DNA from: Chloroflexota bacterium
GTDB lineage: Bacteria; Chloroflexota; Anaerolineae; UBA4142; SHND01
Direction of reading: 5' to 3'
Assembly: GCA_016209205.1 (NCBI GenBank)
Contig: JACQWQ010000061.1
Span: forward strand, 1-64,000
DNA length: 64,000 nucleotides
Made by a program: the position numbers and the translations under genes. Shown here piece after piece: positions 1-64,000 of this stretch. The stretch's first letter is position 1. Each line of letters begins with the position of its first letter. The notes beneath the pieces were generated by a model. It worked only from the letters and a program-made list of their open reading frames with translations. It ran no database searches and was not told the DNA's origin.

Positions 1-1011
1 GCGGCGCACGTTCGCTTCGAGCGCGTGGAGAAAATTTTTTGTTTGCTCAATGCGTTCCGGGTTCAGCCCACCGCGCGCGGCTCCGGCATCGCTAAAGAAC
101 ATGACGACGGTACGCTCGCGCCGCAATGGATGAATCACTTGTTGCACCGCGCGCGCTTCCGAAAGCGTCGAGTTGAGATAAAGATGCCGCAGCGGCACAT
201 TGTGAAAATAATACACGCCTGCGCGTCCGAGCCGCCCGCCGCCGACTGCCGTTTCGACCAATCGCCGCGCTAACGCGTGAAACGGCACCATCGAGCCGCC
301 CTGGTCTATCAACAACAACAATTCGGTGCGGTTGATGCGTTCGGGAAGCAAAACAGGTTCGAGCAGCACGCCGTCGCGTCCGATTTTTTTCACCGTGAGT
401 TCGACATCCAATTCCGTCGCCGGACCTTCGCGCACCATGCGGCGCAAATAGCGCCAGTTCTGTTTCATTTCGCGCGCGGTGACGGGAAAGTATTCGCCCG
501 CCAATACAAAGCGTTTAAGCGGGATTTCGCGCGCTTGCAGCGCCGCGTGCAGCTCGCGCATTTTTTCGGGGTCTTGTTCTTGAATGGGCTGCGCGCCGCT
601 GCCGGCATCGCCTGGCGCGGTCACTTGTTCACGCGGCGGTGGTGTAGTGACTTGCGGCTCTGCTTTTAATTGTCCCGCGTCACGCTGCCGGTCCGCGCGC
701 GGTTGCGTTGTTTCCGGCTCTTGCATCGCGGTCGTTTCGACCGTTGTTTCTGCGACGCGTCGCGCGGGTTCCCATTCTTTGAGGAGACGGTCAAAGTGAT
801 AATCAAAGATGGCTTCGTCGGCGGGCGATTTCACCCACAGAATTTTGCACACGCGCCGCAGTTCCTTTTCATCGCGCGTGCCAAAGCCCAACTGCAACGC
901 GCGCAGCAGCGTGCGGTACTCGTCAATGCCGAGCGGCAAGTCCGCATTGCGCAAGCGGTCGAATAAATCAAGGAGCGGCAGGTCGGTTTCCATCAATTGT
1001 TCAGCTGTCAT
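1..1011 (-). CDS. VWA-domain protein, partner of MoxR ATPase (partial, 3' end outside window)
   Basis: The minus-strand frame from ATG 1009-1011 stays open to the left edge (about 336 residues visible). The N-terminal half is helical and charged (MTAEQLMETDLPLLDLFDRL). A Gln/Thr/Pro-rich linker follows, then a von Willebrand A domain beginning LLLLIDQGGSMVPFH. That segment holds the DxGxS metal-ion-dependent adhesion site, a motif that usually binds Mg2+ and a ligand. It lies directly downstream of a MoxR-type AAA ATPase, the classic partner of VWA proteins, so it is probably the last gene of the caspase/iSTAND operon. The first two codons lie in the arm of an inverted repeat and no Shine-Dalgarno is visible, so the in-frame ATG at 991-993 is an alternative start. 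Family is clear; cellular role is inferred from context. Confidence 0.85.
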   Translation of the reverse strand, partial: MTAEQLMETDLPLLDLFDRLRNADLPLGIDEYRTLLRALQLGFGTRDEKELRRVCKILWVKSPADEAIFDYHFDRLLKEWEPARRVAETTVETTAMQEPETTQPRADRQRDAGQLKAEPQVTTPPPREQVTAPGDAGSGAQPIQEQDPEKMRELHAALQAREIPLKRFVLAGEYFPVTAREMKQNWRYLRRMVREGPATELDVELTVKKIGRDGVLLEPVLLPERINRTELLLLIDQGGSMVPFHALARRLVETAVGGGRLGRAGVYYFHNVPLRHLYLNSTLSEARAVQQVIHPLRRERTVVMFFSDAGAARGGLNPERIEQTKNFLHALEANVRR

Positions 1012-1074
1012 TTCGAGCGGATGCGAGAAATCTCTCTTGGCAAAACCGAGATTTCTCACTCCGTTCGAAATGAC
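1007..1074. repeat. Dispersed inverted repeat (GTCATTTCGA family)
   Basis: A 68-bp imperfect palindrome. The left arm begins GTCATTTCGA and ends GAGAAATCTC. The right arm is its reverse complement with a few mismatches and ends TCGAAATGAC. It fills the gap between the MoxR stop codon and the VWA start, and its edge supplies the VWA ATG. Related elements lie at 18988-19086, 54766-54816 and about 58165-58247. Confidence 0.85.
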
Positions 1075-1077
1075 AAT

Positions 1078-2064
1078 TTATTGCGGCGGCGGCGGCGGCG
1101 GCGGCTCGCGGTGCAGCTTTGCCGGATAGGTGCGATAGTCGTCCCAACTCTTGAGCAAGACGCCGGGGTACAACAAATCTTGCCGAATCTTGCTCAGCAC
1201 GTCATCCCCTTTGTAATTGTCCAACAAGCGAAACCAATCCAGCAGTTCGCTCGTCGTAACCTTTTTCGTCGCGCGTCCCTTTTCCATTTCCGCGCGCAAT
1301 TCCATGAAACGCTCTATCGCGGCGGCGACCAATTCTTCCGGCGATTTTGGAAAATGCGCGCGCACGATTTTTTGCAAGTCGTCCGGTTCGGGAAACTTGA
1401 TATAGAAAAACAGGCAGCGGCGCAAGAACGCGTCGGGCAAATCTTTTTCGTCGTTGCTCGTGATAAAAACAATCGGCGGGCGCAGCGCGCGCTTTTCCAC
1501 ATCGGGCACGATGCCTTCGAGCTCCTGGACGATGTAGCGTTTCTCGTCGAGCTCCAAAAGCAGGTCGTTCGGAAAATCAATGTCGGCTTTGTCAATCTCG
1601 TCAATCAAAACGACGCAGCGTTTGTCGCGTTGGAATGCGCGCCCCAATTGCCCCTCGTGAAAATAACTCCATGGGTCCTGGAGGCGCGCGCGTCCTTTTT
1701 CATCGAGCTGCTGATGCGCCGCGAGCTGCGCGTCGCGCAAGCGTCCCACCGCGTCGTACGTGTACAAACCGTCGCGCGCGCGGCTGGTGGATTTCACGTA
1801 CCACGCTTCGTAATAATCATCGTGCTTGCCCAGCTCGTACGCGACGGCGCGCGCCAAGCGCGTTTTGCCGCTGCCCGGTTCGCCTTTGATGAGCAGCGGT
1901 CGTTCGAGTTGCAGTGCGAGGTTTACCGCCTCTTTCAATTCCGCCGAAGGCAAATACGGTTCCAGAGGTCGCTTGCGTTTGTCACGCGCGCCGGGCGGCG
2001 GCTGCACCTCGCCGGTGTATTCAAGTTTTTCTTTCGGTTGGGCATCGGGTTCTTGGCTGCTCAT
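1078..2064 (-). CDS. MoxR-family AAA+ ATPase
   Basis: A 328-residue AAA+ ATPase. Walker A is GEPGSGKT at about residues 60-67 and Walker B is CVVLIDEIDKAD. A sensor-1-like FITSNDEKDLPDAFLRRC follows. This is the layout of MoxR/RavA-type ATPases, which remodel protein complexes together with VWA partners. The start at 2064 is chosen because its ATG overlaps the TGA of the upstream iSTAND gene (ATGA), implying translational coupling. The C-terminus ends in eight consecutive prolines encoded by a GGC/GCC run. The protein probably couples ATP hydrolysis to assembly or release of the caspase/iSTAND module. The ATPase assignment is firm; the role is inferred from the operon. Confidence 0.9.
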   Translation of the reverse strand: MSSQEPDAQPKEKLEYTGEVQPPPGARDKRKRPLEPYLPSAELKEAVNLALQLERPLLIKGEPGSGKTRLARAVAYELGKHDDYYEAWYVKSTSRARDGLYTYDAVGRLRDAQLAAHQQLDEKGRARLQDPWSYFHEGQLGRAFQRDKRCVVLIDEIDKADIDFPNDLLLELDEKRYIVQELEGIVPDVEKRALRPPIVFITSNDEKDLPDAFLRRCLFFYIKFPEPDDLQKIVRAHFPKSPEELVAAAIERFMELRAEMEKGRATKKVTTSELLDWFRLLDNYKGDDVLSKIRQDLLYPGVLLKSWDDYRTYPAKLHREPPPPPPPQ

Positions 2065-3041
2065 AAGGTCAACCATCTCTCTTTCTTGTAAAAGTGTTTG
2101 CAGTGGAAACAAATCGCTTTGGCGACTTGATCGGGCGCGCCGCCTTGACTCGCATCCACGATTGCCTGGACGGTCTGTTCCATGTTCACCAACAGCGGCT
2201 TGAGCAAATCACTGTACGTGACAAAATGATTGTGAATCCACGGCTTGACGACATCGGGCGTGAACGGTTTGATTTCTTGCAAGCGAATCGGAATGCCCGG
2301 CTCGACCTGGGGTGCGGGCGCATCCACGAGCGGCAACCCCCACGTCTGCGCCAGATCGCGATAGTCCACCAAGAACATGACCAAACGGGTGTTGCCCGGT
2401 TTCAGCGTATCCTGCGCCGCTTTAGCCAGCGCTTGCCAAAAATTCGTGACGAGCGCCTGCGCTTCGGTCGGTTCCCACGCGTCAATTTGGCGCAGGATCA
2501 AAAGGACTGTTTTCGTTTCGAGCCACTTGGCGGCTTCTTGCGCGATTTGTGCGGGCGCGGGGGTAGGAAAGGGGGGGGTGGAATATACGCGGCTGGCTAA
2601 ATCGTCCCACAGCGCGCTCACCTCTTTGGCAATGACGGCGCTGCCCAAATCTATTTCGATCTTTTCCCATTCGTGGTCGCGCGGCATCAAGGCAATCAAC
2701 CGCCGCAGCAGCCAATCCTGTCCATAATCTTTGGGACCGTGAATCAGAAATGCCGCAATGCGCTGCGCGGCGAAATACGCGTCAAACGAAATGGACTGGT
2801 CGAAATAATCCATCTCGAGCAGCGCGTGATACATGCGATTCGCGTCAATGTCCGTGAGCTGTTGGTCGAGCTTGCCGAGCTCTTGATTGGCGTCCGCGAG
2901 TTCTTGTTGAATTTGGAATTTCTGTCCGCCCGCCGCGATTTTTACTTCGTCGAGCGCGAGCTGTTTGATTTTCTCGACCAGCAGCGCGCGTTTCTTTTTG
3001 AGAATCGCGGCTTGTTCGATCAAAGCTTGTGCAGAAAGCAT
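2061..3041 (-). CDS. Inactive-STAND-like (iSTAND) protein with N-terminal coiled adaptor segment
   Basis: A 326-residue protein. Residues about 15-66 are a charged helical segment with the core KIAAGGQKFQIQQELADANQ, similar to the tail of the neighbouring caspase. The rest has STAND-like blocks (AFLIHGPKDYGQDWLLRRLI, TVLLILRQIDAWEPTEA) but lacks a canonical GxxGxGK[ST] P-loop, as in iSTAND domains of predicted conflict systems. It overlaps the MoxR gene by four bases. A ~98-bp insertion separates it from the caspase gene. Role is inferred: a scaffold or switch between caspase and MoxR/VWA. The family call rests on my reading of motifs and needs a profile search. Confidence 0.65.
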   Translation of the reverse strand: MLSAQALIEQAAILKKKRALLVEKIKQLALDEVKIAAGGQKFQIQQELADANQELGKLDQQLTDIDANRMYHALLEMDYFDQSISFDAYFAAQRIAAFLIHGPKDYGQDWLLRRLIALMPRDHEWEKIEIDLGSAVIAKEVSALWDDLASRVYSTPPFPTPAPAQIAQEAAKWLETKTVLLILRQIDAWEPTEAQALVTNFWQALAKAAQDTLKPGNTRLVMFLVDYRDLAQTWGLPLVDAPAPQVEPGIPIRLQEIKPFTPDVVKPWIHNHFVTYSDLLKPLLVNMEQTVQAIVDASQGGAPDQVAKAICFHCKHFYKKERWLTL

Positions 3042-3139
3042 GGCTGCATCAATGTCCCATCAAGTGTTGTTTTGCAGTTGCACTGCAAAACGGCGTGTCG
3101 GACTCACGGCAGTCCAACTGCCTTGCAACGAACACTGTA
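3042..3139. repeat. Small palindromic insertion with duplicated flank
   Basis: The end of the caspase gene (TCAATGTCCCATC) is repeated on the other side of this ~80-bp insert, as expected for a target-site duplication or template slippage. The insert contains a perfect hairpin, GTTTTGCAGT/ACTGCAAAAC. Similar wording (CAGTTGGACTGC...CGGCAGT) occurs at 21520-21560, so it is probably part of a dispersed family. Confidence 0.55.
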
Positions 3140-4192
3140 TCAATGTCCCATCGCTTGCAAAAGACGATCAATTTCCGTCAGGCGTTTTTCCATCTCGGCG
3201 TATGCGGCGCGTTCTTGAAGAATTTCTTGTTCGAGTTGGAATTTCACCGCCGACCCGGCTTGAATCACCAGGTCTCTTTCCAAAAACGCGATTTTCTGGG
3301 CGCGCAAAGTGTACGCGGGCATCAGCATCGTACGCTCGGTTTCGAGCTTGGTCGTTTCCCATTCCGAATACGCGGCGTACGTTTGCGCAAGTACCGGCAC
3401 GCCGATCACCTCTTTGGCTCCGGCGGCATAGTAACACAACGCGAAATTATCGGACAGGTCGGTGATCTTGTTGACGAACGGATGCTGCTGCTTGGGCGCG
3501 GCGCGCGATGGCACTTGGGCAAAGAGATAACTCAATACGTCGAGCACGCGCACGTAGCCGTCGGCGACGCGCGCGGCTTTGCCGGACAGGGCTTCGAGCA
3601 AGCACGCGGTAAAGAGACTGTTCGGATTGCCGCCGTACGAAGATTCGTCGTTGCGCGAAGAAGCAATGACGACGCGCCCGCTGCCGCTTTCCATCGCGTG
3701 CAACAGAGTGACGGGCACGTTGCCCTTGACAAATTTTTCACCCACCGCTTTGGCGGCAGGCATCCCCGCCGCGTGACAGCAATCCAGAACCACGATCAAT
3801 TTTTTCGCGGTGATACTTTCCACCTGCTGCGTAAATTCTGCGGCGCGAATCGAAGTGGTTTGATATTGGGTTGGCGCGTAACCGTACGGCACGAAAAAAT
3901 AATCGGTCGGTTGATTCATTCGTTCAAATTCGCCGCCGTGTCCCGAATAATAAATCAATGCCGTCGCGTCGGAATCCGCGTTCACGCGCGTGACGAAATC
4001 ACCCAGCGCGGTGAGGATTTTGTCGCGCGTCGCGGCTTGTTCCGTCAACAGCGTGACCTGCTCTTGTGGGAACGCGGCGCGCGTTTTGTCGGTCAGCACG
4101 CTGCCGATGGCTTGCGCGTCCGCGACCGTTTCCGGTAAATCGTCGCCGACGCCGATCAAGAGCGCGTGTCCGTGCGAAAATGTTTCAGCCAT
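3140..4192 (-). CDS. Caspase-like (peptidase C14) protease
   Basis: A 350-residue protein with a caspase/metacaspase fold signature. The catalytic His lies in ALIYYSGHGGEFER (His about 85) and the catalytic Cys in KLIVVLDCCHAAG (Cys about 139). The start at 4192 is fixed by a strong AAGGAGG five bases upstream. The C-terminal ~55 residues are a charged helix (AGSAVKFQLEQEILQERAA) resembling the start of the iSTAND protein, probably a docking segment. The gene overlaps the upstream membrane-protein gene by eight bases. Bacterial caspases of this context act as death or immune effectors. Catalytic residues are intact, so it is likely active; targets are unknown. Confidence 0.88.
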   Translation of the reverse strand: MAETFSHGHALLIGVGDDLPETVADAQAIGSVLTDKTRAAFPQEQVTLLTEQAATRDKILTALGDFVTRVNADSDATALIYYSGHGGEFERMNQPTDYFFVPYGYAPTQYQTTSIRAAEFTQQVESITAKKLIVVLDCCHAAGMPAAKAVGEKFVKGNVPVTLLHAMESGSGRVVIASSRNDESSYGGNPNSLFTACLLEALSGKAARVADGYVRVLDVLSYLFAQVPSRAAPKQQHPFVNKITDLSDNFALCYYAAGAKEVIGVPVLAQTYAAYSEWETTKLETERTMLMPAYTLRAQKIAFLERDLVIQAGSAVKFQLEQEILQERAAYAEMEKRLTEIDRLLQAMGH

Positions 4193-5711
4193 TCGCGCCT
4201 CCTTGCGCGGGCACACCGGGCAGATTCCAGTTTTGCAGCAGACTCGTCAATGATTGACGCGTCGCCTCTGCGCCAAAGCCCCACACCAACAAACTGAAAT
4301 AATCGGTCCACGGCTGCGCGCCGAAGGTCGCTTTGGTGATATAGAGCTCGTTAAAGCCGATGCCCGCGAGCAGCGCGACCGCAATCGCGTAACCGGCGAT
4401 GGTAAAAATTTGCAGACGCCGCGCGGCATCGTTCGCCGCACCCGCTTCCGCTTCGCGCGTCGGTGCGGGTGCGCCTTGCAAAAATACAACCGGCTGTTCC
4501 GGCGGCGGCGCGGCTTTTTCACCTGCCGCTTTCGCTTGATCCTCGTACAGTTTGTCGAGGGTTTGGCGGCCTTGGTTGATTTCGCCCTCCAATACCTGGT
4601 CCGGTTTGTCCAGCGTCTGCGTTGCGAGGCGCGTTTGCCACTGCTCCAATTTCGCTTGCCACGCTTGACGAACTTGATCGTCGGTCAACTTTTTGTGCAA
4701 GTTCCACATATAGTTGTAGATGGCTTGGAGCTCCAGATATTTGTTCAGCTGCGCAATCAACGCGTCGAGCCGCTCGCGTAGTTTGCTCGGATTCTCAAAA
4801 TCCGGCGCGTGGTCTGCCACGTCTTGCACGGCGCGTTGGAGCGCGAGCGTGTACCCTTTCAGGTTGGCAAAATCTCCGCCCGCCGCGAAACGTTTCATGA
4901 TTTCCTGTTGATACGCGAGCTGCGCTAACCAATTCGCGCGTGCCCCCGACCATTTTTTCCAAATCGTATCCGCGCGCGTCAACGCGGTTTGCGCCTCTGT
5001 TACATTGTCGCTTTGCAGCCCAATGTCAACCAGCGCGAGCGCGCCGGTCAACGCCTGGGCAAAACCGGGCGCGAGTTGTTGGTCCGCCTGCACCGCCGCG
5101 CGGAGTTGCGAAGCGCGCACGCGCACTTGGTCGCGTGGTTTCCCGCTGGTGCGATACGCGCTGACGCCCACGCCGAGCAAAATGCCAAGCAGCAAGACGG
5201 CGAACGGCGCGAGCCACGGGTCTTTGACGGAAACGTTGAGGGGAATAGATTGACTGCCGTTGTAATAACTCAACAGCAGATTGCCGGTAAATTGTCCGCC
5301 GGGCGCGCTGCGCAAGTCCAGCGTGACCGGTACCGTCACGGGTTGATTCGCGCTGATGGTATCGGTCAACCACTGCGGGCGAACCTGCGCGGCGGGGATG
5401 ATCGCAACGCCATCTGCGCGCGTCAGATCGAGGGGAACGAATTTAACTTGCGTGAAGGTCTGCGTGGCTTGGAGCAATACGGTGCGCGTTTCGGGCGGGC
5501 TGCAAATCCAATCGGGCAAAGCGGCGGCTGCGGTGGCTGGACGGAATGGCTGAACCAGCGCCGTCAGCGTTTCGCCATAGCAATGCGTACCGGCCAAGGT
5601 GAGCTGCGTCGGCGCAATGGTCAAGCCGCTTTGCGCCCGCGCCAGCGGGACCAACCACACGAACAACGAACCCAGTAAAACGAGGACGAGGCGAAATTTA
5701 TGTGCGTTCAT
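4185..5711 (-). CDS. Signal-peptide membrane protein, putative sensor of caspase operon
   Basis: A 508-residue protein. Residues 1-26 form a signal peptide (LVLLGSLFVWLVPLARAQ). A beta-rich extracytoplasmic domain reaches to about residue 170, followed by a transmembrane helix (APFAVLLLGILLGVGVSAY). A long helical/coiled region spans about 195-420. One or two further hydrophobic segments near the C-terminus (IFTIAGYAIAVALLAGIGF; YFSLLVWGFG) complete it. It is the first gene of the operon and has a fair SD (AGAGGT). I do not recognise the family. The layout, with an outside domain, membrane spans and an inner coiled coil, suits a sensor or anchor for the downstream caspase module. Confidence 0.7.
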   Translation of the reverse strand: MNAHKFRLVLVLLGSLFVWLVPLARAQSGLTIAPTQLTLAGTHCYGETLTALVQPFRPATAAAALPDWICSPPETRTVLLQATQTFTQVKFVPLDLTRADGVAIIPAAQVRPQWLTDTISANQPVTVPVTLDLRSAPGGQFTGNLLLSYYNGSQSIPLNVSVKDPWLAPFAVLLLGILLGVGVSAYRTSGKPRDQVRVRASQLRAAVQADQQLAPGFAQALTGALALVDIGLQSDNVTEAQTALTRADTIWKKWSGARANWLAQLAYQQEIMKRFAAGGDFANLKGYTLALQRAVQDVADHAPDFENPSKLRERLDALIAQLNKYLELQAIYNYMWNLHKKLTDDQVRQAWQAKLEQWQTRLATQTLDKPDQVLEGEINQGRQTLDKLYEDQAKAAGEKAAPPPEQPVVFLQGAPAPTREAEAGAANDAARRLQIFTIAGYAIAVALLAGIGFNELYITKATFGAQPWTDYFSLLVWGFGAEATRQSLTSLLQNWNLPGVPAQGGANG

Positions 5712-5746
5712 AAATTACCTCTGGCTTGGTTTGCGGCGATCAAGCT

Positions 5747-5768
5747 GGTTCAACCAGCTAGTTGAACC
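5747..5768. promoter_or_regulatory. Perfect inverted repeat upstream of caspase operon
   Basis: GGTTCAAC, a 6-bp spacer, then GTTGAACC, 36-57 bp upstream of the first start codon of the operon (ATG at 5711, minus strand). It overlaps a second palindrome, AGCTGGTT/AACCAGCT. Position and symmetry suit a repressor operator; no promoter boxes were confirmed. Confidence 0.5.
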
Positions 5769-5811
5769 ATTCGGTTACTCGACCGTCATTCTATCACGAA
5801 TTTGACTGGAG

Positions 5812-5989
5812 AATTATTGAGCCGTCCGTGTCTTGGATCGAGGAGGCAAGCGCTTTCACAAAAGGTGGGTCATCAACGCGGACGCGTCCGCGCTCACGAC
5901 GGACCAATGCACCAACCTGCATTGGCGGACGGCGAATGTGCAGGCGGTCTTTTTGGATGGAGCGGGCGTCGCGGGGCACGGCGCACGCT
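5812..5989 (+). pseudogene. Remnant of Ig-like secreted domain
   Basis: In one plus frame the stretch reads [18 protein letters not shown], then [17 protein letters not shown]. This matches the common Chloroflexota Ig-like repeat with a Cys-Thr-x-Leu-x-Trp core. There is no start, and the frame is cut where the guaB 3' fragment begins. It is a gene scrap, not a working gene. Confidence 0.45.
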
Positions 5990-6172
5990 TACGTTTATCA
6001 ACTCGTCGGCGGTTTGCGTTCGGGGATGGGTTACGCGGGCGCGGCAACCTTAACGGATTTGCACACGAAAACGCGTCTGCGCCGCATCACCAACGCGGGC
6101 TTGATTGAAAGTCATCCGCACGATGTGACGATTACGCGGGAAGCGCCGAATTATCAGACGTGGACGGGGTGA
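5990..6172 (+). pseudogene. guaB 3'-end fragment, copy 1
   Basis: Encodes [18 protein letters not shown], later [16 protein letters not shown] and a stop. These are the conserved last ~55 residues of IMP dehydrogenase. No catalytic domain precedes it. It is the longest of four copies in the region (others 7475-7580, 9674-9836, 10632-10789). Each lies upstream of a promoter and a cargo gene set. Confidence 0.85.
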
Positions 6173-6208
6173 GGGTGATTGTTACCACACAGATTAGCGT
6201 ACCTGACA

Positions 6209-6238
6209 TTGACGGTGCTATTGCGCGCGTGCTAAAAT
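6209..6238 (+). promoter_or_regulatory. Cassette promoter 1
   Basis: TTGACG at 6209-6214, an 18-bp spacer containing TTGCGCGCGTG, then TAAAAT at 6233-6238. Same layout as at 7675, 9944 and 10930. It lies 53 bp before the first gene of the cassette. Confidence 0.65.
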
Positions 6239-6290
6239 CGTGTTCGAGAAATAGAAAAACGATTAACCGCAAGGAAAGGTGTGACCAGTC

Positions 6291-6599
6291 ATGATTACAG
6301 CGGAACAAGCCAAGCGATTGCATGCAAGAGCAACGCGCGGCGAATCACTCACAACCAAAGAACAGGCACAGTTGGAAGAATGGTATACGCTGCAAGATGC
6401 TGCCGAAAGTAAAACCTTGGGCATAACCGCCGCCGAGAAAACTTTGGCAACGCTCCACGTGCAAGTTGACGCGGCGCTGGCGCAGTTGACGACGCTGACA
6501 AAACGCATCCAAGAGGTTGCTTCGGAAAACGAGATGCTGCGTCGCGAGATTGCGACTTTGCGCCAGCAGTTAGCCGCCTTGTCGCCGCAATCCGTATGA
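6291..6599 (+). CDS. Small coiled-coil protein
   Basis: A 102-residue protein. Residues 1-45 are a charged helix starting MITAEQAKRLHARATRGESL. Residues about 50-95 have heptad spacing of Leu/Ile/Met (EVASENEMLRREIATLRQQL), a clear coiled coil. GGAAAGG lies upstream of the ATG. It is the first gene after cassette promoter 1 and precedes a toxin-antitoxin pair. I do not recognise the family. It may be a DNA- or toxin-binding accessory; nothing in the sequence decides this. Confidence 0.6.
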   Translation: MITAEQAKRLHARATRGESLTTKEQAQLEEWYTLQDAAESKTLGITAAEKTLATLHVQVDAALAQLTTLTKRIQEVASENEMLRREIATLRQQLAALSPQSV

Positions 6600-6668
6600 G
6601 TATTTCAGAAGATACCCACGCCCAAGATAGACTCGAAATCCCATAGACGATAAAATAAGAATGCGGCA

Positions 6669-6956
6669 TTGGCTCATGCGCTCTCGCCTGAAGCATATGC
6701 CGTGACTCTTTTGGATAACGCTCTGCTGAAGGAAACGTTTCCAACACCGGAACAAGTGGTTGCCAAAATCAAAGCGCTTCCGCCTGAGCCACAATCCATT
6801 CATCCCGCCACTGCCTTGGTTGCTCAAGTGTTGAAAGACATGCCACCCGAACCAAGTGATTTTGATTTGGAACAATGGCGTCATGAATGGGAGGCAAGCG
6901 AAGAGGAACTGAAGCGAATCACGCGCGAAGACGATATCGCCGAAGGGCGCGGGTAG
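6669..6956 (+). CDS. Putative antitoxin of PIN toxin
   Basis: A 95-residue protein starting at TTG (no in-frame ATG; a stop lies just upstream at 6651). It ends six bases before the PIN toxin gene. The sequence is rich in Pro and Glu (FPTPEQVVAKIKALPPEPQ; LEQWRHEWEASEEELKR). That matches the short antitoxins paired with Chloroflexota and cyanobacterial PIN toxins, whose acidic tail wraps the toxin. Function is inferred from position and length. The weak start and missing SD leave the exact N-terminus open. Confidence 0.6.
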   Translation: MAHALSPEAYAVTLLDNALLKETFPTPEQVVAKIKALPPEPQSIHPATALVAQVLKDMPPEPSDFDLEQWRHEWEASEEELKRITREDDIAEGRG

Positions 6957-6962
6957 GCGCGC

Positions 6963-7463
6963 ATGAGCAAATACTTGCTTGACACGAATCACGTTTCGCC
7001 GCTGCTTACGCCGGGGCACCCCTTGCGCGTGCGCGTATTCGAACAGCTGAAACAGGGCGACAATTTTGGTCTCTGCGTTCCGGTAATAACGGAAACGCTC
7101 TTTGGCGTCGGTATGGCTCCGCGTGCGGTGGTAAATCGCGCCGAGTGGGACAGACTGCGCGCGCTATTTACTCATTAGAGCGGATTCCAGTCTGATTGGT
7201 GGGCAGACCTTTCGGGTTTTCGGAAACCCGAAAGGTCTTTTGCCCACATACGAATTAGGAATCCGCTCTACACTCCCGATGAAACAGATGCGGTATCTGC
7301 CGCAGACCTCCAAATTACGTTACGAAAACGGGGACGCCAACTGGCAACGATAGACGCGTTGATTGCAACGCTTGCTTTGCGTCACAACTTGATATTGCTC
7401 ACCACGGATCGCGATTTCCAAGCGGCGCCGGAGTTGGCGCAAGAAAATTGGATGTCGCCGTAA
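6963..7463 (+). pseudogene. VapC-like PIN-domain toxin split by a MITE
   Basis: The first part (6963-7178) reads MSKYLLDTNHVSPLLTPGH, the PIN start with the first catalytic Asp, and VPVITETLFGVG with the conserved Glu. At 7176 the 91-bp TA-flanked element creates a stop. The sequence after it resumes in frame as TPDETDAVSAADLQITLRKR and ends with LLTTDRDFQ, the last acidic PIN residues. Removing the element plus one TA restores ...CAT TAC ACT CCC (H-Y-T-P) without loss. The toxin would be an Mg-dependent RNase; here it is inactivated, so the upstream antitoxin has no partner. Confidence 0.85.
7178..7268. mobile_element. 91-bp MITE, copy A (TA target)
   Basis: Terminal inverted repeats GAGCGGATTCC/GGAATCCGCTC. 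The core is a long hairpin (GACCTTTCGGGTTT/AAACCCGAAAGGTC). It is flanked by TA on both sides and inserted in the PIN toxin gene. The TA duplication and absence of coding capacity fit a non-autonomous IS630/Tc1-mariner-type element. Confidence 0.85.
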
Positions 7464-7474
7464 AGCGCGCTCGC

Positions 7475-7580
7475 GCATGAAAACGCGTCTGCGTCGCATC
7501 ACCAACGCGGGTTTGATCGAGAGCCATCCGCATGATGTGACGATTACGCGTAAAGCGCCGAATTATCAAGCGCGGACGGT
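7475..7580 (+). pseudogene. guaB 3'-end fragment, copy 2 (short)
   Basis: Starts inside the tail ([20 protein letters not shown]) and runs to NYQ, after which the sequence diverges. This copy is shorter at its 5' end than copies 1, 3 and 4. It directly follows the stop of the PIN gene remnant. Confidence 0.8.
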
Positions 7581-7674
7581 ATGCGGGTTTGGTTTGCTGT
7601 GATGGTTAAAGCCTGATCATCAGTTGAAGGTGAACGGGGTTGTCGTTTGCTCACCGATTGATTTATCTGTTGCA

Positions 7675-7704
7675 TTGACGCACGTTTCGCGCGCGTGATA
7701 GAAT
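7675..7704 (+). promoter_or_regulatory. Cassette promoter 2
   Basis: TTGACG at 7675-7680, 18-bp spacer with GCGCGCGTGA, TAGAAT at 7699-7704. It drives the DUF6941-like gene and HicAB. The transcript would have a leader of about 165 nt; I see no recognised riboswitch in it. Confidence 0.65.
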
Positions 7705-7874
7705 CCTGACAAGGAAAAAATTCCCACGACACTCGCAATGTTCGGGGATTGGTGCAAGGTGTGTGACCGACTTGTGCGATGACGTTGTGTTCTATCATCC
7801 CGCGTCGGTCAAGCGTCAACGCGGGATGTCGTTTTTGAATCGGATGAGCGAACCACGCGGAAAGGGGTCTATCC

Positions 7875-8291
7875 ATGCAGCTGCGAATTGCTGCCATCGC
7901 CGACTATGTAAATATCACTGGCAATGGCAAACTGAACATAATGGGCATTTTTTCGCAGATTAGAGCAACTGCGGTTCCTGTCATTCACCCACAAATGCAG
8001 GTTGTTTTTCAAATCGCCTTCGAGCCATCAGAGGCGGGACAGAGGCATGTCCGAATTTCGCTTCATGATCTAGATGGCACCGAAGTTATCGAAATTAGTG
8101 GGACGATGGAGATTCCCAATTTTGATGGTCCCGATCCGCTTGTCGTCAATCAACTGCTGCCGTTAATGAATGTTGTGTTTCCGCATTTTGGCAGTTATGA
8201 ATTCACGATTGAAATTGACGGCACGGAATTACCCGCCCATATTCCTGTCGATCTCATTCAGATTGCCAATGCGGACCAATCGCAGGTATAA
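7875..8291 (+). CDS. DUF6941-like protein of unknown function
   Basis: A 138-residue protein opening MQLRIAAIADYVNITGNGKL and continuing NIMGIFSQIRATAVPVIHPQ. This matches the beta-rich DUF6941 family as I recall it (a leading A-DY-ITG-KLN-G motif). The rest is alternating beta (VVFQIAFEPSEAGQRHVRIS; YEFTIEIDGTELPAHIPVDL) with a late strand pair. No membrane span or signal is seen. ATG follows GGAAAGGGG by eight bases. It lies 35 bp before HicA within the same cassette. Biochemical role is unknown. Confidence 0.65.
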   Translation: MQLRIAAIADYVNITGNGKLNIMGIFSQIRATAVPVIHPQMQVVFQIAFEPSEAGQRHVRISLHDLDGTEVIEISGTMEIPNFDGPDPLVVNQLLPLMNVVFPHFGSYEFTIEIDGTELPAHIPVDLIQIANADQSQV

Positions 8292-8326
8292 TCCTTATAG
8301 ACGAAGGCGAAAAACTCTTCCAACGC

Positions 8327-8641
8327 ATGTCGCAAAGTCTCAATGGCTGGAAGGAACGTGATCTTGAAACACTCTATTTAGAGCGGATTCCTAATTCGTA
8401 TGTGGGCAAAAGACCTTTCGGGTTTCCGAAAACCCGAAAGGTCTGCCCACCAATCAGACTGGAATCCGCTCTAGGTTTTGGTTTTGAGTTTACCGAACGA
8501 ACCAATCATCGCAAGTACTGGCATCCGCGCCATCCCGAATTGTTCGCCTTTGTGCCGCGGCATCGAACAGTCAAGGCGCCGTATGTGCGCTCCGCTCTCC
8601 GCTTGATCCAGCAGCTTCAAGAAATTGAAAAGCGAAAGTAA
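8327..8641 (+). CDS. HicA-like toxin carrying an in-frame MITE insertion
   Basis: Without the inserted element the protein reads MSQSLNGWKERDLETLYL, then GFGFEFTERTNHRKYWHPRH and FVPRHRTVKAPYVRSALRLI. This is the compact HicA dsRNA-binding-like toxin, with the conserved His in the TNHRKYWHP block. The 93 bp gained (91-bp element plus TA) add 31 residues and keep the frame open, so a 104-residue product can still be made. The insertion lies between the first helix and the first strand and may well kill activity. The HicB partner follows 12 bp later. Confidence 0.7.
   Translation: MSQSLNGWKERDLETLYLERIPNSYVGKRPFGFPKTRKVCPPIRLESALGFGFEFTERTNHRKYWHPRHPELFAFVPRHRTVKAPYVRSALRLIQQLQEIEKRK
8381..8471. 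mobile_element. 91-bp MITE, copy B (opposite orientation)
   Basis: Reverse complement of copy A, with one or two base differences visible in the central hairpin. It is flanked by TA (8379-8380 and 8472-8473). Insertion in the HicA gene happens to keep the reading frame. Copies A and B face each other across 1.1 kb. Confidence 0.85.
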
Positions 8642-8653
8642 GGTGATGAACCT

Positions 8654-8956
8654 ATGGAATACACAACCATAATCAAGCTTGTAAAAGAGGGTGACGAACT
8701 CTACTATCTTGCCTACCATCCAGAATTGAAAAACTGCTTTAGCGATGGCGAAACAGCACAAGCAGCGCGCGAAAATTTACGACAAGTAACAGAAATGACC
8801 ATCGAGCATTTGCGTCGGCACAACCTGCCTGTTCCAGAACCGAGTCCAATCCTGGAAACACCCCAAGATTGGGAGTTCAAACAAATCGGCGAATTCTTTG
8901 AACTGCATTTTCCTGATGGTGTAGGCACGCTGCAACAGCTTGGTTCTCCAGCATAA
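8654..8956 (+). CDS. HicB-like antitoxin
   Basis: A 100-residue protein with the HicB partial RNase-H-like fold: DELYYLAYHPELKNCFSDGE, then TAQAARENLRQVTEMTIEHL. The core pattern (P-L-C-DG-T--EA--N) is present in a divergent form. The C-terminal third (PVPEPSPILETPQDWEFKQI) would hold the DNA- or toxin-contact region. It follows the HicA-like gene by 12 bp and is followed at once by a strong terminator. HicB usually neutralises HicA and represses the operon. The assignment rests on both fold pattern and neighbour. Confidence 0.7.
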   Translation: MEYTTIIKLVKEGDELYYLAYHPELKNCFSDGETAQAARENLRQVTEMTIEHLRRHNLPVPEPSPILETPQDWEFKQIGEFFELHFPDGVGTLQQLGSPA

Positions 8957-8957
8957 T

Positions 8958-8987
8958 AAAGCAGGCGACCGACAGGTCGCCTGCTTT
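8958..8987 (+). terminator. Terminator after HicAB
   Basis: Perfect 13-bp stem AAAGCAGGCGACC/GGTCGCCTGCTTT with GACA loop, followed by ATTTG. The A-run before and T-run in the stem would let it work in both directions. Confidence 0.85.
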
Positions 8988-8990
8988 ATT

Positions 8991-9673
8991 TGTGCGCGGA
9001 TATGCAGGGGCTTGTTGTCTATAGACAACATTACGCTCTGCGTGAAGCGTCTGTTCACTTGTGTTACAATCCCTGCAATAAAATAAAAAACTCTTGCGCC
9101 GTTCAAGCGTCCGAGAGTTTGGTTGCTCTTGTCAGCCGAACTCCATCGGTTTGACGTGTTACGGTTCGGCATTCGCCGTACAAAAAATGCATTGCAAACG
9201 CGCGTGAAGTGCAATAGAATTAACGCCGAGCATAGGTTTTAGAGCGGATTCCTAACACTACTACGAGACTTTCAAAAAATGATGAACGTTGGTCTGCTTC
9301 TACGAACGTATTCCGAACTTTGTTCAGCAAATTGGTGGTTTTCCTGAACGATAGTCATCTTCCGTGTCCTGCGAAGTCTCGTAGTAACGCGAAGTCTTCG
9401 CCAATCCCCTCTTGCTCGCGAGGGATTGCTCGGATGTATTTCATCCGCTGAACTCCATCCGAGTAATCCCGCCCTGTTTTTGCGGATTACTCGAATGCTC
9501 CGATGAACTGCATCGGCGTTCATTCGCATCCGCTGCGAGCGGGGAAAAGTGATTTTGGCGAAGGTATTGATACTAGATTGGGAATCTGTCAAGACATTTC
9601 TTGAAAATTTCTAATCTTTGTGAGAAGTTCAGCAGAAATCCTACATCCCCAATGGAATTTGCATTAGGGTCGG
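8991..9673. other. Gene-free stretch with nested palindromic repeats
   Basis: No credible coding frame. It holds a 16-bp perfect palindrome GTTGTCTATAGACAAC (9013-9028) and a lone MITE end GAGCGGATTCC starting at 9242. A ~130-bp inverted repeat has arms TACTACGAGACTT/AAGTCTCGTAGTA (about 9257-9386). Another pair is CTTCGCCAA.../TTGGCGAAG (about 9396-9565), whose right end TTGGCGAAGGTATTG recurs at 53400. This looks like elements inserted into each other. Confidence 0.6.
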
Positions 9674-9836
9674 GGGTTTGCGTTCGGGGATGGGTTACGC
9701 GGGCGCGGCAACCTTGAAAGATTTGCACACGAAAACGCGCTTGCGCCGCATCACGAATGCGGGCTTGATCGAGAGTCATCCGCACGATGTAACAATTACG
9801 CGTGAAGCGCCGAATTATCAGACGCGGATGGGGTGA
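9674..9836 (+). pseudogene. guaB 3'-end fragment, copy 3
   Basis: Encodes [20 protein letters not shown] through [16 protein letters not shown] and TGA (9834-9836). The repeat continues past the stop for about 105 bp: a hairpin with arms CGGCAAAAGAAAG/CTTTCTTTTGCCG that is shared almost base for base with copy 4. Confidence 0.85.
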
Positions 9837-9943
9837 GATTGACCCGTAGTTTGGAAAACGACGGCAAAAGAAAGGGGAAAATACACAAAGAAGTTTTTTC
9901 ATTCTTTGTTCTGGCGGTCTTTCTTTTGCCGATGATGGCGCAA

Positions 9944-9973
9944 TTGACGTTGCTGTTGCGCGCGTGATAGAAT
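9944..9973 (+). promoter_or_regulatory. Cassette promoter 3
   Basis: TTGACG at 9944-9949, 18-bp spacer with TTGCGCGCGTG, TAGAAT at 9968-9973, 47 bp ahead of the antitoxin start. Confidence 0.7.
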
Positions 9974-10020
9974 CGTGTGCAGGAAAAAACAGAAATCGCC
10001 CGCAGTAAGGGGAGGACTTG

Positions 10021-10272
10021 ATGTTATTGAGTATTCAGGGTATCTATCGCCATGGAAAGATAGAACTGATCGAGCAGCCCACAAATGTTCGGGATGAGAC
10101 CTACGTCATCGTCACGTTTCTTGAACCTGGGATGGTTGACCTAAGGGAGCGTGGAATTACGGAGGAGCAAGCGGCAGCACTCCGCGCCGCGATGGCGTTG
10201 TTCGCGGAAGATTGGGACAGCCCGGAGATGAGTATCTATGACAACTACGACGCCGTCAAAGCCAGCATATAA
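10021..10272 (+). CDS. Putative antitoxin paired with MazF-like toxin
   Basis: An 83-residue protein. ATG at 10021 follows GGGGAGG by five bases. The N-terminal half (LLSIQGIYRHGKIELIEQP) resembles the short beta domain of AF2212-type antitoxin-like proteins. The acidic C-terminal half (MALFAEDWDSPEMSIYDNYD) fits a toxin-binding tail. Its 3' end overlaps the MazF-like gene by 35 bp, so the two are translationally linked. Antitoxin role is inferred from size, acidity and overlap. Confidence 0.72.
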   Translation: MLLSIQGIYRHGKIELIEQPTNVRDETYVIVTFLEPGMVDLRERGITEEQAAALRAAMALFAEDWDSPEMSIYDNYDAVKASI

Positions 10273-10630
10273 ACGCGGTGATGTTGTCTTGGTGCTGTTT
10301 CCCAACTCCGATCTGCGAACCGCCAAGACACGCCCGGCGCTCATCGTTCAAGCAGAAAATCTGCAAACAGAAATTCCGCAAGTCATTGTGGCAATGATTA
10401 CAAGTAAAGTTTTCCGTGCCAACCATCCGAGCCGCGTTCTTGTGACCCTGGATAGCAGTGAAGGCAAGCAATCGGGATTGCTCGCTGATTCGGTCGTGAT
10501 GACGGATAACTTGGCGACGATTTTGGAGATTGCGATTGACCGCAAAATCGGAACGCTGCCGATGAAGGCGACAGACAAGGCATTGCGTCACACATTGGGA
10601 TTGGAGGACGAACAGCAAAAATCCAAGTAA
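10238..10630 (+). CDS. MazF/PemK-family endoribonuclease toxin
   Basis: A 130-residue protein with the MazF/PemK fold signature: YKRGDVVLVLFPNSDLRTAK with the GDVV strand, KTRPALIVQA with the conserved R-PA-IV block, and VIVAMITSK. The family cuts single-stranded mRNA. The GDVVLV and TRPALIV motifs and 130-residue length are typical and no lesion is visible. It overlaps the upstream antitoxin by 35 bp, and its stop lies two bases before guaB fragment copy 4. Confidence 0.88.
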   Translation: MTTTTPSKPAYKRGDVVLVLFPNSDLRTAKTRPALIVQAENLQTEIPQVIVAMITSKVFRANHPSRVLVTLDSSEGKQSGLLADSVVMTDNLATILEIAIDRKIGTLPMKATDKALRHTLGLEDEQQKSK

Positions 10631-10631
10631 G

Positions 10632-10789
10632 TGCGTTCGAGGATGGGATGCGCGGGCGCGGCGACCTTGAAGGATTTGCGCACCAAAACGCGTTTGCGCC
10701 GCATCACGAATGCGGGCTTGATCGAGAGTCATCCGCACGATGTAACAATTACGCGTGAAGCGCCGAATTATCAGACGCGGATGGGGTGA
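10632..10789 (+). pseudogene. guaB 3'-end fragment, copy 4
   Basis: Nearly identical to copy 3 ([20 protein letters not shown] ... [10 protein letters not shown] stop), including the ~105-bp hairpin region downstream (to about 10893). It begins directly after the MazF stop, so copies 3 and 4 bracket a ~0.8-kb toxin-antitoxin unit as direct repeats. Confidence 0.85.
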
Positions 10790-10929
10790 AACTGACCCGT
10801 AGTTTGGAAAACGACGGCAAAAGAAAGGGAAAAACACACAAAGAAGGTTTTTTCATTCTTTGTTCTGGCGGTCTTTCTTTTGCCGATGATGGCGCAACGA
10901 GTTGCGCACCAATCTTCGGATAGGATGCA

Positions 10930-10959
10930 TTGACGCTGCTGTTGCGCGCGTGTTACAAT
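10930..10959 (+). promoter_or_regulatory. Cassette promoter 4
   Basis: TTGACG at 10930-10935, 18-bp spacer with TTGCGCGCGTG, TACAAT at 10954-10959. It reads into the Gly/Asn-repeat gene and the STAND gene. Confidence 0.7.
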
Positions 10960-11057
10960 TCCTGGCAATCCGAAACGCCGCAGGGTGAATTTGCAAGCTG
11001 ACGCCCCTTCCCCTGTTAAGCCCGTCGCGGTGTATCTGGAATAAGGAGAGGAATGGC

Positions 11058-11522
11058 ATGGCTGCCTCGAACAAGAAAAAATCCCCGCAACCCGCGCCCA
11101 AGAATCAGGTCATCCTGAAGGATAATGCCAAAATCAACGCCAAGGGCAATGTCATCATGGGCGACCAAATCATACACGGCAATCAATACAATGCCGGCGG
11201 CAACCTCAATATCGCGAATGTTTCCACCCCGCGCGAATTCATCGAGCAACTCCAGCAAGTGCAAAGCGAAATCGCTATGCTCAAACAATCGCCTGAACTC
11301 TCCGCGTCCCAAGCGCGGCGCATCGAAGCGGTCGAAGGTGACGTGGTTGAAGTCATTCAAGAGGTGCAAAAACCGAAACCGCTGCCCGCGCGCATCAATG
11401 AAACACTCGGCGAGGCGCAAGAAACGATGAACAAAATCGGCGGGAGCGTAAAATCCGCCGTCGAATTGGGCGCGGCGTTGGGCGCGCTCGCGGAATTGGC
11501 AATCAAAGTATTCGGCGGGTAA
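11058..11522 (+). CDS. Gly/Asn beta-repeat plus helical protein, STAND-associated
   Basis: A 154-residue protein with a GGAGAGG upstream. After a Lys/Pro-rich start, residues about 17-53 form short beta repeats with GN/GD turns (KINAKGNVIMGDQIIHGNQY). A helical region follows (REFIEQLQQVQSEIAMLKQS) and a Gly/Ala-rich hydrophobic tail ending FGG. Such GD-repeat adaptors commonly sit beside or inside STAND proteins. The downstream STAND protein has a matching FVGGDKRTINYGF stretch near its N-terminus, so the two may associate through it. Family and role are inferred, not established. Confidence 0.6.
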   Translation: MAASNKKKSPQPAPKNQVILKDNAKINAKGNVIMGDQIIHGNQYNAGGNLNIANVSTPREFIEQLQQVQSEIAMLKQSPELSASQARRIEAVEGDVVEVIQEVQKPKPLPARINETLGEAQETMNKIGGSVKSAVELGAALGALAELAIKVFGG

Positions 11523-11623
11523 CCCCATTTCGTCTTGGGACTGTCTGTTTGTTCTTTGTTTCTCTCGATGCTTTGTGAAGCCGTTGAATTCGTTCCATGG
11601 GCAACTTTTGATTGGTAACGCCT

Positions 11624-14388
11624 ATGCCCTCACACCAACTTTCCCCCAAAAAGAAAATCGCAAAACCAAAACGTAAAGTTACGCGGGCGCGCGGCGCGCC
11701 CGCGCGCGTGACGCGCACCGTCGTGAGCGGGCGCGTCGCGTGCGCGGACTTTGTCGGCGGCGACAAACGCACGATCAACTATGGCTTTACGAGTCAAGAC
11801 GTCGAACGTCTGATTGATAAGGTGCTCGCGTTTTTGCAAGCCGGCGCGATCTTTCTACCGTCCGGCGCGCAAGGTGAACTCCGCGCGGAATTGGATGAAG
11901 AAACGCTGACGTTCCAAGCGGGCGCGGCGCTCCAACTTGGACAGCATCGCAACGAACGCGCGTATTTGCTTTCGCTGACCGTGCGGCGCGAATACCAAAT
12001 CTGGGCGACCAAGTTCATTCCGCTCGCCGCGCGCATGGACGTGAAACGCAGCGTCGAAGCGCTCGATCTGCCGGTGGCGTTCAGCGAATTTCGCGTGCCG
12101 CGCGAAGGCACCGACGCCGTGGCGCAGATTACGTACGAGCCGCTCGACGACATTACGGACGCGCTGGCGAGACATGCGGCGTTCGTGATTTTGGGCGAGC
12201 CCGGCGCGGGCAAGACGACGACGCTGCAAAAAATCGCGTTCGAGCAAGCGCGGCATTTGCTCGCGGGCGGCGATGGGCGCGTGCCGCTCTTGGTGCGGCT
12301 GAGCCAACAAAGTAACCGCGAGCCGTTCGAGTTTTTGCGCGCGGAATGGGAACGCCGCACCGGTGCGGATTTTGCCGACGCGCTGGCAGCGGGACGCGTG
12401 CTGCTGCTGGCGGACGGTATCAACGAACTGCCCCGCGACGACCGCGACGAACGCTTGAAAGCGTGGCGTGAGTTTACGCAGGACTGCGCGGGCGCGAACC
12501 AAATCGTGTTTACGGGACGCGAACGCGATTACGACCGCCAACTCGATCTGCCGCGCGTGCGCGTAGAGCCGCTCGACGATGCGCGCGTCGCAGATTATTT
12601 GCAGCGCAACCGCGCCGAAGGTTTGCACGCGCTGTTGGACGACCCGAAAACACGTTTGCGTGAAATGGCGCGCAATCCGTTCAACCTGTCGCTGCTCGTG
12701 GCGGCGTATCAATCCAATCAACGCGACATGGCGAATCGCGGGCGCTTGATGGAATGGTTTGTCGGCGAATTGTTTGCGCGCGAAGAGCGTCTGGCGCATC
12801 GCGGGTGGCTGCACCGTGATACGCAAACGCGCGCGCTGGCGCAGTTGGCGTATGCGATGCAAGCACAAGGCGAAAGCACAACGCTGAAGGTCAAAATCGC
12901 GCGGGAGCTTATGCCCACATCCGTCGAACTCAACGGCGATGAAGTGAACGTCAAACCACTTGAACTGTTTCGTTTCGCGCGGGCGGCGACGCTGCTCGAT
13001 TCATCGGTCGAGCCGGACGTTCGTTTTTATCATCACCTCTTGCAAGAATATTTCGCCGCGCTCGAACTCTTGAAACGCTTTGACGCAGGCGAGGATCCCT
13101 CGACTGCGCTCGGGACAAGTTTGTCCGCGTTGTGGCAAGCGAAACGCCTGGCATCCGAAATGCCGCCGTCCGACGTGGGCGAATGGGACGCGCTGCCCGA
13201 ACCGCCCGCGACGGGCTGGGAAGTGACGACCATTCTCGCGTGCGGTTTGGCGCGTGACCCCGCGCGTTTCATCGAGACCATTCGTCCGCACTATCCCGCG
13301 CTCGCGGCGCGCTGTCTGGACGAAAGCGGTATTGAAAAACCTACGGCGGTGACGGAACGCGTGCGCGCGGACTTGGTCGCCGACTTGAATAATCCCGAAA
13401 TCCATTTACGCGCGCGTCTGCAAGCGGGCTATGCGCTCGGACACATTGGCGACCCGCGTTTTGCGCCGCAGACGATTAGCGGTGCGCAAGTCATTGCGCC
13501 GCAGATGGTGGATGTGCCTGCGGGCGAATATGTGATGGGCAGCGCGGAGGATGATGAACTCGCGTTCGATATTGGGAGACGGATTTGGCGCGGCGCTGGC
13601 TAAAAGGCGAAGACGTGGCAGGTGGGCAGTTTGAAGCATACATGCAAGTGTGGCGATTCACGCAAAACAATTCCGATTGGAAAGAGCGATTGGAACGCAC
13701 GGGGAGTTTTTCGCCCGAACAATTGGACACCTACGAGTATATCGCGGGTCTGAGCGAAGAAGAATTGAGACGCGAATTGTCATCGCAACTCAACCAAAAA
13801 TCGCGCGAACATCCGCAATACTGGAACGACGCGCAATTCAACAATCCCTCCCAGCCCGCCGTTGGCATTACATGGTTTGAAGCGCGCGCCTATTGCGCAT
13901 GGCTTACGGAGGTGACGGGCAAACAGTATCGCTTGCCGACCGAAGCGGAATGGGAAGCCGCCGCGCGCGGGAGCGAAGCGCGCGTTTACGCGTGGGGTGA
14001 CGAGTGGGATGTATCGAAAACAAATTCGATTGAAGGGCGTGTGTTAAAGCCGTCGCCGGTCGGCGCGTATGACGCGGTGGCGTCGAGTTCTTTTGGAACA
14101 TCCGACCAAACGGGCAATGTGTGGGATTGGACAAGCACGTTGTATCAATCGTATCCTTATAGCGATGATGGACGTGAAGATGTAAGTGCAGAGGGCGAGC
14201 GCGTGGTACGCGGCGGGTCGTTCTCTAATGATAGGTCGCTTGTCCGCTATGCTAGGCGTAACAGGCTTGTCGCTGACCACTTTTACGACAGTCTCGGTCT
14301 TGGCTCGCGCGGGTCAGCCCAACAATTTCACTTTGGGCAATTTCGCTTCGTCATAGGGTGGTTCAAGGTCACGTTTCATCGCGTCTAA
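11624..14388 (+). pseudogene. STAND (NACHT-like) NTPase joined to FGE/sulfatase-type lectin domain, frameshifted
   Basis: The first frame (11624-13603) has a GD-repeat start, then a STAND core: Walker A LGEPGAGKTTTLQKI, Walker B VLLLADGINELP. A helical arm and a short HEAT-like region precede the start of a formylglycine-generating-enzyme-like domain (VDVPAGEYVMGSAEDDE). The frame then breaks near 13590. The second frame (13585-14388) carries the rest of that domain: FEARAYCAWLTEVTGKQYRL, PTEAEWEAAARGSEARVYAW, NVWDWTSTLY, VVRGGSFSNDRS. Roughly 30-40 residues at the domain start look lost. The last 28 residues are not family-like and read antisense to a convergent remnant. STAND-FGE proteins are predicted sensors in conflict systems. 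This copy is either broken or carries assembly errors. Confidence 0.8.
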
Positions 14389-14447
14389 TCTCGCCTGAAT
14401 TTTCTCGCGCTGCTCTTGAAATAGGGTCGCCAACGGTTTATCAAATG
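14318..14447 (-). pseudogene. 3' remnant of an unrecognised gene
   Basis: A minus-strand frame without start reads DKPLATLFQEQREKIQARLD, then PPYDEAKLPKVKLLG and stop at 14318-14320. It has protein-like composition and faces the STAND-FGE gene, overlapping its odd tail. I do not recognise it. Confidence 0.35.
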
Positions 14448-14584
14448 TCAATAGTTGATCTTTGTTCGCCTTCGTCCAGTGCGATACGCAGTCTTTTTTT
14501 CTCTAACGCGCGCAGGAATTTTCGCGCGACGTTTTTGTCGAGCAGTGTCCGTGAGGCGCGCTTGAGCGTTCCACCCAATCTCAT
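14441..14584 (-). pseudogene. Short PIN-like toxin stub
   Basis: A 47-codon frame (ATG 14582-14584) reading LLDKNVARKFLRALEKKRLR. This resembles the start of PIN-like toxins that begin LLDKNVAR, and it stops at once afterwards. It overlaps the 3' end of the upstream antitoxin-like gene in another frame, a normal toxin-antitoxin layout. The catalytic remainder is missing. Confidence 0.4.
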
Positions 14585-14888
14585 CGAGGTCGTCTCCTGC
14601 TTGTTCGTGCCATGTATTCCATAACGCTTCCTGTTCCGCGTCGGTTAGAGCAATCCATTCTTTCCACGTCATGTCTCCAATAAACGGCGCATTTTCACGC
14701 GCCTCTTGCGCTGCGCGAACGAGATAATCCGAAAAACTTTCGCCGGATCGTTGCTGCGGCTTGGGACGCTCGAACGTCAATTGCCATAACGCGGCAATGA
14801 CGGCGCTCTGAATTTTCCGCTCGTCAATTTCTCGAATGCGGAGTTGATTGACAAGACGGGTCGGTAGTTTTACGCGGAGTTCGTTCAT
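14448..14888 (-). CDS. Antitoxin-like protein
   Basis: A 146-codon frame starting MNELRVKLPTRLVNQLRIRE after a GGAACGAAGG leader. The start resembles ribbon-helix-helix type regulators. The middle (DYLVRAAQEARENAPFIGDM, TWKEWIALTDAEQEALWNTW) is helical and acidic. From about residue 115 the sequence turns Arg/Lys-rich and unlike a folded protein (RQKRRAKIPARVREKKTAY), where it overlaps the PIN-like stub in another frame, so the true end was probably earlier. I read it as the antitoxin half of a decayed pair; low certainty. Confidence 0.45.
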   Translation of the reverse strand: MNELRVKLPTRLVNQLRIREIDERKIQSAVIAALWQLTFERPKPQQRSGESFSDYLVRAAQEARENAPFIGDMTWKEWIALTDAEQEALWNTWHEQAGDDLDEIGWNAQARLTDTARQKRRAKIPARVREKKTAYRTGRRRTKINY

Positions 14889-15081
14889 CCTTCGTTCCTT
14901 TGGAAAAATCGTATCCCTTGTTTCCTCTACGCCGACCATTTTACAAAAACATTTCGCCTTTTACAACGTTGTTGGCGCATAGGCGCGTTGATTCGCGCCC
15001 TTTCCGTAAAATGGAATTTTACGGCTCGAAAAAAGTAAAATGCTCCGCATTCCGAATCGCTCGCGATTTTGCGAATTGCAG

Positions 15082-15117
15082 GCAATTCGATGAATCGCAC
15101 GCAATTCGATGAATCGC
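15082..15117. repeat. Short tandem repeat GCAATTCGATGAATCGC
   Basis: Two copies of this 17-mer at 15082-15098 and 15101-15117, in a 300-bp gene-free stretch (14890-15200) rich in GAATCGC/GCGATT words. Similar wording recurs at about 18445-18475. No gene seen. Confidence 0.55.
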
Positions 15118-15200
15118 CGCGCGATTTCACCTTTTTTCAGTCGGCGAATTCCATTCGCTGCCATTCTGCATCGGCGCGCATCGAACGAAAAATCCTCGCG

Positions 15201-17615
15201 CTATTCGTAATTCAAACATTCCCTCACGCTCAAGCGCGCCGCGTTCAGCGCGGGGATGATGCTGGCGAGCGTGCCGATGACGACAACCACCGCGAGCCAG
15301 TAGAAAATGCCGTTGTAGGCGTACGCAAAGTCCAACGGCGTTTTGATAAAGGCGCGCCCGACCAAACGCGTCATAAAGATCGAAAGCGGCACGCTCAGCG
15401 CGAGCGCGAGCGCGAAACTGGTCAGCGCAATCACGATGCTCTCGCCCCAAAAAATTTGCAGCAGCGCGGGCGTGTCGGCGCCGATGGCGCGCATCACGCC
15501 GATTTCTTTGCTGCGCTCCAGCACGTTGATGCTCAACATGCCCATCAAGCCCAAGCCGCCGACCAACGCCATCAACCCCGCCATCACGAGTAAAAAGATG
15601 ACGAGAATGCGATACATGCTCGTCACTTGATTTTTCAAGTTACCCATCGTCTGCGTGGAAAACACCGCGACGCCGCGCGCGTTAAAATAGTCCGTCAACG
15701 CGCGCGTATACTTGACTTGGGATGCGAGATCGTGCTGCGGGTAGCGCACCAACAGCGTTTGCGTGCGATCTGTTTCCTTGACGATGCGTTCCAAATTTTC
15801 ATAGCGAATGAACACGCCCGTTTGCTGGCGCACCAAATCTTGCACGATGCCCACGACGCGCCAATCCGTTACAGGATATCGCTCGCCGAGATCGAGCTTG
15901 ACCGTATCGCCGAGACGCACGCCTTCTTGCTCCGCCCATTTCCGGTTGACGACGATGGCATCCGTATCGCTGGCTTGAAACCAACGCCCGCTCTGCAAAC
16001 GCGGAGAATAAAATTGTGTATCGGAAGGCAGCGCGTTCATCGTCACCTGAACTTGGTTGCCTTGCGGCAGCTGCATGGTCGCCTGCGCGAAATACCACGC
16101 CTCGGAACGCGTTACGTCGGGAAAACCTTCCAGCACCGGCGTGACGCGATGCAAACGCTGCGGCTGCTCGAACGTCAGAATCGCATCCATGCCGTACTGT
16201 CCTTCGATCAAATTCGTCACGGTCAAACCGAACGAACTGTCGGTGGACAAAACGGCAATCAAAATCGCACCGCCCAACATCAACGTAATGAGCGTCAACA
16301 CCAACCGTTCGGGCACGCGCATGGCATTGCGCAGCGCGAGCGCCCACACGCGCGGCAGATTGCGAATGCGCGCGACGAACCGCGCGAGCGCGTTGTTGCC
16401 GCTGCCGCCGCCGATTCCGTAATCGGCAATCGCTTCGCGCACGGTCAAACGCGCGCCTTGCAGCAGCGGTTTGCTTGCCGCAATTAACGGAATCGCCAAG
16501 CCCACGCCAATCATGACGATAAACGCAATCGGCGAGGGACGATACGGAAATAAATCCACGTTGATTTGCGTCGCCAAAAATTCGGCAAGGCGATAGCCCA
16601 AGCGTTCCGCGAACGGAACGGCGAGCACGGTCCCGACCAACCCGTACGCCAAAACAATTTCGCCGTACGACACGGCGACGAGTCGCGTGTCCGCGCCCAA
16701 TGCTTTCATTACGCCGATTTGTTTGATTTGCTGCGTGACCAGCGCGCTAATCGTATTCGTCACGAGAAAGCTGCTCATCAGCAGCGCCAGCACGCCGAGC
16801 ACACCCATTACGACGAACAACACATTCAAGACATCCTGCGCGGGATGCACGTTCGGATCGCGCTGCGTGATGCGCGCGACCGTGAACCCGCGCGCTTCCA
16901 ATTGTTTGCGCGCCGCGTCGGCAATCGCCGGGCGTTGATTCAAATCCTGCACGGTCAAATAAATAATGTTGATGGCGGCCGTGCCGCGCACGCGGCGCAT
17001 CGTATTTTCGTCCACTAACGCGACGGGACTGCCGCGCACTGCCGCGACGACATCATCCTGTTGATGCACCGTGCCCGCAATGTTCAACACGATTCCATTG
17101 CCAAAGGCGTCCACCACCAGCGGCTCGCCCACCGCCGCGCCCATTTCGGACAGCGACGCGCGTTCGACCAGCAGCTCGTCGGTTTGCGCGAACCACGCGC
17201 CTTGCACCAACGCGATTTGGTTGACGCTTTGCGTTTCGGGTTCGGGAATCGTGATGAGTTGGAGCGGCTGCCACGGGTCGGTCAGCGCCGACGTCTCGCC
17301 GCGCGTGTGACGATAACGCGTCGTAAACACAATGCGCCCCTGTGAAGCTGTGACGCCGGGGAGGTCGCGCAATTTTTCGACGTCGCTTGGTTGGACCGCG
17401 CCGAGCACTTCGATTTCCAAATGCGCGGGATGAATTGCCGCGTAGCGTTTGTATAAATCCACATTGAGGACGTTCCACGTCGCGACGATCATGCCGACGC
17501 CCAGCACGCCGATGGCAATGCTCAGCGCGACGAGCAGCGTGCGCGCGCGATTGTTCCAGAGGTCGCGCAGATTTTTTCGATGAAGGGTCCGCAGCGCGTC
17601 AAAGGGTAAACGCAT
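15201..17615 (-). CDS. MacB/FtsX-type ABC transporter permease (double FtsX)
   Basis: An 804-residue protein with an N-terminal membrane helix (RTLLVALSIAIGVLGVGMIV) and a MacB_PCD-type periplasmic domain. A first FtsX unit follows (TNTISALVTQQIKQIGVMKA), then a second leading helix and periplasmic domain, and a final FtsX unit (INVLERSKEIGVMRAIGAD). Start 17615 is chosen for the AGGA six bases upstream; earlier in-frame starts give a poly-Lys leader. It follows its ATPase (17706-18401) by 90 bp. Such pairs transmit ATP-driven mechanical force for lipoprotein or peptide export; the substrate is unknown. A decayed paralogous pair lies at 53.9-56.5 kb. Confidence 0.92.
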   Translation of the reverse strand: MRLPFDALRTLHRKNLRDLWNNRARTLLVALSIAIGVLGVGMIVATWNVLNVDLYKRYAAIHPAHLEIEVLGAVQPSDVEKLRDLPGVTASQGRIVFTTRYRHTRGETSALTDPWQPLQLITIPEPETQSVNQIALVQGAWFAQTDELLVERASLSEMGAAVGEPLVVDAFGNGIVLNIAGTVHQQDDVVAAVRGSPVALVDENTMRRVRGTAAINIIYLTVQDLNQRPAIADAARKQLEARGFTVARITQRDPNVHPAQDVLNVLFVVMGVLGVLALLMSSFLVTNTISALVTQQIKQIGVMKALGADTRLVAVSYGEIVLAYGLVGTVLAVPFAERLGYRLAEFLATQINVDLFPYRPSPIAFIVMIGVGLAIPLIAASKPLLQGARLTVREAIADYGIGGGSGNNALARFVARIRNLPRVWALALRNAMRVPERLVLTLITLMLGGAILIAVLSTDSSFGLTVTNLIEGQYGMDAILTFEQPQRLHRVTPVLEGFPDVTRSEAWYFAQATMQLPQGNQVQVTMNALPSDTQFYSPRLQSGRWFQASDTDAIVVNRKWAEQEGVRLGDTVKLDLGERYPVTDWRVVGIVQDLVRQQTGVFIRYENLERIVKETDRTQTLLVRYPQHDLASQVKYTRALTDYFNARGVAVFSTQTMGNLKNQVTSMYRILVIFLLVMAGLMALVGGLGLMGMLSINVLERSKEIGVMRAIGADTPALLQIFWGESIVIALTSFALALALSVPLSIFMTRLVGRAFIKTPLDFAYAYNGIFYWLAVVVVIGTLASIIPALNAARLSVRECLNYE

Positions 17616-17705
17616 TTGAATTCCTGCCCACGTAGTTTTTTTCATTCTTTGGTTCTTTTTTTTCTTTTTTTTGCCGATGAATTCCATTCTTCGGTACGTC
17701 AAGCA

Positions 17706-18401
17706 TTATGCGGCTCCGTTCGATTCGTCGCTCACAATCAGCCCGTCGTGAACGCGCACCACGCGCGGGATCCGCGTCGCGAGCTCGCGGTCGTGTGTAA
17801 CCATTACCAGCGTTTTGCCTTGCTGCACCAACGCGCCAAACATGGCAAAGACCGCGTCCGCCGTTTTGCTGTCCAAGTTGCCTGTCGGCTCATCCGCGAC
17901 CAGCAATGCCGGATCATTCGCCATCGCGCGCGCAATCGCCGCGCGCTGCTGCTGCCCGCCGCTGACCGCGCTCGGCAACTTGTGCGCCTGATCCGCCATA
18001 CCGATTTGTTCCAGCAAGTGCATCGCGCGTCCGTGGCGTTCGCTCGCCGGATAAGTGTGACAAAAATCCATCGGCAGCATGACATTTTCGACGATGGTGA
18101 GCATGGGCAAGAGTTGGAAAAATTGAAAGATCACGCCGACGTTTCTGCCGCGCCAACGCGCAATTTCGTTTTCATTCAGCGCGTGCAATTCCGCGCCCGC
18201 GACGCGTATCGTACCGCGGGTCGGGCGATCAATGCCGGTGACCATGTTGATGAGCGTAGACTTGCCTGAACCGCTCGGACCGACGATGGCGACAAATTCG
18301 CCGCGTCCGACGTTCAGCGAAACGCCTTTGAGAATTTCGAGCGGACCTGCGGGGGTGTCAAAGGTTTTCGAGACGGCTTGTAGAGTGATGACCTGTTCCA
18401 T
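17706..18401 (-). CDS. ABC transporter ATPase, LolD/MacB type
   Basis: A 231-residue ATPase. Walker A is GPSGSGKST, the Q-loop region is IFQFFQLLP, the signature is [15 protein letters not shown], Walker B is [14 protein letters not shown], and the switch His is in VTHDRE. This is a complete family-length subunit and the partner of the adjacent double-FtsX permease. About 45 bp upstream lie fragments of the dispersed repeats seen at 15.1 kb. It is very similar to the frameshifted ATPase at 55.6-56.5 kb (shared [15 protein letters not shown]). Confidence 0.93.
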
Positions 18402-18695
18402 GAGAATGCCTTTCAGTGAATTGAATTCACGGGCTGAAAAAGGGTGAAATGCTATTGCATTAATCGCTGTGCGATTCCCACTTTTCTTTAGACGTAAAAT
18501 TCCATTTTATGAACGGGGCTTTTCTATATTGACGTATGGTACGCCGCAAATTGCGCGCCGAAAATGGGATTCTTGTACTGCGGGGGTGCTGGGCGCGGAT
18601 GGGACGCGGAGAAGGATGGGGCGAGACAAGGATGGGGCGAGGACAAGCCATCGCCCCTACAATTCAGGGGCGAGGACAAGCCATCGCCCTACAAT

Positions 18696-18974
18696 TCAGG
18701 CGCGGGGTTGCGTGAGATGAATGCAGCGCGCGACAAATTCGTCGAGCGCCAGTTCGGTTTCGTCTATCCGAATCACGAACGCGGGGAGTTTTTGGACGAG
18801 CAAAACGGATTGTCCTTGCACCAAACCGTACGCCATCAAACGTTCGCAACTCGCGGCGTGGGGGCATTCCAAACAGGCAATTTCCGCGCGCTGTCCTGCG
18901 GCGAGGTCGGCCAAGGTAAACGGTTTGGCGTCAGGCGGCGTATTGGTTTTCGCGGGCGGTTTTATGCTCCACAT
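18696..18974 (-). CDS. feoA: FeoA-domain protein
   Basis: A 92-residue protein with an SH3-like FeoA domain: FTLADLAAGQRAEIACLECP ... RLMAYGLVQGQSVLLVQKLP ... VIRIDETELALDEFVARCI. An inserted CPHAASC stretch with two extra cysteines is unusual for FeoA. It is the last gene of a minus-strand feoB / zinc-ribbon / feoA set. FeoA supports the FeoB ferrous-iron transporter. ATG at 18974 gives family length; the 18983 start adds three residues. Confidence 0.88.
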   Translation of the reverse strand: MWSIKPPAKTNTPPDAKPFTLADLAAGQRAEIACLECPHAASCERLMAYGLVQGQSVLLVQKLPAFVIRIDETELALDEFVARCIHLTQPRA

Positions 18975-18986
18975 AGTTGTCAAGTG

Positions 18987-19250
18987 TCATCCCTCGATTC
19001 TTCGGGATAAACTCCGCGAGGAATCTCGTTCGTCAGATTTCTCACGGAGTTTATCCCGAAGGATTGAAGGATTCGAAATGACGTTCCCAACATCATTTAC
19101 GAATTTCACGGACGACGATTGCGCCGCGTCAATGTTTTGATAGCCGCAGCGCGGGCAGCAAACAAAATGACAATTGCCGTTGAGCGGGCAGGACGTCGGA
19201 CACGACGGCGCAGGTTCGTATTCAAAACCGCATAACGCGCAGCGAATCAT
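18987..19250 (-). CDS. Cys-rich zinc-ribbon protein of feo operon with repeat-derived tail
   Basis: Residues 1-59 form a small Cys-rich domain, MIRCALCGFEYEPAPSCPTS followed by CPLNGNCHFVCCPRCGYQ, with eight cysteines in paired motifs. It starts nine bases after feoB. The last ~28 codons lie in a dispersed inverted repeat (LRDKLREKSDERDSSRSLSR), so the native end was probably near residue 59. Similar small ribbons accompany feoB elsewhere, perhaps as redox or metal sensors in place of FeoC. Function is inferred. Confidence 0.7.
   Translation of the reverse strand: MIRCALCGFEYEPAPSCPTSCPLNGNCHFVCCPRCGYQNIDAAQSSSVKFVNDVGNVISNPSILRDKLREKSDERDSSRSLSRRIEG
18988..19086. repeat. Dispersed inverted repeat, second copy
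   Basis: A ~99-bp palindrome with arms GATAAACTCCG/CGGAGTTTATC in the middle and ends TGTCAT.../...AAATGACG. It overruns the 3' end of the zinc-ribbon gene and abuts feoA. Same family as 1007-1074. Confidence 0.75.
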
Positions 19251-19259
19251 AAAAGGAAA

Positions 19260-21227
19260 TCAGCCCAACCAGCGGATGACCGCGTTCAGCACGCCGCCGA
19301 CGAGAAACGCGAACGGAATGATGAACGCCGTTATCGCCAACGCGGTTTTGACGCCGCGCTCTTTGACCATCACGAAAAAGTTGGCGATGCACGGCACGAA
19401 CAAGGTGATCGTCACCAGCGCGACGATGATTTGTTCGCGCGTGAGCAAACCGTCTTGCGCCATTTGGAAAAAACCTGCCGCGCCGTAATCGCGTCGCAAA
19501 AAGCCGACGAGGAACGCGTTGGTCGCCTCGACGGGCAAGCCGAGCCACTGGACGATTAACGGCTGCGTGGCTTGCTGAATCCAAGCCAGCGCGCCGGTCA
19601 CGTCCAGCGCAAATAGCATCACCGTGCCCAAAATAAAGAGCGGCAAAACTTCGCGCAAGTACCATTCCAAACGCGCGAGCGTTTTGATGAAAATGTGCGA
19701 AACTTGCGGCATGCGCAGCGGCGGGATTTCGATCACAAATTCGGAGGTGTCGCCGGGAATCACGCGCGCGGCAAGCCACCCGACCGCGAGCAAAACGCCC
19801 GCGACGACGCCGGACCACACCAAGGTCGCGGCAAGGTCCATCCCCGCCAACATGCCGAGCACGACACCCAACTGCGCGGAACAGGGTACGCCAAGCGCGA
19901 GCAGCAGGGTGACAAGGATGCGATCTTTTTTCGTTTCGAGCGTGCGCGTGGTCATCGTCGCCATCGTGTCACAGCCGAGACCGAGCACCATCGGTAAAAC
20001 GGCTTTGCCGTTCAAACCCATCGCGCGGAACAAGCGATGCGCCATCACGGCGAGACGCGGCAAATAACCCGAATCTTCTAAAATGCCGAACGCGATGAAA
20101 AAGGTAAACACGATGGGCAGGATAATGGCAAAGCCGTACGTGAGCGCGACGGTGAGAACGCCGTATGGTCCCACGAGAAAATCCCGCACCCGTTGAAAAG
20201 GAATGAGTGTCGTGACGAGCGCCGTGGCGAAGGGATTGATGTATTCGCCAAAAAGTGTTTTCTCGATGAATCCGACCAACGTCCCCGCGCCGAATACGCC
20301 GACGAATTCATACACCGCGAACATGACGAGGAGCAAAATCGGAACGCCCCATACCGGGTGCACCGCCCAACGTCCCAATTTGCTCGCGAACGGCTCGGGT
20401 GAGCCGGAAGGCGCGTCCGTGGCGTACACTCCGCGCAGGGTTTCGTCAATCCATTTAGCGCGCGCCTTTTGCATCCGCGTCGAAAGCGGGACGGCGGCGC
20501 GCTGCTGCAACTGTTCGCGCACGCGGCAGAACTCGACGTACGCTTTCGCATCTACGCGCACCTGAACAAATTCGTCAGACGCGGGATCGCCGTTCAAGAA
20601 ATTCAACGCCACGCCGCGCGGGCGCAAACACACGCCGCGCAATTTTTCTTGCAATTCGTCCAGCGCGCGTTCGATTTCGTCGTCAAAGGTTACGAGCGGC
20701 TGAATCTGCTGCGGCGCATCGAGCGCGCGAACCAGCGCGTCGAGACCTTGCCGTTTGGTCGCCGCTGTAGAAATCACGCGCACGCCCAACCGCGCCGCTA
20801 ACTTGTCCGCGTCCACGACGATGCGCCGCGCGTGTGCTTCGTCCGTCATGTTGAGCACGAGAACGAGCGGCACTTGGAGGTCCGCCAGTTGCGACGTGAT
20901 CAACAACGCGCGGCGCAAATTTTTTGCATCGGCGACCTGCACGACCGCCGAAGGTGTCGCATTGAGCAAAACATCGCGTGTGACGCGTTCGTCGTCGGAA
21001 AGGGGCTGTAGGGAATTGACGCCGGGCGTGTCCACGACTGTGCGGTGGCTGTCGCGTTTGGCAATCCCGCGCGTAATTTCGACGGTGGTGCCGGGGTAAT
21101 TGGCAACGGTCACATACGTGCCGGTGAGCCAGCCAAACAGCACCGACTTGCCGACGTTGTGATTACCGACGAGGATGATTTCGCCGTCGCTGGGGGAGAG
21201 GGCATTACCGCTGCCATGACAGTCCAT
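19260..21227 (-). CDS. feoB: Ferrous iron transporter FeoB
   Basis: A 655-residue protein with an N-terminal GTPase: G1 GNHNVGKS, G2 around NYPGTTVEITR, G3 DTPGVNSL, G4 NMTDEA. A helical linker precedes two Gate regions with about eight membrane helices (VLTVALTYGFAIILPIVFTF; VPCSAQLGVVLGMLAGMDLA). Conserved Cys in GLGCDTMATM and GVPCSAQ match family positions. It imports Fe(II) across the cytoplasmic membrane. Length is slightly short of the E. coli protein but complete. Genes run feoB, zinc ribbon, feoA, the reverse of the common order. Confidence 0.95.
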   Translation of the reverse strand: MDCHGSGNALSPSDGEIILVGNHNVGKSVLFGWLTGTYVTVANYPGTTVEITRGIAKRDSHRTVVDTPGVNSLQPLSDDERVTRDVLLNATPSAVVQVADAKNLRRALLITSQLADLQVPLVLVLNMTDEAHARRIVVDADKLAARLGVRVISTAATKRQGLDALVRALDAPQQIQPLVTFDDEIERALDELQEKLRGVCLRPRGVALNFLNGDPASDEFVQVRVDAKAYVEFCRVREQLQQRAAVPLSTRMQKARAKWIDETLRGVYATDAPSGSPEPFASKLGRWAVHPVWGVPILLLVMFAVYEFVGVFGAGTLVGFIEKTLFGEYINPFATALVTTLIPFQRVRDFLVGPYGVLTVALTYGFAIILPIVFTFFIAFGILEDSGYLPRLAVMAHRLFRAMGLNGKAVLPMVLGLGCDTMATMTTRTLETKKDRILVTLLLALGVPCSAQLGVVLGMLAGMDLAATLVWSGVVAGVLLAVGWLAARVIPGDTSEFVIEIPPLRMPQVSHIFIKTLARLEWYLREVLPLFILGTVMLFALDVTGALAWIQQATQPLIVQWLGLPVEATNAFLVGFLRRDYGAAGFFQMAQDGLLTREQIIVALVTITLFVPCIANFFVMVKERGVKTALAITAFIIPFAFLVGGVLNAVIRWLG

Positions 21228-21378
21228 ACGCCCACAGTGTATGCTCGACGCGCGCGATGCGATACGGATAGTTGCACTCAGAAAGACGGGACATTTGCCC
21301 CTCCAAATATCAAAATTGTGTCAAAGCGATTTTGTCAAGACACTCTAAAGACCCAAAGGGTTTTCCGACCAACGTTGT

Positions 21379-21441
21379 GATCCACGAAGGACACGAAGCA
21401 ACACGAAGAAACCTTGGTGTCCTTTGTGTCCTTCGTGGATC
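21379..21441. repeat. Hairpin repeat (GATCCACGAAGGACAC)
   Basis: Arms GATCCACGAAGGACAC and GTGTCCTTCGTGGATC enclose an imperfect centre in the 427-bp gap between feoB and the SARP gene. Such repeats are usually genome-wide. No coding content. Confidence 0.75.
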
Positions 21442-21496
21442 ACCCGGGCAAAAACTTTTGACGTGCTGACTGAGCGGACGTAAGATGCACTCGTTC

Positions 21497-21608
21497 TGGT
21501 GATTACCTACAGATTGTTAAAGCGCAGTTGGACTGCGCGTCGCCCTACGGCAGTATGCAATGCGCTTGCATTGCCACTGCCTCTGAACATTTGTGAGTAA
21601 TCACCAGA
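21497..21608. repeat. MITE-like inverted repeat (TCTGGTGATTAC ends)
   Basis: About 112 bp bounded by TCTGGTGATTAC and GTAATCACCAGA. A matching end (CATTTGTG-G-AATCACCAG) occurs at 59414-59436, so it is a dispersed family. It lies just upstream of the SARP gene and may contain its promoter region. Confidence 0.65.
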
Positions 21609-21654
21609 CTCGTTCGATTGTGTCCGGTTTGGTTTCTCCCCGAGCGAAAGACCC

Positions 21655-23643
21655 GTGCAACTCTATCTCCTCGGTACTTTTCTTTTGCAGCAGGGTAACA
21701 AACAGGTTCGTCTGCCACGCCGCAAAGTCGAGGCGCTGCTGGCGTATTTGGTGTTACATCCGCAAGCGCACTCGCGCGAGCAGCTCGCCGCGCTGTTGTG
21801 GGGCGAGGCGTCGGATGAGCTCGCGCGCACTTCGCTGCGCACGGCGTTGGGCGTGCTGCGCAAACACGTGCACCCCGAAATTGTTGTAACGGACCGCACG
21901 ACGCTGCAACTCAACCCGCAGTTCGCGCTGTGGGTGGATGTCCACCAATTGGAACGCGCGCATCGAGAAGCTATAGTTCTGGGGCATCACGTTTCATCGG
22001 AAGAGTTGCACGCGCAATGTGACTTGTACCGCGGCGAACTGCTCACGGAATTTTACGAAGATTGGATTCCGCCCCTGCGCGAGCAATATCGCATCCAGCA
22101 CCTCGATTTGCTTTTGTTGTGGGTGCAGCAGCTGCGCGCGTCCAGCGAATATACCCCAGCGATTCACGTGGCGCAGCGGGTGCTCACGATGGATCCCGCG
22201 AACGAACGCGCCTTTCAGCACCTTATGTTTTGTCATATCGCGCAAGGCGACCGGCAAGCGGCATTTAACGCCTACACGCAATGCGTGCGCGCGTTGCGTG
22301 AGGAATTGGACGTCGCGCCGATGGCAGAGACGACCGCGCTGGCAGATTGGATCACCCAATCCGCGCCCGCGGGCGCGGCGACGGCGGCGCGCATCACGAA
22401 TTTGGCGATGCCGCTGAGCAGCTTTGTGGGACGCCAACGCGAAATGGTTACGCGCAAAGAAACGATTCAGCGCGCGCGCTTGGTCACGTTGACGGGCGCG
22501 GGCGGCAGCGGCAAAACGCGCCTGGCGGTGCAAGCCGGCACCGACTTGATTGACGCCTTTCACGATGGGGTGTGGTGGGTTGAACTGGCCGCCCTAAACG
22601 ATGCGACGCAGGCGCCGTCCGCGCTGGCGAAAGCGTTGGGCGTACACGAACAGCCGGAGCGTACGTTGACGGAAACTTTGGTGGACTGGCTCGGCGCGCG
22701 CAAACTGCTGTTGATTTTGGACAACTGCGAACACGTCATCGGCGCGTGCGCGGAACTGGCAGAAAAAATCCTGAGCGCCTGCGCCGGCGTGAAAATTTTG
22801 GCGACGAGCCGCGAGGCGCTGCGCCTGACAGGCGAGCAAGTGTGGAACGTGCCGACGCTGGCAGTACCGGATGCCAATTCGACCACGCTCACGGAACTAC
22901 TCATGTCGTATGAAGCGATTCGCTTGTTCGTGGAACGCGCGCGCGTCGTCAAACCGGACTTTGGGTTGACGGACCAGAACGCGTTCCCCGTCGTGAAAAT
23001 CTGTCAGCGGCTCGACGGCATTCCGCTGGCATTGGAGCTCGCCGCCGCGCGGGTCAATGTGTTGTCGCCCGAAGAATTGGCGGCGCGGCTGCGCGATCGG
23101 TTCACGTTGTTGACCAGCGGGCAGCGGACCGTTTTGCCGCGCCAGCAAACGCTGCGCGCGTTGATTGATTGGAGTTTTGATTTGTTGTCGCCGCCGGAGC
23201 GCACATTGTTTTGGCGGTTGGGTGTGTTTAGCGGGGGGCGCACGCTGGCGGCGATGGAAGCGGTGTGCGCCGGAGACGGCATCGCGCCAGAGCAGGTTTT
23301 GGATTTGTTGTCGCGGCTCGTTTCCAAATCGCTATTGTACACCGCAGAAAAAAATTCAGAGACGCGTTATAGTTTCTTGGACAGCATCAAGCAATATGCG
23401 CGCGAAAAGTTGCGCGACTCGGGCGAGAGCGACGCCCTCAAGAACCGGCATCTGGCGTACTATCAAGAACTCGCAGAGCAAGCCCAAGTCGAGTTGGCGG
23501 GTCCGCAACAAGCCCATTGGATGCGGCGGCTTGAATTGGACCATTACAATTTGCGCAACGCGTTGGAATGGGCGTATACGGCAGGACAAACATGGCTTCG
23601 CCCACCGGACGCATCGGGCGCATCGTCGCAGGCATCGCGTTGA
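21655..23643 (+). CDS. SARP/AfsR-type regulator with NB-ARC domain, C-terminally truncated
   Basis: A 662-codon frame from GTG. Residues about 1-90 are a winged-helix start (RKVEALLAYLVLHPQAHSRE). Residues 95-240 are the BTAD helical domain. Residues about 265-560 are a STAND/NB-ARC NTPase with P-loop GAGGSGKTRLAV and LLLILDNCEHVI. The TPR sensor region that normally follows LDHYNLRNALEWA is missing. The last ~15 codons run into the start of the next gene in another frame, so a deletion fused the two. The product may be a shortened or constitutive regulator, or inactive. Confidence 0.82.
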   Translation: MQLYLLGTFLLQQGNKQVRLPRRKVEALLAYLVLHPQAHSREQLAALLWGEASDELARTSLRTALGVLRKHVHPEIVVTDRTTLQLNPQFALWVDVHQLERAHREAIVLGHHVSSEELHAQCDLYRGELLTEFYEDWIPPLREQYRIQHLDLLLLWVQQLRASSEYTPAIHVAQRVLTMDPANERAFQHLMFCHIAQGDRQAAFNAYTQCVRALREELDVAPMAETTALADWITQSAPAGAATAARITNLAMPLSSFVGRQREMVTRKETIQRARLVTLTGAGGSGKTRLAVQAGTDLIDAFHDGVWWVELAALNDATQAPSALAKALGVHEQPERTLTETLVDWLGARKLLLILDNCEHVIGACAELAEKILSACAGVKILATSREALRLTGEQVWNVPTLAVPDANSTTLTELLMSYEAIRLFVERARVVKPDFGLTDQNAFPVVKICQRLDGIPLALELAAARVNVLSPEELAARLRDRFTLLTSGQRTVLPRQQTLRALIDWSFDLLSPPERTLFWRLGVFSGGRTLAAMEAVCAGDGIAPEQVLDLLSRLVSKSLLYTAEKNSETRYSFLDSIKQYAREKLRDSGESDALKNRHLAYYQELAEQAQVELAGPQQAHWMRRLELDHYNLRNALEWAYTAGQTWLRPPDASGASSQASR

Positions 23644-23798
23644 TCGCTGTCGGCATTTTCGTTTTGGGCGGCACAACGGGCATCATCGTTGCAGTCATTG
23701 GTGTGCTGCCCTTGTTGGCGGGACTGTTCGACCTTTGTGTCTTTGCCCCGCTGTTTGGCTGTCCGTTGAACGGCGCAAAAATCCGCGCGGGAAAATAA
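23592..23798 (+). CDS. DUF2892-like small inner-membrane protein
   Basis: A 68-residue protein, MASPTGRIGRIVAGIALIAV, with two hydrophobic helices and a final CPLNGAKIRAGK. This matches the DUF2892/YgaP membrane domain, including the paired helices and late Cys-Pro. It starts inside the end of the truncated SARP frame and is followed by a strong terminator. The family is often found with rhodanese or sulfur proteins; its own role is unknown. Confidence 0.8.
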   Translation: MASPTGRIGRIVAGIALIAVGIFVLGGTTGIIVAVIGVLPLLAGLFDLCVFAPLFGCPLNGAKIRAGK

Positions 23799-23812
23799 GC
23801 GGACCTCTCGAG

Positions 23813-23851
23813 AACGCAAGGCATTTGACGCCGTGTCACATGCCTTGCGTT
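23813..23851 (+). terminator. Terminator after DUF2892 gene
   Basis: Stem AACGCAAGGCAT/ATGCCTTGCGTT with a 15-nt loop, followed by TCTTC. Confidence 0.75.
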
Positions 23852-24098
23852 TCTTCGGCAAAAGCAAGCATTGACTTGGCAAAACGGACGTCAAAGGCGG
23901 AGGGCGATTAGCCCTCCACCTTTGTTTTCGCGTCGGAATCCTGGATCGTCCATCACTTGTTCTGGAGCGAATTCCAGTTTGACGTGCGCTGCGCAGGTGG
24001 GATCATCTTTGCAGAAGCAGAGTGACGCAACGAGTTTTGCGCGCGAGGGAAGAACTGCCAGCGGATGGAGACAGCGGACAAACGGATTACGAATCCTT

Positions 24099-24962
24099 TC
24101 ACTTGCCCTGCCACCAATCTTTGCGCGAGCGCGGGTCCAGGAACGTACCATTATCCCGGATCACTACGCCGATTTCGGAATGGAGCGCGCGACCGAATGC
24201 TTGGCCCGCTTTCAATGCCGGCAACTGCGCGCGTCCCGCGTCGTTCCATTGGCGATACAACGCCAGCAGTTCCGGCGCGACGCAAACGTTTTCCACGTGC
24301 ACCGCATAACCGCGAATCACATTGTCCTCGCGCGTATATTTCAAAGTGATGCGCTCCGGCGTCGCATACAGCACCAGAACTTCGTATGCATTCGGATCGT
24401 CGCCCGGCATATCCCGAACAAAACCCTCTGGGAGGCGCACCGCGCGCGTGCCGATATTGTAACCCGAAGCGGGCACATGGAGTATTTCATTCGCGGCGAC
24501 TTGCATGACTGCCAAGGTCACGGGCGGATTGGTAATCAAATCCCCGCGCGAGTTCGTATCCCAATCCCAAGCATACACTTGCGCCACGCCGGAAAAAATC
24601 GGCACGCGTTGATCGCCAAACAAAGTATAGAGCTGCGGAGACCGCGCATCGGCTGCGCCGCTGTAATCCACGAGTCCGAGCGTGTGGTTCGTCGAAGCGT
24701 ACCCGCGCAGCGCGAGGTTCAAGTCCGCGTGTTGTTCGGCGGGACGGTCGGTCGGCGGCGGATTGGGCGCAAGCGTATGGTAGGTCTCGCCGGGGACACT
24801 GCCGCACGCGTTGTTTGTGACCAGCGGCAAAAAAATTTGATAGTTCAAATCGCGCGGGGTGTGGGCGCGCTGCGCGAAGGCGGGCGCCAGCGCGGCGGCA
24901 AACAAGAGGACTGCCGCGCCGAAAAAAATGCAGGTGCGGGAGAGCATAGAATGAGATCGCAT
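24099..24962 (-). CDS. Secreted protein with Chloroflexota IFLPLV motif
   Basis: A 287-residue protein. Residues 1-30 are a signal peptide (CIFFGAAVLLFAAALAPAFA), soon followed by NYQIFLPLVTNNACG. This short motif is characteristic of exported Chloroflexota proteins. The remainder is a mixed beta domain with acidic/aromatic patches (FSGVAQVYAWDWDTNSRGDL; LLALYRQWNDAGRAQLPALK). No catalytic motif is recognised. It is monocistronic, facing away from the downstream folate genes. Likely a surface or secreted protein of unknown function. Confidence 0.75.
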   Translation of the reverse strand: MRSHSMLSRTCIFFGAAVLLFAAALAPAFAQRAHTPRDLNYQIFLPLVTNNACGSVPGETYHTLAPNPPPTDRPAEQHADLNLALRGYASTNHTLGLVDYSGAADARSPQLYTLFGDQRVPIFSGVAQVYAWDWDTNSRGDLITNPPVTLAVMQVAANEILHVPASGYNIGTRAVRLPEGFVRDMPGDDPNAYEVLVLYATPERITLKYTREDNVIRGYAVHVENVCVAPELLALYRQWNDAGRAQLPALKAGQAFGRALHSEIGVVIRDNGTFLDPRSRKDWWQGK

Positions 24963-25156
24963 AATCGCATTTTATTTTTCGCGGGGGGGAGATGCAATAG
25001 TACTCTTTTGCGCGGGGTGTTAAAGCAAAATCCTATTTCGTTTGCGGCTGCCAACGCGCACAAGGCGCTATACTACAACCTCTAAAGTCATCGGTTATAA
25101 TTCAAGCGTGACACAGCCACAGATTTGTATGGAGGATTACAGTAATCTCACCGGAA

Positions 25157-25633
25157 ATGAGTAAAATAGTCTTGGTTGAAGCGAACGGCCAAGACGCGGA
25201 AACCATTGTGCGTGTCCTGCACGCGGCCTTCGCGGAATATCGCGGGGTGCTCAATCCGCCGTCGGGAGCACACAACGAATCGGTCGCCAGCGTGCGCGCG
25301 AGAATGCAAACCGCGCGGTGGGTGCTTGCCGAAACGGCGGTGGAAAGGCGCACGGTTGGGTGTGTCTTGTACGAACCGCACACGGAATTTATGTATCTGG
25401 GTCGGCTCGCCGTCCTGCCGGAATTTCGCGGGCGCGGCATCGGCAACGCGTTGATCGAGTATGTGGAAAAAAAGGCGCGCCAAGCGGGTTATACGCGCGT
25501 GCGTTTGGGTGTGCGCGTGGTCTTGGATGCAATGCGCGCGGCGTACGAACGACGCGGCTACCGCTTTGTGGAAGCGCACGCGCATGAAGGGTTCGAAACA
25601 CCAACGTACGTGATGCTGGAAAAGGAATTGTGA
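25157..25633 (+). CDS. GNAT-family N-acetyltransferase
   Basis: A 158-residue GNAT protein. Motif A is LGRLAVLPEFRGRGIGNALI, with the acetyl-CoA pyrophosphate loop RGRGIG. Motif B region is TRVRLGVRVVLDAMRAAYER, ending YRFVEAHAHEGFETPTYVML. The ATG of the next gene overlaps its TGA (TGATG), so it is co-translated with the folate block. The substrate cannot be read from sequence. Confidence 0.9.
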   Translation: MSKIVLVEANGQDAETIVRVLHAAFAEYRGVLNPPSGAHNESVASVRARMQTARWVLAETAVERRTVGCVLYEPHTEFMYLGRLAVLPEFRGRGIGNALIEYVEKKARQAGYTRVRLGVRVVLDAMRAAYERRGYRFVEAHAHEGFETPTYVMLEKEL

Positions 25634-26385
25634 TGGCGACGAAAGCAAACGCGCTGCGCGGGCAAGCGGCGCTGGTGACGGGAGGAAGCGTGCGCGTCGG
25701 GCGCGCGTTGGCGCTGGCGTTGGCGGAACACGGCGCGCACGTCGCAGTGCACTATAATACGTCCGCGCGCGAGGCAACCCGTGTGGTCGCGTTGATTCGA
25801 CGGCGCGGCGGCGCGGCGCACGCCTTTGGCGCGAATTTGGCGGACGATGCGGCGCGCATCGAATTGTTTCGCCAAGTGAACCAAACGCTGGGTACGGTGC
25901 GTATTCTCATCAACAGCGCGGCGCGTTTTGACCCGGGCGCCTTCGAGACGACGACGCTGGAAGAATGGGACGCCAATTTCGCGGTGAATTTGCAAGCGCC
26001 CTTTCGCCTCGCGCAATTGATGGCGGCGCAGCGGAACGGCACGGTCCGCGGGAACATTATCAATTTGACCGATTGGCGCGGCTTGCGTCCCGGCGCCGAT
26101 CATTTTGCCTACACCCTGACCAAAGCGGCGTTGATCAAAATGACCGAAGCGCTGGCGTACGCGCTCGCGCCGCGCATGCGCGTCAATGCGCTGGCGCTCG
26201 GCGCGATTTTGCCGCCGCCCGGCGCCGATGCGGAAACCATAGCGCGCTTGATTCAAGAGACGCCGCTCAAGCAATTTGGTTCGCCGCGCGACGTAACAAA
26301 CGCCGTGATTTTTTTACTAACTACGGGCAGATATATTACGGGCGCGACCATTCCGCTCGAAGGCGGACGCCGCCTGGTCCGTTGA
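25633..26385 (+). CDS. Short-chain reductase, pteridine reductase/FolM-like
   Basis: A 250-residue Rossmann reductase. The nucleotide site is TGGSVRVG and the NAG position is INSAARF. Catalytic Tyr/Lys lie in FAYTLTKAALIKMTEAL. The SVR turn, SAA instead of NAG, and PLKQFGSPRDVTNAVIFLL with GGRRL ending match pteridine/dihydrofolate reductases of the FolM/PTR1 type. Its place two bases before folB supports a role in tetrahydrofolate or tetrahydropterin reduction. Start ATG 25633 overlaps the previous stop; a GTG one codon earlier is possible. Confidence 0.8.
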   Translation: MATKANALRGQAALVTGGSVRVGRALALALAEHGAHVAVHYNTSAREATRVVALIRRRGGAAHAFGANLADDAARIELFRQVNQTLGTVRILINSAARFDPGAFETTTLEEWDANFAVNLQAPFRLAQLMAAQRNGTVRGNIINLTDWRGLRPGADHFAYTLTKAALIKMTEALAYALAPRMRVNALALGAILPPPGADAETIARLIQETPLKQFGSPRDVTNAVIFLLTTGRYITGATIPLEGGRRLVR

Positions 26386-26386
26386 A

Positions 26387-26755
26387 ATGAATCTAGATCG
26401 CATCGAAATTCACGATCTGCACTTGCGTTGTATCATTGGCATCAATGAAACAGAGCGCAAAAATAAACAGGATGTCTTGATCCACATCGTCATGTGGGCG
26501 GACACGCGCGCCGCCGCGGCGAGCGATCACATTGACGATACGGTAAATTATCGGACGATCACGAAACAAATCATCGAACACGTGGAAAACTCGGATTATT
26601 ATTTGGTGGAACGTCTGGCGGAACGCATTGCGGAAATTTGTTTGCGCGACGCGCACGTGCAGCAGGTCCAAGTGAGTGTAGAGAAACCGGGCGCGCTGCG
26701 TTTTGCGCGTTCGGTCGGCGTGACGATTACGCGCACGCGCGCGGAGGTGTCCTGA
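26387..26755 (+). CDS. folB: Dihydroneopterin aldolase
   Basis: A 122-residue FolB. It opens LDRIEIHDLHLRCIIGINET, then VNYRTITKQIIEHVENSDYY with the conserved Y at the active site and LVERLAERIAEICL, ending in VSVEKPGALRFARSVGVTI. It splits dihydroneopterin to 6-hydroxymethyl-dihydropterin in folate synthesis. It is one base after the reductase gene and 60 bp before folK-folE. Full family length and key residues present. Confidence 0.93.
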   Translation: MNLDRIEIHDLHLRCIIGINETERKNKQDVLIHIVMWADTRAAAASDHIDDTVNYRTITKQIIEHVENSDYYLVERLAERIAEICLRDAHVQQVQVSVEKPGALRFARSVGVTITRTRAEVS

Positions 26756-26815
26756 AGCGGCCCCCGCGCGGCAAGCCGGAATCCGTCTGTGGGGCAACAC
26801 AGAAATGAACGAGAA

Positions 26816-28036
26816 ATGAACGACGCATATATTTTCATTGGTTCGAATGTCGAACGCGAAACAAATTACGTGCGTGCGCTGACGCGCTTGCGCGAATTGG
26901 GCGCGGTGGTTGCTGTTTCGCCGGTGTACGATACGCCCGCGTTGGGCGACGCTCCGAATGCGCCGCGCTTTTACAACGGCGCGGTATGGCTCGCCACCGA
27001 GCTGCTGCCGCACGCGCTGCGCAACGCGCTGCGCGCCGTCGAAGACGAGCTGGGACGCGTGCGTACGTCCGATAAGTTCGCGCCGCGTCCGATTGACCTG
27101 GATTTAGTATTGTACGGCGAAGTGAAAATTGACGACGGCGAGTTGACGATTCCCGATCCGCATATCTTTGAACGCGGTTTCATGGCGCGCGCGTTGGCGC
27201 ACGTCAATCCCGATTACGTGATTCCACCGGACGGTCCGACGCTCGCCGAGTTGGCATGTCGTTTGCGCGGTGAACGCGGCGAAATGCAAGAGGCGCCCGC
27301 GCTCACGTCGCAAGTTCAACAGCTCGTTTCAAGAAATGTCAAGGGGCGAATCATCATGGCTGATTTCAAAGCAGGGATGCCGCGCCGCGAAGACGACGCG
27401 GAATGGAGCGATACAATGACCGAGATGGAAACCGCGCGCGTGCTGCCGGAAATGCGCGTGGCGCCCGAACGACAAGAGGCGCACGAGGCGATTGCCGACG
27501 CGGTGCGCTCGATTTTGGTGAATGTCGGCGAAGACCCGCTGCGCAAAGGGTTGCGCAAAACGCCAGAGCGCGTCGCGCGCGCGTACGACGAATTACTCGC
27601 CGGGTACACGGTGGACCCCGTTGCTTTGGTCAACGGCGCATTTTTTGAAACCGCCTATCACGACATGGTGGTCGTCAAAGACATCGAGTTTTATAGTTTG
27701 TGCGAACATCATCTGCTGCCGTTCTTTGGCAAAGTCCACGTCGCGTATGTCCCCGAAGGTCGCGTCATCGGGCTGTCCAAAATCCCGCGCATTGTGGACA
27801 TGTACGCGCGGCGTTTGCAAATGCAAGAAAAAATGACGCACGAGATTGCCGATTTTATCCAAGATGTTTTGCACCCGCGCGGCGTTGCCGTCATCGTGAC
27901 GGGACAACACCTCTGCGCGATGATGCGCGGCGTGAACCAGTCCGCCTCCAAAATGGTCACGCAAGTGATGTATGGTGAATTTCAAGACCGCCACATCCGC
28001 GAACAACTGAACGATCGTTTGCAGCAAACAGATTGA
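26816..28036 (+). CDS. FolK-FolE fusion: HPPK and GTP cyclohydrolase I
   Basis: One frame of 406 residues. Residues 1-150 are HPPK (FolK): [30 protein letters not shown], and the [13 protein letters not shown] loop with [14 protein letters not shown]. Residues about 210-406 are GTP cyclohydrolase I (FolE): [20 protein letters not shown], zinc ligands in [13 protein letters not shown] and [12 protein letters not shown], and the family end. A ~60-residue Glu/Arg-rich linker joins them. An internal ATG at 27358 after AAGGGG could give free FolE as well. It combines the first and a later step of folate synthesis. No frameshift is needed. Confidence 0.9.
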
Positions 28037-28090
28037 GCGCGCCGTTTTGTGATAGAATGAGGCATCCTACATTTTCAGAGGAGGTCGCGT

Positions 28091-28285
28091 ATGATGCCGT
28101 TTACGCCGATGGATGATAATGTCGAGTGTGTGGTCGAGAACCTCACGGAAGGGCTGCCGGAAGAAGGCGCTCCGGCGGCGCAGGGCGGGATCGGCGCCGT
28201 TACCGCCGAAACCGGTGAAACGGGCCAAGTGCTCAAGCAAGAAGGAGTCCTCGACGAAACGACTGCCGAAGAATCCGAGTCGTAA
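28091..28285 (+). CDS. Small acidic protein
   Basis: A 64-residue protein with a strong AGAGGAGG upstream and a terminator just after. Composition is extreme: about one third Glu/Gly/Thr (GQVLKQEGVLDETTAEESES), predicted disordered and pI very low. A weak -10 (TAGAAT) lies near 28053. I do not recognise it. The RBS and terminator make it a likely real gene. Confidence 0.6.
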   Translation: MMPFTPMDDNVECVVENLTEGLPEEGAPAAQGGIGAVTAETGETGQVLKQEGVLDETTAEESES

Positions 28286-28310
28286 CGATTTGTAGCAGAA
28301 CGATTTTTTC

Positions 28311-28354
28311 ACGCGTTTCTCAACCTGTGTTCAGGTTAGAGAAACGCGTTTTGT
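28311..28354 (+). terminator. Terminator after small acidic gene
   Basis: Stem ACGCGTTTCTC-AACCTG / CAGGTT-AGAGAAACGCGT with TGT loop, then TTTGTT. Very stable. Confidence 0.85.
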
Positions 28355-28460
28355 TGTACAATGCGTTTCTGACTGGCAAATAGATTCGGATGCGCGTGCA
28401 GCAAGCATCCTTGAAGGGTGGTTCTGCCAGTCAGAACTACATCCTGTTCAAGGAGTCTTT
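28354..28460 (+). promoter_or_regulatory. Leader with hairpin upstream of Ntn hydrolase gene
   Basis: A likely -10 (TACAAT) at about 28356. The leader then holds arms TCTGACTGGCA (about 28367) and TGCCAGTCAGA (about 28426) around a 45-nt loop. AAGGAG lies seven bases before the ATG. No known riboswitch recognised. Confidence 0.4.
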
Positions 28461-29051
28461 ATGTCTACAATCATCGTCGTGCGCAAGGGCAGTCAGGCAT
28501 GTATTGCATCGGATTCGATGACCACGTGGGGCGGGCATATCCGCGAGCGTAAAGCGTACGAATTCAACAACGACAAGATTTTTCAATATCACGATTCGTA
28601 CATCGGCATGGTCGGATTTGCGGGGCATCAAATGGTGTTGAAAAGTTATTTGTCCGGGCTCAAAGAAAGAGCAGACCTCTCGTCAAGTGAAGCGATTTTT
28701 GAATTTTGGCGCAAGATGCACAAGGAACTCAAAGACCAGTACTTTGTGAATCCGCGCGACGACAAGGACGACCCGTATGAATCGTCGCGGATTCTGGCGT
28801 TGATCTGCAACCCGCACGGTACGTTTTATGTGACGGATATGCGCTCGGTCGCGAATTTTTCAAAATTTTGGGCGATTGGCTCGGGGCAAGATTATGCGCT
28901 CGGCGCGTTGTATGCCAATTACAACCGTTACAAGAGTCCGCTGGACATTGCCAAAGCGTCCATTGCCGCCGCGTGCGAATTCGATTTGCACAGCGACACC
29001 CCCTGTGTGTTTTACACCGTCAAACTCGAACGACAGAAAAAAAGCGCATAA
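28461..29051 (+). CDS. Proteasome-like Ntn hydrolase
   Basis: A 196-residue protein reading MSTIIVVRKGSQACIASDSM, then TTWGGHIRERKAYEFNNDKI and GMVGFAGHQMVL, with WAIGSGQDYALGALYANYNR later. This is the layout of HslV/Anbu-type proteasome-fold proteins. In these a Thr or Ser right after the initiator Met becomes the nucleophile; here that is Ser2-Thr3. The SD-S-T block and the GSG-xYALGAL helix match. No ATPase partner is nearby, so it may act alone as an Anbu-like particle. Fold call is good, activity unproven. Confidence 0.72.
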   Translation: MSTIIVVRKGSQACIASDSMTTWGGHIRERKAYEFNNDKIFQYHDSYIGMVGFAGHQMVLKSYLSGLKERADLSSSEAIFEFWRKMHKELKDQYFVNPRDDKDDPYESSRILALICNPHGTFYVTDMRSVANFSKFWAIGSGQDYALGALYANYNRYKSPLDIAKASIAAACEFDLHSDTPCVFYTVKLERQKKSA

Positions 29052-29053
29052 TC

Positions 29054-29112
29054 CGGCATGGTTCAAGTTAGAATGACAATCTAACTCTTCCGCTTTCTGA
29101 ACCATGCCCGGA
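29054..29112. terminator. Hairpin between Ntn hydrolase and histidine kinase
   Basis: Outer arms CCGGCATGGTTCA/TGAACCATGCCCGG enclose a second hairpin (AGTTAGA/TCTAACT). It lies between two convergent genes and probably stops both. Confidence 0.65.
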
Positions 29113-29153
29113 TTTGCCTATACAACCGCCGAATAAAGGCAAGTTGCCCACGC

Positions 29154-31970
29154 TTACGCCTCGGCGATAGGGAGACAAACCGTAAACGTGGAGCCACTCC
29201 CGACCTTGCTCTCGACGTAGATCGTGCCCCCATGTCGTGTCAGGATCGTGCGACAAATATACAGCCCCAAGCCCGTCCCATGGTCGCGCGGTTTGGTTGT
29301 AAAAAGCGGCTCAAAGAGATGGGGCATATCTTGTTCCGAAATGCCACACCCATTGTCGCTGATTCTCACGTAAACGGTTTGGGTCGTTTTGTCTGCATGA
29401 GCGGCGATTTGAACCTGTCCACGGCGCTCCGCCGGAATCGCGTCACGCGCGTTAAACAGCAGGTTCGTCCAAACAGTCTGTAAATGACTCGCGCTCCCAG
29501 TTACTGCGGGGAGGTTCTCCGCCAATTGTCTGATAATCCGAATCCCCGCATCCTTTAAGGGAACTGCAATCAGCGCCAGCGCATCCTCGATCGTTTCATT
29601 CACATCCAAAGGCACGAATTGATATTCTTCCTGTCGCGCAAAGCTCAGCAAATTGCGCGCAAAGCGCTCGGCGCGCTGTCCCGCGCGTTCAATGATCTGG
29701 GCATATTCAAAACACGCGTCGCCGGGCGGTATGGCGCGCAGCAGCATCTGCGCATTGGCAATCACCGCCGTCAACGGATTACTTATCTCGTGCGCAATGC
29801 TGGCAGATAATTCCCCGACGATAGAAAGCCGCGCCGATTGAATGAGCGATGTTTGTAGTCTGCGTTCTTCGGTAATATCCTTCGCAAGATAGACCACTCG
29901 ATCCACCGCGCCCGTTTCGTTCTCTACCGGATACGTTCTTACCACCCGCGTTCGCTTGTCGCCATTTTGAAGGGTATGAGATTGGATTGCGTCTACCACC
30001 TTGCCCGTGCGAAAGGATTGGGTTACCGGGCAAGTCAGGCACAGTTCGTCGGTCCTGCAGAGTACTTGGTTACAGGGTAGCTGCCACAACGCGCGCGGGG
30101 TCTTGCGAACTTGGTTCGCTGTCGCTTGATTCAGTGCTTCAACCCGCATGTTTCGATCCATGATACAGATGCTGTCGGTAATCCCATCAAAGAGTACGCG
30201 CAGGATGTTGCGGCTTGCCAGGATTTCCGCGTTCTGCTTCTCCAACGCGCGGTTGGTCGTCTCAAGGTCCGTAAACAGACGCGCGTGCTCGATGGCGATA
30301 GCCGCTTCGACGGCGATCATTTCCAACAAGTGTTCGTCATGGTCGTCGAATGCGCCATCCAATTTGTTGAGTGCTTCGATCACGCCAATGACCTTGTCAT
30401 TGGTCTTGAGCGGCGCGGCGAGAATCGAACGCGTGACATAACCGGTGACCGTGTCTATGTTCGGACACCAGCGCGGATCGGTGCTCACATCGTTCACACG
30501 GGTCGGCTTGCCTTGGCGCGCAACCCACCCCGCGATGCCTTCGGAGAGCGGCAGGCGCATGTGCTGCGCCCCTTTTGCTTCGTCGCCAAGCGCTACCCGA
30601 AAGTATAATTCGCCGCTTGCCGCATCGAGCAGCATCAACGAGGCGCGCTCTACCGACAGCAGTGACTTTAGTTCGCGCATGACCAAGTCCAGCAGCTTGT
30701 CCAGATCGAGCGTCGAGTTGACGCTGATGGCAACCTTACGCAGCGCGTCGAGCTCGCGCAGCTTGTGTTCGCGTTCGGCATGTAAGCGCGCGTTCTCCAT
30801 CGCGATGGCGGCGTACTGTCCTAATGCTTCGAGCGTTTTGCAATGGCGCTCCTGAAACACGCGCGGCGTCGTGCTGCTCAAGGCGATGAACCCGATGACT
30901 TTGTCCTTGACGCATAACGGTGCGCCCAAGTGCGCACGAACCCACGGCTGGGCGGGCATGTGAATCCAGTCCGCGTACGCCTCCACATCGGGAATCAAGA
31001 GGGGGCGCTTGGTTTCGTACATCTGGCGCAGGTTGGCAAATTGGGCGAGCGGAAATTGGAGCTGGGGAGGAACCGTGGGCAACTGTTCTGCGAAGGTGCG
31101 GCTGCGAATGACTCGGGCTACCCCGTCATCGAGCAAAAGAACATGCGCCGCATTGCACGGCACAAGGTTTCCCATGGAATCGAGGATGTGATCAATCACC
31201 GCGTCAGGTTGAAGCGTGCTATTCAGCGCGGCAGCAGTTTCCTTTAACGCATCCGCAAGGCGGTGCTGCTCCCGTTCCGCCTCTTCCGCCACTTGGCGCG
31301 CCGTGATGTCAAGCAGGACTCCCTGCATAATACGCGCATTGCCATCGCGGACGGGGAGCCGCGCGGCAACATCGTGGAACCACAGCACGCGCCCGTCGCG
31401 CGCAAGCATCCGATAATCGGCGTCAAAGGGCAAGCCGAGCGCTTCCTTCTCTGCCCTGTCGGCAAAAACGCGGTCACGGTCCTCAGGGTGAAGCTGCTGC
31501 GCCCAGAGCCCCGGTTGATTCAGCCATTCCTCACATGTAAAACCCAGCAGCGTTTCAATCTGCGGACTGACAAAGAGCGTTTTACCGGGATCGCCCAGCG
31601 CGGCGATGTAACTAATCGCTGGGATCTGCTCGACGAGCGTACGATATTTTTCTTCACTCTCGCGCTGTGCTTGCTCGAGCTGTTCGAGCTGATTGGCTTC
31701 TTGTTGCGCCGCCGTGGACAGGCGCGCGTGTGCGCCCGTAAGGCGCTTGAATTCTTGCCAGCGCCGCAACGCGAATACGCCGAGTGCCAAGCTGATCATC
31801 GCCAGCAGGAACACTCCTTGTGAAACGTTCACCAGGAGTAGGGTGGGATTGAACCACAGGAGAATCAGAACGGCAAGCCAAGAGACCGCAATAATAAAAA
31901 GCTCTTTTGCAGCTGTCGAATATTTGCGGAGGAGCTCTGCTTGCCCGACCACAGTAGATTTGTCTGGCAT
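29154..31970 (-). CDS. Membrane-anchored PAS/GAF sensor histidine kinase
   Basis: A 938-residue kinase. Two N-terminal helices (ELFIIAVSWLAVLILLWFNP; GVFLLAMISLALGVFALRRW) precede a PAS domain (about 115-235), two GAF domains (about 260-420 and 430-590) and a second PAS-like domain. That second PAS holds a Cys cluster (LPCNQVLCRTDELCLTCPVT) that could bind metal or a cluster. HisKA has the phospho-His in SASIAHEISNPLTAVIA. HATPase has N-box NLLFNARDAI, DNGCGIS and GTGLGLYI. It lies just downstream of the gas-vesicle operon and has no adjacent regulator gene. The OmpR-type regulator at 44.8 kb, on the other side, may be its partner (inference). Confidence 0.9.
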   Translation of the reverse strand: MPDKSTVVGQAELLRKYSTAAKELFIIAVSWLAVLILLWFNPTLLLVNVSQGVFLLAMISLALGVFALRRWQEFKRLTGAHARLSTAAQQEANQLEQLEQAQRESEEKYRTLVEQIPAISYIAALGDPGKTLFVSPQIETLLGFTCEEWLNQPGLWAQQLHPEDRDRVFADRAEKEALGLPFDADYRMLARDGRVLWFHDVAARLPVRDGNARIMQGVLLDITARQVAEEAEREQHRLADALKETAAALNSTLQPDAVIDHILDSMGNLVPCNAAHVLLLDDGVARVIRSRTFAEQLPTVPPQLQFPLAQFANLRQMYETKRPLLIPDVEAYADWIHMPAQPWVRAHLGAPLCVKDKVIGFIALSSTTPRVFQERHCKTLEALGQYAAIAMENARLHAEREHKLRELDALRKVAISVNSTLDLDKLLDLVMRELKSLLSVERASLMLLDAASGELYFRVALGDEAKGAQHMRLPLSEGIAGWVARQGKPTRVNDVSTDPRWCPNIDTVTGYVTRSILAAPLKTNDKVIGVIEALNKLDGAFDDHDEHLLEMIAVEAAIAIEHARLFTDLETTNRALEKQNAEILASRNILRVLFDGITDSICIMDRNMRVEALNQATANQVRKTPRALWQLPCNQVLCRTDELCLTCPVTQSFRTGKVVDAIQSHTLQNGDKRTRVVRTYPVENETGAVDRVVYLAKDITEERRLQTSLIQSARLSIVGELSASIAHEISNPLTAVIANAQMLLRAIPPGDACFEYAQIIERAGQRAERFARNLLSFARQEEYQFVPLDVNETIEDALALIAVPLKDAGIRIIRQLAENLPAVTGSASHLQTVWTNLLFNARDAIPAERRGQVQIAAHADKTTQTVYVRISDNGCGISEQDMPHLFEPLFTTKPRDHGTGLGLYICRTILTRHGGTIYVESKVGSGSTFTVCLPIAEA

Positions 31971-32084
31971 GATCCCTCCATGCTTCCTCGAGGAATCCAA
32001 GCTATCCTATTGAGCTGTCTGCAATAGTCATATCATCCGACGTATCATAACTCTCGTCAATAGTCATTTTGCTGGTGGTTATCC

Positions 32085-32144
32085 GTTTTCAAAACCTGTG
32101 AGGTCTTGAAGACCTCACAGGTTTTGAAAATGGAATTTGCTCTA
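32085..32144. repeat. Long perfect hairpin between gvp cluster and kinase gene
   Basis: A ~22-bp stem TTTTCAAAACCTGTGAGG.../...CCTCACAGGTTTTGAAAA with one central base, followed by GGAATTTGCTCTA, a degenerate MITE-like end. It may terminate the gvp operon; it is also a dispersed-type sequence. Confidence 0.6.
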
Positions 32145-32180
32145 GAACGCAACGGTGGCGCACTGGAAAAGCGGGCAAGT

Positions 32181-32480
32181 TCAGGGCGTTGCGAGGCGCG
32201 CTTCCAATTTGTCGAGACGCTCGCGCAGCAGCCGGTTTTCTTCTTCCATCTTTTTCGCGCGCGATGAGAGTGCGGGATCGCCTTGCCACCAATCAATCCC
32301 AATCTCGCGCGCCTTGTCCACCGAGGCGACGAGCAAACGCACTTTGATTTGTAATAATTCCACGTCGGCGAGCGAAATCGTAATATCGCCCGCGATGACG
32401 ATGCCTTTGTCCAGCACTCGTTCCAAAATATCAGCCAGGTTTGTCGCTTGGACCGAATGCATCATGGTGGCTTGTGTCAT
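32181..32480 (-). CDS. GvpA-family gas vesicle protein (GvpJ/GvpS-like)
   Basis: A 99-residue protein with the GvpA-family core: NLADILERVLDKGIVIAGDI, then TISLADVELLQIKVRLLVAS. After the core it has a helical, charged tail (EEENRLLRERLDKLEARLAT) that is absent from GvpA. The tail and the VIAGDI form point to the minor GvpJ/S/M type that starts or caps the shell. It is the last gene of the minus-strand cluster. The subtype is uncertain. Confidence 0.85.
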   Translation of the reverse strand: MTQATMMHSVQATNLADILERVLDKGIVIAGDITISLADVELLQIKVRLLVASVDKAREIGIDWWQGDPALSSRAKKMEEENRLLRERLDKLEARLATP

Positions 32481-32551
32481 TTGTATGGCTCCTGCTGCGT
32501 GCCGCTTCCGCGCTCGCTTATTTACTCACTGATGTTACGCACTGTCATGCC

Positions 32552-32660
32552 TCAATTCCCTCAATTCCCTCAGTTTCCTTAGTTTCCTCAGTTCCCTCAA
32601 TTCCCTCAATTCTTCGGGCCAAGCCTTCGGGCCAAGCCTTCGGGACTAGGTTTTCGAGGA
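32552..32660. repeat. Low-complexity repeat (CTCAATTCC and CCTTCGGGCCAAG units)
   Basis: About seven 8-10-bp units of CTCAATTCC type are followed by three CCTTCGGG(CCAAG) units, in the 237-bp gap between gvpK and the last GvpA-family gene. The final unit (CCTTCGGGACTAGGTT) recurs at 57914. No gene. Confidence 0.7.
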
Positions 32661-32717
32661 GCGGTTCCTTCATTCTTCATGCGATGAACGGCATCGCCAC
32701 AAGTTTTGCGGTGCTGA

Positions 32718-33131
32718 TTACATCAGATCACCCAGCGGTCCGAGGTTAATATTCAGTTCTTGACCTTCCAACCCAAAGACGCGCTTGAGCTCTTGCATCT
32801 TGGCTTCTAACTTGAGAAACGTCTCGCCCATCCGTTCGATCTCTTCGTCGCTCAGAGAACCCGCTTCGATGCGGCGGATTGCCTGTTTCTCCAACAAACG
32901 GCGAATGAGCTCGATCAACGTCAGCACGAGTTTCGCCAAGCCCTGCTCCACTTTGTCGGGATCAAGCGCCACGCGGTCGGGCAGGGTGTGCTCCACGTGC
33001 TCGAGCGCGGCGACCATTTCCTCTAGGTGCGCGTCGCCCACGAGCACGTGTGCGGCAAGCCATTCGTCGTTCGTAGGGCTGACGTCCAAAGCCGCAGCGA
33101 CCTCTGGCGCGAGCAGCGAGTCGGGACTCAT
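32718..33131 (-). CDS. gvpK: Gas vesicle protein GvpK
   Basis: A 137-residue protein. The C-terminal ~80 residues are classic GvpK: LAKLVLTLIELIRRLLEKQA, then IRRIEAGSLSDEEIERMGET and FLKLEAKMQELKRVFGLEGQ, ending NINLGPLGDLM. The N-terminal ~55 residues (APEVAAALDVSPTNDEWLAA) are not typical and may be a lineage extension. The start at 33131 overlaps the TGA of the TPR-like gene (ATGA). GvpK is a minor protein needed for vesicle assembly. Confidence 0.93.
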   Translation of the reverse strand: MSPDSLLAPEVAAALDVSPTNDEWLAAHVLVGDAHLEEMVAALEHVEHTLPDRVALDPDKVEQGLAKLVLTLIELIRRLLEKQAIRRIEAGSLSDEEIERMGETFLKLEAKMQELKRVFGLEGQELNINLGPLGDLM

Positions 33132-33490
33132 CGCTTGGGCGCCTCCGCGCCGAATGCCGCTTTCGCCTTGATCGCCGCGTGCGGTGCGGGCTGCGCGGCG
33201 GCGTCCGCGTGTTCTTGAGACTCGAATTCGGCGAGACGCTGATAGATGGACAGGGCTTGATGATAGCGTCCGCACTCTTCAAAGACGCGCGCGATTTCTT
33301 GAACATGCTCCTTTGCCGTGCGCGCGGCGTCACTCTCCGCAAACTGGGTCATTACCTGGGTATAGGCGTCGAGCGCCTGATACAGCTGCCCGGCATGTTG
33401 CCAGTGCGCCGCTTGGCGCAGCACGAGGCGCAGTTCCGCGTCCATCAGAGTTTCCTTCAAAGTCGGTTCCTTCGTTTTCTTGCGTGCCAT
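33128..33490 (-). CDS. TPR-like helical protein of gvp cluster
   Basis: A 120-residue protein with two TPR-like helical repeats: HWQHAGQLYQALDAYTQVMT and VFEECGRYHQALSIYQRLAE. It has a Lys-rich start and an Ala-rich tail. AAGGAG lies before the ATG, and its stop overlaps gvpK. TPR proteins are scaffolds. This one is not a standard Gvp and probably helps chaperone or dock minor vesicle proteins (inference). Confidence 0.72.
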   Translation of the reverse strand: MARKKTKEPTLKETLMDAELRLVLRQAAHWQHAGQLYQALDAYTQVMTQFAESDAARTAKEHVQEIARVFEECGRYHQALSIYQRLAEFESQEHADAAAQPAPHAAIKAKAAFGAEAPKR

Positions 33491-33536
33491 ATTTGCATCT
33501 CCTTGAAAAGGTGACGGGTAACGGGAAACCCTTGCT

Positions 33537-34301
33537 TTACAGTCCGCGTGTTAACAATTCGTGGTCAATAAAGTTGTACGGCGCCCACGGTCCGCTGCAG
33601 AAAAAATGCTGTTCCGGTTGGTCCGCTTGCAGCTGCCTGACCTCGCTTCGAAACAGCTCGACCAGCGAGCGCTCGACCAAATACTGTGCATTCACCATCA
33701 GGTCGGGATCCGTCAGCACATTATATTGGCCTTCGACAGCCAGAGGCAATAAGCGGCGTTGAATCGCTTCCGCTTGTGCAGTCACTTGCCGCTTTAAGCG
33801 TTCCACTGCGGCGTACTCGAAGGCGCGTTCCCGTAAATAGCGCGTGCCGGGCGGCGGGCCCGCTGTGGCGCCGGACGTTTCGGGTTGCCCATCACTCCAT
33901 TCTCGTTCCCGGTGACACAGCACGCACAGTCCCAATTCCACGCGGTTCATCACGCGCGCCAGATTACGTTTGAACGACAGATAACGTTCCGCCAAAAGCG
34001 CGCGTACCGCCTGCTCGTTCGGTAGAATGGTCCCAAAGCGCACGGGCAAAAGCGTATCCTCGCGCATCAACGCCTGGATAATGCGCGCGTGACGCAATGC
34101 GTCATAGGGCAGGGTGAGGCGCGCATCGCAACCAGCTGCGCGGATCACTGCGCCAATATCGCTAAACGTGACGCAAGCGAGGGTTGCATCCTCGACGGTG
34201 AATAGACGCGCCTCTGCAATGTGTTTACCGCTGACGATGGCGTACACATAATAGCCCCCGACAGCCGCGTCGCGCCCTGGTCTTTCCACACGCTCATTCA
34301 T
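33537..34301 (-). CDS. GvpF/L-family gas vesicle protein, copy 1
   Basis: A 254-residue GvpF/L. The N-domain is YYVYAIVSGKHIAEARLFTV; the helical middle has the family hallmark ALMREDTLLPVRFGTILPN; the C-domain has YFVER-type helix (NAQYLVERSLVELFRSEVRQ) and ends GPWAPYNFIDHELL. The PxRFGT and GPWxPYNF blocks are diagnostic. GvpF/L bind GvpA and guide it into the shell. It overlaps the preceding GvpA-family gene by four bases. The cluster holds four members, so F and L roles cannot be told apart. Confidence 0.93.
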   Translation of the reverse strand: MNERVERPGRDAAVGGYYVYAIVSGKHIAEARLFTVEDATLACVTFSDIGAVIRAAGCDARLTLPYDALRHARIIQALMREDTLLPVRFGTILPNEQAVRALLAERYLSFKRNLARVMNRVELGLCVLCHREREWSDGQPETSGATAGPPPGTRYLRERAFEYAAVERLKRQVTAQAEAIQRRLLPLAVEGQYNVLTDPDLMVNAQYLVERSLVELFRSEVRQLQADQPEQHFFCSGPWAPYNFIDHELLTRGL

Positions 34302-34558
34302 TCCACGGTACCGTATTTTTCTTCCAGACCCCCGCGCAGCGCTTCAGCACGTTCGACCGAAGCAAGCATCACTTTCAGTCCGAGGAAAATCAAGTCAACG
34401 TCTGCCACCGAGAGCGTCAGATCGCCGCTGAGGACCACGCCTTTATCCAGAACGCGATCGAGAATTTCCAACAGCGTCACCTCGCGCCCGTCTGCACTCT
34501 GACGCCGCGCCGCGTTTGCGCGCGGGCGCGCAACTCCGCCCCGCGCGTGGTCATACAT
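34298..34558 (-). CDS. GvpA-family minor gas vesicle protein
   Basis: An 86-residue protein with the core LLEILDRVLDKGVVLSGDLT, then LSVADVDLIFLGLKVMLASV. It has an Arg/Ala-rich N-terminal extension of ~25 residues and a short tail EEKYGTVE. The VLSGDLTLSVADVDL form fits GvpJ/M/S rather than the major GvpA, which here has [15 protein letters not shown]. It overlaps neighbouring GvpF/L genes at both ends (8 bp and 4 bp), so all three are co-translated. Confidence 0.88.
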   Translation of the reverse strand: MYDHARGGVARPRANAARRQSADGREVTLLEILDRVLDKGVVLSGDLTLSVADVDLIFLGLKVMLASVERAEALRGGLEEKYGTVE

Positions 34559-35390
34559 GTTCCGACTCCGCCGCAGAATTCAAAAAGTTGTATGGCGCCC
34601 AGGGGCCTGTCCATTCAATTTGCCACCAATCGTGTTCGGGCTGCAACCTCTCGACCTGATGAATAAACGCAATCAACGCTTCTGGCTTAACCAAGAATGC
34701 TGCATTCAGGATCATGACGTCCCATGGATTCGACTCGCCGCTGCGCCCGGTGAGTTCTGGTGGGAGCAACCGCAAAAGGCATCCTTCCTCCGCACTCGCG
34801 AGGAGCCGGATGTACGCGGCATCCGCCTCGGCAAGCAGCGCTTGCTCCACGCGCTGGGCGATCTGCTCGTCCAATTTTTTTTGATACAGGTAGGCGGCGC
34901 CCGCGCGTTTTTTTGCAAGCGCCGCCGCTTGTCGCGCGAGCGTCGCGTCGTTCGTCACGAGATTTGTTTTCAAAGCCGCGCGGTTCGCAAAAATTTTGAC
35001 GCCCCATTCTTGTTTTCCCGCCAGCTGCTGCAGCAGCGCGCGAAAACGCGGCGCGTTCTCTTGCAACCGCTGCGTCACCGCGTCTTTCGTTTCGAGCAAG
35101 GTCCCGAATTTGATGGGGATGATCGTGCGCCGCGCAAAAACCACACGAATCACGCGTTCGTGCGCGAGAACCTGGCCTTCCAACCACGCGGCCTCTTTCA
35201 TCCGCGCTTGCAAGGCGCCGGCGGAAAAATCCGCAAGGGGCACGCGGCTGACAACCGCCTGGAGATCCTCGAAGGTGACGCGGCTGACCGGTTCCCCTGC
35301 GCCTACGCCCGCGAGCGGTTCGTCGCAATCACCGCTGCGCGCGGTGATGCCGTAGAGATAATAGGCAAACGCGTTCACATCCGTCATCAT
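34551..35390 (-). CDS. GvpF/L-family gas vesicle protein, copy 2
   Basis: A 279-residue GvpF/L: AFAYYLYGITARSGDCDEPL, then the hallmark VFARRTIIPIKFGTLLETKD, a Lys/Ala-rich helix (RQAAALAKKRAGAAYLYQKK), NAAFLVKPEALIAFIHQVER, and GPWAPYNFLNSA. It overlaps gvpG by four bases upstream and the GvpA-family gene by eight downstream. It is the longest simple GvpF/L here and shares the GPWAPYNF ending with copy 1. Confidence 0.93.
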   Translation of the reverse strand: MMTDVNAFAYYLYGITARSGDCDEPLAGVGAGEPVSRVTFEDLQAVVSRVPLADFSAGALQARMKEAAWLEGQVLAHERVIRVVFARRTIIPIKFGTLLETKDAVTQRLQENAPRFRALLQQLAGKQEWGVKIFANRAALKTNLVTNDATLARQAAALAKKRAGAAYLYQKKLDEQIAQRVEQALLAEADAAYIRLLASAEEGCLLRLLPPELTGRSGESNPWDVMILNAAFLVKPEALIAFIHQVERLQPEHDWWQIEWTGPWAPYNFLNSAAESEHV

Positions 35391-35656
35391 CGCCCTATGC
35401 TTTCTTGCTGCGCTTCGAGAATGGCGTTCAAGCGTTCCAGGAGCAGCGTTTCCGCCGCGTTAAATTCTTGCTCGTCCATCTCGCCCATATCATAGCGCAG
35501 CTGCAGCTCCATCAATTCCTGACGAATCTTGTCCGGGTTATTGAATTCCTTGTCCACGTGATTGACAATTGAATTTATAACGAACGCCAAGCCGTACCCG
35601 GGCGCCGTAATCGGAAAAAGTAAAATGGTGCTGATTAAACCCATCGGCGGCTCCAT
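35387..35656 (-). CDS. gvpG: Gas vesicle protein GvpG
   Basis: An 89-residue GvpG: GLISTILLFPITAPGYGLAF with the hydrophobic start and P-x-AP-G motif, then HVDKEFNNPDKIRQELMELQ and LRYDMGEMDEQEFNAAETLL. This matches GvpG, a small helical protein that works with GvpF/L in assembly. It is seven bases after the zinc-finger gene and overlaps the following GvpF/L by four bases. The start may be the second Met (residue 5). Confidence 0.92.
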   Translation of the reverse strand: MEPPMGLISTILLFPITAPGYGLAFVINSIVNHVDKEFNNPDKIRQELMELQLRYDMGEMDEQEFNAAETLLLERLNAILEAQQESIGR

Positions 35657-35663
35657 ATCTGTT

Positions 35664-36020
35664 TTACATCCACGCGAGAATCACCCCCGCGCCTCCACAA
35701 TAGCTGCACGGAAGCGCACTACCTACCCAACCTGCACCTGCCGCACGTCCCGAACCATGACAGCGCGGGCAAGCGTCCTCATTCTCCCAGACCTGGATGC
35801 TCCCGATGCCGTGGCAGGTGGTGCACGTCAAGCGCGTGTGCGGAAAAATGCCCGTGCCCGCGCAAAAGGCGCAGCTCACAACGGGCTTGACCAAAAGGTG
35901 GGTGCCGCGCCCATTGCAGACCTGACAAGCGGACAACGGAGACAAAAGAGCGAATGGATCGAATCCCGTGCCGCCGCAAAAGCCACACGCTACCCTATTC
36001 AGAAAAATAAGCTGGCTCAA
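35664..36020 (-). CDS. Free-standing DnaJ-type zinc-finger protein in gvp cluster
   Basis: A 118-residue protein made almost entirely of six CxxCxGxG-like motifs: CGFCGGTGF, CQVCNGRGT, CAFCAGTGI, CTTCHGIGS, CPRCHGSGR, CSYCGGAGV. DnaJ has four such motifs. Here there is no J domain or substrate domain; the J domain is instead fused to the GvpF/L encoded nearby at 36856-37911. It lies three bases after one GvpF/L and seven before gvpG. It probably binds unfolded Gvp proteins (inference). Confidence 0.88.
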   Translation of the reverse strand: MSQLIFLNRVACGFCGGTGFDPFALLSPLSACQVCNGRGTHLLVKPVVSCAFCAGTGIFPHTRLTCTTCHGIGSIQVWENEDACPRCHGSGRAAGAGWVGSALPCSYCGGAGVILAWM

Positions 36021-36023
36021 GGG

Positions 36024-36794
36024 TTATTCCTCATTCCAATTCACGACGATGTTGACAAAATTGAACGGCGGCACGGGCCCCACATACTTGAAGGTGACAC
36101 GCCCGGCGTACTGTTCATCCAACCGGTTCACTGCCGCGTCGAATTCGGATTCGACGGTGCAACACACCAGAAACGCGGCGTTGACAATCATCGCATCGGT
36201 GAGCGTTTGGTTGACGCGCAGCTCGTCGGCAAGCGGGCGCAGCGTTTCTAAAACTTTTTCTGCCGCGGCATCGCGTTTGGCAATCAGCGCCGCTTCGACC
36301 ATGCGTCCCAATTCAATGCGGTCGGCGTAACCTTGCGCCGGCGGTGTTGCCGCCAATAGGTCGCGCAAGCGTTGAATCTGCATGTCCTCTGCTGCGATTT
36401 CGCGAAACATCTGCTCTTTGTTCCAGAACGCTTTCAGCCCCAGCTCCACTTTCCCTTGGACGCGATATAGATACCCGTGCAGCAGCCCAAAGCGGCGCTT
36501 GAGCAAACGCTCGCGGATTTGGTTGATGCTTTGCGCGACCGTGCCAAAGCGCACCGGCAAAACCGTAAACCCGCGCTGCATTACTTCCTCGATCACTTTT
36601 TCATGCGCGAGCGTGTTTTGGCGACTAACGTCATAGCGTTTGATGGGCGCGTCGCTCAAGACTGCAGCCAAATCGTCATAATGGACGGTGTACACACGTT
36701 CGCTGTTCGTGTGCGCAATCGGCTGCGCGGAAAACACCTGCGGTGCCGTGCTCTGGATAATGCAGTAGATGTACTTGCCGTCAGTGTCACTCAT
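36024..36794 (-). CDS. GvpF/L-family gas vesicle protein, copy 3
   Basis: A 256-residue GvpF/L: GKYIYCIIQSTAPQVFSAQP, hallmark MQRGFTVLPVRFGTVAQSIN, the helical core (RGFTV... KVELGLKAFWNKEQMFREIA), then VNAAFLVCCTVESEFDAAVN and a variant ending GPVPPFNFVNIVVNW. It follows the J-domain GvpF/L by 61 bp and precedes the zinc-finger gene by three. The GPVPPFNF end and the KVELGLK block place it with copy 4 rather than with copies 1 and 2. Confidence 0.93.
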   Translation of the reverse strand: MSDTDGKYIYCIIQSTAPQVFSAQPIAHTNSERVYTVHYDDLAAVLSDAPIKRYDVSRQNTLAHEKVIEEVMQRGFTVLPVRFGTVAQSINQIRERLLKRRFGLLHGYLYRVQGKVELGLKAFWNKEQMFREIAAEDMQIQRLRDLLAATPPAQGYADRIELGRMVEAALIAKRDAAAEKVLETLRPLADELRVNQTLTDAMIVNAAFLVCCTVESEFDAAVNRLDEQYAGRVTFKYVGPVPPFNFVNIVVNWNEE

Positions 36795-36855
36795 CGTCGT
36801 CTACACGAGGCGAGAGCTGAATGACTCGGTGCGCAGCTCTCTATCCTCTGCACTT

Positions 36856-40082
<3,227 letters not shown>

Positions 40083-40138
40083 TTACGCCCCCGATGAAGG
40101 CGTCGTTGAAAATTATTCCCGGATCACATTCAAGCTGC

Positions 40139-40369
40139 ATGCCGCACCATCACATCACCCAAACCCCACACAGCTACGCTCTCTACGTGAAATTTCCAAC
40201 TCCCTTTGCACCGTCGAATCTCCGCTTCCACATCGAAGGCGACATTCTCAAAGTCGAGTATGTGGGACCCGAGTTTGCCTATTCCCACAACTTTATCGTG
40301 CCTGCTGGTTGTAAGTACACGGTTGCTTTTCAACCGCAAGTGTTCCACATCGAGTTTCAAACTACCTGA
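40139..40369 (+). CDS. Possible small protein opposite the gvp operon
   Basis: A 76-codon plus-strand frame in the 300-bp gap between the Cdc48 and HEXXH genes: SALYVK-type strands, then FHIEGDILKVEYVGPEFAYS and FIVPAGCKYTVAFQPQVFHI. The alternating hydrophobic pattern looks like a real beta protein. There is no Shine-Dalgarno, and it runs against all neighbours, overlapping the HEXXH gene end by 13 bp. It may be a shadow. Confidence 0.35.
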   Translation: MPHHHITQTPHSYALYVKFPTPFAPSNLRFHIEGDILKVEYVGPEFAYSHNFIVPAGCKYTVAFQPQVFHIEFQTT

Positions 40370-41415
40370 CATTCCATTCCGATCCCTTTCGCGCGCAGCG
40401 CGCGATCGAGAATGCCGGCCAGCTGTTTGACCTGCAGCGCGGTTTGCGCGCGCGTCAAGTTTTGCGGCAGCTGCGCGAGTTGATCGCACAGCGCGGGATA
40501 GACCGCGCGTACCTCGGGATCAACGTGTGCCAGCACGTCTACTTGAAACGCGCGCTCCAACATTTTCGCTTCGGCTAATTTGCCTTGGCGATAGAATGCG
40601 GCGGTTTCGAGTGCGAAATCGAGATGGCTCTGCATATCGCCCAGCGCCAGCAGCGCTGCCGCGGCGCGGTGGGTGAGGACGCGTTCGGTTTCGACTTGAG
40701 CTTGCAGTTGTTCTTGCAGCGCAGGACGGATGACGATGCTCGCGGCGGCGCGGCGCACGTTTTCCACGTCAAGATGCAGCAGCGCATCGGTAAAACGCAG
40801 CTCCAATACCAGCGCGTTCGCAAGCACTTCGCGCGGACCGTACAGGCATAATTTATCAAAGAGTTCGCGCACTTGCTGTTCGAGTGTGCGCTTCCACTCG
40901 CGCACGCGCGCCGCGTTCGCATCGGGACGAAACAGATTCGCGGCGAAACGTGGGTGCAGGATCAGGGTGAGGTTGCGCAGCGCGTGCGTGGTTTCACATT
41001 CCGCGAGCGGATGCGCCAGCTCGTGCGCCAAGAGTGCGCTCAGAGCTGGTTCGTCATTCCAATAGCCCGCGCGCTCCATTCCTTCTTGATTGACGAAAAT
41101 ATTGGACGCGGTGGGATGAGCGAGATCGTACACATTCAGAATCGGGCGCGCGCGACCCCAACCCATGCTGGGCAAGGCGGCTTGCGCGGCGAGATGCTGC
41201 ACCAACGATTCCAAGTTCCGCAAAATAAAAAGGGTGATGGTTCGCGCGGCATTCCCGTCGCGCTGCCAGCGCACATCGTTGCTGAACTTTTGCAGCACCT
41301 GAATTTGAATGTCTATCAAGTGCAGCACGCCATCTTCGACATCCGCGATCACGCGCAGCTCGGTCTCGCCAATCCGATGCAAACTGAAATGTTTAACGGG
41401 ACGGGCACGGCTCAT
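40357..41415 (-). CDS. HEXXH metallopeptidase-like protein of gvp cluster
   Basis: A 352-residue protein. The centre reads LSALLAHELAHPLAECETTH, an HEXXH zinc-protease motif (HELAH) with later Glu/His candidates for the third ligand. Nearby NIFVNQEGMERAGYW and AHPTASNIFV suit a gluzincin-like active-site strand. The C-terminal half is helical with many Leu and Ala (RRAAASIVIRPALQEQLQAQ). There is no signal peptide, so it is cytosolic. It lies between Hsp20 and Cdc48. It may trim or degrade vesicle proteins; I do not recognise the family beyond the motif. Confidence 0.65.
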   Translation of the reverse strand: MSRARPVKHFSLHRIGETELRVIADVEDGVLHLIDIQIQVLQKFSNDVRWQRDGNAARTITLFILRNLESLVQHLAAQAALPSMGWGRARPILNVYDLAHPTASNIFVNQEGMERAGYWNDEPALSALLAHELAHPLAECETTHALRNLTLILHPRFAANLFRPDANAARVREWKRTLEQQVRELFDKLCLYGPREVLANALVLELRFTDALLHLDVENVRRAAASIVIRPALQEQLQAQVETERVLTHRAAAALLALGDMQSHLDFALETAAFYRQGKLAEAKMLERAFQVDVLAHVDPEVRAVYPALCDQLAQLPQNLTRAQTALQVKQLAGILDRALRAKGIGMECQVV

Positions 41416-41424
41416 TTTGAAACT

Positions 41425-41955
41425 CTACTTGGCTTTCTCGACGCGCAGTTCGAAAATGCCGTTCTTGTACGCTTTCTTGAGCGTCGCGCTGTTGACCGCG
41501 CCCGGCAGCAAAATCTCTTTGGCGTATTTGCGCGCACCGGTGGTGACAAGGGAGAGGATGTCGTCTTTTGCCTCAACCTGGATTTCTTCTTCGCTCACGC
41601 CGGGCAGTTCGACGACGATGAGGTACGCGCCGTTCTCGTCAAAAACGTCCACGAGCGGCTCGCGCGATTCGGCGACGACAGGCCCCTCTTCGGTCTCGCG
41701 GATATTGCCGAAATGTTCGACTTGCGGCATCCCGCCAATGCCGGTGCGGATCGAGAAACCATAGACCCCGCGCAGCTGATCGCTCCCTTTGAATTTGATT
41801 TCGCCGGTGCGGTTAAGCGTTTCGCCCTTTTCTGCGAGATCGCTCACGAGGTCGAGAAAGTTGCCCAGCCCTTTGAACAATTCGCCAAAACCGAGATCAA
41901 TGTGTACTTGCGCCTCTTCATCCTTTTTCACGTGTTTGCGTCGCGGCTCGGCCAT
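41425..41955 (-). CDS. Hsp20-type small heat-shock protein (GvpH-like)
   Basis: A 176-residue protein with a strong GGGAGG seven bases before ATG 41955. The N-terminal half is variable and charged (GFGELFKGLGNFLDLVSDLA). The alpha-crystallin domain begins REPLVDVFDENGAYLIVVEL, followed by PGVSEEEIQVEAKDDILSLV and AYKNGIFELRVEKAK, with the A-x-x-x-G-x-L-type NGIFEL motif. Hsp20 members in gvp clusters are called GvpH and bind GvpA or stabilise the vesicle. It lies nine bases before the HEXXH gene. Confidence 0.88.
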   Translation of the reverse strand: MAEPRRKHVKKDEEAQVHIDLGFGELFKGLGNFLDLVSDLAEKGETLNRTGEIKFKGSDQLRGVYGFSIRTGIGGMPQVEHFGNIRETEEGPVVAESREPLVDVFDENGAYLIVVELPGVSEEEIQVEAKDDILSLVTTGARKYAKEILLPGAVNSATLKKAYKNGIFELRVEKAK

Positions 41956-42035
41956 AAGACCTCCCAAGGATTCTCGATTTTCGATCCGAGCTCTGTGCCG
42001 GGGAACTCGAATCCGAAATCCGAAATCCAAAAGCT

Positions 42036-42341
42036 CTAATATTCCAGCGTCACCTGACTCCACGCGGGCTTGGACTCGTCTGTCGTGGCGATGAACGCGG
42101 GTTGCAGTGCGAGCAGTTCTTTCTGCGCCTGCGCCAGCTGCGTTTGGAGCAGTTCGTCGAGTTCCGCCAGACGCCGCTGGATGCGCTCGATCTTTTGTGT
42201 CCACATTTGCAGCTCTTGCTCCAGGCGCCGGCGTTCTTCCGCATAACGATGCATTTCGATGTACGACTGTGTTTGACCGCGCGGACGCGTTCGAACGCTG
42301 CGGATCGTGCGCAAATCGTGCATGGACTTAAAGTTTGCCAT
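42036..42341 (-). CDS. Coiled-coil protein of gvp cluster
   Basis: A 101-residue protein. Start 42341 is chosen because AGGAG lies eight bases upstream; the ATG at 42347 would be only two bases away. Residues about 25-85 are a strong coiled coil (AEERRRLEQELQMWTQKIER and RRLAELDELLQTQLAQAQKE), with a short tail. It overlaps the end of gvpN by 14 bp. The size and coil suggest a scaffold or linker such as those acting in vesicle size control; no named Gvp fits clearly. Confidence 0.7.
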   Translation of the reverse strand: MANFKSMHDLRTIRSVRTRPRGQTQSYIEMHRYAEERRRLEQELQMWTQKIERIQRRLAELDELLQTQLAQAQKELLALQPAFIATTDESKPAWSQVTLEY

Positions 42342-43305
42342 TTTCATGCTCCTTTGTGGCAACGGCGTTCTCTGGCAGATAGTCTGCCAGGAGTTTTAGA
42401 ATCGTGTGGATGCGCTGCAATTTCGCGGGTGAGGTATTTGGCTCGGCGCGACCCGCGTCCAGCACGTCGAGAAAAACCTGTCGCACCATCGGATCGGTAT
42501 GGATGGCGCGCGCATGAGTGGCATGCAGCAGCTTGGCGACCATGAGCGATTTGCGAATGCTGGGACGATGTTCGTATTCGCCCGTTTCGCGGAACGCGCG
42601 CACCAAGTTTACAATCCGTTCGGCGTCGGCGCGGGCGAGTCCTGTACGCGACGCGGTGATTTCCACTTCGGTTTCCCGGTCGAAATCGCCCAGCTCGATG
42701 GTGATCATGCGGTCGAGCAGCGCGTCCTGTACTTTGTGCACGGCGATATATTCTTCCGGATTGCTCGTCAGGATCGCCGCAAAACCGGGGTGCACTTTGA
42801 TATAGCCGCTCGCGCCATTAGTGTGGGGAAGCACGAGGAGCTTTTCTTCCAGCACGGTGAGCAGCGTGTTGTTCGCCTCGGGGCGTGAGCGGGTGAACTC
42901 GTCATAGATGAGCGTAAACCCTTCCTGACACGCCAGCGTGAGGCGATTGCTGGCCCATTGACGATTCGAATCTTCTTCCACCTTCACAACCGAATGGACA
43001 AAATTGTCCCACACATAGCGTCGGCTGTAGCCGACCTCGCGCCCAACAAGGTCTTGGGTGGTGAATTCATCATCGCCGACGATGAGCATGGTTGGACGTC
43101 CCAGCTGATTGGCGACGTGCACGGCGAGCGTGGTTTTGCCGCAGCCCGCCGGTCCGCGAAAATGCACCGGATAGCCCGCGCGCAAGTAGGCGAGCGCGCG
43201 TTCGCTTAACGCTTGAATGTACGGTGTTTCGACAAAACCAGCGCGCGGCTGAAACCGCAGCACCGTCGTAGGCGCGTCATTCAATACAGCGGCTAGTTGG
43301 TTCAT
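42328..43305 (-). CDS. gvpN: Gas vesicle protein GvpN (MoxR-type AAA+ ATPase)
   Basis: A 325-residue GvpN: RFQPRAGFVETPYIQALSER, Walker A RGPAGCGKTTLAVHVA, GDDEFTTQDLVGREVGYSRR, Walker B FTLIYDEFTRSRPEANNTLL, sensor AILTSNPEEYIAVHKVQDAL. These are diagnostic of GvpN, the AAA ATPase required for normal vesicle growth. An RBS (AGGAGGAAT) precedes it. A strong hairpin upstream (43337-43387) separates it from the structural genes. Confidence 0.95.
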   Translation of the reverse strand: MNQLAAVLNDAPTTVLRFQPRAGFVETPYIQALSERALAYLRAGYPVHFRGPAGCGKTTLAVHVANQLGRPTMLIVGDDEFTTQDLVGREVGYSRRYVWDNFVHSVVKVEEDSNRQWASNRLTLACQEGFTLIYDEFTRSRPEANNTLLTVLEEKLLVLPHTNGASGYIKVHPGFAAILTSNPEEYIAVHKVQDALLDRMITIELGDFDRETEVEITASRTGLARADAERIVNLVRAFRETGEYEHRPSIRKSLMVAKLLHATHARAIHTDPMVRQVFLDVLDAGRAEPNTSPAKLQRIHTILKLLADYLPENAVATKEHENGKL

Positions 43306-43336
43306 CCGATTCCTCCTCGTGCTCTTTAGACTATCC

Positions 43337-43387
43337 GCAAAACCCGAAGGGCGCGGCGTGCTTGCTGCATGACCCTTCGGGTTTTGC
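43337..43387 (-). terminator. Hairpin/attenuator between gvp structural genes and gvpN
   Basis: Perfect 15-bp stem GCAAAACCCGAAGGG/CCCTTCGGGTTTTGC with a 21-nt loop, between the GvpC-like gene stop and gvpN. There is no long U-run after the stem, only UUUU inside the 3' arm. It probably attenuates and/or protects the abundant upstream gvpA mRNA. Confidence 0.75.
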
Positions 43388-43390
43388 TAT

Positions 43391-43798
43391 TCAACTGCTT
43401 TTTTCCTTGGGTGATGATTTCGGCGCGGGTGTAGGTGTGGGTGTGGACATCGGCGCGGGGGCTTTGGCGCCGCTCCGGCGGCGCTCGATCTGTTCCGCGG
43501 TGCGGCGCCATGCGGTGCGCGATTGCGCGCTGACCGTTGCCAATTCGTTCATCATCTTTTTTGTCGCCGCCTTGAACTCGGCATGATCTTTTTTCAACTT
43601 GGTATTCAAGGCAGCGAAATCCGCTTGCATGGCTTTGGTCATGGCAGCGTGTTCCGCGTCGAACTGGGCGAGCAGTGTGATGGTGTCATTCTGCATTTTC
43701 TGAACGGTCGCCCGGCGCGCCGCGTCACCCGCGCGGCGGTGATCGTACTCGTTCACAATCCCCTGACCCAGTTTTGTCATTTCATCTGAACGTGACAT
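43391..43798 (-). CDS. GvpC-like coiled protein
   Basis: A 135-residue protein, nearly all helix: RRATVQKMQNDTITLLAQFD, AEHAAMTKAMQADFAALNTK, LKKDHAEFKAATKKMMNELA. Short helical repeats with spaced Phe/Leu recall GvpC, which clamps the outer face of the vesicle. A Pro/Thr/Lys tail (APMSTPTPTPAPKSSPKEKS) follows. It lies between the two gvpA genes and gvpN, where a second structural protein would be expected. The similarity to GvpC is one of pattern; a structural search is needed. Confidence 0.55.
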   Translation of the reverse strand: MSRSDEMTKLGQGIVNEYDHRRAGDAARRATVQKMQNDTITLLAQFDAEHAAMTKAMQADFAALNTKLKKDHAEFKAATKKMMNELATVSAQSRTAWRRTAEQIERRRSGAKAPAPMSTPTPTPAPKSSPKEKSS

Positions 43799-43961
43799 AC
43801 GTCATTTGTCCTTGCCTTGGGTGATTCAGCCACCGCGATCCTTGTTTCACATTCTGGGATGTGTTAGAATGGCGGTGGGTGGTGGGGTCGAAGGAACCGG
43901 AGCGTCCCCAATGCCTCGAGTTCGCCTCGACCCTTTCACCCAAATTTTTTGTTGATAGCGC

Positions 43962-44180
43962 CTAGCGGGCGGGCGTGGCGATCGTCGGAGTCAAGCCGAT
44001 GGCTTCGGCGTACTTGAGGTACGTTTCCACACCGGCAGCGACGACGCGCGCTTCCACCGCGAGCAGTTCGATACCCACCAACGACAGGCGGACCCACGCG
44101 TCGATCACCAACCCCTTGTCGAGTACGCGGTCAATCACTTCGACCAGGCTCGAGGACGCAATTGCTTTCTCCATTGCCAT
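43962..44180 (-). CDS. gvpA: Major gas vesicle protein GvpA, copy 1
   Basis: A 72-residue Gvp[58 protein letters not shown]. This is the classic shell protein, with the DKGLVIDAW and VGIELL motifs. Start 44180 is set by GGAGG eight bases upstream. Its last ~170 bp are almost identical to copy 2, with only about three base changes. Both copies probably supply shell subunits. Confidence 0.97.
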
Positions 44181-44288
44181 AGGATTTTCCTCCATAAGAA
44201 TCATTCAGCTGTGGTTGCGGCTGATGCGCGTTGAGCATTTTCGTGCAGCGATCATCTGACTTTCTTTCCCTCCCCTCGCCATTTCGAA

Positions 44289-44525
44289 TTAGCGGGCGGG
44301 CGCGGCGATCGTCGGAGTCAAGCCGATGGCTTCGGCGTACTTGAGGTACGTTTCCACACCGGCGACGACGACGCGCGCTTCCACCGCGAGCAGTTCGATA
44401 CCCACCAACGACAGGCGGACCCACGCGTCGATCACCAACCCCTTGTCGAGTACGCGGTCAATCACACTTGGGTTTTCCAGCTTTGAGGACCGGGGCGATT
44501 GATGCGCATGATAATGGCTCGGCAT
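44289..44525 (-). CDS. gvpA: Major gas vesicle protein GvpA, copy 2
   Basis: A 78-residue GvpA with core [18 protein letters not shown] and then the same [26 protein letters not shown] as copy 1. The first ~22 residues differ ([16 protein letters not shown]), with a His/Ser/Pro-rich start. SD GGAGGG lies nine bases before ATG 44525. It is the first gene of the operon, nearest the putative promoter. The shared body but different head suggests gene conversion or recent duplication with head replacement. Confidence 0.95.
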
Positions 44526-44613
44526 AGTAGTAAGCCCTCCGACCTGGAATTTCCTGAAATCTATGAGAGTATAGAGCACAAGGCGGGGTCTGTCAGTAAA
44601 GGGGGGGTGAAGC

Positions 44614-44694
44614 TCGCGTAAATTTCGCGTAAATAATTCACGTTACGCAGAATTGTAATTTCGAGATGTCCAGGGTCCGAAATGATATGCGTAA
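44614..44694. promoter_or_regulatory. Four GCGTAA boxes upstream of gvpA
   Basis: TCGCGTAAAT at 44614-44623 and again at 44625-44634, 11 bp apart. An inverted TTACGC lies at about 44643-44648 and another GCGTAA at about 44689-44694. The tandem pair with one-turn spacing fits a binding site of an OmpR/PhoB-type regulator; such a regulator is encoded just upstream (44794-45522). No promoter boxes were proven. Confidence 0.6.
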
Positions 44695-44793
44695 CTTCAG
44701 TAAATAAAATGGGGGTTTTGCACCTCTACCGAGAAAAAAACCACGCACATTCGTTCTCTGCGATGTGCGCGATTCAAGCTCAGCATAAGTGGC

Positions 44794-45522
44794 TCATGGA
44801 CGTTCGCTCGGCAAAGCAGCATTCGGAGGTTCATCTATTTGAATGGAATAGCCAAAGCGCCCGATTGTTTTAAGATACACTGGCGCGTGTGGCGCCGCTT
44901 CGATCTTGTTTCGCAGATTCTTGATATGCACGCGCACCAATTCGGGACTGCCCGCGTCGGGCGGATAGCGCCATACGTGACGGAGCAGGTCTCCAGAGGT
45001 AAAAACTTCACCGGCGTGTGTCATCAAAAAGTACAGCAGCTCAAATTCGACCGGTGTGAGGAGCGCCTTACGACTGGCATTGGTCATTTCGAATGTGCGC
45101 ACGTTAAGCGTAAGCGTGCCAACAGTAAGTGTCTGCGGGGATTCTGTCTGTTTGCTCGTACGTCGCAGCAGCGCTTTGACACGCAGCTCCAGCTCCTGCA
45201 GATTGAAGGGTTTTACGAGATAATCATCCGCACCCGCGTTAAACCCAACGATTTTGCTTTCGATCCCACTGCGTGCAGTGAGAAATAAGATCGGAATCGC
45301 CGCGGTGGTTGGATTGGCTCGGACGCGCTGACAGACTTCAATGCCATCCATCTCAGGCATGGCCATGTCGAGCAGAATCAAGTCTGGATGTTGACGATGA
45401 ATCCGCTGCAGCGCTTCGTACCCATTATTGGCGACGACGACTTGATAGCCCTGACTCGCCAGGTTCATGCTGATTGTCTTGGCGACGTCCAGATCGTCGT
45501 CCACCACCAAAATGAGAATCAT
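44794..45522 (-). CDS. OmpR/PhoB-family response regulator
   Basis: A 242-residue regulator. The receiver (1-120) has acidic DDD at 8-10, phospho-Asp 52 in LILLDMAMPEMDG, Thr in ILFLTARSG and Lys in DYLVKPFNL. The winged-helix domain (about 130-230) has LTPVEFELLYFLMTHAGEVF and LVRVHIKNLRNKIEAAPHAP, ending in a wing GRFGYSI. No kinase gene is adjacent; the nearest is at 29-32 kb, across the gvp cluster. It lies 268 bp upstream of gvpA and reads the same way, so it may control the cluster and be its own upstream neighbour. Confidence 0.92.
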   Translation of the reverse strand: MILILVVDDDLDVAKTISMNLASQGYQVVVANNGYEALQRIHRQHPDLILLDMAMPEMDGIEVCQRVRANPTTAAIPILFLTARSGIESKIVGFNAGADDYLVKPFNLQELELRVKALLRRTSKQTESPQTLTVGTLTLNVRTFEMTNASRKALLTPVEFELLYFLMTHAGEVFTSGDLLRHVWRYPPDAGSPELVRVHIKNLRNKIEAAPHAPVYLKTIGRFGYSIQIDEPPNAALPSERP

Positions 45523-46044
45523 AGGGTCTATCTCTCTGTTTCAATAATCGAGCACTGGGCAAGACTTTACAATAATGAGAGTATTCGGTATCAAGACACG
45601 GTCCTGAGAGCCAATACGCACATTCCGGAGCCAGCGAGGTTTGGACGTTGATACCGATGTGCTGCGAGTACTACTTGAAACTTGATGAGCGCTTGCTTTT
45701 TGAAAAAAATCCTGTTAATTCTGTAAATCCTGTCGAAAGAGTTATTTCAGCAAGTCTATTGAGGTGATGCGAGTGCTACTCCCAGCATGACGCGATTAAC
45801 CAACGCGGTGTGTGGAACGTAAAATGCGGTAAACTGGGACAGCGGGGCTCCGCAGGTGTGTAGATGTGTTGCCAAATTCATTCTACTTGCGGTTCGGTGG
45901 GACATTTCGTTGAAACTGAATTACCGAATGCTCTCGACAGAAGATATTCAGAGGAATTATACCACATCAAGGTTTAGGATTGGTTATCAACGAGTAAAGA
46001 TTTGGTACATTTTTCGAACGCCATGAGTCCAAACCCGGGTCAGC
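45523..46044. other. Gene-free stretch upstream of response regulator
   Basis: No convincing gene. A CCTGTTAATTCTGTAAATCCT stretch is the inverse of the TTTACAGGATTAACAGG repeat at 53425-53450. A CAAGTCTATTGAGGTGATG-like spacer is unremarkable. The response regulator promoter should be within about 100 bp of 45523. Confidence 0.5.
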
Positions 46045-46725
46045 TCATGGTTTCTTGGCTACGACAACCTCTACCGGGACACTCCACAATGACAATTCGG
46101 TTGCATCCATGATTTGAAATCCCGCCTCTTCCAGCGCTTGGCGAACATAGATCGGACGGCAATCGGCGTAATTGGGAACTTGGGTGTGCGCCCATTCATA
46201 GAGCCGCACCATGGCGCTATCCTCTTTGCCCCTTTTAGACATTGCGACGACGCTGATACGCCCGCCGCGCTTGAGGACGCGTTGGCACTGCTGCAATACA
46301 ACCGGAATCTCGGGTGTATCGAAAAGCTCCAAGGCAAAGCTGATGAAGACGGCATCAAAGAGATCGGCTTCAAAAGCGAGTTTCGCGGCGTCACCAAGCT
46401 GTAGCTCTACTCGTTCCGACAACCCTGCTTTTTCAACGCGTGACCGCGTGATGTTGCGCATCCCTTCCGAAATGTCGAGTCCATAGACCTTGCCCGAGGC
46501 GCCGACGGAGCGAGCCAGCGCCTCGATGCAATGCCCGGTGCCAAAGCCAATTTCGAGAACCGTTTCGCCCTCCTTGACGTTTAGCTTGCGTAAGCCCACG
46601 TCTCTGAATTTCTTTTCAAAGCGCCCGCTGACCGCATCGTACCATTTACTCATCTTGTCATAGGTGGCTTGCGCGGCTTCCTTTGACCTGGTGACCCGGC
46701 GAATTTGTGTTGCATTGTCGTTCAT
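46045..46725 (-). CDS. SAM-dependent methyltransferase (UbiE-like)
   Basis: A 226-residue class I methyltransferase: YDKMSKWYDAVSGRFEKKFR, SAM motif I VLEIGFGTGHCIEAL, YGLDISEGM, motif II AVFISFALELFDTPEI, motif III VLKRGGRISVVAM. This UbiE/COQ5-like pattern methylates small lipid or quinone-type molecules, but the exact substrate is unknown. ATG 46725 follows a GGGGACGG. It lies 14 bp after the ArsA pseudogene in the same direction. Confidence 0.88.
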   Translation of the reverse strand: MNDNATQIRRVTRSKEAAQATYDKMSKWYDAVSGRFEKKFRDVGLRKLNVKEGETVLEIGFGTGHCIEALARSVGASGKVYGLDISEGMRNITRSRVEKAGLSERVELQLGDAAKLAFEADLFDAVFISFALELFDTPEIPVVLQQCQRVLKRGGRISVVAMSKRGKEDSAMVRLYEWAHTQVPNYADCRPIYVRQALEEAGFQIMDATELSLWSVPVEVVVAKKP

Positions 46726-46739
46726 TTTTCCGTCCCCTT

Positions 46740-47490
46740 TCATGTAGCAGCGACATCGTGGCGGAGGGACGACTCCCGCTCGCCATACAACAGCTCGCTC
46801 ACTTGACGCAAGGTGGCGAGTTCCGATACATCGCGGACCAGCAGGGGCAAGCGCGTTTTGACAAGACCATCAAAGCGCGTCTCGATCTCTTGCAGATAAC
46901 GTGCTTGCAGCGCGGCTCTGGCGGACAGGAAGCGATTCCCTTCGATGACCTCGGGCAGGATGCACTGATTGACCACGAGTGCCTGAACGGGGATGCCCAG
47001 TCGGTCCAAGCCCTTGATCGCGCTAGCGGTTTCCTCAATCGGCAGACGCTCTGGCAGCAGCACCAGGGTAAAGACTGTGGACTACGGATTCCGCAGAACG
47101 TTTAGCGCATGTTCATAGCGCCGCCTGTCGCGTTCCAGGCCTGCGAAGGAATCGTCGTCCATGTTCATCAGTTTTGCCAGTTCCTTCCCTTCTTGGATTT
47201 GCTTTTGCAGGAACCCTGCCCAGTCAAAGGGCATCGCAAGTTCGCGCAAGGTTTTGCCTGTGGGCGCCGTGTCAAAGACGATGACGTCGGCGTCGGGTTC
47301 TTGGAGAAAAGTGACGAACTGGTCAAAAGTCGCCATCTCTTCGACGCACGGCGTGCTGATGACGTCGTTGCCGAACGTGCCGGTCATCTGACCCATCATG
47401 CTGGTCAGGCGCTGCTGAAAGACCCCTTTGGCATCCTGCGGATTAATGTTCAGTCCGCAGAGATTGGGCACATGTTGAATCGGCGTCCGC
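46740..47490 (-). pseudogene. ArsA-type ATPase remnant (5' deletion and amber codon)
   Basis: The frame reads LNINPQDAKGVFQQRLTSMM, CVEEMATFDQFVTFLQEPDA, VIVFDTAPTGKTLRELAMPF, then LNVLRNP followed by TAG, and resumes STVFTLVLLPERLPIEETAS to the family end. The ArsA/GET3 P-loop portion before LNINPQ is missing, replaced at about 47490 by unrelated sequence. The TAG at 47067-47069 is at a position expected to be Gln (CAG), a one-base change. The product would have been an arsenite or tail-anchored-protein ATPase. It is not functional as it stands. Confidence 0.85.
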
Positions 47491-47514
47491 TCCTCATAAG
47501 TCGAAAGAAAAAAA

Positions 47515-47861
47515 ATAACGCCGACAGCTTGGATGCCGATGCCGACATCGCGCGGCTGGAAGAAATGGGAATGCTTTTTCCGCACAGCAATGGCAACGGG
47601 CGCTGCTATTTCGACGAGGACGATGTAAAAATTGCCGAGTTGGTCGCGCGGGAAATAAAGCTGGACGCGCGATTGGACGATTTCGCGCAATACGCGGCGG
47701 CGATGCGCACGCTGATGCAGGAAGAATTCAACCTGTTCCACAAACTGGTCGGCGCGGCGGAGCCAACGGTAGAGCGCGTGCGCCAACTCAAAGAAACCGC
47801 CGACCTGGTACACACGATGCTGCGCGCGAAACTGATGCGCCAATACATCGCACAAAAATAA
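47515..47861 (+). pseudogene. MerR-family regulator remnant, 5' truncated
   Basis: The frame begins mid-domain (RLEEMGMLFPHSNGNGRCYF), then DEDDVKIAELVAREIKLDAR and a coiled C-terminal half ending MRQYIAQK. The beginning of the MerR helix-turn-helix is absent. It reads away from the ArsA remnant. Both genes have lost their 5' ends at the same junction (about 47490-47515), as one deletion across a divergent promoter would do. Confidence 0.7.
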
Positions 47862-47917
47862 TACAGCGGATAGCTTGTCCGTGTGAACACACACGCTCAC
47901 TCTGAAAGGAAGAGACC

Positions 47918-48802
47918 ATGAACCAACATTCTCAGCAATCTATAGCCCTGATCACCGGCTGTTCGACCGGCATCGGTCGCGTGACGGCGACCCTACTTGC
48001 AGAACGCGGCTGGCATGTCTTTGCCACCGCACGCTGTTTCGACGCCGCCAAGAACCTGGCAAGCGAGCGCATCACCCCTTTGCAACTTGATGTGACCGAC
48101 GAAGCCAGCATGGTAGCGGCTGTTGAGCAAGTTCGCGCGCAAGCCGGACGCATTGACGCGCTGATCAATAACGCGGGATATGCGCAGGCGGGACCAATGG
48201 AAGAAATGAGCATGGATCAAGTGCGCCGCCAATTCGAAACCAACGCGTTTGGCGCGCTGCGCATGGCGCAACTGGTTCTGCCGACGATGCGCGCACAGGG
48301 GAGTGGACGCATCGTCAATGTCAGCACGATGGGCGGGCGCGTCGTCATTCCGTTCATCGGGTTGTACAACTCTAGCAAGTTCGCGCTGGAGGCGATGAGC
48401 GATGCGCTGCGCATGGAAACGCGACTGTTCGGTGTCCGCGTGATCGTCATCGAACCGGGCGGGACGCGCACGAATTTCAACGCCGCCGCGACCGCAAACG
48501 CGCAACACATCATCACAAACACGAATTCCCCGTACTATCGTTTTCTCCAGCCGTTTCTACGCTTTATCGCGCAGCTCGAGGCGATGAGTTCCCCGCCAGA
48601 AACAGTTGCCAAAGTGATTCTCCACGCGCTGACAACCAAGCGTCCGCACGCGCGCTATGTCGCCACACCGGATGCGCGCATCATGCTGGCGATTCTGCCG
48701 CGCCTATCAGACGGAATGCGCGATGCGCTGTGGGGCTGGATGCTCGGATTGCAAAAGCCGGCGAGACGCGGACTCTCTATGATCAATACGGGGCATTCAT
48801 AA
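47918..48802 (+). CDS. Short-chain dehydrogenase/reductase
   Basis: A 294-residue classical SDR: LITGCSTGIGRVTATLLAER, DVTDEASM, NNAGYA, GRIVNVSTMGG, catalytic YNSSKFALEAMSDAL, and VIVIEPGGTRTNFN. The length and late region (PYYRFLQPFLRFIAQLEAM) suit oxidoreductases with short-chain or hydroxy substrates. GAAAGGAAGAG precedes the ATG. Substrate unknown. It is convergent with the quinone-oxidoreductase gene four bases downstream. Confidence 0.9.
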   Translation: MNQHSQQSIALITGCSTGIGRVTATLLAERGWHVFATARCFDAAKNLASERITPLQLDVTDEASMVAAVEQVRAQAGRIDALINNAGYAQAGPMEEMSMDQVRRQFETNAFGALRMAQLVLPTMRAQGSGRIVNVSTMGGRVVIPFIGLYNSSKFALEAMSDALRMETRLFGVRVIVIEPGGTRTNFNAAATANAQHIITNTNSPYYRFLQPFLRFIAQLEAMSSPPETVAKVILHALTTKRPHARYVATPDARIMLAILPRLSDGMRDALWGWMLGLQKPARRGLSMINTGHS

Positions 48803-48805
48803 AGG

Positions 48806-49780
48806 TCACATCGTCAACACGACCCGACCAAAGGCTTGCCGCGCCGCCATGTGGCGATGCGCCTCGGCTGCCTGCGCCAACGGTAAAGTGCGGTCCACCA
48901 CGGGCTGAATTGTGCCGTCGGCTAGCCATGCGAGGATTTGCGCGTAAGCTGCACCGACAATCTCGCTTGGTATAGCAAACAGGTTAAAGCCATATAGATT
49001 TATTGGCTTGAGCAAGTCGAAGATGTTCAGCGTAGCGCTCGGACCGGCTGTGTAGCCCACCATCACCAACCGTCCACCGGGCATCAGTGTTGCGAGGACT
49101 TGAGCCACTATGTCACCACCCAGGGTGTCTAACCCTACCTCCACACTGCTGCCGTTGGTCACTCGTTGCACGGTCTCAGCCATTCGCTCGGACGAGAGAT
49201 CGATCACATAGTCGGCTCCCAGCGCTTCCGCCTTGGCGTGCTTGGCTTGCGAGCCAACTGTCGTGATGACTTGAGCGCCCAGGGCTTTGGCGACCTGCAC
49301 GGCTGCCCCGCCTACGCCACCGCTTGCCCCGGTCACTAGCGCCCATTCTCCGGCTTTCAATCTCGCCGTGTGAAGGAGCGCGAGGTACGCGGTGAGGAAT
49401 GCACTCGGCACGGTTGCGGCTTGCTCCAGAGAAATTCCTTTTGGAACCGGGACTAGCAGAGTTTCGGGCACGGCGACCAACTCGGCGTACAACCCGTCTG
49501 TTCGTGAACCCAGGGGTCCGCCGCTGACGATCACTTGATCGCCTGCTTTGAATCGCCCGCGGCCTTTCTCGACGATACCCGCGCCTTCGACTCCCAGCAC
49601 GAACGGGAGCGGAATGGGCCACAGACGCCAATGCCCAGCGCGAATAACCAGGTCCGCCGGATTGACCGCGACCGCCTTTATCCGCACCAAGGTCTCACTT
49701 GGGCTGGGTGTTGGTTCGGGGATTTCCTCCAGGCGCAGGACGTCTTCGCTGCCGAACTCGTGAAATCGAACTGCTTTCAT
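48806..49780 (-). CDS. NADPH:quinone oxidoreductase-like MDR protein
   Basis: A 324-residue MDR-superfamily protein: MKAVRFHEFGSEDVLRLEEI, VNPADLVIRAGHW, VLGVEGAGIVEKG, and nucleotide site LVTGASGGVGGAAVQVAKAL. It lacks the catalytic Zn Cys/His of alcohol dehydrogenases and so resembles zeta-crystallin/QOR. Start 49780 follows GGAGG nine bases upstream. It is divergent from an HxlR regulator over 140 bp with an inverted repeat, so probably controlled by it in response to quinones or aldehydes. Confidence 0.9.
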   Translation of the reverse strand: MKAVRFHEFGSEDVLRLEEIPEPTPSPSETLVRIKAVAVNPADLVIRAGHWRLWPIPLPFVLGVEGAGIVEKGRGRFKAGDQVIVSGGPLGSRTDGLYAELVAVPETLLVPVPKGISLEQAATVPSAFLTAYLALLHTARLKAGEWALVTGASGGVGGAAVQVAKALGAQVITTVGSQAKHAKAEALGADYVIDLSSERMAETVQRVTNGSSVEVGLDTLGGDIVAQVLATLMPGGRLVMVGYTAGPSATLNIFDLLKPINLYGFNLFAIPSEIVGAAYAQILAWLADGTIQPVVDRTLPLAQAAEAHRHMAARQAFGRVVLTM

Positions 49781-49884
49781 GTTGATTGACCTCCAGGTTG
49801 ATTGATTTTGCTGTGCACTCAACAGGCACTTTTGACTATAGTAACACAATGCAGTATATTCCGTAAAGTAGTTACAAAAAAGTG

Positions 49885-49910
49885 CTATAGTTTCCATTTG
49901 TAAACTATAG
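49885..49910. promoter_or_regulatory. Inverted repeat, probable HxlR operator
   Basis: CTATAGTTTCC-ATTT-GTAAACTATAG: 11-bp arms with one mismatch, ending 10 bp before the HxlR start codon and overlapping its likely promoter. A half-like GACTATAGTAAC lies at about 49834, towards the divergent oxidoreductase gene. Confidence 0.7.
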
Positions 49911-49920
49911 GGAGGCGAAT

Positions 49921-50247
49921 ATGAAGCGGAACGCGTATCATGCCGCGGATTGTCCGGTGGGGTATACGTTGGATGTCATCGGAAGCAAGTGGACCGGGCT
50001 TATCTTGAACGAGTTGTTCACCGGCACCAAGCGCTTTGGCGAACTGCGCGCCGCGCTCAAGGGGATCAGCCCAAAAACGCTCACCGAGCGGCTGCGTATT
50101 TTCGAAAAGCAGGGGATTATCGAGCGGAAGATTTATGCCGAGGTGCCGCCGCGAGTGGAATACTCGCTAACGGACCGTGGTCGGACGTTGAAGCCAATTA
50201 TTGAAGCCATGCGCAAATGGGGCGCGCGCTCGGCATCCGAGGACTGA
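49921..50247 (+). CDS. HxlR-family transcriptional regulator
   Basis: A 108-residue HxlR protein: CPVGYTLDVIGSKWTGLILN with the conserved early Cys and IGSKW, then FGELRAALKGISPKTLTERL (recognition helix) and PRVEYSLTDRGRTLKPIIEA. HxlR proteins sense electrophiles or quinones through that Cys and bind as dimers. GGGAGG lies seven bases before the ATG. It is divergent from the oxidoreductase gene, with an inverted repeat in between. Confidence 0.93.
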   Translation: MKRNAYHAADCPVGYTLDVIGSKWTGLILNELFTGTKRFGELRAALKGISPKTLTERLRIFEKQGIIERKIYAEVPPRVEYSLTDRGRTLKPIIEAMRKWGARSASED

Positions 50248-50435
50248 TTCTCATTCTTGCGTCCGCTGTGCGCTGTGGGAGGTCTTTTCGGTTACAGCGG
50301 AACTGAACAACTATGAACCCTTCGACGTTTACACGGTGGCGGAGAAACCAGGGGCAATCTCGACGGTGAATGGATTGAGCGTAAATCCGAAATATAGTTG
50401 CCGATCTGGACAATGCGATTTAATGGAGGACAACA

Positions 50436-51464
50436 ATGAATCAAGATGGCAAAATCTTGCTAACAGGAGCGACGGGCTTTATCGGCACCCATCTCGCAAA
50501 AGCTCTAGCGGAAAAGGGGAAGAAGATAAGATGCCTCGTGCGCCGATCGAGCTCGGAAGCCGCCATCGTTTACTTGCGCAACCTGGGCGCTGAATTGGCT
50601 TATGGTGACCTGAGCGATGGCGACTCCCTGCGAAGTGCAGCTGAAAGCATTGAGACCGTATTCCATCTGGGAGGCGGCGGCAGACTCGGAATGGCGGAGG
50701 ACGTTTGTTACGCGATCAATGTCACCGGCACAAAAAACCTTTTGGACGCCTGTGCGGAGCAGGGCACTTGTCAAAAGTTTGTTCACATCAGTACCTGCGG
50801 CGTCATGGGCGACATCAAGAACCCGCCCGCCGATGAAACCTATCCCTACAATCCCGAGCCAATGGCATATGCCCGCGCCAAAGCCGAGGCGGAGAAGTTA
50901 GTTTTATCCTACCGAGACAAAATGCCAGTGGTAGCAGTGCGCTTTCCTGGAGTCTATGAGCAGCCACTTGTCGTCGGTGAGTTGGATCGAGTGGAGGGTG
51001 TCACGCCGATGTCCCTGATCTTTTCAACGATCAAGCGTGGGCAGTGGGTTTACATCGGAGACGGCAAGGTGCTGACCCATTGGGTCCATGTGGAGGATGT
51101 CGTACGCGGAATTGAACTCGCGGCGGAACGGGGAAAGGCGGGTCAAGTCTACATCCTTGCCGACGATCGAGCGGTCACGATGCAAGAGCTGGTGGAGTTG
51201 GTTGCCCGATTGCTGAAGGTGGACGCACCGAAGCGTCATCTCCCTGTTCAGCTGGCTTACGTGCTGGCTTTGTTGTTTGAGGCAAGCGCTCGGCTCTTTG
51301 GGAGTGCGCCTCGAATGACGCGGGAACTGGTGCGCGGCTTTGTGGCTAACCGCGCCTATAACATCTCCAAAGCGCGGCGCGAGTTGGGCTATGCGCCAAG
51401 TTTCAATCTTGCCGAGGGGATGCAAGAGACCGTGCGGTGGTATGAAGCGAAAGGGTACGTGTAG
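50436..51464 (+). CDS. NAD(P)-dependent epimerase/dehydratase family protein
   Basis: A 342-residue extended SDR: ILLTGATGFIGTHLAKALAE, YGDLSDGDSLRSAAESIETV, VFHLGGGGRLG, and catalytic Tyr/Lys in AYARAKAEAEKLVLSYRDK. The domain WVHVEDVVRGIELAAERG and PVQLAYVLALLFEASARLFG fit the 3-beta-HSD/sterol or nucleotide-sugar branch. GGAGGACAAC precedes the ATG. It is followed two bases later by another SDR gene, forming an operon. Substrate undetermined. Confidence 0.9.
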   Translation: MNQDGKILLTGATGFIGTHLAKALAEKGKKIRCLVRRSSSEAAIVYLRNLGAELAYGDLSDGDSLRSAAESIETVFHLGGGGRLGMAEDVCYAINVTGTKNLLDACAEQGTCQKFVHISTCGVMGDIKNPPADETYPYNPEPMAYARAKAEAEKLVLSYRDKMPVVAVRFPGVYEQPLVVGELDRVEGVTPMSLIFSTIKRGQWVYIGDGKVLTHWVHVEDVVRGIELAAERGKAGQVYILADDRAVTMQELVELVARLLKVDAPKRHLPVQLAYVLALLFEASARLFGSAPRMTRELVRGFVANRAYNISKARRELGYAPSFNLAEGMQETVRWYEAKGYV

Positions 51465-51466
51465 GC

Positions 51467-52324
51467 ATGAACGGCAAGATTTGTATGGTCACGGGCGCAA
51501 CCTCGGGCATTGGCGAGGTTACAGCGTGTGCGTTGGCGCAAATGGGCGCGACCGTGATCGTAGTCTGCCGCAATCCCGAGCGCGGCGCCGCAACCCTCAA
51601 CCGGATCAAAGCCGTCATTCGCAACGCTACGGTTGAATATATGCTGGCTGACCTGTCCTCGCAGCGAGAGATTCGCCAACTCGTGGATCAGTTCAAACGC
51701 CGTTATCAGCGCTTGAACGTATTGGTCAACAACGCCGGGGCGCTTTTCATGACGCGCCAAGTGAGCGCGGATGGAATTGAAATGACATTCGCGCTCAACC
51801 ATCTGGGCTACTTTTTGTTGACGAACTTGTTACTTGATACGCTCAAAGCGAGCGCGCCCGCCCGCATCATCAACGTTTCGTCTTATGGTCACAAAGGTGC
51901 ACAGATGAATTTTGAGGATTTGCAATTCCGCCAAAGATATGACGGCATGCGGGCCTACAGACAATCGAAACTCGCCAATGTGTTGTTCACCTACGAACTG
52001 GCGCGGCAGTTAGATGGAACGGGCGTCACGGTGAACGCCGTCAATCCGGGGCTGGTGGCAACGCGCTTTGGCTCGAATAATTTTGGCTTTCTTCTCGACG
52101 GAATCATCAACCTATTGCTGCGTCTTTATGGTTTGGTGGGGATCAGCGCGGAGCAGGGTGCACAGACCAGCATTCATTTGGCGACGGCGCCGGAGGTAGA
52201 AGGGGTTACGGGGAAATATTTTGAAAAGCAAATCGCTGTCGCGTCTTCAAACGATTCGTACAACACTGTCATTGCCAAGCGGCTTTGGCAGTACAGCGCC
52301 GAATTAATCGGAGCGGATTTCTAA
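51467..52324 (+). CDS. Short-chain dehydrogenase (retinol-dehydrogenase-like)
   Basis: A 285-residue SDR: MVTGATSGIGEVTACALAQM, LADLSSQREIRQLVDQFKRR, VNNAGALF, ALNHLGYFLLTNLLLDTL, catalytic YRQSKLANVLFTYELARQLD, and NAVNPGLVATRFG. The RQSKLAN block and C-terminal PEVEGVTGKYF match retinol-dehydrogenase-type SDRs acting on hydrophobic alcohols. It starts two bases after the epimerase-like gene, so both probably act in one pathway. Confidence 0.9.
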   Translation: MNGKICMVTGATSGIGEVTACALAQMGATVIVVCRNPERGAATLNRIKAVIRNATVEYMLADLSSQREIRQLVDQFKRRYQRLNVLVNNAGALFMTRQVSADGIEMTFALNHLGYFLLTNLLLDTLKASAPARIINVSSYGHKGAQMNFEDLQFRQRYDGMRAYRQSKLANVLFTYELARQLDGTGVTVNAVNPGLVATRFGSNNFGFLLDGIINLLLRLYGLVGISAEQGAQTSIHLATAPEVEGVTGKYFEKQIAVASSNDSYNTVIAKRLWQYSAELIGADF

Positions 52325-52351
52325 CTCACGCTACGCAGCAAAGAAATTCCC

Positions 52352-52621
52352 ATGAGAGCCAAGTTAGCGCCATTCGTTTTTCGCACGAGAGGGCTTTATA
52401 TGCTCCTCATCCCCTACGAAGAAAATTTCCTGGAGCAGAAATTTGGAAATGGCTATAAAGAGTACGTGGAACAGGCTGGACGGATCACACCAAGAATGAA
52501 ACCGTACAGAGGCAGCGTCCAAGTCCTTCCGCACTATCGAGCGGACATTTTGGGTGAAATTTACGCGCCCGTCGTACTCGCCGTCCTGTTCGCAGTAATT
52601 TACCTACTTTTCGTAAGATAA
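52352..52621 (+). pseudogene. C-terminal fragment of isoprenylcysteine-methyltransferase-like protein
   Basis: 89 codons: LLIPYEENFLEQKFGNGYKE, YVEQAGRITPRMKPYRG, then a hydrophobic helix (PVVLAVLFAVIYLLFVR). The (E)E-FLE-FG-Y-Y motif followed by R-P is the end of ICMT/PEMT-type membrane methyltransferases, which are about 180-230 residues. The N-terminal membrane part and SAM half-site are missing. It could be a shortened gene in the operon, but a fragment is more likely. Confidence 0.6.
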
Positions 52622-52698
52622 GAGGCGCTCGTGCTATTTAATCCGCCACATCGCCCATTCCAGTTGAACCGGATAGGAGCGCAAGTCAGCGTCTTGGC

Positions 52699-53322
52699 TC
52701 ACTTGACCGCAGGCGACGCCGCGGTGACGATATACGCGCTTTCGCCTGCCATCTCCCATTGGATAGCGGTGAAACCATTCTCCTTTAGCAGGGCGCAGAT
52801 TTCCTTCTCCGAATATACGCGCACATCCCCGCCCTTGGTCAACGGCAGAATCAAATTCATGAATTGTCTCACCGGCGGCGGTGTCCATAAATCACCCAGG
52901 ATCAACCGCCCGTTGGCTTTGGTAACGCGCAGCATCTCAGCCAGAACCTTGCGCGGATTGGGATAGTGGTGAAACGAATCGAGACATATTATCACGTCGA
53001 ATGAATCATTTGACCAGGGCAGGTTCTCCGCATCACCCACGCGCAAATCGGCTCGTTCGCCCAGTTTCTGTTTGGCAGCGGCGATCATGTTGGCTGACAA
53101 GTCTATCCCCGCAAGCGTCACGTTTTCACGTGCGGTGATCTGCGCCAATATTTCCCCGGTTCCACAGCCGACATCCAACAGCGCGCGATAGGACAAGGGC
53201 CCGAGTTTTTCAAGCAGGTACGGATACAGCGAGCGCGCATGTGCTCCGTCGCTGGACGTGTCATAGTGCGCCGCTTGTCGGTCAAAACTTGTTCTCGATT
53301 TTTCCTTCGCCGTATCCAACAT
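52699..53322 (-). CDS. SAM-dependent methyltransferase
   Basis: A 207-residue class I methyltransferase: FDRQAAHYDTSSDGAHARSL, motif I ALLDVGCGTGEIL, LAGIDLSANM, DAENLPWSNDSFDVIICLDS with FHHYPNP, and RVTKANGRLILGDLW. This is a typical methyltransferase-11 domain (UbiE/MenG-like). GAGGAAC lies nine bases before the ATG. It is monocistronic; substrate unknown. Confidence 0.88.
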   Translation of the reverse strand: MLDTAKEKSRTSFDRQAAHYDTSSDGAHARSLYPYLLEKLGPLSYRALLDVGCGTGEILAQITARENVTLAGIDLSANMIAAAKQKLGERADLRVGDAENLPWSNDSFDVIICLDSFHHYPNPRKVLAEMLRVTKANGRLILGDLWTPPPVRQFMNLILPLTKGGDVRVYSEKEICALLKENGFTAIQWEMAGESAYIVTAASPAVK

Positions 53323-53343
53323 CTTTTGTTGTTCCTCTTTTCA

Positions 53344-53455
53344 ACACCTTCGCCAACGCGCAAAAATGAGCATGAATGGTAGGACAAATTCATAAATTTG
53401 TCTTTGGCGAAGGTATTGTCTTTTGACAGGATTTACAGGATTAACAGGATTATTG
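53344..53455. repeat. Inverted repeat and TTTACAGGATTAACAGG repeat
   Basis: Arms ACCTTCGCCAA (about 53345) and TTGGCGAAGGT (about 53402) form a ~70-bp element also met at 9396-9570. It is followed by GACAGGATTTACAGGATTAA, the inverse of the 45.7-kb repeat. The 550-bp gap 53323-53872 also holds one small gene (53599-53715). Confidence 0.6.
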
Positions 53456-53598
53456 CGATGTGCGATGCAGTTCATCGCCTACATCGCCCCGCATCCTATT
53501 CGTCCTGTCGAACCCATTACGCCTGCGTAACACGAGTCAATTAGTGAACTTTACGACAACCTCTTTTGGATGGCGCGCGTTTGGATGCGCTTGCTGTA

Positions 53599-53715
53599 TC
53601 AAAGCCCGTGCAGTTGCAAGAACCACTGCACCGGATCAATGCGTAATTGCATTGCCAATCCGACGCCAATCAGCAAAATCAAGGCGACGATGCCCACGAT
53701 CACGATTTTCTTCAT
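53599..53715 (-). CDS. 38-residue membrane peptide
   Basis: ATG at 53713-53715 follows AGGAG by nine bases. It encodes MKKIVIVGIVALILLIGVGL, then AMQLRIDPVQWFLQLHGL and TGA: one hydrophobic helix with a positive start and a short amphipathic tail. It is downstream of the decayed FtsX gene and reads the same way. It has all the marks of a small membrane protein; a former lipoprotein or transporter accessory is possible. Confidence 0.6.
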   Translation of the reverse strand: MKKIVIVGIVALILLIGVGLAMQLRIDPVQWFLQLHGL

Positions 53716-53872
53716 TTCGATTTTCTCCTGAATTGAAAATAGGCGGCCGAGACCTGACAGGTTTTTGAGACGTACGCTTTATCTGTCGCGGGCGCGGTGT
53801 ACATCACGAATGGTGTATGCAACGCGCACGCGATAGAAACCTGTCAGGTCTAGACCACGCGGTTCATGTAGA

Positions 53873-55592
53873 CTATGCGTACTCGACGACTTGGCGCACG
53901 GTGACTCGTGATGCGTTCCACGCCGGCAAGAAACTTGCGAGTGCGCCAAAGACGATCACGATCACGAGCCAGACGATTGCACCCAGCACATCGAACCTGA
54001 AATCCAGGTCGGTCTCGAAGAGTTGATTCACGATGAAATTGCCGATGCTGTCGCTGACCAACCAGGCGAGTGCGACCGCTAGGATCCAACTCAATGCGCC
54101 GATCAACGCACCCTCACCCAGAATGATCAACAGTACAGCTTTGCTCGTCGCGCCAATCGCGCGCAGTACACCCATCTCCCGCCGACGTTCGAGCACGTTG
54201 ATGCTCATCGTCGTCATCAGACCCAGTCCGCCGACCGCGACGATCACAAACGCCATCATCATCAGAAAGGTATAGATCACAATCAGGTGATCGTCGTACA
54301 CCTTGCGGCTATCCGCCCGGCTTGAATTGCTCAAGGCGCGCAGTCCCGCGCCTTCGAGGCGTCCTTCCAGATCGCGCTTGACCGCATTGACAAAATCATC
54401 GTCGTGCTTTTCGGTCGCGATGCGGACGCTCCGAGTTTTGCCCGCCTGATCGGCGGTCTGGATAAAATAGTCATAGTTGGCGTACACGGTTGGCGCTGCG
54501 AACGCCTGGCGCGCAATACCAACCACTTGCCACGTCGTTTCTCGTCCGCCGATGCTGAGCGTGAACGTGCGCCCCACTTGCAGCGTCGGCTCGCGTTCTG
54601 CCAGCCGATTGTTGATCACGACGGCGTTCGTATCATCCACGCGCAGACCGCGCCCTTCGACAATGCTCCAGGTTTGCAGCGTGGTCTCTGTAAGCGGCGC
54701 GACGATACTCAGCGGGTTTCCTTTCGAGATGGTCAGCCCGAGTGGGCTATGTGAGCAAGAGGACTGTCATATCGAGCGGGGCGAGATATCTCAGTCCCTT
54801 CGATATGACAAGTCCTGTGCAGCCATCCGCATACACGACGACCGCTTCCGCCATGCCCCAACTTTCAAACTGGGTCACGCCCGGCGTATTTCGCACAACC
54901 TGTTCGACTTGGGCAATCGGGGCAAGTTGCGCCAAACCGACCGAGATGTCATAGCGCGCCGAGTTGAACATCTGATCCAGCGTGTTGATGAATGAGGCGC
55001 GCACGTTCAACGCCGCCATGAACACCATTCCGCCTGCCGCCAACGTCGTGAGCGTCAACCCCAATCGCACGCGCCTGCGAAACGTGTTGCGAAGCGAAAG
55101 TAGCCACGGTCGCGCGAGACCACTCACGCGTCCCAGCCAACGATCCAGCGCGCTCGCGCCGAATGAACCTCGTCCCACGCCATAATCACTGATCGCCTCT
55201 TGCACGGTGACACGACTGCCCCGGTAAACCGGAAATGCCGCCGCCATCAACGGCACGAGCAGACCGATCGCGATTTCCAGTCCGAACACCCAGGGTGGAA
55301 CGGCATAACTCGCGAGATCGAAATTGAGGAACTTGGATATGAAATTCGCAAACGCTTCGCCGACCGACACTCCAACCGGGATCGCGATGGTCAACGCGAG
55401 CAATCCCAGGAACGCGACCGTGCCCAAATAAACGCCCATCACTTGCCCGCTTTGCGCGCCGACCGCCTTCATGACTCCGATTTGCCGGATTTGACCCGCC
55501 ATCAACGCGGACAGCATATTGACGACCAGGACTCCGCTAAGCAAGAGCGCGAGCAGACCGAAACTGGCTTGAAAAAGCAAGAACGTGCCCAT
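53873..55592 (-). pseudogene. FtsX-type ABC permease, 5' truncated and split by a repeat
   Basis: The upstream part (55592-54830) starts mid-protein: LVVNMLSALMAGQIRQIGVM, FGLEIAIGLLVPLMAAAFPV. It lacks the ~260 N-terminal residues present in the intact paralogue at 15201-17615. Near 54766-54816 an inverted repeat is inserted, giving tail GLRYLAPLDMTVLLLT and a stop. After it the protein resumes one base out of frame as LTISKGNPLSIV (about 54735), and from 54640 as MDDTNAVVINNRLAEREPTL to the normal FtsX end (SINVLERRREMGVLRAIGAT). Deletion, insertion and frame change together make it a pseudogene. Confidence 0.88.
54766..54816. repeat. Dispersed inverted repeat inserted in FtsX gene
   Basis: Arms AGGACTGTCATATCGA and TCGATATGACAAGTCCT around GCGGGGCGAGATATCTCAG. 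Same family as 1007-1074 and 58165-58247. Flanking FtsX sequence is colinear on both sides, which shows that it is an insertion. Confidence 0.85.
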
Positions 55593-55613
55593 CAGATCGG
55601 TGTGCGGATGACC

Positions 55614-56524
55614 TTATACCAACGCGTTTGCATCTGAGCGCTCCTCCGAAAATAGCTCCTCACCCCCAGTCCCTCTCCCAACGAGCGAGGGGAGGTTTTC
55701 ATTCGCTGGTGGTGCGCCAAGGCGCATGGGCGATTCCTTTGCTTTCGCGACGACGGTTGGCTGCAATGCACCCGCGCCATTGACGATCTCGCCATCGGCA
55801 AGCGCGACAGCGCGCGTGACCCAGCGCGCGACATCGCGTTCATGCGTCACCATCACAACGGTTTTGCCTTCCGCCGCGAGATTCTTAAAAAGTTGAAAGA
55901 CCGCGTCCGCCGTGCGCGAGTCGAGATTGCCCGTCGGTTCGTCGGCGACGACGATGGGCGGATCGTTGGCGAGCGCGCGCGCGATGGCGGCGCGTTGTTG
56001 CTCTCCGCCCGACAGCGCCGCCGGTAATTTGTGCGCCTGCCGCGCTACGCCAACTTGTCGAGTAACTGCATCGCGCGGGCTTGGCGTTCGCGCCCGGGAA
56101 AGGTGTTGCAAAAATCCATCGGCAGCATCACGTTTTCGATCACGGTCAGCGTCGGCAGCAGTTGAAAGAATTGAAAGACCACGCCGACGGTGCGTCCGCG
56201 CCAGCGCGCGATCTGATCCTCAGTCAGTCGGCTGATCGGCGCGCCGCCGACCAGCACCTCGCCGGTCGTTGGGCGATCAATGCCAGTGAGGATGTTGAGC
56301 AGCGTTGATTTTCCACTGCCCGACTTGCCGACGATGGCGACAAACTCGCCCTGGTTCAAGTCCAAGTCAATTCCCTTCAACGCGGTAAATCTGCCCGCCG
56401 GACTATCAAAGGTTTTGATGGCCTGGCGCACCTCCACGAGGTGCCCATTCCCATTGAAACTCTGCACTTGGGCCGCTTGAGGCGCGGTGTCATGCAACTT
56501 GAATGTCTCGAGTTTGTTTTTCAT
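55614..56524 (-). pseudogene. ABC ATPase with single-base frameshift (partner of decayed FtsX)
   Basis: The first frame (56524-56045) has Walker [30 protein letters not shown] and ends QLLDKLA-stop. The second frame (56111-55614) continues [20 protein letters not shown] (signature), [12 protein letters not shown] (Walker B) and VMVTHERD. At about 56048 one G is missing from the expected TTG GGC GTA; restoring it joins the two parts exactly. An unusual ~45-residue tail follows Walker B. It pairs with the decayed FtsX gene and resembles the intact ATPase at 17.7-18.4 kb. Confidence 0.88.
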
Positions 56525-56595
56525 GGAATGATTTTTCCTTTCGATGAGATTACTGGTTCAACTCTGTAGTACCTCACTTGCTTGCATTCAGGTAA

Positions 56596-57312
56596 CTAAA
56601 CCCATTCGCCCCAGCCGAAAAGACCGGTCTGAACGACGGCACCCGCTACGCTGTCCACAAAGCCGCTGCGCCCGAGCAACAAACCGCCGAGCACGATGAG
56701 CAGTAAATAGAGCGCATAGATCGGGCTGTTCATCCCGTAGGGGAAAACGGTAACCGAAACGAAAAAGTATAATCCGATTAACAACAAGATCGCGGCAAGA
56801 TATATTCTTTGGCGGTAAAGCAAGAGGGCGCTGACGATGCAGATGGCAAGTACGCCTAATCCATGCCAAGGGTAAAGCAGAGAGGATAATGTGCCTGCAT
56901 GGCTACGCAAGATTTCTGCGCTGCCGATGATCGCAACGACCGCCAACGTCGGGGGAAGCAAGCGCGCCGCACGGTCTAGTGGAGGAGAGGTGTGCGAGGC
57001 AATTCTCAGGTGCACATTCAAGGCGGTCGCCAAAAAGTGACCGACGACGATCCCATTCGCCAGACCCAGGAGAAATGTTCGATGCAGTGTCCAATCTAAT
57101 GCGGCACCCAGTATCGCGCCGCTTGCGAGACAGATGAACCAAATTCCAAGGCGCGCCGCGCAGAGTTGATTGCTAGTCCTGGTATTTTGGTTTCGGTGTA
57201 ACATTCGCGATTCGCGCGTGTGGCTGTGTGAGGGTCTGATGGCGACACGCGCTCGCATTATATTGAAATCACTCGCCAGCGACAACAAACCCGTCCGAAT
57301 TGGATTCCTCAT
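56596..57312 (-). CDS. Multi-pass membrane protein of unknown family
   Basis: A 238-residue frame from ATG 57310-57312, which overlaps the TGA of the ABC-2 permease frame (ATGA). Six or seven hydrophobic helices include LGIWFICLASGAILGAALDW, LAVVAIIGSAEIL, LGVLAICIVSALLLYRQRIY and ALYLLLIVLGGLLLGRSGFV. The first ~35 residues are unhydrophobic, so ATG 57204 is an alternative start. It is probably an accessory of the former ABC-2 exporter. No family recognised. Confidence 0.6.
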   Translation of the reverse strand: MRNPIRTGLLSLASDFNIMRARVAIRPSHSHTRESRMLHRNQNTRTSNQLCAARLGIWFICLASGAILGAALDWTLHRTFLLGLANGIVVGHFLATALNVHLRIASHTSPPLDRAARLLPPTLAVVAIIGSAEILRSHAGTLSSLLYPWHGLGVLAICIVSALLLYRQRIYLAAILLLIGLYFFVSVTVFPYGMNSPIYALYLLLIVLGGLLLGRSGFVDSVAGAVVQTGLFGWGEWV

Positions 57313-57930
57313 TGCGCCCGATTGAACATCCACGCGCCCATCCAAGTCATTACAACCCCAAACAGGACGATAAGCAAAATGTCATCCACGCTTGAAAGGG
57401 TGCGGTCAAAGATGCTGATTCCCAGACCACCCGCGATCAGCGCCTGGCGTACTTGGTCCGAAAGCCCCAGCGATTGCAAGACGACCTGACGCAGCACATC
57501 CACAGCATAAGTGAAAGGATTGATTCGCACTAGCACCGCCAACCAGAGCGGCAAATCGCGCAGTGGAAAGAACGCGCCGCTCAGAAAGAGCATGGGCACA
57601 GTGAGCAAGTTCATGATCATCTGAAAACCTTCGAGCGAGCGCATGCGAACGGCGATAACAACGCCAAGCGCGGTCAGTGCAAAAGCGGTAACGAACATCA
57701 GCGGCAACAATTGCAACACTAACCCCGAAAGTCAATGGCACACCCACCAGCGGCGCAAAGACAAGCATGAGTATTCCTTGGAGCATCGCGACGGTGCTTC
57801 CGCCCAGGATTTTGCCCAACGTCACCGCCGCGCGGCTGACGGGCGCGACCAATACTTCTTTGAGAAAGCCAAACTCCCGATCCCAAACAATCGAAGTGCC
57901 CGTAAAGATCAAGCCTTCGGGACTAGGTTC
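57309..57930 (-). pseudogene. ABC-2 type permease stub, 5' replaced by repeats and frameshifted
   Basis: The first part reads FTGTSIVWDREFGFLKEVLV, APVSRAAVTLGKILGGSTVA (about 57715-57925). The last part is in another frame: LQLLPLMFVTAFALTALGVV, FLSGAFFPLRDLPLWLAVLV, INPFTYAVDVLRQVV to TGA 57309. These are the end half of a DrrB/NodJ-type exporter. A frameshift lies near 57720. Upstream of about 57905 the frame runs into repeat sequence, so the N-terminal ~110 residues are gone and no ATPase gene follows. Confidence 0.85.
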
Positions 57931-58290
57931 TACGCGAAATGTTTTAGGTTCTATTGGATTCGTGAAGATTGGCTGCGATTCGCGCTCAAATCGCTTGCGA
58001 TTTGCATTCGCGTGTTCCGTCCGAGAGCTCGAACGGAACACTGGATGTTTCTGAGCAGGAGCGTTTTTTGCGGTGTCGAGCCAAGCCGAGACAGAAATCT
58101 CGCTTTGCCAACGCCGAGATTTCGCACGCGAACTGCGCGTGAGCAAAAAACGCTGCTCAGAACTTGAGCGGGGTCTGTCATATCGAACCCCTCAATCGTT
58201 CGGGGTAAACTCTGTGAGATATCTCGCTCCGCTCGATATGACAGTTCTTGGATCATACAGCCCCCGCGGGCTGAGCATCTCGAAATGACA
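57905..58290. repeat. Repeat block: CCTTCGGGACTAGGTT unit and GTCATATCGA palindromes
   Basis: Begins with CCTTCGGGACTAGGTT (also at 32640) and passes through a 250-bp stretch with opposed words (GTTCTGAGCAGCG-type arms GAGCAGGAGCG/CGCTGCTC at about 58036 and 58154). It ends with a GTCATATCGA...TCGATATGAC palindrome (about 58165-58247) and a further CTCGAAATGAC. No credible gene. Confidence 0.6.
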
Positions 58291-58427
58291 AATTGGGCTG
58301 AACGCTTACGAAAATGTGACGGGTGACGGGGATTTCATCCGCTCATCCGCTTTACCATCCGCTGGCAGCTCCTCCCCGCGCCCATTTTCATTGGCGGCGG
58401 GTGCGCCGCAGGCGTATGAGCAACTCC

Positions 58428-59399
58428 TCAAGAAATCAACGTGATGCGACCGTAAGCTACAAAGGCGGCTAACATCAACAAGACGATGGGCATTAGCGTC
58501 CTGGAATAGTCGCGCCGTCTGACGTGTGTGATGACAACCCCGACCATGACCAGCACCAAGCCAACCGCTGCCAATGGCGTCAGCCATGTCAAGATGCCCG
58601 TTGCGGCTGGCAGTATCAGCCCCAATGCTCCCAAGGCTTCGATCACGCCAATGAAGCGTACAGCACTGGGTGTAAAATCCTGCACCCATTCCATCCTGGC
58701 AGCCAGTTGCTGGAGAGTTCGATGGGGAAAGAGAGATTGTCCCTCGAGAACGTGCAAGGTCGCTTTTTCTATCACATAGCGCTCGCCTTTAGCCGCGCCC
58801 GAAACCAGAGCTTCGCCCAGCCCCCTCACCGCTTCGATGACCATCACATCGCGCCGCCCGGTGACCGGGTCGGTGGTGAACATCACGCCCGCCCATTCGG
58901 CTGGAACCATTGCCTGCACCACCACCGCCATGGCAATATCCCGATCACCCCGGCTCTGCTGTCGTCTGTACTCGACCGCGCGCGGCGACCACAACGACGC
59001 TCAGCATTCGCGCACCGCGTTGAGCAGCGCTTCAGGATCGCCCACGTTCAGGAAGGTATCGTGCTGCCCGGCAAAAGAAGCAGCCGCCAGGTCTTCGGCG
59101 GTCGCGGAGGAGCGCACGGCAACGGCGGACACGCCCAACTTTTCAAAAGATTCAAGAATGGCAAAGGTGACGTCGGCAGGAATGGGCGCCGCGGGAATGG
59201 ACTGGCGCAGCACCTCGGGGTCGGCATTCGTCAGATCGTTCGCGCGGAGAAAGGCGAGGTACGCTTCAACGGTGATCACAAAGCCAGGGGGCACCGGCAG
59301 CCCCATCCGCGTCAAGCGTCCAAGGTTTGCCCCTTTGCCGCCCGTCACGGCGACATCTTGTCCATCCATTTCTGAAAACCAGCGAATTGCAGTGTTCAT
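58428..59399 (-). pseudogene. PEP-synthase/PPDK N-terminal remnant, in-frame TGA, fused to DoxX-like C-terminus
   Basis: ATG 59399: MNTAIRWFSEMDGQDVAVTG, KGANLGRLTRMGLPVPPGFV, VAVRSSATAEDLAAASFAGQ, LNAVREC, then TGA at 59001-59003, then ASLWSPRAVEYRRQQSRGDR and MVPAEWAGVMFTTDPVTGRR in the same frame. The TGA replaces a position expected to be Trp (TGG). After EGQSLFPHRTLQQLAA (about 58700) the frame enters a DoxX-like membrane protein (MEWVQDFTPSAVRFIGVIEA; LLMLAAFVAYGRI). Neither half is complete. It is a chimera left by deletion. Confidence 0.87.
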
Positions 59400-59446
59400 C
59401 GTTAATTCCTTTTAACATTTGTGGGCAATCACCAGCCAACCCGTGA

Positions 59447-59475
59447 TTGACATGAAATACTCTATTCCTTACAAT
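59447..59475 (+). promoter_or_regulatory. Strong sigma70-type promoter of ncRNA
   Basis: TTGACA (59447-59452), exactly 17 bp, TACAAT (59470-59475). It is near consensus and divergent from the PEP-synthase remnant; transcription should start at about 59481. Confidence 0.75.
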
Positions 59476-59480
59476 AGACG

Positions 59481-59656
59481 CGCGGTTAGACAGTAGGCGT
59501 CGGTGACTGACGACCGAAAGGCGTAAAAATCTCTGGCGATGCCGTGAAGGTTGTGTCACGGGCGCCTGCGCTTTTGACAATCTGGTGCAACAGATTGCCA
59601 AAGAGGAAATCTAACCGTGTGCGTACAGGGGCCGGTCTGAGGATCGGTCCCTTTTT
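59481..59656 (+). ncRNA. Candidate structured non-coding RNA (~176 nt)
   Basis: It lies between a near-consensus promoter and a strong terminator, with no coding frame. A ~12-bp closing stem joins CGCGCGGTTAGA (59479-59490) to TCTAACCGTGTG (59610-59621). Inside are hairpins GGCGATGCCGTGA/TCACGGGCGCC (about 59535-59568) and CAATCTG/CAGATTG (about 59579-59597). No plus-strand gene follows, so it is not a leader. Size and long closing stem recall 6S-type RNAs, but I could not assign a family. Confidence 0.6.
59628..59656 (+). terminator. Terminator of the ncRNA
   Basis: GGGGCCGGTC-TGAG-GATCGGTCCC, 10 pairs including two G-U, followed by TTTTT. Confidence 0.88.
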
Positions 59657-59678
59657 ACTGGATACAGACTAACGCCAG

Positions 59679-60398
59679 TTACTCTGGTTTTGGCTCCTTT
59701 GCGTTCGCTCGACGGGATTCGAGCGCCATCTGGCGATAAACTTTTGTTGCTAGTGCAGTTTTGAGGTTGTCGAGTGTTTCTTTGACCTCGCTGCCTCGAA
59801 TGGAGGGTCCCGCTGGACTGCGGAAAACTTTTTGCAAAATCATCCTTGCCTCCGTTTGCAATGTTTCTATATATTGACGATAGAGCTCCAAGTCTGAAAG
59901 TGGTAACCCCCCCTCAATGAGTTTCTTGATCTGACGCGCGACTTGTACATCCAAACCGTCGTAACGTTTTCCCTCGGATGTGACAGCCGGCGTCAAAAGC
60001 CCCATCTTTTCAAGCTCTTCGATAGTGGATGCCGCCAGTCCGGTCATAGCCACGAACTCTGTCACTGTCAGCGGCGCTAGCTCCTCTTCCGGTCCTAGCG
60101 GGCGAAAGAGTTGTTCCAAACTCAAGCGCATGTCTTGAAGCTGGCTCGTATCCTTGCCTTGCCGCTTTGCTTCAAGCATCAGCTTGATCACCGAAAGAGG
60201 GAGGTATTGCTTTGCTTGGAGTTCTTTGATGAGCCGGATGTCCTCTATATACTCGGGACCATAGTACGCCATGTTTGCCGCCGTTTTGATAGGAGGAGGC
60301 AAAAGCCCTTCGCGCAGGTAATAGTGAATGGTCTGTATCGAGACTCCTGACCGCTTGGCTAGATCACGAATGCGCATTAATTTTGTTTCGTCTGGCAT
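59679..60398 (-). CDS. MerR-family transcriptional regulator with two HTH-like blocks
   Basis: A 239-residue protein. Residues 7-75 are MerR: RIRDLAKRSGVSIQTIHYYL, REGLLPPPIKTAANMAYYGP, YIEDIRLIKELQAKQYLPLS. Residues about 108-180 form a second MerR-like block (LTVTEFVAMTGLAASTIEEL; EKMGLLTPAVTSEGKRYDGL), a less common layout. No metal-binding Cys is evident. GGAG lies seven bases before ATG 60398. A near-perfect promoter (60444-60472) with a palindrome between its boxes suggests autoregulation. Confidence 0.88.
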   Translation of the reverse strand: MPDETKLMRIRDLAKRSGVSIQTIHYYLREGLLPPPIKTAANMAYYGPEYIEDIRLIKELQAKQYLPLSVIKLMLEAKRQGKDTSQLQDMRLSLEQLFRPLGPEEELAPLTVTEFVAMTGLAASTIEELEKMGLLTPAVTSEGKRYDGLDVQVARQIKKLIEGGLPLSDLELYRQYIETLQTEARMILQKVFRSPAGPSIRGSEVKETLDNLKTALATKVYRQMALESRRANAKEPKPE

Positions 60399-60443
60399 TG
60401 ACTTACTCCGATTTACATTCTCTCTCATATAGTAGCGTATAGT

Positions 60444-60472
60444 AGTATATAGCAATACTATATGATTGTCAA
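60444..60472 (-). promoter_or_regulatory. MerR gene promoter with internal palindrome
   Basis: On the minus strand TTGACA (60467-60472), 17 bp, TATACT (60444-60449). The ATAGTATT/ATACTACTAT-type inverted repeat between and beside the boxes suits a MerR operator. Confidence 0.75.
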
Positions 60473-60596
60473 TAGTCAAAAATCTGATGGCGCGAGCTCT
60501 TTGAGTGAAACGACGGTGGCACGGCGAACATTCTGAGGAAACCCAAAAGGACAAACACTCGAAATGGGTGTTCGTCTTTTTTGTTGTCTCACCACC

Positions 60597-60634
60597 GCGC
60601 CAAATGGCGCATGGTGTACCGTGCCAAATGGCGC
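60597..60634. promoter_or_regulatory. Two GCGCCAAATGGCGC boxes
   Basis: Palindromes GCGCCAAATGGCGC at 60597-60610 and GTGCCAAATGGCGC at 60621-60634, 24 bp apart. They lie 65-100 bp before the heavy-metal-domain gene, in an otherwise gene-free 200-bp stretch. Likely paired operator sites. Confidence 0.55.
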
Positions 60635-60698
60635 GGCGGGCAATGCGAGGGGCGGCGGTTACGCGCGCGCGAATCACGCCTTATAGTGTGTGAGATTT

Positions 60699-61499
60699 AT
60701 GAGCACGCGGCAGCTTTCCTTTTCCATTCAGGGCATGTTTTGCGCCCGCTGCGCGGTGGAGTTGGAACGCGCGTTGGCGCAGCGCGACGGCGTCATTGGC
60801 GCGAGCGTGAATTACGCCAGTGAGCGCGCGACCGTGCTGTACGAACCGGCGCGCGTGAATCCAAGTGGCTTGGTCGCTGTCGTCAAGGAACAGGGCTTGA
60901 CAACGCCGCTCGAACAAGAGTTAAACATGCAAGCAAATCAATCTCTGCGTTTTGGCGCGCACCAACGCTGGCTTTTGCCAACATTGGTTGGAATTGGTGG
61001 AGGCGCGACGCTCGTTCTGTTGTATCTTGCCATCTTGTCCCTCGCACAATCGCCGAGTCACGCGCTGGAGCAATTATCGCAAGACCGTTTCTGGGTCGGG
61101 CTGGTCGCGCTCGGTTTGGGTATTCAAATCGGCTTGTATACATATCTGCGACTCATCATCCACGCGATGCAACTGGCCGGAGCAACGGCGCTGACGGGCG
61201 CGGGAACCGGAACCTCGACGGTGGGCATGATCGCGTGCTGCGCGCATCATCTGGCTGACCTCGCGCCGTTGGTGACATTAACGGGCGCGACGGGATTATC
61301 GGGTGCAGTTGCGTTTCTCGCCGCATACAAAATTCCGTTCATCGTCTTTGGGCTTGCCGTCAACGCGCTCGGCATTGCCATGAGCGTACGGACCATTCGG
61401 CGCGAACGCGCACATTTGAAAATGATGGAACGCAGCGCGGCGCCGAACACGAGCGCGGTCACAAGCGCCGCCGCGACGACAGCGCCAACGTGTCATTAA
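60699..61499 (+). CDS. Heavy-metal-associated domain membrane protein
   Basis: A 266-residue protein. Residues 1-70 form an HMA ferredoxin-like domain: LSFSIQGMFCARCAVELERA with metal-binding CxxC, then VIGASVNYASERATVLYEPA. Four or so membrane helices follow (PTLVGIGGGATLVLLYLAIL; FWVGLVALGLGIQIGLYTYL). The motif MIACCAHHLADLAPLVTL has a Cys-Cys-His-His set that could bind metal in the membrane. It is a predicted Cu/Hg/Zn-handling protein. There is no ATPase domain. The DUF1573-like gene follows at 202 bp. Confidence 0.82.
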   Translation: MSTRQLSFSIQGMFCARCAVELERALAQRDGVIGASVNYASERATVLYEPARVNPSGLVAVVKEQGLTTPLEQELNMQANQSLRFGAHQRWLLPTLVGIGGGATLVLLYLAILSLAQSPSHALEQLSQDRFWVGLVALGLGIQIGLYTYLRLIIHAMQLAGATALTGAGTGTSTVGMIACCAHHLADLAPLVTLTGATGLSGAVAFLAAYKIPFIVFGLAVNALGIAMSVRTIRRERAHLKMMERSAAPNTSAVTSAAATTAPTCH

Positions 61500-61501
61500 A
61501 G

Positions 61502-61588
61502 AGTAGACCAGGAAACAAGGAAACAGGTAAACAGGTAGTCCGGTAGTGACTGGGCTTGCTACTTGTTTCCCTGTTTCCTTGTCTACTT
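61502..61588. repeat. Large hairpin repeat (AGTAGAC/GTCTACT ends)
   Basis: Arms AGTAGACCAGGAAACAAGG and CCTTGTCTACTT-type complement, with inner GAAACAGGTAAACAGGTAG/CTACTTGTTTCCCTG. About 87 bp, directly after the heavy-metal-domain gene. It looks like a dispersed element and may also act as terminator. Confidence 0.65.
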
Positions 61589-61700
61589 GAATTTATTACG
61601 GCAACGAAACGAAATGAAACTTGTATGCAAGCACGGAGAATTGTAGTTGCAGACCTATCACTTGGTTTATCTTTCGTACAAATTACCATGAGGAGCATCT

Positions 61701-62192
61701 ATGTCCAAGAAAACAAAAACCAAACCAGTTTCATCCCATGCAACCAAGTGGAGATTCGACGCGGCGACGTTGCTGCTCGGCGGCGTCGTTCTCATTTCCG
61801 CCGCGATTCTGGTCTCGGTGTGGTTTCTGCTGACGCCCAACCGCAACGCGGGCGGCGAACCGAAAATGCAAGTGAGCACCGAGCGTTTGGATTTGGGCAA
61901 GCAACTTTTTGACCGAACCGTGCATGCGAGTTTTACAGTCACGAATGTTGGCACGGGCACGCTCACGCTCAGTGTGCCACGTTCCGTCACGCTGGTGGAA
62001 GGGTGCTGACCGCCGCCCGTGGTCGTCGGTCAGACGATATTAGGTCCCGGGGAAAGTACCACCATTTCTACCGATTTCATGATGCACGAAGGAATGGGCG
62101 GCGCGCACTTGTTCGAGATTCCGGTTGCGACAAACGATCCGACGCAGTCGCTGAAAAAATTGTACATTGCATCGGATTGGCAGCCGAGTTGA
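61701..62192 (+). CDS. DUF1573-like membrane-anchored protein with in-frame TGA
   Basis: SD GAGGAG. Residues 1-50 have a Lys-rich start and one helix (ATLLLGGVVLISAAILVSVW). Then STERLDLGKQLFDRTVHASF, VTNVGTGTLTLSVP and VTLVEGC, followed by TGA at 62007-62009. The same frame continues PPPVVVGQTILGPGESTTIS, TDFMMHEGMGGAHLFEIPVA, TNDPTQSLKKLYIASDWQPS and TGA at 62190. In family members I would expect EGC-C-PP at this position. The TGA may encode selenocysteine in place of Cys, or be a nonsense mutation (TGC to TGA). Six bp just after it pair with the TGA context (TGACCG/CGGTCA). Anchor with an outside beta domain; function unknown. Confidence 0.7.
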
Positions 62193-62220
62193 GGCATTCG
62201 ATTGAAATCCATCGCGTAAG

Positions 62221-62260
62221 AAAACAGGTCGAATTGAAAATAGTTCGACCTGTTTTTTTT
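62221..62260 (+). terminator. Terminator after DUF1573-like gene
   Basis: AAAACAGGTCGAA / TTCGACCTGTTTT with a 10-nt loop, then TTTT. It confirms that transcription covers the second half of the DUF1573-like frame. Another GC-rich hairpin (GCGCGGCG/CGCCGCGC) lies at 62264-62289; the rest of 62193-62538 shows no gene. Confidence 0.88.
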
Positions 62261-62538
62261 ACGCGCGGCGCTTGGCGCCGCCGCGCGCATTTTCCGCCAA
62301 GCTGGGTGCGGCTTATAATAGACCTTATCGGGAACAAATCTTTTGACACAGTCCAACTTATGGTTGGTTCAAATTTAGGCGCGTGTTCAAGATTTGTGGT
62401 AAGCTGATAGCATGAATCTGCTCCTAATCTGGGTTTGCAAATCTGAACAGGCATTGGTGAAAGAAGAGTTCGATAGAAAATCTCAAATCCCAACTTGTCA
62501 CATTACGCGCGAAAAATTGGCGCAGGGGTATACGGCTT

Positions 62539-63138
62539 ATGACCGCAGGACGAAAAATCATTGGAACAACGCAGGATTGGGGCACACCACCAAAATATGT
62601 AAATGCCATCCGCGAATTTTTCGGCGGCGTAATTCATCTCGACCCCTGCTCGAATCCTTATTCGATTGTTCACGCTCAAGTCGAGTATATGTTGCCCAAG
62701 CGCGATGGCTTGAAAGCATCGTGGGATTTCCCGACGATCTATGTGAATCCGCCTTACGGCATTGACCAAAAACACGGCACATCGATCAAGCATTGGCTAG
62801 CGCGCTGCGAACAAGCGCACCGCGTCCATGGTTCTCAAGTTATCGCACTTGTGCCCGTGGCAACCAATACGGGACACTGGAAAAAATATGTGTTTGGCAA
62901 AGCGACGGGGATTTGTTTTTTGTATGACACGCGCTTGCGATTTCTGGTGAACGGTCGAGACGGCGGCAAGGGCGCACCGATGTCGTGCGCGCTGATTTAT
63001 TGGGGCGACGACGCGGAACGGTTCTCCAAAATTTTTACGCGGTTCGGCGCGGTGGTGAATATCGAAAATCTGCGCGGGATGCGGATTGGGGAGAGCGAAG
63101 GGGAAAAGCGGCAGATGGAGATAGCGCTAGCAATCTGA
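62539..63138 (+). CDS. Phage-type DNA N6-adenine methyltransferase
   Basis: A 199-residue protein: GTTQDWGTPPKYVNAIREFF, GGVIHLDPCSNPYSIVHAQV, catalytic motif IV NPPYGI, then WLARCEQAHRVHGSQVIALV, VPVATNTGHWKKYVFGKATG and the late FLYDTRLRF. The D-W-TP start and DPC-N block are those of the phage Dam family (DNA N-6-adenine-methyltransferase). NPPY methylates adenine N6. The next gene is a second DPPY methyltransferase, so the pair may be the end of a modification or phage-derived module. Confidence 0.88.
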   Translation: MTAGRKIIGTTQDWGTPPKYVNAIREFFGGVIHLDPCSNPYSIVHAQVEYMLPKRDGLKASWDFPTIYVNPPYGIDQKHGTSIKHWLARCEQAHRVHGSQVIALVPVATNTGHWKKYVFGKATGICFLYDTRLRFLVNGRDGGKGAPMSCALIYWGDDAERFSKIFTRFGAVVNIENLRGMRIGESEGEKRQMEIALAI

Positions 63139-63153
63139 CAAAAATGGTGACAA

Positions 63154-64000
63154 ATGCGTAAAACAAATTCGAACGCAATAAGACAAGACGCGTTATTTTC
63201 CGCGCCGATTATTGCAGGAAATGCGCCAGAAAATGGCGCGACGACAGAACGATTACCGCGTCTTGATCTGGCTCAAGAACTGCGCGCAAAAATTCTTTCA
63301 TTCTGCCGTTTGAAACGCGGTGAGGTTTGGCAAGACCCCGTGCGTGGACATCGGGTTGGTGTTTTGGACGCGACCCAACGCGCGGAGGTTGAAAAAATCA
63401 TGCAAGGCGCCCCAGCGCGGCTTGTGCTCAACGATCCTCCTTATAACGTGCCAGTGGGTAATGCGAATACGGCGAATCTGTCCAAAATTGATCTGGCAAC
63501 CTATCTGGAATTTTCGCGGCGGTGGGTGGAAAACGCGCGGGAAGCTCTGGACGAGGACGCACATTTTTACGTTTGGCTTGGCGCGGATGTGTCCGATAAT
63601 TTTCAGCCGTTGCCCGATTTCATGATCATGATGCGCGAATATCCTGAATTGCGTCCGCGCAATCTGATTACCATGCGGAATCAACGCGGTTACGGCACGC
63701 AAAAAAATTGGATGTGGGTGCGGCAAGAATTGTTGTACTATGTCAAAGGGAATCCGCAATTTAACGTCGAAGCGGAATACACGGACATTCCCAAAATTCT
63801 GCGTGGCTATTACAAAAAGGTAAATGGGCGGCTCACAGAAAATTTGGAACGCAGCAAATCCGAAAATATCCGCGCAGGCAATGTGTGGGTGGACATTCAA
63901 CAGGTGTTTTATCGGATGGAAGAAAACGTCTCGGGCTGCTACGCGCAAAAACCGTTAAAAGCGATTGAACGAATCTTGCAAGCCAGCACGAATACGCATG
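63154..64000 (+). CDS. DNA methyltransferase, DPPY type (partial, 3' end outside window)
   Basis: 282 codons are visible from ATG 63154. After a variable N-terminus (about 60 residues) come QDPVRGHRVGVLDATQRAEV, then motif IV RLVLNDPPYNVPVG, FSRRWVENAREALDEDAHFY, and RNLITMRNQRGYGTQKNWMW with PQFNVEAEYTDIPKILRGYY. DPPYN is the catalytic motif of beta-type adenine or cytosine-N4 methyltransferases; NVWVDIQQVFYRMEENVSGC, KPLKAIERIL fits the SAM-binding end. It starts 15 bp after the other methyltransferase. Recognition site unknown. The restriction partner, if any, is outside the window. Confidence 0.9.
   Translation, partial: MRKTNSNAIRQDALFSAPIIAGNAPENGATTERLPRLDLAQELRAKILSFCRLKRGEVWQDPVRGHRVGVLDATQRAEVEKIMQGAPARLVLNDPPYNVPVGNANTANLSKIDLATYLEFSRRWVENAREALDEDAHFYVWLGADVSDNFQPLPDFMIMMREYPELRPRNLITMRNQRGYGTQKNWMWVRQELLYYVKGNPQFNVEAEYTDIPKILRGYYKKVNGRLTENLERSKSENIRAGNVWVDIQQVFYRMEENVSGCYAQKPLKAIERILQASTNTH

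Follow-up and report, generated by a model that had tools for sequence, protein, structure and literature searches.

Chaperone and unfoldase accessory genes sit inside gas vesicle (gvp) clusters in many phyla, and one such cluster occupies positions 32181-44525 of the window, the whole 64,000-nucleotide stretch of Chloroflexota DNA analysed here. As predicted from sequence, the accessory genes probably (about 0.6 by our estimate) constitute an unfoldase/Hsp70 set for handling client proteins, dedicated to gas vesicles and differing in composition from lineage to lineage. Since similar sets recur beside gvp genes in so many phyla, these machines probably help to build or dismantle the vesicles. 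The minus strand of this region carries two gvpA genes, two minor gvpA-family genes, gvpN, gvpK, gvpG and four GvpF/L genes, and also encodes an Hsp20, a full Cdc48, a DnaJ zinc finger and an HEXXH protein:

44289..44525, minus strand: gvpA1, major shell protein, 78 aa (PF00741, 51.1 bits)
43962..44204, minus strand: gvpA2, major shell protein, 80 aa (PF00741, 56.3 bits; NF006874 GvpA, 121.8 against a cut-off of 100)
43391..43798, minus strand: coiled-coil-looking 135-aa protein between gvpA and gvpN, a GvpC candidate by position only
42328..43305, minus strand: gvpN, AAA+ ATPase (AAA_5, 56.9 bits)
42036..42341, minus strand: coiled-coil-looking 101-aa protein overlapping the gvpN stop (start picked by Shine-Dalgarno spacing)
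41425..41955, minus strand: Hsp20-family small heat-shock protein (PF00011, 25.5 against 20.8, longer frame searched)
40357..41415, minus strand: HEXXH protein, putative zinc metalloprotease (motif, predicted model, weak Foldseek matches)
37908..40058, minus strand: Cdc48-type N-D1-D2 AAA+ unfoldase (TIGR01243, 936 bits)
36856..37911, minus strand: GvpF/L with a C-terminal J domain containing HPD, overlapping cdc48 by 4 bases (PF06386, 195.9 bits; PF00226, 48.6 bits)
36024..36794, minus strand: GvpF/L (PF06386, 231.3 bits)
35664..36020, minus strand: stand-alone DnaJ-type zinc finger with six CXXCXGXG motifs (PF00684, 44.5 bits)
35387..35656, minus strand: gvpG (PF05120, 68.7 bits)
34551..35390, minus strand: GvpF/L, gvpF3 (PF06386, 202.1 bits)
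34298..34558, minus strand: minor GvpA-family protein, gvpA3 (PF00741, 57.1 bits)
33537..34301, minus strand: GvpF/L, gvpF4 (PF06386, 165.8 bits)
33128..33490, minus strand: small helical protein, weakly TPR/SNAP-like (sub-threshold; 4-base overlap with gvpK)
32718..33131, minus strand: gvpK (PF05121, 117.2 bits)
32181..32480, minus strand: minor GvpA-family protein, GvpJ-like (PF00741, 66.1 bits)

Judged by curated Pfam cut-offs, the cluster contains four Gas_vesicle and four GvpL_GvpF matches together with GvpG and GvpK; with gvpN added, these are the genes by which a gas vesicle gene cluster is recognised. GvpN is 52-53% identical to its counterparts in two relatives of the same class, the best NCBIfam match of the 32181..32480 product is GvpJ (55.5, under the cut-off of 125), and Hsp20 scores 138.5 against NF041800 (cut-off 140), with its start most likely at 41955. 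Neither the 135-aa nor the 101-aa protein matches any Pfam or NCBIfam family over cut-off, and no GvpC family match was found among the searched cluster proteins, leaving the 43391-43798 product as the sole positional candidate. Four-base overlaps join cdc48 to gvpF-J, gvpG to gvpF3, gvpA3 to gvpF4 and the TPR-like gene to gvpK; gaps of 3 and 7 bases flank the zinc finger gene, and 298 bases separate the HEXXH gene from cdc48, which starts with ATG. No ArsA was found in the cluster. Two-component genes lie on its flanks, and a proteasome-like gene is located 3.1 kb away, at 28461-29051.

An earlier note on this DNA had described chaperone and unfoldase genes placed among gvp genes and tied to them by four-base overlaps; Pfam and NCBIfam matches over cut-offs bear out the former, and the cdc48/gvpF-J and tpr/gvpK junctions the latter. 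Its count of four GvpF/L genes holds, the J fusion being one of the four and not an additional gene, while its TPR-like protein remains a weak call: helical TPR/SNAP-like matches exist, but all are below cut-off (SNAP 23.2 against 25, TPR_7 22.2 against 27.9), and the TPR assignment was rejected.

The window Cdc48 scores 936 bits against the NCBIfam CDC48 cut-off of 802.65, with CDC48_N, CDC48_2 and two AAA domains over their Pfam cut-offs and two Walker A, two Walker B, arginine-finger and pore-loop motifs all present, and by family it is a predicted ATP-driven unfoldase. Among 68 gvp-linked Cdc48s, a narrow pattern recovers two Walker A motifs in 47, one in 19 and none in 2, and two Walker B motifs in 64 and one in 4. 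In the window's genome no full Cdc48 other than the gvp-linked copy passes the cut-off; across 14 control genomes, only the four archaea possess one that does, and each of eight further genomes, picked for having Cdc48 in a gvp locus, has a single copy. Counting annotated families only, the next gene after Cdc48 is GvpF/L in 54/68 linked loci, and the order Hsp20-Cdc48-GvpF/L occurs in 30/68.

The fused J domain exceeds its Pfam DnaJ cut-off (48.6 against 27.8 bits) and has HPD, and the six-motif zinc finger exceeds that of DnaJ_CXXCXGXG (44.5 against 32.7 bits). HPD is retained in 50 of 58 GvpF-J fusions and absent from eight, three of which (L088, L108, L172) have a cluster DnaK. No DnaK is present in the window cluster, and two large Hsp70 genes lie elsewhere in the genome; in some relatives DnaK has been added to the gvp cluster, often alongside the J fusion. 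All nine DnaK loci of the 80-locus GvpN set have GvpF-J, and the corresponding test (9/9 against 36/79, p 0.0025), which rests on seven distinct DnaK contigs, omits short loci and a second phylum, that of a Geobacter genome. No GvpF-J is in view in 3/7 Chloroflexota DnaK stretches (of at most 5.7 kb) or in 3/6 DnaK clusters of the second phylum (4.5, 10.7 and 12 kb). A single gain of gvp DnaK is doubtful, the linked copies falling into two groups, albeit in a tree that is unrooted and includes just two further DnaKs.

The fetched loci were annotated with profiles built from window proteins and from the loci themselves, at score cut-offs set by us, and absences are upper bounds because contig and stretch ends conceal genes. 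In Chloroflexota, Cdc48 occurs in 35/53 gvpK genomes and 29/347 others (both 35, gvpK only 18, Cdc48 only 29, neither 318; Fisher p 8e-20), and in the second phylum in 12/17 and 6/230 (12/5/6/224 in the same order, p 1.2e-12), these tests ignoring kinship. The two genes lie on one contig within 25 kb in 25 Chloroflexota and 8 second-phylum genomes. Because gvpK genomes carry Cdc48 far more often, the link between gvp and accessory genes is not accidental. The window's assembly is a draft of 279 contigs, which would suit an artefact of assembly or a random set of neighbours, but the same accessory neighbours recur across many independent assemblies and complete plasmids: Methylocella and Methylosinus plasmids carry Cdc48 and Hsp20/GvpH with gvp genes, and an Octadecabacter plasmid GvpF-J and Hsp20. 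Together with the gvpK and Cdc48 co-occurrence, this recurrence led us to reject such an accident, whose probability is negligible. Related clusters are also found in two Ca. Chloroploca genomes; gas vesicles have been reported in Ca. Chloroploca asiatica (PMC6180586, accessible part).

This distribution supports the view that the accessory genes belong with gvp genes, as do the Cdc48 tree and GvpN distances described below, and it alters the remaining claims of the earlier note. The accessory genes are neither peculiar to this cluster nor confined to this assembly, being common beside gvp genes in many phyla. Hsp20, Cdc48, GvpF-J, zinc finger and HEXXH occur together in only 2/53 Chloroflexota stretches, the window being one, and in 3/80 GvpN loci, so rare a complete set that one fixed, integrated six-gene module was rejected. 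As the best 80 of at least 484 matches to a Chloroflexota query, the GvpN loci are a biased set, which shares some contigs with the phylum set. The link was to be judged accidental if relatives had gvp genes without the accessories, which is so in part: none of Cdc48, GvpF-J, DnaK, HEXXH and zinc finger is seen in 21/53 Chloroflexota gvpK stretches, 17 of which are at least 15 kb long.

Cdc48 keeps evolutionary company with the gvp cluster. The Cdc48 searches, including those behind the co-occurrence counts, scored only the best two or best four candidates per genome. Before tree building, matches shorter than 600 aa or scoring less than 500 bits were dropped, as were two copies of the window protein, and near-copy removal left 105 of 122 rows for the first tree. 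On one side of it stand 65 of the 68 gvp-linked rows, from nine named phyla and more, with six unlinked rows, all from gvp-bearing genomes; three linked rows fall outside. In a tree thinned to 73 of the 105 rows, by removing three long rows and those at least 80% identical, all 50 linked rows and four unlinked ones share one side. Both trees are unrooted, and support for the separating branch (SH-aLRT 82 in the first, 92/81 in the thinned) is under the starred level. Linked and unlinked copies separate in genomes G430, G405 and G377, and G372 and G229 have an unlinked copy on the gvp side. GvpN and Cdc48 distances correlate (r 0.80, n 57, 0/2000 permutations), kinship of the organisms being ignored.

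These proteins might instead be general stress chaperones with many clients, merely co-regulated with gas vesicles: elsewhere Hsp20, DnaK and Cdc48 serve general functions, and Halobacterium has two cdc48 genes induced by heat shock (PMC1971269, accessible part), with none in its plasmid gvp cluster. Although compatible with these facts, such a reading is very improbable, as the J domain and a Gvp protein form a single polypeptide and most other Cdc48s lie apart from the gvp-linked ones, which track GvpN.

In the favoured client-handling scheme, GvpF/L proteins would bind hydrophobic GvpA/J/M-type subunits, as reported for GvpF with GvpA (PMC9501494, PMC11445434, accessible parts). A J domain on one GvpF/L could therefore pass a bound subunit to Hsp70, which may be the chromosomal DnaK here and a cluster-encoded one in some relatives, and GvpF-J could act as a predicted Hsp70-stimulating co-chaperone. 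Together with the separate zinc finger, it would represent a DnaJ split in two, GvpF replacing the client-binding domain. Hsp20 may keep subunits soluble; prevention of GvpM aggregation by GvpH has been described (PMC6107691, PMC4390858, accessible parts). Cdc48, usually encoded beside a GvpF/L gene, would unfold or separate wrongly aggregated or inserted subunits, making them usable by GvpN for rib growth. It is tempting to go further and see in gvp-Cdc48 a one-organelle bacterial Cdc48 lineage which, with GvpF-J, zinc finger, Hsp20 and sometimes DnaK, might form an Hsp70-Cdc48 relay loading, editing or unloading hydrophobic shell subunits through a split J-protein with a Gvp client-binding part; this extension is tentative, its odds a little short of even.

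Cdc48-type AAA+ proteins are segregases, and the same unfoldase might rather extract GvpA from mature or collapsed vesicles for sinking or shell recycling, with the J fusion and Hsp20 holding the subunits. Two-component genes flank the window cluster, and buoyancy may therefore be regulated; a protease-like gene in some Chloroflexota clusters would also fit disassembly. Cdc48 nevertheless lies among assembly genes, often near or overlapping GvpF/L, and no separate control of it is visible, which makes this account unlikely.

The client-handling scheme has its weakest part in protease-based quality control, where the Chloroflexota-only HEXXH protein may clear unrescuable subunits. In this candidate gluzincin-type metallopeptidase the HEXXH motif occurs in 14/14 family members, its frame residues, Glu139 and Glu196 are invariant in ten aligned members, and the AlphaFold2 model is confident (pLDDT 91). 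Foldseek returned weak matches to M61/M1 peptidases (best M61 E 5.6e-3, TM 0.30 by query) and none with E under 0.001; Peptidase_M48 membership was rejected (Pfam 14.7 against 20.3 bits). These features, together with the nearby proteasome-like gene, would suit a degradative role in which failed shell protein, once unfolded by Cdc48, goes to the HEXXH protease or to a proteasome-like partner. HEXXH genes were found, however, solely in Chloroflexota (9/53 stretches, 0/17 in the second phylum, 7/80 GvpN loci), the HbYX proteasome-docking C-terminus occurs in 0/68 gvp-linked Cdc48s (and 0/37 unlinked), and tblastn at 1e-5 against the other fetched loci gave no match to the proteasome-like gene. 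The proteasome link was rejected on the latter two grounds, and this degradative account is quite improbable. Of the dedicated quality control proposed earlier, the linkage of chaperone and unfoldase genes to gvp genes is supported; the protease arm is not general.

A Cdc48/Hsp70-type set linked to gvp genes in many phyla would, if real, put names to energy-using components of a poorly explained process, by which GvpA is held soluble and inserted into the growing gas-filled shell. It would also identify a client for one bacterial lineage of Cdc48 and point to genes worth adding where gvp clusters fail in new hosts; in E. coli at 30 degrees, one study obtained substantial signal from five of its 15 gvp clusters (PMC10344784, accessible part).

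Classical clusters of Halobacterium and cyanobacteria share gvpA, gvpN, gvpF/L, gvpG, gvpK and minor gvpA-family genes with the window. The Halobacterium NRC-1 plasmid cluster differs in that no Cdc48, J domain or DnaJ zinc finger was found in it, one gene matching the Hsp20 profile at the GvpH place; a Nostoc plasmid cluster encodes ArsA and a 613-aa double AAA protein whose CDC48 match covers the AAA region only. Hsp20 and ArsA homologues are already known to co-occur with gvp genes in several phyla, in a paper whose main text does not contain the terms cdc48 or dnaK (PMC2963123); no ArsA was found in the window cluster. A link of Cdc48, J fusion or DnaK to gvp is undescribed in the open-licence literature searched. 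Like archaeal and eukaryotic Cdc48 (VCP-like ATPase, p97), the window protein has an N domain, two AAA domains, and Walker and pore-loop motifs, and its best solved relative is the VCP-like ATPase 5g4f; it differs in being bacterial, gvp-linked and apart from most sampled bacterial Cdc48s. Cpa, an actinobacterial Cdc48-like protein known here by title, is likewise a bacterial ATPase of this type and reportedly a proteasome interactor, whereas gvp-Cdc48s have no HbYX end. DnaJ class A co-chaperones combine a J domain containing HPD with CXXCXGXG zinc-finger motifs, four in the canonical case; here the same elements occupy separate genes, the J domain on a GvpF/L protein and the zinc finger with six motifs.

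The minus-strand gas vesicle (gvp) cluster lies in a 6.38 Mb assembly of 279 contigs, the window being the first 64,000 bases of a 110.5 kb contig. Read from 44525 down, it comprises gvpA1, gvpA2, a 135-aa protein, gvpN, a small protein with a coiled-coil look, Hsp20, a putative zinc metalloprotease gene (HEXXH) placed between Hsp20 and Cdc48, Cdc48 itself, a GvpF/L with a fused C-terminal J domain (F-J), GvpF/L, a DnaJ zinc finger, gvpG, GvpF/L, a minor GvpA, GvpF/L, a weakly called TPR-like gene, gvpK and, ending at 32181, a GvpJ-like gene. Four-base overlaps join Cdc48 to F-J, gvpG to GvpF/L, the minor gvpA to GvpF/L, and tpr to gvpK. The cluster and features in and around it are:

32181-44525, minus strand: gvp cluster
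43391-43798, minus strand: 135-aa protein with a coiled-coil look, between gvpA and gvpN
29154-32000, minus strand: sensor-kinase-like gene, directly downstream of the cluster
44794-45522, minus strand: response regulator (Response_reg and Trans_reg_C), directly upstream
28461-29051, plus strand: proteasome-like gene, 3.1 kb from the cluster (PF00227, 25.2 bits versus 22.4)

The 135-aa protein, which has no family match over the cut-off, occupies the place of GvpC in other clusters. The response regulator belongs to a common family, with 104 similar pieces in the fetched loci by tblastn; the same search of the other fetched loci with the proteasome-like gene gave no match.

The central result is a gvp-linked group of Cdc48 proteins, usually adjoining GvpF/L, with a putative function in the remodelling and hand-over of shell proteins. 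Among 400 Chloroflexota genomes, GvpK exceeded its cut-off in 53 and full Cdc48 in 64, with both in 35, GvpK only in 18, Cdc48 only in 29 and neither in 318 (Fisher p 8e-20). The corresponding figures for 247 genomes of a second phylum, that of a Geobacter genome, are 12, 5, 6 and 224 (p 1.2e-12). GvpK and Cdc48 lie on one contig at most 25 kb apart in 25 Chloroflexota genomes, spanning 13 family codes by our own reading, and in 8 of the second phylum. These counts, together with recurring loci, bear out the tie between accessory and gvp genes proposed in an earlier note.

That note had held that gvp-bearing relatives devoid of the accessory genes would speak for an accidental link. Such stretches do exist, as 21 of the 53 Chloroflexota gvpK stretches, 17 of them at least 15 kb long, show none of Cdc48, F-J, DnaK, zinc finger and HEXXH, but the other 32 carry at least one of the five (Cdc48 23, F-J 23, DnaK 7, zinc finger 6, HEXXH 9; in addition, Hsp20 26 and ArsA 5). 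The stretches also under-count: Cdc48 lies just beyond the stretch on the same contig in genomes G115, G260 and G355, and a gvp-type Cdc48 sits on a separate contig in G100, G109, G301, G446 and G461, so that G301 and G109 are not truly Cdc48-free. Corrected by hand, 31 of 53 genomes have a gvp-type Cdc48 and 19 have none of the five families. Across 17 second-phylum clusters, Cdc48 occurs in 12 (some on a second contig), F-J in 5, DnaK in 6 and zinc finger in 5, with 15 carrying at least one of the five. The accessory set is a frequent option and not a requirement, and gvp clusters without it exist.

GvpK matched in 7 of 99 relatives, the window's own genome included, and exceeded the cut-off in 6; five of the other six (G021, G041, G077, G082, G091) have at least one accessory family on gvp contigs, and G004, with GvpK below the cut-off, has none there. 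A GvpN scan of named genomes returned at least 484 relatives, and the best 80 loci, a set biased towards the query and more so than the two phylum counts, were annotated with profiles made from the window proteins and relatives. Among these 80, Cdc48 is present in 48, F-J in 36, zinc finger in 27, DnaK in 9, Hsp20 in 55, ArsA in 33 and HEXXH in 7, and 71 contain at least one of the five families. The chaperone set described earlier is real and better evidenced than at first, but less particular to the window and less uniform than proposed. Two unnamed families, uB and uA, recur in 24 and 10 of the 80 loci (examples in L022, 12381-13052 and 13697-14482) and have no Pfam family over the cut-off. 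GvpA-family and GvpK matches share one open frame in L035, L039, L149, L152 and other loci, a possible fusion.

In this genome no Cdc48 match other than the cluster's own exceeds the family cut-off (runner-up 263 bits), and each of eight genomes picked for Cdc48 in gvp loci has one full copy. The 14 control genomes include 4 archaea, the only ones with a match above the cut-off. By record title the linked copies represent nine NCBI phyla, with KSB1, Melainabacteria and further genomes besides. In a 105-row tree, 65 of 68 linked rows fall on one side (SH-aLRT 82) with 6 unlinked rows, all from gvp-bearing genomes; L094, L046 and L218, the last highly divergent, are the linked rows placed elsewhere. 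Linked and unlinked copies form separate groups in G430, G405 and G377; in G372 and G229 the gvp side contains both. A more careful 73-row tree places 50 of 50 linked rows on one side (support 92/81) with 4 unlinked rows, including L181, in whose genome GvpK was not detected. Across 57 loci the distances of GvpN and those of Cdc48 show a correlation of 0.80, a value reached by none of 2000 permutations, which may partly reflect organism kinship.

The next annotated gene after Cdc48 is GvpF/L in 54 of 68 loci, with a J domain in 27; where Cdc48 and F-J co-occur, F-J takes this following position in 27 of 36 loci. In 30 of 68 loci the arrangement is Hsp20-Cdc48-GvpF/L. Methylocella tundrae and Methylosinus sp. 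C49 carry, on complete plasmids, gvp clusters with an annotated CDC48 family ATPase and Hsp20 or GvpH one gene ahead of it. An Octadecabacter arcticus plasmid cluster has F-J and Hsp20, with no Cdc48 within the 33 kb examined. In a cyanobacterial gvp cluster on a Nostoc sphaeroides plasmid (L247, 11743-13584), a double-AAA protein adjoins ArsA, its CDC48 match (662 bits) being confined to the AAA region.

The second result is the J fusion with occasional DnaK, likewise of putative function. Counting fusions with distinct J segments, 50 of 58 keep the HPD motif of the J domain and 8 do not; of these 8, L088, L108 and L172 have a DnaK in the cluster, which argues against Hsp70 stimulation in that lineage. 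F-J accompanies DnaK in 9/9 loci of the best 80, 4/7 of the Chloroflexota set (the three stretches without it are each at most 5.7 kb) and 3/6 of the second phylum. For loci of at least 12 kb from the first two sets, with 7 distinct DnaK contigs, F-J occurs in 9/9 with DnaK versus 36/79 without (p 0.0025). The gvp DnaK of Anaerolineae is placed close to the main DnaK of this genome (62% identical) and other gvp DnaKs fall elsewhere, a placement that hints at more than one recruitment. Of 75 distinct copies of the stand-alone zinc finger, 46 retain six CXXCXGXG motifs, and L017 contains eight copies within one stretch. L017, L018, L019 and L020, from class relatives, represent another type of gvp cluster, in which a distant GvpK and Hsp20-like genes are accompanied by many DnaJ-type zinc-finger genes.

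A protease is not a general component: HEXXH, of putative function, is limited to one lineage, being found among the fetched loci in Chloroflexota only and in none of the 17 second-phylum clusters. The motif is present in 14/14 members, and glutamates 139 and 196 are invariant across 10 aligned members. Its confident AlphaFold2 model (pLDDT 91) gave weak Foldseek matches, M61 and M1 peptidases first (best E 5.6e-3, TM 0.30 by query), and none under 0.001. HbYX, the proteasome-docking motif, is absent from the C-terminal end of all 68 linked Cdc48s. Given this absence and the restriction of HEXXH to Chloroflexota, we favour remodelling and hand-over over degradation.

In the open-licence PMC literature, preprints and supplements aside, no account was found of Cdc48, AAA, DnaJ, DnaK, J domain or Hsp70 in gvp clusters; passages of PMC4046663, PMC8138137, PMC1971269 and PMC2631018 mention gas vesicles separately from chaperones or Cdc48. 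A need for chaperones agrees with published passages, which describe GvpF as binding GvpA and possibly being its chaperone, and GvpN as an AAA+ ATPase required for elongation and perhaps proofreading (both PMC9501494, PMC11445434), GvpH as preventing GvpM aggregation (PMC6107691, PMC4390858), and ArsA and Hsp20 in gvp clusters (PMC2963123; Hsp20 also PMC7325909).
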